Below are positions 1-36,119 of a stretch of DNA of 36,119 nt, piece by piece (the stretch's first letter is position 1; the number at the start of each line of letters is the position of its first letter). The DNA comes from Actinomycetota bacterium. GTDB taxonomy: Bacteria > Actinomycetota > Actinomycetes > Nanopelagicales > Nanopelagicaceae. Made by a program: the position numbers and the translations under genes. The stretch covers positions 1 through 36,119 of the forward strand of contig WLQG01000009.1 in assembly GCA_009698445.1 (NCBI GenBank). Direction: 5' to 3'. Under the pieces are notes generated by a model. The model did not search any database. It had not been told where the DNA came from and saw only the letters and a program-made list of their open reading frames with translations.

Positions 1-1
1 A

Positions 2-619
2 TACATCACTATTAGCGCTACTGGTACAACAACTGTTGTCCCAGATGCTGTGCGAATCAATGCAACGGTTTCAGTTCTTGGCACAACAAGCAAAAGCGCA
101 TTGGCAACTTCTGCAACAACTTCTAGCGCAGTGCGCGCAGCGTTAACTGTAAACAAAGTTGCCACTAAAGATGTTGCGACACAATCAGTAACTGTTTACC
201 CCGAATATTCATATCCGCAAGATGGTGGAAAGCCAGTATTAACTGGCTACCGTGCTTCACAATCATTTGATATCACTATTCGCAGTGCATCAACTGCTGG
301 TGCAGTAGTAGATGCAATTGTTGAAGCCGGCGGAGATAACGTGCAGATCAATGGTGTTAGTCCGTTTGTATTAGATAACAATAAAGCAACTGAAAAAGCA
401 CGTGCATATGCAGTTGGCCGCGCTAAAGCAAAAGCTGCTTCTTATGCAAAGCTTCTTGGCATCAAATTAGGCCGAGTTATCTACCTAGATGAAACTTCAA
501 CACCTTCTTCTTTCCCTATCTACACAAGTGCTGCTAAAGCAGACTCTGCTGCAACCGTTGTTGATCTGGGAGAACAAAAGGTCTCTGTTTCAGTCACAGT
601 TCGCTGGGCAATTAACTAG
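2..619 (+). CDS. SIMPL (DUF541) domain protein, 5'-truncated by window edge
   Basis: Frame is open upstream of the listed start (YITISATGTTTVVPDAVRINATVSV...), typical of the SIMPL N-terminus; C-terminus has the ARAYAVGRAKAKAASYAKLLGIKLG pattern. Confidence 0.8.
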   Translation, partial: YITISATGTTTVVPDAVRINATVSVLGTTSKSALATSATTSSAVRAALTVNKVATKDVATQSVTVYPEYSYPQDGGKPVLTGYRASQSFDITIRSASTAGAVVDAIVEAGGDNVQINGVSPFVLDNNKATEKARAYAVGRAKAKAASYAKLLGIKLGRVIYLDETSTPSSFPIYTSAAKADSAATVVDLGEQKVSVSVTVRWAIN

Positions 620-648
620 GGACTCTGCTTAGCCAACCAAAGTAAATA

Positions 649-1461
649 ATGAATAGAGTCATTATTTACGGAGTACACAGTCAAGATTGGATGGATGCCC
701 TCCATCCAGACTCAGCACTGTGGGACAAAGTAGAAAATGCTGATGTTGTAATAAATTCTGAAGCACTACAAAACCTGTTGCCCTTCAAGAGCTCTGAGTT
801 TCGAGATGTGATTATTCCTCTGATGGAAACCCACATTCGCGAAACTCCAAGTGGTTATGCATGCCTAGTCCCTGATTCTAAAAGTTTAGATACATTGCAA
901 AACAAGCAAAAATTTGATGAGCTGCTTGGCGAACTTTCCTTAAGTAAATATGCCCCTCAGAGATTAGATTTAACTGACTCGAATGTTTATCCAATTGTTC
1001 TAAAGCGAATAGACCTTAACGGTGGAGTTGGTATTGAATTAATCAGGAGTGAAAGCGATCTTATGAACGCCGTTACTTCAAATTTATGGACTGGGCAAAA
1101 CTATATTTTGCAGGAATACATCCAGGATTTCAATGAGTTCGTATGGCACGCAGTTTATAAAGATGGCATAAAGATCTGGGATACAACTTTTAAATACATC
1201 ATGGAAAGTAATGAATTTATAAGGACAGCTAATAGTAAATTCACAATAAAGCGGGTTTCATTAGACAGACATAGCTTTGAAGTCTTTGACTCAATTCTTG
1301 GACGCATGAATTATTCCGGCCCATGTAATATTGATTTTAAGTTTCAAGGTTCAGATCTCAAGATCTTTGAAATCAACCCACGATTAGGTGGCTCTTTAAT
1401 GAAGAAGGAAAATCACGATTTGCTTGCCGAATGCCTTACCGAAATCATCAATGTGGCTTAG
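649..1461 (+). CDS. ATP-grasp-like protein of unknown substrate
   Basis: Complete ORF; YPIVLKRIDLNGGVGIELI and C-terminal FEINPRLGGS resemble ATP-grasp nucleotide- and metal-binding segments. Confidence 0.6.
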   Translation: MNRVIIYGVHSQDWMDALHPDSALWDKVENADVVINSEALQNLLPFKSSEFRDVIIPLMETHIRETPSGYACLVPDSKSLDTLQNKQKFDELLGELSLSKYAPQRLDLTDSNVYPIVLKRIDLNGGVGIELIRSESDLMNAVTSNLWTGQNYILQEYIQDFNEFVWHAVYKDGIKIWDTTFKYIMESNEFIRTANSKFTIKRVSLDRHSFEVFDSILGRMNYSGPCNIDFKFQGSDLKIFEINPRLGGSLMKKENHDLLAECLTEIINVA

Positions 1462-1548
1462 GAGATGTGGTTATCACCTGCCAATTCAGGCGAATAATCG
1501 GGTTTGGTTGCTTGCTTAAAGGCGGGTAAGATTGCCAAGCCTTGAAAC

Positions 1549-1621
1549 GTCCCCATCGTCTAGGGGCCTAGGACATCGCCCTTTCACGGCGGTAACACGG
1601 GTTCGAATCCCGTTGGGGGCA
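1549..1621 (+). tRNA. tRNA-Glu (TTC)
   Basis: Acceptor GTCCCCA/TGGGGGC pairs, anticodon loop CTTTCAC, T-loop GGTTCGAATCC. Confidence 0.95.
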
Positions 1622-1673
1622 CGCAGTACAAGTAAGACACGTTCGGTAGTAAAGGTTTTGAAATTTATTTCAA

Positions 1674-1747
1674 GGCCCGGTAGCGCAGTTGGTTAGCGCG
1701 CCGCCCTGTCACGGCGGAGGTCGCGGGTTCAAGTCCCGTCCGGGTCG
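1674..1747 (+). tRNA. tRNA-Asp (GTC)
   Basis: Acceptor GGCCCGG/CCGGGTC, anticodon stem CCGCC/GGCGG with loop CTGTCAC, T-loop GGTTCAAGTCC. Confidence 0.95.
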
Positions 1748-1824
1748 CAAAGGTTTTGGTGTTGTATGCAAATTGATTTGTATGCGATACGTACTGGTGG
1801 GCAACTACCAACAAGATCTTTGAT

Positions 1825-1898
1825 GGCTTGGTAGCTCAGTTGGTACGAGCGAACGACTGAAAATCGTTAGGTCGCCGGTTCGATCCCGGCCCAAGCCA
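1825..1898 (+). tRNA. tRNA-Phe (GAA)
   Basis: Acceptor GGCTTGG/CCAAGCC, anticodon stem AACGA/TCGTT with loop CTGAAAA, T-loop GGTTCGATCCC. Confidence 0.95.
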
Positions 1899-1913
1899 CA
1901 GAAGAAACTTTCA

Positions 1914-2579
1914 TCAACTAAAATTATGTAACCAGCCTTCAGCTTTTACTAGCGCATCCATTTTCAATACTTCAAATGCTATCTGCCGAATTGCCGCCGG
2001 GAATGGATCTCCGAGGTTTTCTATAGTTCCGTCAGGGTAGAGTATTGACCAACCTAAAGCGTTCGCATATGCAAGTTGATAATGACCTTCATTATATTCA
2101 CGATCAAAATGTGCACCGCCCTCTTTTTCGGCTATAGCTTTTATGACATCACCGCGCGTAAAGACAAATTCTCTTGCTTTTAAAACTATCTCATATAGCC
2201 AATCATCTACGTTTAATAGATGGCCGCCGTGGACAGAATCCCCAAGCGGTGCAACGTACGAAGCGCCCTCCGAATTGAACTTCTGAATTACAAGCCCGTT
2301 AGTGTGCATCAAATTCTTGGGATTAAATGGCGAGCAGGTACTTAACACTCGGATTTTTGTAGCTATGCCGAGAGTGCTAAGCATGCTTCTTGATTGAGTG
2401 GAAGGCTTATCGATCGTGAGCACACGCAAGATAACTGCCATCTCATCATAATTATCCTCACCCTCATCGAACCTCAGAGCGTGCCTTTCAAGTTGCTCTA
2501 TTTTTCTTTGATATCCCACATAAATCTCTCGCGCATTTTTCTTACGACCTTCTTCTTGTGGTTTGCTGACCATCACCAA
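1914..2579 (-). CDS. Hypothetical protein (accessory-type)
   Basis: 221-aa ORF ending 16 bp from tRNA-Phe; contains RGDVIKAIAEKEGGAHFD, a motif I associate with uncharacterised accessory proteins. Confidence 0.6.
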   Translation of the reverse strand: MVMVSKPQEEGRKKNAREIYVGYQRKIEQLERHALRFDEGEDNYDEMAVILRVLTIDKPSTQSRSMLSTLGIATKIRVLSTCSPFNPKNLMHTNGLVIQKFNSEGASYVAPLGDSVHGGHLLNVDDWLYEIVLKAREFVFTRGDVIKAIAEKEGGAHFDREYNEGHYQLAYANALGWSILYPDGTIENLGDPFPAAIRQIAFEVLKMDALVKAEGWLHNFS

Positions 2580-2686
2580 CTCCCTTCGAATAGGTCAACA
2601 ATCCCATGTCACACCGACGAAAATGGGGCTAGCAGGTCGGAATTGAAACTACTTGTCAAAGAAATTCGCGTATGATTCGAACAACC

Positions 2687-3250
2687 TCAACTCTGCAACT
2701 TGCCTTCTTTAACGCGCACCGCGAGAGAAGGAGCTGCTTTGTCCTTTTCTGAGAGTGAAACCTCAAAAAGATCAACACCCCAATCGATCCCCAACTCCGA
2801 ATCCAAAGGATTAATCTCAAACTCTTCAGAAGGTGAATAGGGCGAACTTAATAAGTAAGCAATCGTCGACGAAGGCGCTATTGACGCAAACCCATGTCCT
2901 AAACCTGCACCGATCAAGACCGCCTTCCCATCAAGCGCCTCTAAATCAACCAACACTGATTTTCCAAAGGTCGGCGAACTCGGACGGATATCAACAATCA
3001 CGTCGCGTATCGATCCACTTACGCAAGTAATCCACTTTGCCTGCCCTTGTGGTGCGATGCTGTAATGAATTCCCCGAATTACACCGCGCTGGCTTTGTGA
3101 AATGTTCGCTTGTTGAATCGCGAAATCAATCCCTGTCGCAGCAAGCACGTCTTCGGCCTTGAACCACTCACGAAAAAATCCGCGCTCGTCACTCCAGATA
3201 GGAGACTCAGCGAGCCACGCGCCTTCAATTCCAAGTGGAGTTAATTTCAT
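2687..3250 (-). CDS. rfbC: dTDP-4-dehydrorhamnose 3,5-epimerase
   Basis: ERGFFREWF, QANISQSQRGVIRGIHYSIAPQGQAKWITCVSGSIRDVIVDIRPSSPTFG are RmlC motifs; next to rfbD and rfbB. Confidence 0.93.
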   Translation of the reverse strand: MKLTPLGIEGAWLAESPIWSDERGFFREWFKAEDVLAATGIDFAIQQANISQSQRGVIRGIHYSIAPQGQAKWITCVSGSIRDVIVDIRPSSPTFGKSVLVDLEALDGKAVLIGAGLGHGFASIAPSSTIAYLLSSPYSPSEEFEINPLDSELGIDWGVDLFEVSLSEKDKAAPSLAVRVKEGKLQS

Positions 3251-3254
3251 TTTT

Positions 3255-4130
3255 CTATTCTTCCGCCTTCACTGCGGAAATGATTGCAGGCATCGCTTCG
3301 GCGAGCGCGATTCGCCAATCTCTCATCGGCTTAACCGAAGTATTCGCCCATGCTGCATGACTCAAAACAGAATAAGCAGGTCGCTTAGCTGGCCGCGGGT
3401 ATTCACTCGAAGAAACTGGAACAACTCGCGACACTTTGGCACCAGCGAATTTGAAAATCTCTTGTGCAAACTCAAACCAAGTCGCTTGCCCAGAATTTGT
3501 CCCGTGGTAAATGCCAGCGGGCGATTCAGATAAACCTAATTCCACTAATTGTCGGGCAAGATCCATAGCCGAAGTTGGCTGTCCAACTTGATCACTAACC
3601 ACCCTGACTTCACTGTTACCCTTGATTGCAAGCTTTGTCATCGTCTTTGCAAAGTTCTTTCCCCAAGGACTATAAAGCCATGCAGTTCTAACAATTGATG
3701 CGTGCTCCGGATATCCGGCTGAAACCCTGTTTTCTCCTTCTGCCTTTGTTCGACCATAAGCAGATTGGGGGTTGATTTCATTATCAACTTCAAATGGGGT
3801 CTCGCTCTGTCCAGAAAAAACATAATCAGTTGAAATATGAATCAGTTTCGCGTCGATTTCTTTAGCGGCAAGTGCCACATTTTCCGCACCGTCACTATTC
3901 ACCCTAGAAGCTGATAACTCACTGCTTTCTGCCCCATCAACATCAGTCCAGGCCGCACAATTGATAATTACTTTAGGTATCAACTGTGCAATTACATCGC
4001 GAACAATTGGACCTTGAGTGACATTCAAATCTTTTGAATCCCAAGCACTAAATAGAATCCCACGCTCTCCTAGCTCTTGTGAAAGTGCGATCCCTAACTG
4101 CCCAGAACCGCCCGTGATTAACCAAGACAT
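3255..4130 (-). CDS. rfbD: dTDP-4-dehydrorhamnose reductase
   Basis: ITGGSGQLGIAL, STDYVFSG, YGRTKAEGE motifs of RmlD. Confidence 0.94.
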   Translation of the reverse strand: MSWLITGGSGQLGIALSQELGERGILFSAWDSKDLNVTQGPIVRDVIAQLIPKVIINCAAWTDVDGAESSELSASRVNSDGAENVALAAKEIDAKLIHISTDYVFSGQSETPFEVDNEINPQSAYGRTKAEGENRVSAGYPEHASIVRTAWLYSPWGKNFAKTMTKLAIKGNSEVRVVSDQVGQPTSAMDLARQLVELGLSESPAGIYHGTNSGQATWFEFAQEIFKFAGAKVSRVVPVSSSEYPRPAKRPAYSVLSHAAWANTSVKPMRDWRIALAEAMPAIISAVKAEE

Positions 4131-4137
4131 TTACTAA

Positions 4138-5106
4138 TTAACGATTCTTAAGTGGTTTCCACCACGCTTCATTGTCTCGATACCACTGGATTGTGTCTTT
4201 CAATCCATCTTCAAACTTAACTTGAGGTTCATACCCAAGCCCGTCATTAATCTTTGTCCAATCAACGCTGTAACGAAGGTCATGACCTTTTCTATCCTGA
4301 ACATATTCGATTGAGGATTCATCAGCACCCATTGCATAAAGAATAAGTCCGGTAATTTCGAGGTTAGTTAACTCTCGTCCGCCACCAATGTTGTATACCT
4401 CGCCAGACCGACCATTCATCAAAACTTGATGTATTCCGCGGCAATGATCATCTACGTGCAGCCAATCTCGTACATTTTTCCCAGTTCCATAAACCGGAAC
4501 TTTCTTCTTCTCTAACAAGTTTGTAATAAATAAAGGAATCAATTTCTCTGGGAAATGGTGAGTTCCGTAGTTATTGCTGCAGCGAGTAATTACAACATCC
4601 ATTCCATGGGTTCTGTTATATGACCGAGCCAAAAGTTCACCACTTGCTTTACTGGCCGAATAGGGAGAGTTGGGTAAAAGTGGATGGTTCTCGGTCCATG
4701 ACCCCGTTTCGATAGAACCGTAGACCTCATCAGTAGAAATCTGGACGAACCGAATATCTTTCTCAGATCCCTTAATCGCGTCCAGCAAAACTTGAACACC
4801 AACAATATTTGTCTGCACAAAATCTTTAGCGCCAGCTATAGATCTATCTACATGCGACTCAGCTGCAAAATTTATAACCGCGTCAAAACGTGAGACTAAT
4901 CCATTTAAAAGACCTGAATCACAGATATCACCCTGAATAAACGCATAATCGCTAGAGTTCAAATTGTTAAGGTTTGTAAGCGTTCCGGCGTAAGTCAATT
5001 TATCAAGAACCGTTACTGAGCCAATTCCTGGGAGTGATCCATCAACAACGCGCCTAACAAAATTTGAACCGATGAATCCAGCGCCGCCAGTCACTAATAA
5101 GCGCAT
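4138..5106 (-). CDS. rfbB: dTDP-glucose 4,6-dehydratase
   Basis: VTGGAGFIGSNFVR, NFAAESHVDRSI, STDEVYGS, YSASKASGE, TRCSNNYG motifs of RmlB. Confidence 0.96.
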   Translation of the reverse strand: MRLLVTGGAGFIGSNFVRRVVDGSLPGIGSVTVLDKLTYAGTLTNLNNLNSSDYAFIQGDICDSGLLNGLVSRFDAVINFAAESHVDRSIAGAKDFVQTNIVGVQVLLDAIKGSEKDIRFVQISTDEVYGSIETGSWTENHPLLPNSPYSASKASGELLARSYNRTHGMDVVITRCSNNYGTHHFPEKLIPLFITNLLEKKKVPVYGTGKNVRDWLHVDDHCRGIHQVLMNGRSGEVYNIGGGRELTNLEITGLILYAMGADESSIEYVQDRKGHDLRYSVDWTKINDGLGYEPQVKFEDGLKDTIQWYRDNEAWWKPLKNR

Positions 5107-5162
5107 AATTCACTCCCTTCAATGTTTTAGATTATGTAGACCTTACCCTCTACACTTTACAC

Positions 5163-6029
5163 ATGAAAGGAATTGTTCTCGCTGGTGGGACCGGGTCGCG
5201 ACTTTGGCCTATTACTAAGGGTGTCAGCAAGCAGTTACTACCGGTTTATGACAAACCCCTTATTCACTATCCGCTTGGTACATTATTTTTGGCTGGTATT
5301 CGTGAGATTCTAATAATTACGACCCCAGACGATCTGTCTTCGTTTCAAAGACTTCTGGGTGATGGCTCAATATACGGGGCTAAATTCACTTACGCGGTGC
5401 AAGCAAAACCCAATGGGTTGGCCGAAGCATTTATTATTGGCGAAAACTTTATTGCTCGTGATAATGTGGTGCTAATCCTTGGTGACAATATTTTTCACGG
5501 TGTCGGCCTGGGAAAGCAATTAAAAGAAATTGACTCGAGTAGTGGGGCGACAATTTTTGCTTACAAGGTTTCCGACCCAGAGCGATATGGCGTAGTCGAA
5601 TTCTCTAATACTGGGAATGTAATTTCAATTGAGGAGAAACCTGCGAAACCCAAGTCTAACTACGCAGTCCCTGGACTCTATTTTTATGACTCACAGGTGG
5701 TTGACATTGCAAAGTCAGTGATCCCAAGTAAACGAGGTGAACTGGAGATAACATCAGTTAATGAAGCTTATTTAACTCAAGGAAAACTCACAACAAGAAT
5801 CCTAGAGCGTGGAACAACTTGGCTAGATACGGGCACAATTCAAACGCTCCATACGGCTTCCTCTTATGTGCAAATCATTGAAGAACGCCAGGGTAATAAA
5901 ATCTCATGCTTGGAGGAGATTGCTTGGAGGAATAAGTGGCTCAGCAGTTCAGACTTACTTGAAATCGCCGAGTCTTATACCAATAATCCTTACGGACAAT
6001 ACTTAAAATCACTGATCCTGGAGATTTAA
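5163..6029 (+). CDS. rfbA: Glucose-1-phosphate thymidylyltransferase
   Basis: [38 protein letters not shown] and ILGDNIFHG are RmlA motifs. Confidence 0.96.
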
Positions 6030-6083
6030 GTGAAAGAATCACGAGGCATTTTTATGAAAACAATGATTCATGGAATTACTTGA

Positions 6084-7454
6084 TTACCAACATGTCGCAT
6101 GTTTGATAATGTCTCTTGCGAAATTTAAGCTCGATGAAGTAATATCCATGTCAAGTCCAAAAAATTCTTGGAAAGATTCAGAACTAATCGATTGATGTGG
6201 GTTATCAATGAAATTAATAACATCTGCCCAATTCTGTGATCGATGAACTGGACCATTATTATTTATATCGAGTAGACTCCCATGTTTAAAACCTTCAAAT
6301 GCTCGCAAACTCAAAGATCCTGGCGGTGCAATAACAGGTAATCCTGTAACATGACTCTCGACAGCAGCACTCGTTGCTAAAGCAATTGCACATCTGGAGT
6401 TAACTAATTGATCTAAATATGAACGCCTGTTAGAGGGAGACTCAATAAACTCGCAAATAATTTGATTTCGAGCAAGATTCTGGATGAAGTTACTCCGCCG
6501 ACCATTTGCCCAATCAAAAAAACCCTGACTCCCCCGGGGGGTTTGAGGATGAAGTCGAATTAAGAGTGATTTAATTAAATCTACTCGGCCGATACGAAGA
6601 CAATAAGTAGTAAACTCCTCAATTAATTCCCATTCATCTTCTATATTACCCACTATAAATTTAGAAGAAGTCAACCAGATAAATTGATTAAGTCGATTGT
6701 CTCTCTTTAGTGATTCCGTGCTTTGCATCAAATATACAAAAGGATAAGGACCGGTGACCAATATTTTCTGGGGTTGAATTCCGTGATAAGTGATAGCCTC
6801 TTCTTTTTGTCCTTGGCCCCAAACTAGATAATAATTAAAATCATCACGTAATTTACCCTTAATTGTCAAATTGTCCCACGATGAGATTATTCCAAAACTT
6901 GAAATACTAGCTAACTTTGCAGCTTTGCCAATAATTTCAGCTCTAACCTCATTAACCACAGGTGAAACTAAGACTGCACCATAACTCCTAGCAGAAAAAA
7001 ACTCACTCAATTGTTTTTCTTTTTCAAGATGGTATTTTGAATGTTGTCTATGCGTAGAAAAAACAATAAGCCGCTTGAACATATCCTTTAATTTTGAGAA
7101 AACGCTTGTTGTTTGAGCTCTTCCTCTAGGAATTATATATTTCGACAATTCTGGATGTGAGAAAAATTCTAAATTTTCACTTTTGCGTGAATGTTTGCGG
7201 CCAATGATTACTTCAAGGCGCACAAAATCAGAAGCCCACTTGGCGCTAAGAATCACTATATTAAGATTAGGCTTCATGTCAACTAATTCAATTAAATACT
7301 CCCTGAATGTTTGAGAAAACAAGCGATCATTGTGATAGTCAACGCCAAAAAAAACTATATCAACCTCAACACCATCTATGTTAAGAAGTTCAATAATTCC
7401 AAATTCTGCTAATCGAAAGTATCCACTACTACGCAAGAAAAAGGCAATTTTCAT
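6084..7454 (-). CDS. GT-B-like surface-carbohydrate biosynthesis protein, possibly glycosyl-/glycerophospho-transferase-like
   Basis: 456-aa ORF; SSWDNLTIKGKLRDDFNYYLVWGQGQKEEAITYHGIQPQKILVTG resembles CDP-glycerol transferase/capsule-type proteins; sits in the polysaccharide locus; overlaps the next gene by 4 bp. Confidence 0.5.
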   Translation of the reverse strand: MKIAFFLRSSGYFRLAEFGIIELLNIDGVEVDIVFFGVDYHNDRLFSQTFREYLIELVDMKPNLNIVILSAKWASDFVRLEVIIGRKHSRKSENLEFFSHPELSKYIIPRGRAQTTSVFSKLKDMFKRLIVFSTHRQHSKYHLEKEKQLSEFFSARSYGAVLVSPVVNEVRAEIIGKAAKLASISSFGIISSWDNLTIKGKLRDDFNYYLVWGQGQKEEAITYHGIQPQKILVTGPYPFVYLMQSTESLKRDNRLNQFIWLTSSKFIVGNIEDEWELIEEFTTYCLRIGRVDLIKSLLIRLHPQTPRGSQGFFDWANGRRSNFIQNLARNQIICEFIESPSNRRSYLDQLVNSRCAIALATSAAVESHVTGLPVIAPPGSLSLRAFEGFKHGSLLDINNNGPVHRSQNWADVINFIDNPHQSISSESFQEFFGLDMDITSSSLNFARDIIKHATCW

Positions 7455-8266
7455 CTTCGGTTATGGCCCTCCTCCATATGCATGGAATCTTCAAAAATTA
7501 CTAATTGTTGCCGAGATGCGCGTATTAACTCGATTGATTTCATGACAGCAAAGCTGCCTGAAATACTCACAATGTATAAGACAGGGTTTATTGAACCAAG
7601 AAATAAATTTACGGGGAGATATATAAGACCAAGGATTGGGATGCCGGAGAGTATTGAGCTTATAGAACTGACTTCGCTGTGGGATAGTAAAGTCCAAATC
7701 AAAATCAAAAACAAGTTTAGGGTTGCTGAAGCATACCTCTCTCCATAGAGAAATTCATTATTTTTTGTTCGAACAACATAATAGATTGGAAGGATTATTC
7801 TTAGAGCCAAGTAAATATTCAAGGTATTTAGTAGAATTAGGGTCAGCCCTGTTTTTATCAAAATTGAATCTTGAAAAAGAATTGCCGTGCCAATGAACAT
7901 AATTGGAAAGAAATATTCCGTGACAGTGGAAAAAAAATATGCGTATTCGATTGTCTTCTTTGAAATACTTTTCCCTATGTTCAGTCTTTTATTTAACCTA
8001 GGTAGTTTCCACATATTTCTAAGATTGACCGAAAAAACATTACCCGAAATTACAATGCTAATAAGAATTAAGCACGATTCGGGATTTGAAAATTGTTGTT
8101 GAATTACGTAATACGGTAGGACTCTTATAGTTGGTTTTAAAACAAACCATAGCCACGGTAACCTTGAACCACGGTAAGGCAACTTCCAAAAACCAACAAT
8201 TAGGTTGAAGAATGACAAAGGTGAACTCACAGCTCTTGGAGCGATCTTCTTTTTTCGCATAACCAC
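7451..8266 (-). CDS. Polytopic membrane protein, possibly ABC-2-type polysaccharide-export permease-like
   Basis: Multiple hydrophobic segments; N-terminal LPYRGSRLPWLWFVLKPTIRVLPYYVI vaguely resembles the ABC-2 permease entry segment; no ATPase gene in the window. Confidence 0.4.
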   Translation of the reverse strand: MVMRKKKIAPRAVSSPLSFFNLIVGFWKLPYRGSRLPWLWFVLKPTIRVLPYYVIQQQFSNPESCLILISIVISGNVFSVNLRNMWKLPRLNKRLNIGKSISKKTIEYAYFFSTVTEYFFPIMFIGTAILFQDSILIKTGLTLILLNTLNIYLALRIILPIYYVVRTKNNEFLYGERYASATLNLFLILIWTLLSHSEVSSISSILSGIPILGLIYLPVNLFLGSINPVLYIVSISGSFAVMKSIELIRASRQQLVIFEDSMHMEEGHNRR

Positions 8267-8369
8267 TACTCTAGTATAATTGTATTTATTGAATTATTCT
8301 TACTTTTTGGCTCATAAAGGTTCATCTGCTCATTGATAGATTTGCGTTAATCAATTCATTAAAGCGCTA

Positions 8370-9653
8370 TCAAGACTTACGGCGAAGCTCGAAACTGTTT
8401 AATTCACTACGGTTTTGTATAACGTTAAATTTTATTTCTTTATCAGGAATCCCCCCCCTCCGCCGAAGTCTCAAAAACCTCCTGGTTAATTTCCTAATAC
8501 GCCGCTTCAAACCCCTCCGCCGAAGTCTCAAAAACCTCCTGGTTAATTCCCTAATACGCCGCTTCAAAAATTTGCAGATTTTACGAATCAAACTTCTTAG
8601 TTTCCGGATTGGGGAAAATAATTTTCTAGTTTGAATATTGATCAATAAAAATGGTGACATTACCTTTACTCTTCGACCGAATTTTTCCTCAAAAATCAAA
8701 AATATAATGTGTGAAAAACGTGGAAACCTTAACAGCATTTTACTTGGAAGAAGTTTACTTGCCATTTCAGAGCCGAAGAGATTTTGAATAGTCTTTCCTT
8801 TATCCGGCGAGTTGAACTGGACCCGGTGCCATGTAACTTCCTCAGAAGTAACTAAGGAACCTTCAATAAGTTTGATCAAGAGATATAGCTGGTCAGGGCC
8901 GATGCATGGGAAGTAAAAAGAGTCGTTACATGCTTGTTGACTCTTTCTTTCTATACCATAAATTGTGCTCCCAGCATTCAACTGATGTGAGGCCCATATT
9001 CTCTTCCAAATTTCAATGCTGCTCAATCTTGGATGAAGTTCTTTCCCATCACGTCTGCACTGGCAGTGAAAATCCCCGTCCACATTGAAGAAGTCAAGTT
9101 CAATCCTAAGACTATGTTCGCAATTATATCTTCCAAATTCATACCGGTAATATCTTGGCACAAACCATACCGCCTCAGAATGATCATTGAGTATTTTTAT
9201 GCCTTGATTTCCAAAGTTTGGTTCCCACAAATCATGATCACTGGCTAATGCAATAAAACTGGATTGAGGGAAAAGAGAGAGGGCAAGTTTTCTGGCGACA
9301 TTAGTTGCAATTAATTGACCAGAATTTTCCTTGGCTTCAAATGCAATTAGATTCTTATTAGAAAGTGCAAACTCTCCTAAAATTTCGCAAGTCCTATCAC
9401 TCGAGCCATCATCGAATACGACGATTTGGTGGTTCACTCCAGCCTGTCTCAAGAGTGATAACAATGAGTTCGCAATAGTTAATTCAGAGTTGTAACTTGG
9501 AAGGTAAAACACTAGATCAACATCCTTGGAATGAAAATCCGCCAAATTGATTTGAGTTTTTGATAAAAGACTATCCACGAGGGAATCTACATCCCGCTCC
9601 ATTGCGATTTTCTTACTAAGAATCCCTGAACTAGGGAATTCCAAAAACCTCAT
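8370..9653 (-). CDS. Family 2 (GT-A) glycosyltransferase with Arg/Lys-rich repeated C-terminal tail
   Basis: VFYLPSYNSELTIANSLLSLLRQAGVNHQIVVFDDGSSDRTCEIL is a GT2 N-terminus; C-terminus has repeated RRFLRLRRRG. Confidence 0.85.
   Translation of the reverse strand: MRFLEFPSSGILSKKIAMERDVDSLVDSLLSKTQINLADFHSKDVDLVFYLPSYNSELTIANSLLSLLRQAGVNHQIVVFDDGSSDRTCEILGEFALSNKNLIAFEAKENSGQLIATNVARKLALSLFPQSSFIALASDHDLWEPNFGNQGIKILNDHSEAVWFVPRYYRYEFGRYNCEHSLRIELDFFNVDGDFHCQCRRDGKELHPRLSSIEIWKRIWASHQLNAGSTIYGIERKSQQACNDSFYFPCIGPDQLYLLIKLIEGSLVTSEEVTWHRVQFNSPDKGKTIQNLFGSEMASKLLPSKMLLRFPRFSHIIFLIFEEKFGRRVKVMSPFLLINIQTRKLFSPIRKLRSLIRKICKFLKRRIRELTRRFLRLRRRGLKRRIRKLTRRFLRLRRRGGIPDKEIKFNVIQNRSELNSFELRRKS
8455..8568. 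repeat. Direct tandem duplication, 2 x 57 bp (8455-8511 and 8512-8568)
   Basis: The two copies differ at one visible position (AATTTCCT vs AATTCCCT); 57 bp = 19 codons, so in frame within the GT2 gene. Confidence 0.95.
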
Positions 9654-9722
9654 GGGGCAACTTTATATGTTGGCATGTAAATATCATCCAAACTGGCGCT
9701 ATTGTGACCTATACTTATTTCC

Positions 9723-10760
9723 ATGAAAGACGCAATTTTCACAAGCTTACCAACCTCTGACCCTATTTATAGTTCATATGCGAACGCTTCAAAAGAACTG
9801 TTGAAATTAGTCGCCGCGTCCCGAGCTGTTGGTAGAAGCCAATATTGGACACGTGAGATAGAAAGTCTTGAATACCTCTTCGACGCATCTCCATCCATTT
9901 TGAAGAGACTTAGAGAGCATTGCCATTGGGTCACGGGCATATCGAGTTATCAATACGCGAATCATCACTTTGATACCCCTCCACATTTAGCGTTGATTGA
10001 GCGAATTGGTGAGTTGTCAAATAGAAAGCCAAACCTAGAAATCTATCCGGAGAGAGAAACTTATGGTGGGTTTGGGTTTCCATTTCAAGGCAATATTTAT
10101 AATGCAGATACGTTGAAGTATCATGAGGTTATTATTGGTCTCACCGAGTCTCTGTTCTTTTTACTTAAGAAAAATTCTTACACAATAGTCGAGATAGGCT
10201 CTGGATATGGTGGTCTGGCGGATACATTATTAAGACACTCACCAAATACAAAACTAATTCTAGTAGATTTTCCGGAAGTTCTACTATTAGCGTGGACATT
10301 TATTGGAGCGTGGCATCCAGAGAAAAGGATAGTTCTGTTTGATGAAAAATCCTTAGTGCCGAATTCCGATTTTGATATTCTATTAGTTCCTAATAATTTA
10401 TTAGGCGCTTTTCAAAGTAGTGGAACAGAAATTGACCTAATGCTAAACACAGTATCATTTCAAGAGATGACAACTTCACAAGTCCAAGGTTATATTGATT
10501 TTGCAAATGATTTGGGAATTCAATTTATCTATAGTCTAAATCGAGACAAATCCAAGTATAATAAGGAGTTAACTTCTGTATCTGAAATAATTAGGGAACG
10601 CTACTCTACCGAAGAATTGTGTATTCTTGGCACTGAGTACACTGCGGCGCTAAAAAAAGTTAAGAATAAGCCAGTAAATAAGATCAAACAAAGTATTATC
10701 GAAACCGTGAATCAAACTTCTCCCTATAAACACATTTTTGGTAAATTAAGGACACCATAG
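9723..10760 (+). CDS. Putative sugar O-methyltransferase
   Basis: IVEIGSGYGGLADTLLRHSPNTKLILVDFPEVLLLAWTFI is a SAM-binding motif of the PUG-type sugar methyltransferase style; MLNTVSFQEMT downstream. Confidence 0.7.
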   Translation: MKDAIFTSLPTSDPIYSSYANASKELLKLVAASRAVGRSQYWTREIESLEYLFDASPSILKRLREHCHWVTGISSYQYANHHFDTPPHLALIERIGELSNRKPNLEIYPERETYGGFGFPFQGNIYNADTLKYHEVIIGLTESLFFLLKKNSYTIVEIGSGYGGLADTLLRHSPNTKLILVDFPEVLLLAWTFIGAWHPEKRIVLFDEKSLVPNSDFDILLVPNNLLGAFQSSGTEIDLMLNTVSFQEMTTSQVQGYIDFANDLGIQFIYSLNRDKSKYNKELTSVSEIIRERYSTEELCILGTEYTAALKKVKNKPVNKIKQSIIETVNQTSPYKHIFGKLRTP

Positions 10761-10882
10761 ATTTCCGTGTTCACGCGAAACTAATTTCAAACTAATCAGA
10801 GCTGCCTGCTTAATTTGTATTATGTCCGTTAGACTTTCTGAATGTCTTTGAGTGAGTTTGCTTTGAAACTTGAGGTTCAAAA

Positions 10883-11968
10883 TTGATAAATATAGTTTAC
10901 TTGGGAAAAAGGGGTGGTGGGGCACTTCTAGCTAAAGATTTATTGCTATTCGGGCAAGAATCGAATTTAGTTAATTTGGGAATGCTTAGTAGTGAAAATG
11001 AGCTAAATGGATACTTTCAGGGTAACAATAAGATTACATTCACTTCAGTAAGCCATGAACTTAGAACTTTATGGAAACTCCCAAGTAATCTGATTAAACA
11101 ATGCTACGTTTCTTTCAAATGGGCAAGCACTACAAGAGATGAAATAGTTCTTTTTGTAATGCCAAGCCCATTTGATCTAGTGACCATGCTAATTATAAGA
11201 ATGTTCAATCGGAAAATAACTTTTATCTGCCATGAATATAAATCGCATGACGGAGAAATTTGGCCTACTTCACGGGCGATTAGGCGTAGAATTAAGTTAT
11301 CGGAATTGGTTATAACTTTGAATAAGAGTGATGCCGATAAGATTTCAAAACTTATTTTTGAGAAATCTCTTATAGTTCTTTCCCATCCAGTGCTCGATTT
11401 ACAAAGAAGTATTCCTGTGATTGAAACTAAAGGAACAGAGATTCAACATCCGATTTTTCTATTTGTTGGGAGGATAAAGAAGTACAAAGGAATAGAGAGA
11501 CTTTTAGAGGCTTGGAGTAGAACAGATAAAGGCTTCTTAGTTATCGCTGGGGAAGGGAGAATCGAAGGGACAATTCCTCCGCGTGCGGTCGTGATAAATC
11601 GTTGGTTGAGCGAAGGCGAGATCGGGTATTTAATGGATCTGTCTGATGCCATAATTTTTCCGTACACCTCTGCGAGTCAATCTGGATTGATTCCACTGGC
11701 AATTAGTAAAGAGTTGACAATTTTTGTCTCTGATCTGGAGGGGTTAAAGGCGCAACTTTTAAACTATTCGGATAGAACAATTTGGATAGACCCTATTGGA
11801 TCTGAAACTATTCTGGGGGAACTCAAGTCATATGCAGACCAATTCATTCCTAGAATAAAAAGCGGAGAAATTGCCTCATCTGGCCCGTCTATGATTGCTT
11901 TCTTGGAAGATATTGAGGAGACTTGGAGCACCCTACAGCGGGGTAGAGATAGTTATGGGTGCACATGA
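10883..11968 (+). CDS. Family 4 glycosyltransferase (TTG start)
   Basis: FLFVGRIKKYKGIERLLEAWSR, VIAGEG, DLSDAIIFPYTSASQSGLIPLAI are GT4/GT-B C-terminal motifs. Confidence 0.8.
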   Translation: MINIVYLGKRGGGALLAKDLLLFGQESNLVNLGMLSSENELNGYFQGNNKITFTSVSHELRTLWKLPSNLIKQCYVSFKWASTTRDEIVLFVMPSPFDLVTMLIIRMFNRKITFICHEYKSHDGEIWPTSRAIRRRIKLSELVITLNKSDADKISKLIFEKSLIVLSHPVLDLQRSIPVIETKGTEIQHPIFLFVGRIKKYKGIERLLEAWSRTDKGFLVIAGEGRIEGTIPPRAVVINRWLSEGEIGYLMDLSDAIIFPYTSASQSGLIPLAISKELTIFVSDLEGLKAQLLNYSDRTIWIDPIGSETILGELKSYADQFIPRIKSGEIASSGPSMIAFLEDIEETWSTLQRGRDSYGCT

Positions 11969-13011
11969 GGGCTATAAATTTTGGTGGAGTTGACATAAGC
12001 GATGGTGGTGATCCTTTTGTAATCGCCGAGCTGGGACATAATCATCAAGGAAGCCTTGAAACTTGCCTGCAGATGATTCGTGCTGCTGCCTACTCGGGAG
12101 CCACTGCAGTTAAACTTCAAAAGCGAAATAACCGAGAACTATTCACGGTAGAAGCTTTTGATGCGCCTTACAATAGCGAAAATGCTTATGGTCCTACTTA
12201 TGGAACTCACCGTGAAGCACTTGAATTTGGTCAGACTGAGTACAGAGCGTGCATAGAAGAAGCCAATAGAAACAATATTTTGTTTTTTGCCACCGCCTTC
12301 GATTTCTCAAGTGCTGATTTTCTTGCGGGGTTAGAAGTACCTGGCTTTAAAATGGCTAGTGGCGATTTGAAATCACTGCCTCTCCTCAAATATGTGGCAA
12401 AATTTGGTAAGCCTATGATTATTAGTACGGGCGGGGCAAACATAGAAGATGTGGACGCTGCCATTAAAACTATTCAGGCTGAAGGAGCGCCTCTTGCTGT
12501 ATTGCAATGTACAGCGGCCTACCCACCTCGATATGAGGAATTAAATCTGAATGTTATAACTACATTCAGAAATAGATATCCTGACGTAGTGGTTGGGTAC
12601 TCTGGGCACGACAGTGGAATTGCTATGTCTTTAGCGGCCTACGTCTTAGGTGCCAGAGTAATCGAAAAACACTTCACATTAAATCGTGCCATGAAAGGCA
12701 CAGACCATGCTTTTTCGTTAGAACCAGACGGAATGAGAAAGTTGGTTCGAGACTTAAGTCGAGCAAGGATCGCTTTGGGCGATGGGGTTAAGGCAACTTA
12801 TCAATGCGAAAAAGAACCACTTAAAAAAATGGGCAAAAAAATAGTCGCTTCACGAGACATTGAAGCAGGCGCTGTAATTATTGAAGCGGACTTAGCTTAC
12901 AAGTCGCCTGGCGATGGATTATCACCAGCGCTTTCAGAATCAATCTTAGGTAAAAAAGCCACACGCAAAATTTCATCTGGTGAGTCACTTAAAATCGAAG
13001 ATGCCTCATAA
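11959..13011 (+). CDS. neuB: NeuB-family (sialic-acid-synthase-like) synthase with C-terminal SAF domain
   Basis: FVIAELGHNHQGSLETCLQMIRAAAYSGATAVKLQKR, GYSGHDSGIAMSLAAYVLGARVIEKHFTLNRAMKGTDHAFSLEP, and the SAF-like C-terminus. Confidence 0.88.
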   Translation: MHMRAINFGGVDISDGGDPFVIAELGHNHQGSLETCLQMIRAAAYSGATAVKLQKRNNRELFTVEAFDAPYNSENAYGPTYGTHREALEFGQTEYRACIEEANRNNILFFATAFDFSSADFLAGLEVPGFKMASGDLKSLPLLKYVAKFGKPMIISTGGANIEDVDAAIKTIQAEGAPLAVLQCTAAYPPRYEELNLNVITTFRNRYPDVVVGYSGHDSGIAMSLAAYVLGARVIEKHFTLNRAMKGTDHAFSLEPDGMRKLVRDLSRARIALGDGVKATYQCEKEPLKKMGKKIVASRDIEAGAVIIEADLAYKSPGDGLSPALSESILGKKATRKISSGESLKIEDAS

Positions 13012-13792
13012 AAGCATTGAGCCGCTAGCCAATAGAACATATTTAGTTGTTGGCGCGGCAGGCAACCTGGGGCCTATTTGGTGCTCAAAAATTCTTGAGG
13101 ATGGCGGAAAAGTAGTCGCGATTGGATTAAATTCAAGAAGTGATCCAGAGCTTCTGAAATTAAAAGAAAAGGTGGGAGAAAACTTGGTTTTGGTTGACCA
13201 AGACATTTCCCTACCAATTAATTCTCAACTCGAGACAATACTTAATGAAACTAAAATCTCAGGTGTAGTACTGAATGCTGGGATTGATTCGACACCAGGG
13301 GCTGGTTTCTCAGATATCACTAGATTTGACTTTGATTTTTGGGTCAAAGTGTTGAGCATTAATGTTGCTGCAGTTGTATCTACTCTTAATAAAGTAATCC
13401 CACGGTTGACTAACGACGCATCCGTTGTATTCATTGGCTCTATGTACGCCCTAGTTTCACCTACGCCCAGTCTGTATAGTCACTTCAATTCAGGGGCTGG
13501 ATCTATCAAGAATCCCGCTTATGGCGCTTCGAAGGCGGCTTTAATTTCCATATGCAACCAATATGCGACCCACTTTGGGACGCAGGGAATCAGATTTAAT
13601 CTACTTACACTCGGTGGAATCGATGGCCAGCAAGACATTGAATTTAAACGCAAATTTATAGAAAAAGTGCCATTATCAAGAATGGGGAATTCTTCTGAAC
13701 TAGGTGCAGCTCTGACGTTCTTACTTTCCGAACAATCAAGTTACATGACTGGCCATAATTTAGTAATCGATGGAGGATTTACAAAATGGTAA
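13001..13792 (+). CDS. Short-chain dehydrogenase/reductase
   Basis: LVVGAAGNLGPIWCSKIL, VLNAGID, YGASKAALISICNQYA, NLVIDGGF. ATG at 13001 preferred over the in-frame GTG at 12980. Confidence 0.88.
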   Translation: MPHKSIEPLANRTYLVVGAAGNLGPIWCSKILEDGGKVVAIGLNSRSDPELLKLKEKVGENLVLVDQDISLPINSQLETILNETKISGVVLNAGIDSTPGAGFSDITRFDFDFWVKVLSINVAAVVSTLNKVIPRLTNDASVVFIGSMYALVSPTPSLYSHFNSGAGSIKNPAYGASKAALISICNQYATHFGTQGIRFNLLTLGGIDGQQDIEFKRKFIEKVPLSRMGNSSELGAALTFLLSEQSSYMTGHNLVIDGGFTKW

Positions 13793-15228
13793 ACCTTATT
13801 GATCAAGCACAAACCTATTGGCACATTGGAATTGAAGAAAATTTTGATTCACCTTCGGTGCAAAGGATTTCGCCATTAAGCGAAGAGGTTTTGGCATCAT
13901 TCAAGATTGGCCGTGAGTTTGAAGTTTCCAGGGCAGTACTGAATGCAAGGAATTCATATAGAGATTGGTCGAGTTTAACATTTGTGAAACGTGGCCAAAT
14001 TCTTCGCAACGCATGCAAACTACTCGAGGAGCGAAGCGAAGGGTTTGCCGCGATTGTGCGCTTAGAAACTGGAAAATCAAACGAACTTGCCAAAGGTGAA
14101 TTAGAAGCGGCTGTAGAGTTTGGATACATGATGGCAGCGCACGGGCGCTTACCGATTGGAAAGGTGTTACCAAGCGGGATTGTTGGCAAAAATGTACAAG
14201 TAGCCCGAAACCCCCTCGGTGTGTGCGCCTTGATAGTTTCCTTCAATACTCCATTACCTAATTATGCGTGGAAGGTTTTTCCAGCTCTCTTATCTGGCAA
14301 TACGGCTATTTTAAAACCATCTCCATATACCCCATTCAGCGCGTGGCTTTTCGGTAAGACTTTGGTAGACGCTGGTGTACCTGAAGGAGTATTGCAAGTC
14401 CTTCAAGGAGACGGTGTCACCGGAAATCTATTGGTTGAATCTGACATTGATCTTATTAGTTTCACTGGCTCTAATGGGGCGGGGGCCGAAATTGCGACTA
14501 AGGCGAGTGGGCGGATTGTGAAAACGATTCTAGAGCTTGGCGGATCTAATCCATTTATTGTCTTTGAAGATGCAAAAATTGATAATGCAATTAATTTCGT
14601 GATTCAATCAAGTTTTAGCAATTCTGGACAACGTTGTGCCGCAGGAAGCAGAATACTTTTGCACAACTCTATCCAGGAAATTTTCATTGAAAAACTTGTA
14701 AATGCAATGAAAACTTATAAGTTTGGTACTTCTGAAGATTGTTTCATGGGCCCAGTGATAAGCGCTGATTCAGCAAAAAGATTGAAAGATTTTGAAAATG
14801 AATGTAAACAAGCAGGGGCTTCTATCAAGTCACTTGGGCAGGAATCTGGAACATCTCATGCAGTTGTTCAACCTAAGCTTATTGTGGGCTTGGATTCAGG
14901 TCTTGAGCTATCCCAGCAGGAAATATTTGGTCCCATAGCACGGGTATTCACTTTTGAGACCGAAGATGAAGCTGTGGCATTAGCTAATTCAACTAGATTT
15001 GGGCTGACGGCGGCAGTTTGGACCGAAAACCATAACTTGGCAGTCAGAGTTGCAGGTCGCGTATCAGCCGGATTAGTCAATATAAATGGCCCAACACATA
15101 GCGCTGAACCAAATATGCCTTTTGGGGGTTTTGGTGCCTCTGGAAATGGGACGAGAGAGGCTGGAATAGAGTCATTGAATTATTACTCTGATCAAAAAAT
15201 TGTTGCCACTTTCAATACAATTACTTAA
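13786..15228 (+). CDS. Aldehyde dehydrogenase family protein
   Basis: ILELGGSNPFIVFEDA and NSGQRCAAGSRIL (catalytic Cys), QQEIFGPIARV, MPFGGFGASGNG. Confidence 0.92.
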   Translation: MVNLIDQAQTYWHIGIEENFDSPSVQRISPLSEEVLASFKIGREFEVSRAVLNARNSYRDWSSLTFVKRGQILRNACKLLEERSEGFAAIVRLETGKSNELAKGELEAAVEFGYMMAAHGRLPIGKVLPSGIVGKNVQVARNPLGVCALIVSFNTPLPNYAWKVFPALLSGNTAILKPSPYTPFSAWLFGKTLVDAGVPEGVLQVLQGDGVTGNLLVESDIDLISFTGSNGAGAEIATKASGRIVKTILELGGSNPFIVFEDAKIDNAINFVIQSSFSNSGQRCAAGSRILLHNSIQEIFIEKLVNAMKTYKFGTSEDCFMGPVISADSAKRLKDFENECKQAGASIKSLGQESGTSHAVVQPKLIVGLDSGLELSQQEIFGPIARVFTFETEDEAVALANSTRFGLTAAVWTENHNLAVRVAGRVSAGLVNINGPTHSAEPNMPFGGFGASGNGTREAGIESLNYYSDQKIVATFNTIT

Positions 15229-15962
15229 TGATTAGTGCGGTCGCCCTAATCCCCGCTCGAGGGGGTAGTAAAAGAGTATTGAAGAAAAATACTCGCTTAT
15301 TAGCAGGCGCACCACTAATAACTTACACAATTAATACTGCTAAGTTGAGTGGTATTTTCGATCAGATAATTGTGTCAACTGATGACGAGGCTACTGCAGA
15401 AATAGCAATTAAGTATGGTGCCACCGTCCCAGAACTTAGACCAAGTAAATTCGCAACAGACTCCTCACCCGATATTGAGTGGGTTTCCTATGCTGCTGAA
15501 AACTGGCTATCCAATAGTGAGGTCAATTTAGTAATTTTGCGGCCGACAAGTCCATTAAGAAAACCTCAAACCATAAAGAATGCACATGAAATATTCTGCC
15601 AAAATGCGTGGGCAGACTCATTACGTGCCATGCAGCCTGTTGCCGAACACCCTGGAAAAATGTGGCGCATTGGTGAAGGAGAAGAGGCAACACCATTTAT
15701 AGACCAATTACAGAGACCTGTACCCACGCATAGCTCTCCCACGAATACCCTCGAAGAGGTCTGGGTACAAAATGCAAGCTTGGAGATTGTTAAATCTTCA
15801 ACGGTCACCGGCAAAAAAACTCTTGCCGGTGACCGTGTCCTAAAGTATGAAATGCCCGGACTTGAGGGATACGACATAAATTCGGAGAAAGATTGGGCTT
15901 ACTTAGAATTTTTGATTAAATCAAATCCAACACTCCTATCTGCAGCAGACCTGAGGAATTGA
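15228..15962 (+). CDS. neuA: Acylneuraminate cytidylyltransferase-like (CMP-ulosonic acid synthetase)
   Basis: ALIPARGGSKRVLKKNTRLLAGAPLITYTI, STDDEATAEIA, LRPTSPLRKPQTI. Confidence 0.9.
   Translation: MISAVALIPARGGSKRVLKKNTRLLAGAPLITYTINTAKLSGIFDQIIVSTDDEATAEIAIKYGATVPELRPSKFATDSSPDIEWVSYAAENWLSNSEVNLVILRPTSPLRKPQTIKNAHEIFCQNAWADSLRAMQPVAEHPGKMWRIGEGEEATPFIDQLQRPVPTHSSPTNTLEEVWVQNASLEIVKSSTVTGKKTLAGDRVLKYEMPGLEGYDINSEKDWAYLEFLIKSNPTLLSAADLRN
15801..15836. repeat. Perfect 14-bp inverted repeat with 8-nt loop inside neuA
   Basis: ACGGTCACCGGCAA (15801-15814), AAAAACTC, TTGCCGGTGACCGT (15823-15836); arms are exact reverse complements. Confidence 0.97.
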
Positions 15963-17881
15963 CAATGAAAATTGATTACGACGTAAAAGAACTTGAATCT
16001 GGGCTGGAGTTAAAGTACTGGTCGCAATCTAGATTTTTCAAAGCAATTGAGGATGAAGTTCCGTTAGATGTCTTAGCAAATGCATGCCGACTTAATATTC
16101 TTTCGATGATTAAGGCAGCTGGAAGTGGTCATATAGGAACAAGTTTTAGTTCTGTAGAAATACTCATTGCTGTTAGACAATACTTGTCAGCAACTAATAA
16201 CTTGAGAAAATCTAGCCAACAAAAAGGGGTTTTTTTCAGTTCAAAGGGGCATGATGCGCCGGCAATCTATGCCGTAATGCATCTACTTGGTGAAATCTCT
16301 GACGATCAACTATTTACTTTAAGAAGGCTCGAAGGACTACCTGGGCATCCCGAAATTGAAACTCCTGGAATTCCTACAAATACTGGTTCGCTTGGAATGG
16401 GGATTTCGAAAGCAAAGGGATTTGTGCATGCAAATCGAATGCTTGGCCTAGATCAGAAAGTAGTAGTGCTTCTGGGTGATGGCGAGCTTCAAGAAGGACA
16501 AATTTGGGAGTCCCTACCTACCGCAGCTCGGGACAAAATGTCTGAACTTATAGTTATCGTCGATGGAAATAAAATTCAGTCCGACACTTGGGTTGAAGAG
16601 ATATCGCCTCCAGGAAATCTAAAGATGCGGGTTGAGGGTAGTGGTTGGAACTTTATTTCATGTGATGGTCATGACATTTTGGCAATTCTTGAAAGCCTGA
16701 TCAGATCTGGTCAAGATGCAAAGCCAACATTTATCTATGCCTCGACAATAAAGGGTTGTGGTGTTGGATTTATGACTGAGCTCTCGGCAACCGGGAAATT
16801 TTATAAATTTCACTCAGGATCTCTGCCTGATGATCTTTATGAAGACGCCTGTGAGGAACTTCAAGTTCGGATAGGGCAGAATATTCATTGCGCGCTAGAT
16901 TTGAAAATTCGGCCTCGCATAGAATTCGAATTAAATGGAAAGCTAAGAACTGAGCTAGATTACAGTTCACCTAAGGAGCGACCAGTTTCATTTATATCAA
17001 AATGGGCTGACTTCTTATGTAAGGCGATGTCTAGCGATGAACGAGTGGTAATACTAGACGCCGATTTGTCATACGACACCGGTACGTACTTGGCACGTGA
17101 AATTTACCCTTCTAGATACATTCAGGCTGGCATTGCCGAGCAAGACATGGTTTCTATGGCTGGCACTCTTGCTCTCAAAGGCAAAATTCCATTTGTTCAT
17201 AGTTTTGCAACTTTCTTGACCATGAGACCCACGGAGCAAATTTTTAATAATGCGACTGAAAAAACTAGCGTGGTGTACGTTGGTTTCTTAGCCGGTTTAC
17301 TTCCAAGTCCTCCAGGGTTCTCGCATCAAGCTGTCACTGATGTGGGGATAATGGCTTCAATCCCCGGCATGTTACTTATTGAGCCTGCTTGTGAATTCGA
17401 AATGGAAAAGGCTTATGCCGAGGCTCTAAACCACAAAGGCCCAACTTATATAAGAATGGTAAGTCTCGGATCAATCCCTACTGCGGTTGGAAATGACTCG
17501 TTGGAGCCAGGAGATATGACTGCGCGAGCCGAAGGTACTGAAATTGCAATAGTCTGTAGCGGCCCACTTCTTGCTGAAGAAGCAGTCAAAGCTGCAATGC
17601 TTCTTGGCGAGAGAGTCTGTGCAGTTTTTACTTACCCATTTCTTAATTCACCGCCAACTCAAAGAACTCTTGCCTCATTAATAAAATTTAGGAAAGTTGT
17701 AATTTTAGAAAATTACAATTCTGGTTTAGGGATTCTTAAGCAAATTAGTAGTGCTCTGGAGCAAGAAGTCGAGATAATTTCTGTTGATGTACCTGGAATT
17801 CCGCGAAATGGTTGGAATGACGAGGTCCTAAAATTTCATGAATTGAATGCAGAAAGTATTGCAGAGAAAATAAAAAAGTGA
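15959..17881 (+). CDS. Single-chain transketolase-like ThDP enzyme (640 aa)
   Basis: GSGHIGTSFSSVEIL, GLPGHPEIETPG, ThDP motif GDGELQEGQIWE...VDGNKIQ, Pyr-domain AEQDMVSMAGTLAL and FATFLTMRPTEQIFNNA. Confidence 0.88.
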   Translation: MTMKIDYDVKELESGLELKYWSQSRFFKAIEDEVPLDVLANACRLNILSMIKAAGSGHIGTSFSSVEILIAVRQYLSATNNLRKSSQQKGVFFSSKGHDAPAIYAVMHLLGEISDDQLFTLRRLEGLPGHPEIETPGIPTNTGSLGMGISKAKGFVHANRMLGLDQKVVVLLGDGELQEGQIWESLPTAARDKMSELIVIVDGNKIQSDTWVEEISPPGNLKMRVEGSGWNFISCDGHDILAILESLIRSGQDAKPTFIYASTIKGCGVGFMTELSATGKFYKFHSGSLPDDLYEDACEELQVRIGQNIHCALDLKIRPRIEFELNGKLRTELDYSSPKERPVSFISKWADFLCKAMSSDERVVILDADLSYDTGTYLAREIYPSRYIQAGIAEQDMVSMAGTLALKGKIPFVHSFATFLTMRPTEQIFNNATEKTSVVYVGFLAGLLPSPPGFSHQAVTDVGIMASIPGMLLIEPACEFEMEKAYAEALNHKGPTYIRMVSLGSIPTAVGNDSLEPGDMTARAEGTEIAIVCSGPLLAEEAVKAAMLLGERVCAVFTYPFLNSPPTQRTLASLIKFRKVVILENYNSGLGILKQISSALEQEVEIISVDVPGIPRNGWNDEVLKFHELNAESIAEKIKK

Positions 17882-18573
17882 TGAAAAAATATTGCCTTCT
17901 GTGGGATATCGATGGAACATTACTCGAAACACACGGTGCTGGCGTACTCCCACTCGAAAATGCAATTGAACGAGAGTTTGGTGTAAGTGTAAAATTAGAG
18001 CGGGGAGAATACAGCGGCTATACTGATTTTGAAATCATTTCTGCGCTGACCATGACAAGTCTTGATGATAGTTCTTATCTACTAAAGTATGAATCTGCAC
18101 TAACAAGCTATGCCACCGCACTCGAAATCGCACTTTCCAAATCCAGAGCAACTGCACTTGGAAATATTCGAGAGGTCTTAATGGGTCTAAAGTCTCTCGG
18201 TAAGTGGGAGTCATACATCGGCACCGGGAATTATGAGGGTGCTGCAACTCATAAGCTCAAAAGCGCCGGGTTAATTGAATTTTTCCCTCAAAATCACTTA
18301 TTCGGTGCAACAAGTTCGAGAATGAAGAGGCCTGAGATTATTCGCTTTGCGCGCACTGCACTTGCAAATGATTTTGAGCCAATTGTGATTGGGGATGCAC
18401 CTGCCGACATACATGCAGCAAAATTGAATAATTTGAAGGTCATAGCAACCCCCACTGGTCACCACTCATACGAAGAATTAAATAGCTTAGTTCCTGGAAT
18501 GGTCTTAAGCACAAGTTGGTCACTTCAAGACTTACTTGAGAAACTGACTATGGTGCGATCTAACGATGATTAA
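17878..18573 (+). CDS. HAD-superfamily hydrolase (phosphatase-like)
   Basis: LLWDIDGTLLETHGAG (DxDGT) and IVIGDAPADIHAAKLNNLKVIATPTG. Confidence 0.88.
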   Translation: MMKKYCLLWDIDGTLLETHGAGVLPLENAIEREFGVSVKLERGEYSGYTDFEIISALTMTSLDDSSYLLKYESALTSYATALEIALSKSRATALGNIREVLMGLKSLGKWESYIGTGNYEGAATHKLKSAGLIEFFPQNHLFGATSSRMKRPEIIRFARTALANDFEPIVIGDAPADIHAAKLNNLKVIATPTGHHSYEELNSLVPGMVLSTSWSLQDLLEKLTMVRSNDD

Positions 18574-20140
18574 AAAATGTTTGATCGCTTTTGCGAAAGA
18601 AATAGCAAAATACCCTCTTGCGCGGCACCTTCGTAAAGAAGTAGAAAGATACAAATGGTGGAAGGAATTTAGAAATTCAAATTCGAAAGAGCACTTAATA
18701 AACGTCCCCCTTGAACCTAGGATTCTAATTGTCACTTCAGTTGGTGAAAACTTGAATGCACTTGCTCTTGATGTAGTTTTAGCTAAAGCTTTGGAATCAC
18801 GAAATGCCAAGGTTTTTATTCTTATGTGTGATGGGGTTCTTGATGCCTGTATGAACTGCGAAATTCAAAAATTTCAATCGCTTTCTGAATTCCAAGAGGA
18901 AGGTAGCGCAAGTCTCTGTAAAGGATGCATCAGAACAGGAAAGATATTTACAGAAAGTGCAAAAATTGAAGTTCTCTATTTAAGCCGTTATGTAGATAAT
19001 TCTAAAGATGAGGTAAATATCCAGGATATTGAAAGTGCCAATGCAGGAACTTTTCGTTTCCTTGCAATCGGCAGTAAGGCAAATGCTGAATTTGAAGCGG
19101 TGCTACCAAAATTCGTTAAAGGGGCGAATAAGGCACGTAATGCAATCGAAACCTGCATCGCCCAGGAGAAAATCGACATTGTTGTTGCCCACCATGGGAT
19201 ATATGTCCCCCAAGGATCGGCAGTAAGTGCTGCACACAATTTAGGTAAAAGAGTAGTTACTTGGTCGCAATCTTATCGAAGAGGGACCTATCTATTTTCA
19301 CATGATGACACACCCCATAAAATGCAAATTGAAGAAAAATATGATTCTAAAACACTAAATGACAGTGAAAAAGATAAAGTTTTAACATACCTAAAGTCGC
19401 GGGATGCAGGTACAAATGATTGGATCCGATTTGGTATTGTAGATAACAGCACAACTGAATTACCTTTAAGTATCAAACAGGTATCAACCGCGCTTTTACT
19501 CACTAATGTGAATTGGGATGCACAAGTCCACTTTGGAGCTAGTATTTTTCTGAATATGGAAGAGTGGATGCTCGAAACAATTGATTGGTTTCAATCGCGC
19601 CCACGTTTACAACTGATTGTTCGCATTCACCCAGCGGAAATCACCGGTACGGTACCAACACGGGACCCTATGGCAGCGGCAATAAGAAGAAGATTCCCAA
19701 ATTTAGCTTCAAACATAATCATTATTCCTCCTAATTCAAATGTTTCAACTTATTCGCTTTTTCCAAAAGCGGACCTGGGCCTAATCTTCGGAACTAAAAC
19801 GGGGGTAGAGCTCACTGCATCAGGAATTCCAACAATTGTTGCAGGCGAGGCTTGGATTAAGAATAAAGGGCTGACCTTGGATCCTAAATCAAAACTAGAA
19901 TATTTCGATCTCTTATCTCATTTTGAAGCTGGGGAAATCTTCGAAGGTCCTGATATTGATGAGGCTTTAGCCTATGCCTATCACTACTTTTTTAGGAGAA
20001 TGATTCCTGTTAGTTCGATTAAGCCTATTCCCTTTTTTCCATATGCAAGACCAATTTATAATCCGAATTGGGAGAAAACCGACCCTGGATTAGTCAATAT
20101 TATTGATGGAATTATTTTTGGCCGCGAATTTGAATTCTAG
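18566..20140 (+). CDS. Capsule/surface-carbohydrate biosynthesis-like protein with two-part Cys motif
   Basis: 524-aa ORF overlapping the HAD gene; CDGVLDACMNCEIQ...SLCKGCIRTG; C-terminal LQLIVRIHPAE and GIPTIVAG consistent with a GT-B-like fold. Confidence 0.55.
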   Translation: MIKKCLIAFAKEIAKYPLARHLRKEVERYKWWKEFRNSNSKEHLINVPLEPRILIVTSVGENLNALALDVVLAKALESRNAKVFILMCDGVLDACMNCEIQKFQSLSEFQEEGSASLCKGCIRTGKIFTESAKIEVLYLSRYVDNSKDEVNIQDIESANAGTFRFLAIGSKANAEFEAVLPKFVKGANKARNAIETCIAQEKIDIVVAHHGIYVPQGSAVSAAHNLGKRVVTWSQSYRRGTYLFSHDDTPHKMQIEEKYDSKTLNDSEKDKVLTYLKSRDAGTNDWIRFGIVDNSTTELPLSIKQVSTALLLTNVNWDAQVHFGASIFLNMEEWMLETIDWFQSRPRLQLIVRIHPAEITGTVPTRDPMAAAIRRRFPNLASNIIIIPPNSNVSTYSLFPKADLGLIFGTKTGVELTASGIPTIVAGEAWIKNKGLTLDPKSKLEYFDLLSHFEAGEIFEGPDIDEALAYAYHYFFRRMIPVSSIKPIPFFPYARPIYNPNWEKTDPGLVNIIDGIIFGREFEF

Positions 20141-20166
20141 AATGATAGAACTTTCTAACCTCTGTA

Positions 20167-20811
20167 TCAATCCACTCTCACAACACCGCTTGGAGTCTTT
20201 AAGTGCACGGCAACAATTCCGTATTCGCCATCATTTGTTGACGGGTCAATGAACTCAATATCTGCGCCTTTTAATCCAGCGAGAATCTCTGTCTTAAACC
20301 ATGAGTCTGATAGCTGATCAGCGTCAGAAATCGTAATCTTCTCTATCGCAGCAACTGCTTTGCCATCTTGTGATGGATGATCAGCGGTTAACCATTGAAT
20401 AAAAAATGGAAGCTCGCGAGAATCGGCAATTTCATTTACTCCAATTTGCTTCCACTTAAGATCGCTACCATCTGGACGCGTGCGGTGACCTTCGATTGCG
20501 CTGCGTCCGAACTTCTCTTCAACCTTCGAAATATCTTCAGTTGCAAAAACCCACGTTAGCCAGCCGCCACCTTCTTGTGCTTTCTTGCTAACAGCTTTAC
20601 CCCAAGGAGTTTGCTCCGTTGCTGGGTGATCCAGTGGGCATACAACTTCGATGTATTGACCGTTTTGCAATGGCATAGTGAAATTGCGTGTACCAAAGCG
20701 TGGGTGCACGCCTCCGTCTACGAAGGTAGAGCCAAGGCGTGAACCTAGGCGTTGAACTGTGTCGGCTAGTTGATCATGGGAAGTTACATATGAGACATGG
20801 TCTAAGCGCAT
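20167..20811 (-). CDS. Glyoxalase-like/VOC domain protein
   Basis: MRLDHVSYVTSHDQLADTVQRLGSRLGSTFVDGGVHPRFGTRNFTMPLQNGQYIEVVCP matches the Glyoxalase_3-like style. Confidence 0.75.
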   Translation of the reverse strand: MRLDHVSYVTSHDQLADTVQRLGSRLGSTFVDGGVHPRFGTRNFTMPLQNGQYIEVVCPLDHPATEQTPWGKAVSKKAQEGGGWLTWVFATEDISKVEEKFGRSAIEGHRTRPDGSDLKWKQIGVNEIADSRELPFFIQWLTADHPSQDGKAVAAIEKITISDADQLSDSWFKTEILAGLKGADIEFIDPSTNDGEYGIVAVHLKTPSGVVRVD

Positions 20812-20865
20812 GGGTAAATCTAACCCTATGAAAAGGGGTGCTCATTACCATCGTGGTGTGCGTGA

Positions 20866-22377
20866 TTAGTGCGTGCAAATGAGGTTTTTGGTGGGAGATG
20901 TGCCGGTAGTTAGGTATTTATCTACGGCATCATCTGTGCAGGCAGAGCCGCGGCCATAGCCGGTGTGGCCTTCACCTTTGAGGGTAATTAAATGGCTGCC
21001 TGCGATGTAACCACTTAAACGTTTAGCCCAGGCATATGGAGTTGCTGGGTCTTGGGTTGTGCCGATAACCAAAACAGGTGTTGCTGTGTTTTTAATCTGT
21101 GCGGAGTTTTGATCAGTGTTGATTTGCGTGCGGTCAATTGCTTTGTTAAGCATGTTGCAAGTGATGCCACTGAATGCAACGTAGGGGCCGAAGACGGGTG
21201 CTGCTTTTGTGTAGGCGGCGGAGCTTGCGCGGATCTGATCATTAGATTTACTTTGTTGCCAGTCAAGACATTCGATAACTATGTTGGCATCGTTTTCATT
21301 GTTTGTGTACGTGCCATCGGCGTTGCGACCGTTGTAGGCATCGGCCAACTTTGCAAATGTTGTGCCATCACCGGTGAGCGCCTCGGTGATTGCTGTGCGC
21401 AGCAATGGCCAACCTGAAACATCGTCATAGAGGGCAGCTGCTGTGCCAGTAACGACTAGACCTTCGGTGATTTGGCGAGGGTCTGTGGATTGTTGGGATG
21501 TGATTGTCAGTGGTTGTGTGGAAACTTTGTTAAACAGATCAGTAAAAAACTGCGAGGTAGCGTTTATGGGCAGAGGACAGTTTTTATGTTTAGGGCAATC
21601 GGTAATGAAGTTTGCGAGCGCTTGATCAAATGCAACGGCTTGCACGCGCGTTTGTTCTTCAATCGAAAGCGATGGATCAACTGCGCCATCTAATACAAAG
21701 CGTCCAACGTTTTGTGGGAACTGCTGTGCGTACAACGTGCCAAGGTATGTGCCGTAAGAAAAACCTAAGTAATTTAATTGCTTATCGCCAAGGCCTTGGC
21801 GCAATAGCTCCATATCGCGCGCGGCCTCTTGCGTTGAAAAGTGGGCAAGGTTGGGCGTCTTTGCTACGCACTTATCTACAAAGCTTTGCGTATCTAGTAA
21901 CGCCTGGGCGTATTCGGCGTCGTTATCTGGCTTGGGGTCAGTGGCAAAGGATGCATCTTGCTCGGGGGCCGTAAGGCAGGAAACAGGCGTGCTATCGCCA
22001 ATGCCGCGTGGGTCAAAGCCCACGATGTCATAGCGCTCAAGGACATCAGGGTTAACGATGTATTCGGCATCTAGTGCGTACTGCACACCGCTTACTCCTG
22101 GGCCCCCTGGGTTAACAACTAGGGAACCAATGCGATTTCGTTGGTTGGGATCTCGGTATCTGACAACTGCGATATCAAATTGACCTAAAGATTCATTCGA
22201 GTAATCAATAGGAACTTTTAGTGTGGCGCATTGAAAGTGGCCGTGACATGCAGACCAGGAAAGAGTTGATACATCGTTTGGTGCATCAGGAATGCTGGCT
22301 TTGGTAGTTGAAGAACAACCAGTAAGTGCAATGGCAAGTGCGCTGATTACCGTAAGTAGTTTTCTGGCACCGCGCAT
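20866..22377 (-). CDS. Secreted alpha/beta hydrolase, tripeptidyl-aminopeptidase-like, probable lipoprotein
   Basis: Signal with lipobox ALTGCSS; LVVNPGGPGVSG, GFDPRGIGDSTPVSC, LGFSYGTYLGTLYAQQFP, TAP-like C-terminus. Confidence 0.9.
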   Translation of the reverse strand: MRGARKLLTVISALAIALTGCSSTTKASIPDAPNDVSTLSWSACHGHFQCATLKVPIDYSNESLGQFDIAVVRYRDPNQRNRIGSLVVNPGGPGVSGVQYALDAEYIVNPDVLERYDIVGFDPRGIGDSTPVSCLTAPEQDASFATDPKPDNDAEYAQALLDTQSFVDKCVAKTPNLAHFSTQEAARDMELLRQGLGDKQLNYLGFSYGTYLGTLYAQQFPQNVGRFVLDGAVDPSLSIEEQTRVQAVAFDQALANFITDCPKHKNCPLPINATSQFFTDLFNKVSTQPLTITSQQSTDPRQITEGLVVTGTAAALYDDVSGWPLLRTAITEALTGDGTTFAKLADAYNGRNADGTYTNNENDANIVIECLDWQQSKSNDQIRASSAAYTKAAPVFGPYVAFSGITCNMLNKAIDRTQINTDQNSAQIKNTATPVLVIGTTQDPATPYAWAKRLSGYIAGSHLITLKGEGHTGYGRGSACTDDAVDKYLTTGTSPTKNLICTH

Positions 22378-22452
22378 AGGTTGAGTATAGAGAAGTGCGT
22401 TGGGGATAACTCGGCAACACTGTCAGGGGACCATGCGATTGTCCCAATATGA

Positions 22453-22472
22453 ATCAAAAGCAAAGTTTTGAT
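22453..22472. repeat. Inverted repeat upstream of TA-like pair 1
   Basis: ATCAAAA-GCAAAG-TTTTGAT, exact 7-bp arms. Confidence 0.6.
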
Positions 22473-22491
22473 GAAGCTAACGCCTCCATTA

Positions 22492-22520
22492 TTGACACAT
22501 ATTTGTGTGGCGCATAAGAT
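22492..22520 (+). promoter_or_regulatory. Candidate sigma70-type promoter with palindrome in the spacer
   Basis: TTGACA (22492-22497), 17-nt spacer, TAAGAT (22515-22520); ACACA-TATT-TGTGT (22495-22508) overlaps the -35/spacer. Confidence 0.45.
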
Positions 22521-22772
22521 ATGCTCAAGAATATTAGGTTTACATCTAATGCTCGAAAACACAAAATTGGAGCGGCTCACGCAAGATTTGTTATTTTCAA
22601 TAACAACGCTCTGCGGACACCAGGAGAAAATGAGTTTGAGCATAGATTATTCTGGACAGGGTACGACGATCGAGGTCTAGAGCTTGAAATCGCTGGAGTT
22701 GAGTTTGAAGATGAGATTTTAATAATTCACGTAATGCCAACAAATTTTAGAAGGAGGGGACAACATGAGTAA
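22521..22772 (+). CDS. Putative toxin-like small protein of an RHH-associated pair
   Basis: FTSNARKHKIGAAHARFVIF...RLFWTGYDDRGLELEIAGVEFEDEILIIHVMPTNFRRR resembles a common actinobacterial protein paired with RHH/CopG genes; overlaps 22765 ORF. Confidence 0.65.
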   Translation: MLKNIRFTSNARKHKIGAAHARFVIFNNNALRTPGENEFEHRLFWTGYDDRGLELEIAGVEFEDEILIIHVMPTNFRRRGQHE

Positions 22773-23064
22773 AAAGCAAAAAATAAAATATATCTGGGGT
22801 GAAGATGTTGACCTTAATAAAACAGTCATCCTTGATAAACAAGGCAAACGCCTAACGAATGCGCGCGCAGAAAAAATATCCCGAGAAATAATAAAGCAGG
22901 CAACTGGTAGACCATCGCTCACTGGTCCAAAAAAGGTCTCTCCTGAGATAAAAGCACGGGTACCTCAAAAGTTAAAAGTGAAGTTGGAGCGAGAAGCTAA
23001 ACGACGTGGAGAAACAGCTTCTGCTCTCATTCGAGAGGCTTTGGAAAGTTATTTGTCTGCTTAA
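22765..23064 (+). CDS. CopG/ribbon-helix-helix antitoxin-like protein
   Basis: C-terminal RVPQKLKVKLEREAKRRGETASALIREALESYL is an RHH motif. Confidence 0.75.
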   Translation: MSKKQKIKYIWGEDVDLNKTVILDKQGKRLTNARAEKISREIIKQATGRPSLTGPKKVSPEIKARVPQKLKVKLEREAKRRGETASALIREALESYLSA

Positions 23065-23066
23065 AG

Positions 23067-24236
23067 TTAGCGGGCAAGGACGCACATAAGTGCTTCGATA
23101 GTAAGCAAGGGAGCTGCGTTGTGACCCAAGTTTGTGCGGGCAGCCATGATGGCGTTGATCTTATTTATTGTGGCCGCAGGCTTGTTAGCAGCGGCATATG
23201 TATTGATCTCATTTTCTAACTCTTTATTGATCAGAGCATCAGAACTGCCGGCTTGCACCATCATGACATCGCGGTAGAACGTTGCAATATCAAGTAGGGC
23301 TGCATCCAAACCGTCGCGCACCATACGTGTGCTGCGGGTCTTTTGTTCTTTTTCTAATTCTTTAATTGCTTTGCTCGCCCCACTTGCCATTCCCCGGCCC
23401 GTCGCACCTTTGCCATAAGCAAGTGATAAATCATCGATTTCTTTTTCATTGCGCTCATCAGCAGATTGATTAGCCTGCTCGGTTGCTAGATCAACCAGAG
23501 TTTGCGCAGCAGCAAAGGCAGATGAAATACCTTTTAAAGTAAGTGGCAAGGCCATGATGGTGGTGCGGGTGTTGCGCACAGATTCGTTGTTAGCTAAATA
23601 TCGCGCGCGGCCAATGTGTCCTTGGCTAACGCGGGCTGCAAAATCTGCCATCTGTGGGCTTATGCCATCGCGGCTTTGCAGCACTTGTGCAACGGCGTGA
23701 GTTGATGGAGTAACAAGTTGCAAATGACGGCAACGAGAACGAATAGTTGGCAAAACATCGTGCAGCGTTGGTGCACATAACAACCACACGGTGCGATTGC
23801 CTGGTTCTTCAATTGCTTTCAATAACGCGTTAGCGGCAGATTCAGTAAGTCTGTCGGCATCTTCCATAACAACAACGCGCCAGCCACCCATTGATGGGGC
23901 CCATGCAACGCGAGCTAATAATTCGCGAACTTCGTCAATCTTGATTGATAAACCTTCGGTACGAATGATTTCGACATCTGGGTGTGCGCCATTGGCTGCA
24001 GATTTACATTGATTGCATGTGCCACAACCATCGTTAGGACAAACAAGTGCTTGAGCGAAAGCAATGGCAGCAGATGATCGACCAGAACCTGGTGGGCCAG
24101 TGAAAACCCAGGCATGTGTCATCTGGTTGTTATTTGAAGTTTCCGGTGGTGAATCATCATTTCGTGTGGCAGCAACGGCCGCTTTAATAATCTCAACAAC
24201 GTGTTCTTGTCCAACAAGATTGTCGAAAACGCTCAC
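23067..24236 (-). CDS. holB: DNA polymerase III subunit delta'
   Basis: VFTGPPGSGRSSAAIAFAQALVC, CGTCNQC, VVVMEDADRLTESAANALLKAIEEP, TIRSRC. Confidence 0.93.
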   Translation of the reverse strand: MSVFDNLVGQEHVVEIIKAAVAATRNDDSPPETSNNNQMTHAWVFTGPPGSGRSSAAIAFAQALVCPNDGCGTCNQCKSAANGAHPDVEIIRTEGLSIKIDEVRELLARVAWAPSMGGWRVVVMEDADRLTESAANALLKAIEEPGNRTVWLLCAPTLHDVLPTIRSRCRHLQLVTPSTHAVAQVLQSRDGISPQMADFAARVSQGHIGRARYLANNESVRNTRTTIMALPLTLKGISSAFAAAQTLVDLATEQANQSADERNEKEIDDLSLAYGKGATGRGMASGASKAIKELEKEQKTRSTRMVRDGLDAALLDIATFYRDVMMVQAGSSDALINKELENEINTYAAANKPAATINKINAIMAARTNLGHNAAPLLTIEALMCVLAR

Positions 24237-26416
24237 TTCTTTGCTGACTTCCCGTTGGCTTTAGGTGCAGCTGGAGATTTCTTTTTAGGTGTTGCGCGCT
24301 TTACGGCCTTGCTTGCACCAGCTGTTGTTTTTGCAGCCGTTGTACGAACTGCTTTGCTGGCCGCGCGAATTGGGCGAAGCAATAAATTGCCTTTATCTTC
24401 GCGGGCGTTGCGCTTAAGGGCAGCGATTTCACTGACACGGGCGATGATTGCTTTGTGTGTATCTTCAATACTTTGATTGCCGTTAACAACAAAGTAGCGC
24501 TCTGGATCAAGCAGAGATAGTTGTAGGAACTCTTGGCGCACGCGTTCGTGAAAATCAAGTGGTTGTGATTCAAGGCGATCTTTACTCTTTAAGCGAGCAA
24601 GGCCGATTTCGGCAGGCAAATCAATAATAATTGTTAGCGTTGGAAATAATGATTCAGTTGCCCATCGAGAAATACGTGCAACTTCGCCAGGTTCTAGAAC
24701 TCGGCCAGCACCTTGGTATGCAATAGATGAATCAAAGTAGCGATCACTAATTACAACTTCACCGGCCGCTAGCGCTGGGCGAATAACAGAGAAGACATGG
24801 TGGGCGCGATCTGCGGCATAGAGCAGAGCTTCGGCGCGCGGGCTAATTTCTCCAGTTGAATGTGAAAGAAGAATTTTGCGAATCTCAATTCCTAAATCGC
24901 TACCGCCGGGTTCGCGAGAGAGAACAACGCTTTCGCCTTCTTGTTCAAGCCAGGCCTTAAGTAGTTTGGATTGAGTTGATTTACCAATTCCTTCGCCGCC
25001 TTCAAAGACAATAAAGATTCCCTTTGTTGGCGCACCAGTAATGCTGCCGAGTTCACCTTTAATTGCATTTGCAATATCTGACCACAATGAAACGTTAGGG
25101 CGATCTTTCATTTGGTGATAAGAAAGTGCGCCGATAAAGGCTGCGAAAACTCCGGCGATTAAAATAGTTACTGATGCGCCGTTATAACTAACTTGTGTAT
25201 TTTGGAATTTAAATGTGTGTTGACCAACTGCTGCCGCAATAAGTGGGGCAAGAGCAAGAACTGCGACTAGGACCACGCGGATCAGGCTTTGCACGAAGGC
25301 AAAGGTGCGACCGCGAACATCATCGGCGACTTCCATACCCAACATGGTGAAGCCTGTTACCCAACAGATTCCGCTAAATGCACCCAGAGCAATAACGGTA
25401 AAGACTGCTAGAACAAGGTTAGGGATTGCTGCAAGGCCAACAAGGAAAAGGCCGGCGATAGTAAGTGATGCGCCAAATAAACGGCGGCGAGAGAACTGCG
25501 CAAATACTTTAGGGCCAAAGGCGATACCAAGAGCTAAACCAGAAAAGACTGCGCCGAAGAGAACACCGTATGCAGCTTCACCGCCGCCAAGATCGCCAAC
25601 AAATGTTCGGGCTAAACCAATGACTGCGCCAGCTGCAACGAACGCCCCGACCATTCCAAGAACAAGGCCGCGAATAATTTTTGATCCGCTTACAGATTTC
25701 CAACCTTCGATAAGTGATTTTAGAATTCCAGTATCTGCGGCATGTTTAGCTGCAGCGCCTTTAGGAATTTCTTTTAAGTTAAAAATTGTGAAGGCGGCAA
25801 ATGCAAAGCTGGCCGCGTTTACATAGAGGGCAATATCAACACCTGTTGAGTTGATATTAAAAGCTGCGTTAATTGCAGAAGTGAACAGTGAAAGAAATGT
25901 GAAGAGCAGCGCAGCGATTGGGGCAGTGCCATAAGCGGCTAAGAGCGATACTTGATTGGCAGATTCTAATTTAGTGCGCGGAACCAAGTTAGGGACCGAT
26001 GCTTCTTTTGCTGGCGACCAGAAAAGAGTTACGCATTCAACAAGAATTGTTGCGGTGTAGAGCCAGAAATAATTATGGAAAAGTGGAATTGAAATATAAA
26101 GAGCTGTGCGCAAAATGTCGCAGACAACCATTAACTTGCGGCGATCTAAACGATCGGCAATTACTCCTGCTAATGGTCCAAGAAATACTGCCGGCAATAA
26201 ACGCGAGATGAAAACACCGGCAATTGCATAGTTAGCTTTTGCGTAATCTCCGCCGGAAAGTTGTTGGGCCATCGCAGTTGTTGCAAGAAGGCCCAGCCAA
26301 TCGCCAAGGGATGAGAAGACCATGGAGTTCCAGAGCTTGCGGAACGGGCGGATCGCTAGAACACCGCGGGTCTCATCCTGCGCCGGGGCAGCAGGGGTTG
26401 GGAGAGTTCTAGCCAT
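24233..26416 (-). CDS. tmk: Bifunctional MFS transporter / dTMP kinase with Lys/Ala-rich tail
   Basis: N-terminal MFS (LRKLW..., GPLAGVIADRLDRRKLMVVCDILR) fused to GIFIVFEGGEGIGKSTQSKLLKAWLEQEG...LSREPGGSDLG...DRYFDSSIAYQGAGR. Confidence 0.92.
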   Translation of the reverse strand: MARTLPTPAAPAQDETRGVLAIRPFRKLWNSMVFSSLGDWLGLLATTAMAQQLSGGDYAKANYAIAGVFISRLLPAVFLGPLAGVIADRLDRRKLMVVCDILRTALYISIPLFHNYFWLYTATILVECVTLFWSPAKEASVPNLVPRTKLESANQVSLLAAYGTAPIAALLFTFLSLFTSAINAAFNINSTGVDIALYVNAASFAFAAFTIFNLKEIPKGAAAKHAADTGILKSLIEGWKSVSGSKIIRGLVLGMVGAFVAAGAVIGLARTFVGDLGGGEAAYGVLFGAVFSGLALGIAFGPKVFAQFSRRRLFGASLTIAGLFLVGLAAIPNLVLAVFTVIALGAFSGICWVTGFTMLGMEVADDVRGRTFAFVQSLIRVVLVAVLALAPLIAAAVGQHTFKFQNTQVSYNGASVTILIAGVFAAFIGALSYHQMKDRPNVSLWSDIANAIKGELGSITGAPTKGIFIVFEGGEGIGKSTQSKLLKAWLEQEGESVVLSREPGGSDLGIEIRKILLSHSTGEISPRAEALLYAADRAHHVFSVIRPALAAGEVVISDRYFDSSIAYQGAGRVLEPGEVARISRWATESLFPTLTIIIDLPAEIGLARLKSKDRLESQPLDFHERVRQEFLQLSLLDPERYFVVNGNQSIEDTHKAIIARVSEIAALKRNAREDKGNLLLRPIRAASKAVRTTAAKTTAGASKAVKRATPKKKSPAAPKANGKSAKK

Positions 26417-26490
26417 TGGGTGAGTCTATCGGGCGTATGAACTGGGTTAGTAGAGGCAGTAAAAGCCTTATTCATGGGTATTTATTGGGT

Positions 26491-26516
26491 GTAGCACAAT
26501 CACTTGTTTGTGCTAC
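26491..26516. promoter_or_regulatory. Operator-like inverted repeat upstream of Phd/VapC-like pair
   Basis: GTAGCACAA (26491-26499), TCACTTGT, TTGTGCTAC (26508-26516); exact 9-bp arms, 8 bp before ATG 26525. Confidence 0.7.
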
Positions 26517-26524
26517 CTTGGATC

Positions 26525-26830
26525 ATGACCACTTCTAAGAAAGTTAAAGCCCAAAACGTTTCTGTTGGTGTGCGAGAACTTCGTCAATCTGCTTCACAAA
26601 TTTTAGATCAGGTCAAAGACGGTGCAGTGGTTGAAATAACTGAGCATGGTGTCCCAGTTGCACACATTGTTCCAATTACTCGCTCACTCTATGAAGAGTA
26701 TTTAGAGAATGGAAGAATTATTCCAGCACGTGATCCTGATCGAATATTCACTATGCCTACTGGCAAGATTTCAAAAGGCAAGCAGTTATCTGAGATCTTA
26801 ATTGATGAACGCAGAAGCGTTCGTTTCTGA
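26525..26830 (+). CDS. Phd/YefM-family antitoxin
   Basis: VSVGVRELRQSASQILDQVKDGAVVEITEHGVPVAHIVPI. ATG at 26525 preferred over listed TTG 26504, which lies inside the inverted repeat. Confidence 0.92.
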   Translation: MTTSKKVKAQNVSVGVRELRQSASQILDQVKDGAVVEITEHGVPVAHIVPITRSLYEEYLENGRIIPARDPDRIFTMPTGKISKGKQLSEILIDERRSVRF

Positions 26831-27219
26831 TGTGGTACATGGATAGTTCTGCAATCATCAAGTTAATTAAACCAGAGAAAGAAACTGCCGCTCTTATAAA
26901 GAAACTGCCACCTACTCTGATTACATCACGTATCAGCAGAGTGGAAGTCGCTCGAACCATTGCAAAGCATGAACCAGATTTATTAAATGTGGCTTATGAC
27001 ATTTTGGCAGATATCCAAATGATTCCGGTAGAAGATTCAATAATTACAATCGCTGAGAATCTTCCTCAGCATATCGATTTACGCTCTTTAGACTCTCTCC
27101 ATATTGCATCTGCCTTGGCAATAAGAAATGCACTCAAGGGAATTATCACTTACGACAAAGAGATGGCAAGAGCAGGAATTGCACTTGGTTTTAACACTAT
27201 GTCACCTGGTATGAAGTAA
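26830..27219 (+). CDS. vapC: PIN-domain toxin, VapC family
   Basis: MWYMDSSAIIKLIKPEKET, SRVEVAR, LRSLDSLHIASAL, ITYDKEMARAG (PIN acidic residues). Confidence 0.92.
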   Translation: MWYMDSSAIIKLIKPEKETAALIKKLPPTLITSRISRVEVARTIAKHEPDLLNVAYDILADIQMIPVEDSIITIAENLPQHIDLRSLDSLHIASALAIRNALKGIITYDKEMARAGIALGFNTMSPGMK

Positions 27220-29994
27220 TTATTCAGCGGTCTTTTTAGCTTTGCCTGTTGCAGCTTTTTTTGCGGCTTTCTTGGCTCCTGCTTTTTTAACAACGTTCTT
27301 TGTAAGCGTTGGTGCGGTATCACCTTTTTTAGGTTTAGCTGCTGCCTTTTTACGTGACTTCTTAGGTGATGGGCCGTTCTCGGCTTCCCACGCACGGCGG
27401 CCTGCAAGCAGTTCTAGTCCGCGCTCTAATGTCATGCCTTCTGCAGTATCACCACGGCGAAGCGTTGCATTTGTTTCACCATCAGTGACATACATACCAA
27501 AGCGGCCATCTTTAATAATCAAAGGTTTCTCTGTCGTTGGATCAACACCCAGCTCTTTAACCGGAGGCTTTGCAACACCGCGGCGGCGCTCTTTTGGCTT
27601 TGAATAAATCTCTAGCGCTTCATCTAATGTCATTGTAAATAACTGTTCTTCAGATGTCAGCGTGCGTGAATCAACACCTGCTTTTAAGTAAGGACCATAA
27701 CGTCCGTTTTGAACCGTGATGTCATCACCGGCCAAATTTGTGCCAAGAGTGCGTGGCAGTGATAAAAGTTTTAACGCATCTTCATACGTGACAGTGTCTA
27801 GCGTCATTGTTGAAAGCAGCGAAGCTGTTTTAGCTTTTGGTGCATCGGCTTTCTTTTTCTTCTTTTTACCTGACGCAGTTAATTCGGGTTCAACAACCGG
27901 TAAGACTTCAGTGATGTAAGGACCAAAGCGGCCAGATTTAGCGATGATAGGCAAGTTAGTAGAAGGATCGATTCCTAATTCGCGCTCGCCAGATGGTGCT
28001 TCTAATAATTCAATTGCCTTGGCAAGAGTTAATTCATCAGGGGCTAACGATTCAGGAATGTTTGCAAGTTTGCGTTCTTCGCCTTCGATATTTTGTTGTA
28101 AGTAAGCACCATAGCGCCCAACACGGATTTCGATTTCAGGCGATAAGTTCATGGTGTTAGTTGCGCGGGCATCAATAACGCCAAGGTCGGCTGATAATTC
28201 GTTAAGGCCAGGTTGGCCATCTACGCCATAGAAAAAATCACGCAGCCAATCACTTCGGCTAGCTTGCCCACCGGCAATCTTGTCTAGATCTTCTTCCATG
28301 CTGGCGGTGAATTCGTAATCAACTAACTTTGTAAAGTGCGTTTCTAGCAAGCCAGTAACTGAGAATGCTAAGAATGTTGGAACTAGTGCGCGCCCGCGCT
28401 TATAAACATAACCGCGATCTTGAATGGTTTGAATAATTGATGCGAACGTAGATGGGCGACCAATGCCAAGTTCCTCTAGTTTTTTAACAAGTGTTGGTTC
28501 GGTGTAACGGGCCGGCGGCTTAGTTTCATGGCCTTCGCAGGTGTATTCATCAACCTTTACTGATTGGCCAAGTGTCATTGCAGGTAAACGCTTGTCTGCG
28601 CTCTCTTCATCTTTATTTTCATCGCTAACAATGTCGTCATAGGCAGCTAAGAAGCCGGGGAAAGTAATGACAGAACCGTTTGCGCGAAAAATTGTTGCCT
28701 TGCCATCATTTGTTTGGGCATCAAAATCTACGCGCATCTGTAGTTTTTTAGCATCGGCCATTTGAGATGCAACAGTGCGCTTCCAGATTAAGTCATACAG
28801 AGCAAACTCATCGCGTGAAAGTTCGGGCGCTAATTCACCTGGAGTCTTAAAAACTTCACCAGCTGGGCGAATCGCTTCGTGCGCTTCTTGGGCATTTTTA
28901 GTTTTGCCTGTGTAAGCACGTGGGCTATCGGCAACATGGTCTGCGCCATACAAGGCTTTAGCGGCTTTGCGCGCAGCATCGATTGCTTGCTGTGAAAGAT
29001 TGACGCTGTCGGTACGCATGTATGTGATGTAGCCGTTTTCATACAGGCGTTGTGCAATACGCATAGTGATCTGTGCGCCCCAACCAAGTCGGCTACCGGC
29101 ATCTTGTTGCATTGTGGATGTTGTAAAGGGTGGCTTTGGTCGTTCGGTGCGTGGGCTTTCTTCCATTGACTTAACGGTCAAGGAAGAAGATTTAAGTGAA
29201 TCAACTAGGTGCTTAGCGCTGGTTTCATCGAGTAACAAAATGTTTGCAAGAGATTTTTCTTTTACAGCGCCATCTGCACCAAAATCTGATGTGGCTGCTA
29301 CTTTTTTGCCATCTACTTCTAGCAGACGTGCGTTAAAACCTAACGCAGTAACGGCGGCAAGATCCCACCAACCACTAGAAATAAAGGCCATGCGTTCGCG
29401 CTCTTTTTCAACGATTAAACGTGTAGCAACTGATTGCACGCGTCCGGCTGAAATACGTGGCATAACTTTTTTCCACAAAACTGGAGATAAGCGATAACCA
29501 AATAAACGGTCTAGAACACGGCGAGTTTCTTGGGCATCAATCAAGTGATAATCAAGATCGCGAGTATTTGATACTGCTTCTAGAATGGCCTCTTTTGTAA
29601 TTTCATTAAAGACCATTCGCTTAATAGGAATCTTTGGTTGCAAAGTTTCTACTAAGTGCCAGGCAATCGCTTCACCTTCGCGGTCTTCGTCCGTTGCCAG
29701 AATTAACTCTTCGGCGTTTTTCATTAACTCTTTGAGCTCTGCGACCTTAGCTTTTTTATCAGGGTTAATGACATAAAGAGGTGCAAAGTCGTTTTCAATA
29801 TCTACGCCTTCTTTAGCCCAAGCAATCTTTTTATATTCTTTTGGAATATCAGCGGCACGCTGAGGAAGGTCACGAATATGGCCGACGGAGGCCTCGACGA
29901 CGTAATCATCGCCGAGGTATCCGCCAATCTTTCTGGCCTTAGCTGGTGATTCAACGATCACCAGCTTTATAAGGTCAGCTTTTGCTTTAGCCAT
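27220..29994 (-). CDS. topA: DNA topoisomerase I
   Basis: LVIVESPAKARKIGGYLG, ATDEDREGEAIAWH, YITYMRTDS, repeated C-terminal G(R/K)FGPYI domains, Lys-rich tail. Confidence 0.97.
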   Translation of the reverse strand: MAKAKADLIKLVIVESPAKARKIGGYLGDDYVVEASVGHIRDLPQRAADIPKEYKKIAWAKEGVDIENDFAPLYVINPDKKAKVAELKELMKNAEELILATDEDREGEAIAWHLVETLQPKIPIKRMVFNEITKEAILEAVSNTRDLDYHLIDAQETRRVLDRLFGYRLSPVLWKKVMPRISAGRVQSVATRLIVEKERERMAFISSGWWDLAAVTALGFNARLLEVDGKKVAATSDFGADGAVKEKSLANILLLDETSAKHLVDSLKSSSLTVKSMEESPRTERPKPPFTTSTMQQDAGSRLGWGAQITMRIAQRLYENGYITYMRTDSVNLSQQAIDAARKAAKALYGADHVADSPRAYTGKTKNAQEAHEAIRPAGEVFKTPGELAPELSRDEFALYDLIWKRTVASQMADAKKLQMRVDFDAQTNDGKATIFRANGSVITFPGFLAAYDDIVSDENKDEESADKRLPAMTLGQSVKVDEYTCEGHETKPPARYTEPTLVKKLEELGIGRPSTFASIIQTIQDRGYVYKRGRALVPTFLAFSVTGLLETHFTKLVDYEFTASMEEDLDKIAGGQASRSDWLRDFFYGVDGQPGLNELSADLGVIDARATNTMNLSPEIEIRVGRYGAYLQQNIEGEERKLANIPESLAPDELTLAKAIELLEAPSGERELGIDPSTNLPIIAKSGRFGPYITEVLPVVEPELTASGKKKKKKADAPKAKTASLLSTMTLDTVTYEDALKLLSLPRTLGTNLAGDDITVQNGRYGPYLKAGVDSRTLTSEEQLFTMTLDEALEIYSKPKERRRGVAKPPVKELGVDPTTEKPLIIKDGRFGMYVTDGETNATLRRGDTAEGMTLERGLELLAGRRAWEAENGPSPKKSRKKAAAKPKKGDTAPTLTKNVVKKAGAKKAAKKAATGKAKKTAE

Positions 29995-30003
29995 GTAATC
30001 CTT

Positions 30004-32286
30004 TTATACGAGGATCACTGTTGCTTGGCGACGGTTACGAATCAACGCGGCAATGATGACAAGGGTTGCACCGATGCCGATTGCGCTTGAGATTGTTGTA
30101 CTTCCGCCAAGTGCTAATGAAACGATTGCTGGAGTAATTAGTAGACCAACAAGGTTCATTACCTTAATCAATGGGTTAATTGCAGGACCTGCTGTGTCCT
30201 TAAATGGATCTCCAACAGTGTCGCCAATGATTGTTGCTGCGTGTGCATCACTATTTTTTCCACCGTGATGTCCATCTTCAACCATCTTCTTTGCGTTATC
30301 CCAAGCACCGCCTGAGTTAGAAAGAAATACAGCCATCAAAGTTCCGGTGCCGATTGCACCAGCTAGGTATGCCCCTAGTGGACCAACACCTAAACCGAAA
30401 CCAACTGCGATTGGCGCCATAACAGCGAGCAATCCTGGAGTTGCAAGTTCACGCAGTGAATCGCGAGTACAGATATCTACAACGCGGCCATAGTCAGGCT
30501 TTTCTGTGCCCTTCATGATTCCTGGGTGTTCTAGGAACTGATTACGAACTTCAACGACAACCGCACCTGCTGCTCGTGATACTGCATTGATTGCAAGACC
30601 TGAGAACAAGAACACAACTGCTGCGCCGATAATTAAACCGACCAAGTTGCGTGGGTTAGCAACATCTAAAACACCTTGGTACTGAGAAGCAAGATCTGCA
30701 GCGTTTTGTCCAGCGTCAATAACGGCCTTCTTGATTGCGTCAGTAAATGCACCAAACAACGCTGTAGCTGCAAGAACAGCTGTAGCAATTGCAATGCCCT
30801 TAGTGATTGCCTTTGTTGTATTACCAACTGCGTCAAGTGAAGTAAGAATCTTTGCGCCTTCTCCGGTAACATCACCAGACATTTCTGCAATGCCTTGTGC
30901 GTTATCTGAGATTGGACCAAAAGTATCCATGGCAACGATTACACCAACAGTTGTTAGCAAACCTGTTCCAGCAAGTGCAATTGCAAGAAGTGAAAGAACA
31001 ACGCTTCCACCACCGAGCAAGAAAGCACCAAATACTGCAGTTGCGATAAGCATTGCTGAATAAACAGCTGATTCAAAACCAATTGAGATACCAGCCAAAA
31101 TTACTGTTGCTGCGCCTGTTTCAGATGAAGCCGCAACATCGTTAACTGGACGACGTCCAGTTTCGGTGAAGTAACCAGTTAATACCTGAATAGCTGCGGC
31201 AAGTGAGATACCAATTAATACTGCGCCGATTGCAAGAACTCGTGGGTTTGTATTTCCAGCATCAGCAATTGCTTCTGGTGAAAGTCCAGTCATTAACTTG
31301 AAATCAGATGGTAGATACGTAAATGTTGCAAGGGCTGTTAGGCCTGCAGAGATGATTGCTGATAAGAAGAATGAGCGGTTAATTGCAGTCATTGCTGACT
31401 TATCTGTGCTGCGCAATTTCGTTAAGAAAATACCGATAACTGCAGTGACAGTTCCAATTGCTGGAACGATCAATGGATAGATAAGACCTGCATCACCGAA
31501 AGCAGCCTTGCCAAGAATCAGCGCAGCAACAAGAGTTACAGCGTATGACTCGAACAAGTCTGCAGCCATACCAGCGCAGTCACCAACGTTGTCTCCTACG
31601 TTGTCAGCGATTGTTGCTGCGTTACGTGGGTCATCTTCTGGAATATTTTTTTCAACTTTACCAACAAGGTCAGCACCAACATCTGCAGCCTTTGTAAAGA
31701 TTCCACCGCCGACGCGCATAAACATTGCGAGCATCGCTGCGCCGAAACCAAAGCCTTCAAGAACTGCTGGTGCATCTTGGCGATAGATGATCACAACAAG
31801 TGATGCACCAATTAATCCAAGACCAACAGTTGTCATACCAACTACGCCGCCTGTGCGGAAAGCAATTTGAACGGCCTTAACGCCATCCTTGTTACGGGCA
31901 GCATCTGCTACGCGAACATTTGCGCGCACTGCAAGCCACATACCGTTGTAACCAACAAGAGCAGAAAAAGCTGCGCCGAGTAGGAAGAAGATCGAACGTC
32001 CTACGCGGATCTCGGTTGCACCAGGAAGTGCAAAGAGAAGGACAAAGACGATTCCTACAAAGTAAGAAAGGGTGCGGAACTGACGTGAAAGAAATGCGGC
32101 GGCGCCTTCTTGAACCGCTTCAGCGATTTCGCGCATCTTTGGTGTGCCATCGCTAGCTGCAAGGACCTGCGCGCGTAGTGCGTAGGCGATTGCGAGCGCA
32201 CCCAGCGAAATCGCTAGGACGATGTAGGCATAAGTCAGGTTTGTTCCAGTTACTTGTACAAGTGATACGGTGCTTTGAGCACGCAT
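30004..32286 (-). CDS. hppA: Membrane-bound proton-translocating pyrophosphatase
   Basis: GGGIFTKAADVGADLVGKVEKNIPEDDPRNAATIADNVGDNVGDCAGMAADLFESY is diagnostic of M-PPase. Confidence 0.97.
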   Translation of the reverse strand: MRAQSTVSLVQVTGTNLTYAYIVLAISLGALAIAYALRAQVLAASDGTPKMREIAEAVQEGAAAFLSRQFRTLSYFVGIVFVLLFALPGATEIRVGRSIFFLLGAAFSALVGYNGMWLAVRANVRVADAARNKDGVKAVQIAFRTGGVVGMTTVGLGLIGASLVVIIYRQDAPAVLEGFGFGAAMLAMFMRVGGGIFTKAADVGADLVGKVEKNIPEDDPRNAATIADNVGDNVGDCAGMAADLFESYAVTLVAALILGKAAFGDAGLIYPLIVPAIGTVTAVIGIFLTKLRSTDKSAMTAINRSFFLSAIISAGLTALATFTYLPSDFKLMTGLSPEAIADAGNTNPRVLAIGAVLIGISLAAAIQVLTGYFTETGRRPVNDVAASSETGAATVILAGISIGFESAVYSAMLIATAVFGAFLLGGGSVVLSLLAIALAGTGLLTTVGVIVAMDTFGPISDNAQGIAEMSGDVTGEGAKILTSLDAVGNTTKAITKGIAIATAVLAATALFGAFTDAIKKAVIDAGQNAADLASQYQGVLDVANPRNLVGLIIGAAVVFLFSGLAINAVSRAAGAVVVEVRNQFLEHPGIMKGTEKPDYGRVVDICTRDSLRELATPGLLAVMAPIAVGFGLGVGPLGAYLAGAIGTGTLMAVFLSNSGGAWDNAKKMVEDGHHGGKNSDAHAATIIGDTVGDPFKDTAGPAINPLIKVMNLVGLLITPAIVSLALGGSTTISSAIGIGATLVIIAALIRNRRQATVILV

Positions 32287-32466
32287 AGGTTCTCCTCCAT
32301 TGGAGTTACGGTGCCCTGTTCGTCAGTCGGGCTCGAGACTACGGAAGTGTAGGTCAGGTAACCCCGTTTGGGGCAAATTCATACATATCTATTGCGTGTA
32401 TTTGAGCATAGTCAGCCCAACGCCAGGCGCTGGTTCCAAAGGCCAAGGCACGCTAACCTGCCTCGG

Positions 32467-33105
32467 ATGAACCTCTTTGATGCGCATTCAATCGTCTCCG
32501 ACCTTGGTCTTATCGGGGTTCTTGCGATCATCTTTGCCGAAACTGGATTGCTCGTTGGTTTAGCTTTTCCTGGAGACTCACTTTTATTTCTGGCTGGTGT
32601 TGCCGCTTCAGGTTCGGGGGCTGCCGTACTTGGCAATGCGCACTTACCGGCTGGTGCTTTATTTCTTGGTGCACCCATTGCCGCTATCACTGGGGCGCAA
32701 GTAGGCCATTGGCTTGGACACAAATACGGCCGCAAATTATTTGACCGCCCTGACGGACGAGTCTTTAATCACCAGAGAGTTCTTGCCACAGAAAAATGGT
32801 TACGTAAATATGGAACAGGTAAAGCCATTGTTCTTGCACGCTTCGTGCCTCTTATAAGAACTCTCATAAATCCGATGTGTGGAGTAGTCGGAATACCAGC
32901 CAAGAAGTTTTTTGTTTGGAACGCTGTTGGTGGAATTATTTGGACCGAACTTGTGCTTGGTCTTGGTTATATCTTGGGTGAAAAACTAAAGGGATCAGTT
33001 GATACATACATTTTGCCTTTAGTTGGTTTGATTGTTATTGCATCATTAGTTCCAGTTTTAGCCGAACTATTTCGTGAATGGCAAACGCGCAAACATCACA
33101 AGTAA
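32467..33105 (+). CDS. DedA-family membrane protein
   Basis: IIFAETGLLVGLAFPGDSLLFLAG, LGHKYGRKLFDRPDGR, ARFVPLIRTLINPMCGVVGI. ATG 32467 preferred over the listed 32368 start. Confidence 0.92.
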   Translation: MNLFDAHSIVSDLGLIGVLAIIFAETGLLVGLAFPGDSLLFLAGVAASGSGAAVLGNAHLPAGALFLGAPIAAITGAQVGHWLGHKYGRKLFDRPDGRVFNHQRVLATEKWLRKYGTGKAIVLARFVPLIRTLINPMCGVVGIPAKKFFVWNAVGGIIWTELVLGLGYILGEKLKGSVDTYILPLVGLIVIASLVPVLAELFREWQTRKHHK

Positions 33106-33122
33106 ACTTTGTTAATTAAAAA

Positions 33123-33656
33123 CTAAAGTCCAAGATCTGCTAATTGAAATGCTGCGCGGTATTCATAACCAGCTTCTGTTATTTTTGGTTCCGCTCCGCG
33201 TTCAACAATTACTGCAACTCCAACAACAATTGCACCAGCTTCAATAAGAGCTTCAACTGCAGTTAATACAGAACCGCCAGTTGTGGAAGTATCTTCAACA
33301 GCCAACACGCGCTTGCCTTTAACATCTGGACCTTCGATGCGGCGTTGTAAGCCGTGAGCTTTTTCAGCTTTGCGCACTACAAATGAATCAATCTTTTTAC
33401 CTTGCACAGCCGCAACGTGCATCATGGCCGTTGCAACAGGGTCTGCGCCAAGAGTTAAACCGCCGACTGCCTCGTAATCTAAATCTTTTGTAAGTTCCAA
33501 CATGACTTCACCAACTAGCGGTGCAGCTTCATGATCAAGAGTTACGCGGCGCAAGTCCACGTAATAATCGGCTTCCTTGCCTGATGACAAAATAACTTTG
33601 CCATGGACAACTGCCTTATTAACGATCTGGGCTTTAAGTGCTTCGCGTGAACTCAT
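33123..33656 (-). CDS. pyrE: Orotate phosphoribosyltransferase
   Basis: LSSGKEADYYVDLRRVTLD, GLTLGADPVATAM, PRPP motif VLAVEDTSTTGGSVL. Confidence 0.95.
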   Translation of the reverse strand: MSSREALKAQIVNKAVVHGKVILSSGKEADYYVDLRRVTLDHEAAPLVGEVMLELTKDLDYEAVGGLTLGADPVATAMMHVAAVQGKKIDSFVVRKAEKAHGLQRRIEGPDVKGKRVLAVEDTSTTGGSVLTAVEALIEAGAIVVGVAVIVERGAEPKITEAGYEYRAAFQLADLGL

Positions 33657-33673
33657 GCGCGGAATATACCCTT

Positions 33674-34063
33674 TTACTTGTCTTCTTTATAAATAATGAC
33701 CTCGGTGGTCCTGCGTCGGGCAAGACCTTTGGGTGGATTAGTTTCAATCAAAGCATCGACTTCGATTCGTAGCTGTGCAACTTCAAGAGCCATATTGGCC
33801 ATTGCTGATTCCAGTTCAATAATGCGTTTTACTCCGGCGTGATTGATTCCTTCGCCAACAAGTTTTTGTACTGCCCGCAGTAGCGCAATATCGCGCAAGG
33901 AATATCTGCGGTTACGGCCTTCGGTGCGAGACGGTGAAACTAAACCTAACTTGTCGTACTGGCGCAGAGTTTGCGGATGTAGACCAGAGATCTCTGCCGC
34001 AACTGAGATTACATACACTGCAGCATCATCTGCAGGAATATTGTTATTTAACTCTTCGCTCAT
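33674..34063 (-). CDS. hspR: MerR-family heat-shock repressor HspR
   Basis: YVISVAAEISGLHPQTLRQYDKLGLVSPSRTEGRNRRYSLRDIALLR; located after dnaK-grpE-dnaJ. Confidence 0.95.
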   Translation of the reverse strand: MSEELNNNIPADDAAVYVISVAAEISGLHPQTLRQYDKLGLVSPSRTEGRNRRYSLRDIALLRAVQKLVGEGINHAGVKRIIELESAMANMALEVAQLRIEVDALIETNPPKGLARRRTTEVIIYKEDK

Positions 34064-34983
34064 TGCTTTGCCTTATTGGCTAAATCTGCGCGAACATCTT
34101 GGCCCGAAGTTTCTTCAGCAAATATTTTTAGCGCCTCTAGCGCTTTGCCATCAACGCGTTGCGGAACTTGAACATCAACGGTTACGAGTAAGTCACCGGT
34201 ATGTGATCCCTTTGTTATCCCGCGGCCCTTTACGCGCAATGTTCGACCGTTAGGTGTACCTGGTGCAATGCGTACGGTGACTTCTTCACCGCTCATCACT
34301 GGAACCTTTACATCTGCACCAAGTGCAGCTTCGGCAAAAGTAATAGGTAAAACCACCGTGAGGTTTTCGGCTTTGCGTGAAAAAATTGGGTGCGGCTTTA
34401 CATGCAAAAGAATAAATAAATCACCTGGGCCAGCTTCTCCTGGTGCACCTTTACCTTTTACGCGAATCTTTGCGCCATCATTAACGCCAGCAGGAACACG
34501 TGCTGTGATGTTTTGTGCAGCGCCTCTGTCAGTTCCTAGTCGCAAATCTAAATTAGTTCCAAAGATTGATTCACGAAAAGTAATCGTTGCTTCAGTCTGA
34601 AGGTCTTGACCTTTACGTGGAGCACGGCGTCCGCCGCCACCAAACAAGTTCGAAAAAATATCTTGCGGATTTCCGCCGCCAAAGATGTCTGAGAAATCTC
34701 CGCCTTGAAAATTCTGTCCGCCAGTTGGTGCGCGGAATCCACCGCGTTCAAATAATGAACGGGCTTCATCGTATTCGGCACGCTTTTTGGAATCAGACAA
34801 GATTTCATAGGCCTCAGAAACGGCCTTGAACTTCTCTTCTTTAGCAGTATCCCCGTGGTTTGTATCAGGGTGCAGATCTTTTACAAGGCTTCGATATTTA
34901 CGCTTGATTTCATCGGCGGCAGCCTTCTTATCTACTCCAAGGACCTTATAAAAATCCTTTTCGTATAAATCCTTGGCTGCCAT
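34060..34983 (-). CDS. dnaJ: DnaJ/CbpA-like co-chaperone lacking the zinc-finger domain
   Basis: J-domain DFYKVLGVDKKAAADEIKRKYRSLVKDLHPDTNHGD, G/F region, direct passage to the CTD; no CxxCxGxG repeats. Confidence 0.93.
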   Translation of the reverse strand: MAAKDLYEKDFYKVLGVDKKAAADEIKRKYRSLVKDLHPDTNHGDTAKEEKFKAVSEAYEILSDSKKRAEYDEARSLFERGGFRAPTGGQNFQGGDFSDIFGGGNPQDIFSNLFGGGGRRAPRKGQDLQTEATITFRESIFGTNLDLRLGTDRGAAQNITARVPAGVNDGAKIRVKGKGAPGEAGPGDLFILLHVKPHPIFSRKAENLTVVLPITFAEAALGADVKVPVMSGEEVTVRIAPGTPNGRTLRVKGRGITKGSHTGDLLVTVDVQVPQRVDGKALEALKIFAEETSGQDVRADLANKAKQ

Positions 34984-34989
34984 TTTTAA

Positions 34990-35466
34990 TTACTCTCCCG
35001 CTGGATCTGTTACAGAAACACGAGCTGGACGCAGAATACGTTCTTTGAATTTATATCCTGGTTGCAAAATCTTTGATGCAGTTGGAACTGCAACATCGGC
35101 AGATGTTTCATGCATCAGAGCTTCGTGAATTTGTGGATCAAAAGCTTCGCCTTCAGTTCCATATTTCTCTAGGCCAATACGCGAAACAATTGAATTAAGT
35201 TGGTCAGCAACTGCTTTAAAGCCACCAGTTAATTCGCCATATTGTTCTGCGCGATCAACGTCATCAAGAAGTGCAAGCAGTTCAGTGAGAACTGCCCCGA
35301 TAGCCATTTCGTGAGCAAGGGAACGATCACGTTCTACGCGTTTACGGTAGTTGGCATATTCGGCTTGAAGTCGTTGTAAATCACTAGTTAACGCAGCTAC
35401 CGGATCAGTTTCCTGATCCGGTGCCACGTCTACAGTTTCTACAGTTGGTTCACTTTCAGTTGTCAC
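34990..35466 (-). CDS. grpE: Nucleotide exchange factor GrpE
   Basis: LQRLQAEYANYRKRVERDRS and EGEAFDPQIHEALMHE. Confidence 0.95.
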   Translation of the reverse strand: MTTESEPTVETVDVAPDQETDPVAALTSDLQRLQAEYANYRKRVERDRSLAHEMAIGAVLTELLALLDDVDRAEQYGELTGGFKAVADQLNSIVSRIGLEKYGTEGEAFDPQIHEALMHETSADVAVPTASKILQPGYKFKERILRPARVSVTDPAGE

Positions 35467-36119
35467 TACGCTTCCTCTATTACTTCAGCGTCTTCGACAC
35501 CATCTTCAGTTGCGGTTTGTTGTCCTTCGCCTTCTGCTGCAGCACCTGCATATAACGCAGCACCAAGAGCTTGGCTAACAGTTGCAGCCTTTTCGGTAGC
35601 TGACTTAATCATTTCGTAGTTAGAACCACCAAGAGCAGTTTTTAACTCGGCAAGTGCGGCTTCAGTCTCGGTCTTCTTCTCAAGAGCATCACCGGTAGAC
35701 AATTTTTCTTCATTGTCTTTGATGAACTTCTCAGTTGAATACATAAGTGAATCGCCAGCGTTGCGAATCTCTGCTTCTTCTTTGCGCGCGCGATCTTCTT
35801 CGGCGTGTGATTCAGCATCAGACATCATGCGCTCGATCTCTTCCTTAGAAAGTGCAGATCCGCCAGTGATGGTCATGCTCTGTTCTTTTCCAGTTCCAAG
35901 ATCTTTTGCAGAAACATGAACGATTCCGTTAGCATCGATATCGAATGTAACTTCGATTTGAGGAATTCCACGTGGTGCTGGTGGCAGACCTGTTAGTTCG
36001 AACATGCCGAGCTTCTTGTTATAGGCCGCCATTTCGCGCTCACCTTGATATGCCTGAATCTGCACAGCAGGTTGGTTGTCATCGGCAGTTGTAAATACTT
36101 CGCTGCGCTTTGTAGGAAT
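35466..36119 (-). CDS. dnaK: DnaK (Hsp70), C-terminal part; continues beyond window
   Basis: Open frame to window edge: [73 protein letters not shown]. Confidence 0.97.

Follow-up and report, generated by a model that had tools for sequence, protein, structure and literature searches.

CMP-Kdn is made by a mannose 6-phosphate route that employs a NeuB-type enzyme, a phosphatase and a cytidylyltransferase (PMC6200933). The Kdn-9-phosphate route of B. thetaiotaomicron and Prymnesium parvum consists of a Kdn-9-phosphate synthase, a KdsC-like phosphatase and a CMP-Kdn synthetase. The N-acetylneuraminate (NeuAc), legionaminate (Leg) and pseudaminate (Pse) pathways are built on synthases with the NeuB fold and a SAF domain and on NeuA/PseF-type activation. 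In Kdo8N biosynthesis by Shewanella (KdnA/KdnB), an alcohol dehydrogenase makes a terminal ulosonate aldehyde that is handed to an aminotransferase, with no chain shortening. The conversion of 5-keto-gluconate, itself formed by a dehydrogenase, to tartrate by a transketolase and a semialdehyde dehydrogenase has been proposed in bacteria and grape (PMC12016104, PMC7970118). For 3-deoxy-D-lyxo-heptulosaric acid (Dha) of rhamnogalacturonan II, the biosynthetic enzymes and the nucleotide form are not known (PMC12168206).

In the window (the whole analysed stretch of 36,119 nucleotides from an actinomycetotal genome), eight open reading frames lie on the + strand between positions 10883-20140, and each coordinate was confirmed. 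With the listed start codons, neighbouring frames overlap by 1-32 nt at every junction, and the choice of later starts would leave some of these overlaps shorter or gone. The coordinates and Pfam matches confirm the original prediction of an operon of GT4, NeuB, SDR, ALDH, NeuA, transketolase (TK), HAD and capsule-type genes with all junctions overlapping:

9723-10760, + strand: NanM-type putative sugar O-methyltransferase (TIGR04371, 77.8 bits against a cut-off of 44)
10883-11968, + strand: GT4-type glycosyltransferase, operon gene 1 (PF00534, 6.3e-6, slightly below cut-off)
11959-13011, + strand: NeuB-family synthase with SAF domain (PF03102, 8.6e-76, plus SAF)
12980-13792, + strand: SDR (PF13561, 1.2e-29)
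13786-15228, + strand: ALDH (PF00171, 2.8e-130)
15228-15962, + strand: NeuA/PseF-like CMP-ulosonate cytidylyltransferase (PF02348, CTP_transf_3, 5.7e-18)
15959-17881, + strand: single-chain transketolase (Pfam Transketolase_N, 2.3e-30; pyr, 1.2e-24)
17878-18573, + strand: HAD phosphatase (PF13419, HAD_2, 1.8e-10)
18566-20140, + strand: Capsule_synth-type protein, 524 aa (weak Capsule_synth match of its L024 homologue)

The NanM-type gene, 122 bp upstream of the GT4 gene on the same strand, encodes a possible tailoring enzyme and is only a putative member of the operon.

The operon shares with the Kdn-9-phosphate route a NeuB-family enzyme, a HAD phosphatase, a CMP-ulosonate synthetase and the lack of NeuC, and differs from it in its additional SDR, TK and ALDH. 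A further difference is that no mannose-6-phosphate isomerase was found in its own 85%-complete genome, so the supply of mannose 6-phosphate is not assured here. The NeuB fold, the SAF domain and NeuA/PseF-type activation are common to the operon and the NeuAc, Leg and Pse pathways, but the precursor genes of those pathways were not found: the same 85%-complete genome yielded no Epimerase_2 (NeuC/LegG-type hydrolysing 2-epimerase) and no PseB above cut-off (matches of 24-40 bits against 407.75), which supports the predicted CMP-ulosonate-type pathway without NeuC, Leg or Pse precursor genes.

The synthase itself also departs from these pathways. It scores below the equivalog cut-offs of both the N-acetylneuraminate synthase model TIGR03569 (296.6 bits, cut-off 399.65; its relatives score 275-290 bits) and the PseI model (248.8 bits, cut-off 340.25), the latter giving 437-455 bits with control PseI-type NeuBs. 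A tree with NeuAc and Pse synthases as references places it in a separate clade, and its expected position outside the characterised clades thus holds against the references used, by tree and cut-offs alike. The metal and PEP ligands His215, His236, Lys53, Lys129, Ser132, Ser154 and Ser213 are kept in 17/17 aligned NeuBs. In N. meningitidis NeuB, Arg314 positions the N-acetyl group of ManNAc and its Ala mutant is inactive (PMC6795526). This SAF-domain residue (N. meningitidis numbering) is Ser in the window NeuB and in 14/17 aligned NeuBs, and the alignment also places Lys at Phe288. On the score cut-offs, the loss of Arg314 and the precursor genes not found in the 85%-complete genome, we rejected the Neu5Ac, Pse and NeuC-dependent Leg pathways. 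Judged by its sequence, the window NeuB would condense PEP with an aldose or aldose phosphate to a 3-deoxy-ulosonate. Its sister-clade NeuBs (L109-L111) are fused to or adjoin a KdsC-like phosphatase and a cytidylyltransferase without a TK, the same set as that of the Kdn-9-phosphate route.

The NeuB-SDR-ALDH-NeuA-TK set recurs in Acidobacteriota, Pseudomonadota, Chloroflexota, one deltaproteobacterium and other Actinomycetota, with a gene order that is nearly fixed across phyla. Neighbourhood analysis found NeuB, ALDH and NeuA near 12/20 relatives of the window TK and near 0/60 other TKs used as controls, and the predicted conservation of TK, ALDH, SDR and NeuA around NeuB was upheld. NeuB lies within 9 kb of the TK in 16/20 members of the subfamily and in 0/60 other TKs (Fisher p 1.8e-13, indicative only, as the compared loci share ancestry); the association of NeuB, SDR, ALDH, NeuA and TK is beyond chance. 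Loci with NeuB, ALDH, NeuA and TK are L007-L012, L014-L017, L023 and L024, together with L094/L104, which was found via NeuB alone. A NeuB-only search of 298 Actinomycetota added two further members of the NeuB clade, and both (2/2) have an SDR and a TK. Two Anaerolineae loci (L015 and L017) have NeuB, ALDH, NeuA and TK and lack the SDR, and L008, L009, L015 and L017 have no recognised HAD; phosphatases are present in many of the loci. In L021 and L106 the ALDH is replaced, the order being cytidylyltransferase, TK, class III aminotransferase and SDR, plus NeuB and a KdsC-like HAD; L106 has a split TK that belongs to another lineage. Antibiotic-type clusters (L003, L013, L025 and L095) carry aminotransferases and no ALDH.

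We rejected a housekeeping role for the window TK, since a housekeeping-type TK with a 731-aa frame is encoded elsewhere in the genome. Its ThDP and catalytic residues (His26, His66, His100, Asp155, Glu160, Asn185, His261, Glu411, Phe434 and His473) are kept in 22/22 members of the subfamily, among them His100, which faces the C1-OH of the donor. The ligands of the substrate phosphate in E. coli TK, His461 and Arg520, are kept in 0/22, Ser385 is also replaced, and the Arg358 column is poorly aligned. Asp469, which contributes to stereopreference in E. coli TK, is likewise kept in 0/22. These residues suggest non-phosphorylated substrates, and the lost phosphate ligands make ordinary sugar phosphates unlikely ones. 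An engineered TktA (R358I/H461S/R520Q) converts 5-keto-gluconate to tartaric semialdehyde (PMC12016104). The AlphaFold model of the TK monomer (pLDDT 76.6) has a fold that resembles TK/DXS and is closer on superposition to DXS (TM ~0.7) than to human TK (0.43), a result that we ascribe to uncertainty in how the monomer model arranges its domains. A DXS-like, pyruvate-using enzyme was rejected on the sequence models (317 bits for TK against 130) and the retained His100.

The catalytic Ser154, Tyr181 and Lys185 of the SDR are intact in 15/15 homologues, as are Cys284 and Glu250 of the ALDH in 13/13. The NeuA-like protein has PseF as its best NCBIfam match (128.8 bits, under the cut-off of 205.7). 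A HAD gene stands at the equivalent position in L010 and L012, several relatives carry a KdsC-like HAD instead, and we propose the HAD as a putative ulosonate-phosphate phosphatase. For the 524-aa protein, neither Pfam nor a profile against PDB sequences gave a match, and the AlphaFold model (pLDDT 49.5) is too poor to use. The protein is 35-39% identical to proteins 3' of the TK in L010, L012 and L024, of which the L024 homologue (L024:10927-12624) has a weak Capsule_synth match (8.7e-5), and is proposed as a putative glycosyltransferase for the CMP-sugar.

The gene set and its conservation, the intact catalytic residues, the NeuB clade and the loss of the phosphate and N-acetyl ligands are established, and from this well-supported set we infer the order of reactions and the product. 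The cluster probably makes an acidic surface sugar of an undescribed kind. There is, in our judgement, an even chance that the operon supplies a surface polysaccharide with a 3-deoxy-ulosonic acid that is chain-shortened and CMP-activated. NeuB would join PEP to an aldose (a hexose 6-phosphate being the likeliest) to give a C9 ulosonate phosphate, and the HAD (a KdsC-like HAD in relatives) would strip its phosphate. The SDR would oxidize the penultimate C8 hydroxyl to a ketone, creating a terminal hydroxyacetyl group, the transketolase donor motif; the TK would cut off C8-C9 as a glycolyl unit, leaving a C7 aldehyde; and the ALDH would convert this to the carboxylate of a 3-deoxy-hept-2-ulosaric acid, of the Dha type. 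The NeuA/PseF-like enzyme would use CTP to form CMP-3-deoxy-heptulosarate, and the capsule-type protein and GT4 may use this CMP-sugar or its partner sugars.

The 5-keto-gluconate/tartrate chemistry has the same three roles (oxidation at the penultimate carbon, a C2 cut and aldehyde oxidation), but there a housekeeping TK acts on a C6 acid in proposed or engineered schemes, whereas here the TK comes from a dedicated subfamily that is linked to NeuB and to a cytidylyltransferase. The co-occurrence of dehydrogenase, TK and ALDH genes and the TK residue losses fit shortening of the tartrate type. The missing SDR in L015 and L017 and the unrecognised HAD in four loci count against chain shortening. 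The exchange of the ALDH for an aminotransferase, another type of aldehyde-using enzyme, in L021 and L106 fits an aldehyde intermediate; in the Kdo8N route, too, a second enzyme handles a terminal ulosonate aldehyde, though one made by an alcohol dehydrogenase and not by a transketolase.

The original prediction had the TK supply or trim the aldose for NeuB: a ketose shortened by C2 would give an unusual aldose, and the SDR and ALDH would tailor the ulosonate later. The nearly constant proximity of TK and NeuB speaks for this order, which has a precedent in secondary metabolism, where in the rifamycin imino-erythrose-4-phosphate/aminoDAHP route a TK acts before PEP condensation. Ordinary sugar phosphates are improbable substrates of a TK that has lost its phosphate ligands, however, sister-clade NeuBs occur without a TK, and the scheme has no obvious aldehyde source to match the ALDH/aminotransferase exchange, SDRs seldom making aldehydes. 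We therefore consider it unlikely; the recurrent set of SDR, TK and either ALDH or aminotransferase makes chain shortening after NeuB the better explanation. A reading in which CMP-Kdn or a plain nonulosonic acid is the operon's product, and SDR, ALDH and TK are mere neighbours that belong to the pathway of another sugar, is quite improbable: NeuB, phosphatase and NeuA would suffice for such a product, and sister-clade loci carry just these, but SDR, ALDH and TK travel with NeuB and NeuA across phyla in near-fixed order, and both clade members from the NeuB-only search have SDR and TK. We also see little prospect that the TK lengthens the sugar, with an aldehyde on the ulosonate, or on its precursor, accepting a glycolyl unit to give a longer or branched ulosonic acid whose new ketone the SDR reduces, for although TK reactions are reversible and glycolyl-donor residues such as His100 are kept, the set has no obvious maker of the acceptor aldehyde, the ALDH would compete for it, and a product aldehyde better matches the ALDH/aminotransferase exchange.

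For chain shortening after NeuB, Fischer projections lead us to a weak stereochemical argument: an 8-keto C9 ulosonate derived from mannose or glucose would have a D-threo end, cleavable by transketolases, and the argument is weak because Asp469 is lost from this TK. The proposed product would be a C7 ulosaric acid, as is the Dha of rhamnogalacturonan II, and its configuration may differ; a product from mannose would be L-arabino, against the D-lyxo Dha of plants.

The literature check called for by the original prediction returned no description of the NeuB-transketolase gene set in the open-access literature searched. More tentatively, we suggest a widespread, undescribed pathway in which a dedicated TK removes two carbons from a nonulosonate made by NeuB, the ALDH then leading to a CMP-heptulosarate of the Dha type or an aminotransferase to a terminal amino-ulosonate, with related NeuB-SDR-TK sets recruited into antibiotic-type clusters. 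If true, CMP-activated ulosaric acids would for the first time have a genetic route, and transketolases would be seen to cut carbon chains naturally during sugar-nucleotide biosynthesis; these naturally evolved TKs for non-phosphorylated acids would attract interest in biocatalysis. Bacteria of many phyla, in which surface sugars matter in recognition by phages and grazers, would also gain a further class of acidic surface sugar.

The eight genes of the original prediction were all found on the + strand of the window with overlapping junctions. Pfam matches were obtained for NeuB (with a SAF domain), the SDR, the ALDH, the cytidylyltransferase (NeuA-like), both transketolase (TK) domains and the HAD. 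The GT4 match of the first gene is borderline, and the last, 524-aa protein has no Pfam match; its homologue in Chloroflexota locus L024, sited after TK, weakly matches Capsule_synth. A convergent gene starts 26 bp past the operon end. Because homologues of rmlC, rmlD, rmlB and rmlA lie nearby, the region is a surface-polysaccharide locus. The two ORFs beside GT2 are probably polysaccharide genes. The rml set places this polysaccharide locus next to tRNA genes.

Features of the window around the operon
1549-1899, three tRNA genes (Glu, Asp, Phe), near the rml set
2687-6029, dTDP-L-rhamnose set: rmlC, rmlD, rmlB (-) and rmlA (+) homologues
6084-7454, - strand, 456-aa ORF, no Pfam match, beside GT2
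7451-8266, - strand, 271-aa ORF, no Pfam match, beside GT2
directly upstream of the operon, same strand, NanM-type putative sugar methyltransferase

Searching the TK alignment against 85,462 species genomes revealed at least 20 subfamily loci (L006-L025, E < 1e-100), separated by a gap from housekeeping-type TKs (E 2e-71 and weaker). Among the matches listed, NeuB lies within 9 kb of TK in 16 of the 20 subfamily loci (Fisher 1.8e-13 vs 0/60 other TK loci) and NeuB, ALDH and NeuA together in 12 (Fisher 2e-9), counts that are lower bounds because the contigs of L006 and L022 end close to TK, with Fisher values indicative only as the loci share ancestry. None of the 60 other TK loci has NeuB, ALDH or NeuA. 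Checked by neighbourhood, the NeuB, SDR, ALDH, NeuA and TK set predicted to form one pathway is kept across phyla in nearly the same order.

Loci with the order NeuB-(KdsC-like HAD)-SDR-ALDH-NeuA-TK; KdsC-like HAD in some loci only
L007, alphaproteobacterium Ciceribacter
L014, L016, Gammaproteobacteria
L009, L010, L012, Acidobacteriota; HAD and capsule-type protein downstream of TK in L010 and L012, as in the window; methyltransferase between SDR and ALDH in L012
L024, L015, L017, Chloroflexota; the last two without SDR
L008, L023, Actinomycetota
L011, deltaproteobacterium; NeuA after TK

Independently of TK, a NeuB profile was run against 298 Actinomycetota genomes; it retrieved just three, the window's own among them, each scoring above 520 bits (ordinary NeuBs of relatives, 172-251 bits). 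Of the two besides the window's genome, one carries KdsC, SDR, ALDH, NeuA and TK in a single region, the other NeuB-SDR-TK inside an antibiotic-type cluster. The window's genome is small (1.34 Mb, 67 contigs, 84.7% complete) and is the only one among 150 genomes of its order with a close TK relative, which suggests horizontal acquisition. In BMS3Abin03 bacteria a same-subfamily TK stands alone, with no NeuB nearby:
L018, 2632-4602
L019, 5242-7248

The window NeuB scores 297 bits against the N-acetylneuraminate synthase model (cut-off 400) and 249 against the PseI model (cut-off 340; PseI-type controls 437-455). In a maximum-likelihood tree it falls inside a supported clade (98/94) of module NeuBs only, with Neisseria NeuB and PseI-type enzymes outside, as anticipated for an uncharacterised pathway; the more divergent L007 NeuB is placed just outside. 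Metal and PEP ligands are kept in 17/17. Arg314 of N. meningitidis NeuB positions the ManNAc N-acetyl group, and its Ala mutant is inactive (PMC6795526). Since the window NeuB has Ser for Arg314 and Lys for Phe288, an N-acetyl hexose is an unlikely substrate. Members of the sister clade include a fusion of cytidylyltransferase, KdsC and NeuB, along with similar minimal loci that lack TK; this gene set is what one would expect if the route were phosphorylated, as it is to CMP-Kdn (PMC6200933). The fusion looks like a one-chain CMP-ulosonate pathway:
L109, 9445-11550, 701-aa single frame of cytidylyltransferase, KdsC-like phosphatase and NeuB

Every ThDP and catalytic TK residue examined is conserved (22/22 members). 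Arg358, Ser385, His461 and Arg520 of E. coli TK are substrate phosphate ligands. The subfamily has Gly/Cys/Leu at His461 and Ser/Ile at Arg520; Ser385 is replaced by Asp (ungapped alignment to human TK) or Ala/Gly (MAFFT alignment), and the window TK has Ile at Arg358 by alignment to human TK, a poorly aligned column. These residues suggest putative non-phosphorylated substrates. Engineered TktA R358I/H461S/R520Q showed raised activity on 5-keto-D-gluconate, giving tartaric semialdehyde (PMC12016104). For the following step to tartrate, a semialdehyde dehydrogenase has been proposed (PMC7970118). The operon has the matching enzyme kinds for this chemistry: SDR, a TK for putative non-phosphorylated substrates, and ALDH.

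The SDR, TK and ALDH would thus work as a triad on the NeuB product: the SDR would convert its penultimate carbon to a ketone, TK would cut off the last two carbons, ALDH would form a carboxylate and NeuA would activate the product. Reasoned from Fischer projections, the 8-keto end of a mannose- or glucose-derived C9 ulosonate is D-threo, as in usual TK donors. Counting against the scheme are the absence of the SDR from L015 and L017, the loss of Asp469 in TK, and mannose-6-phosphate isomerase (type I or bifunctional), which was not found in the 84.7% complete genome, possibly through incompleteness; three PGM/PMM-family proteins are present. We give the full scheme an even chance.

Two further gene sets, both with aminotransferases, fit an aldehyde intermediate. 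The Bacteroidales locus L021 and the Methylomagnum plasmid locus L106 have a class III aminotransferase in place of ALDH and a NeuB of about 300 aa, apparently without SAF domain; the L106 TK is split and of another lineage. Streptomyces, Actinokineospora, Micromonospora rosaria and genome G321 have antibiotic-type clusters (L003, L013, L025, L095) in which ALDH and NeuA were not found and class III or IV aminotransferases are present, with an RmlD-like reductase in L003, L013 and L095. L003 further holds an RraA-like protein, a HAD and apparent hydroxyphenylglycine genes (read by eye). The cluster product may contain an ulosonate-derived amino acid.

Aminotransferase-containing gene sets
L106 1059-7504 and L021 8130-14471, SpsF-type cytidylyltransferase, TK, class III aminotransferase, SDR, KdsC-like HAD, NeuB
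L003 (NZ_CP108509.1 810000-832000), about 5400-18000, NeuB-SDR-TK antibiotic-type cluster; likewise L013, L025, L095

No description of the operon gene set was found in the open-access literature searched. For the legionaminic acid pathway, Epimerase_2 was looked for and not found in the 84.7% complete genome; the references in the NeuB tree were Neisseria NeuB and PseI-type enzymes. The operon comes closest to the Kdn-9-P route and keto-gluconate/tartrate chemistry, and resembles both joined. Because the defining features tested for the Neu5Ac and Pse pathways are absent, we file it, from its predicted genes, as a putative variant of CMP-ulosonate biosynthesis outside both. That it belongs to a conserved CMP-ulosonate pathway with a dedicated part for TK is, in our judgement, highly probable.
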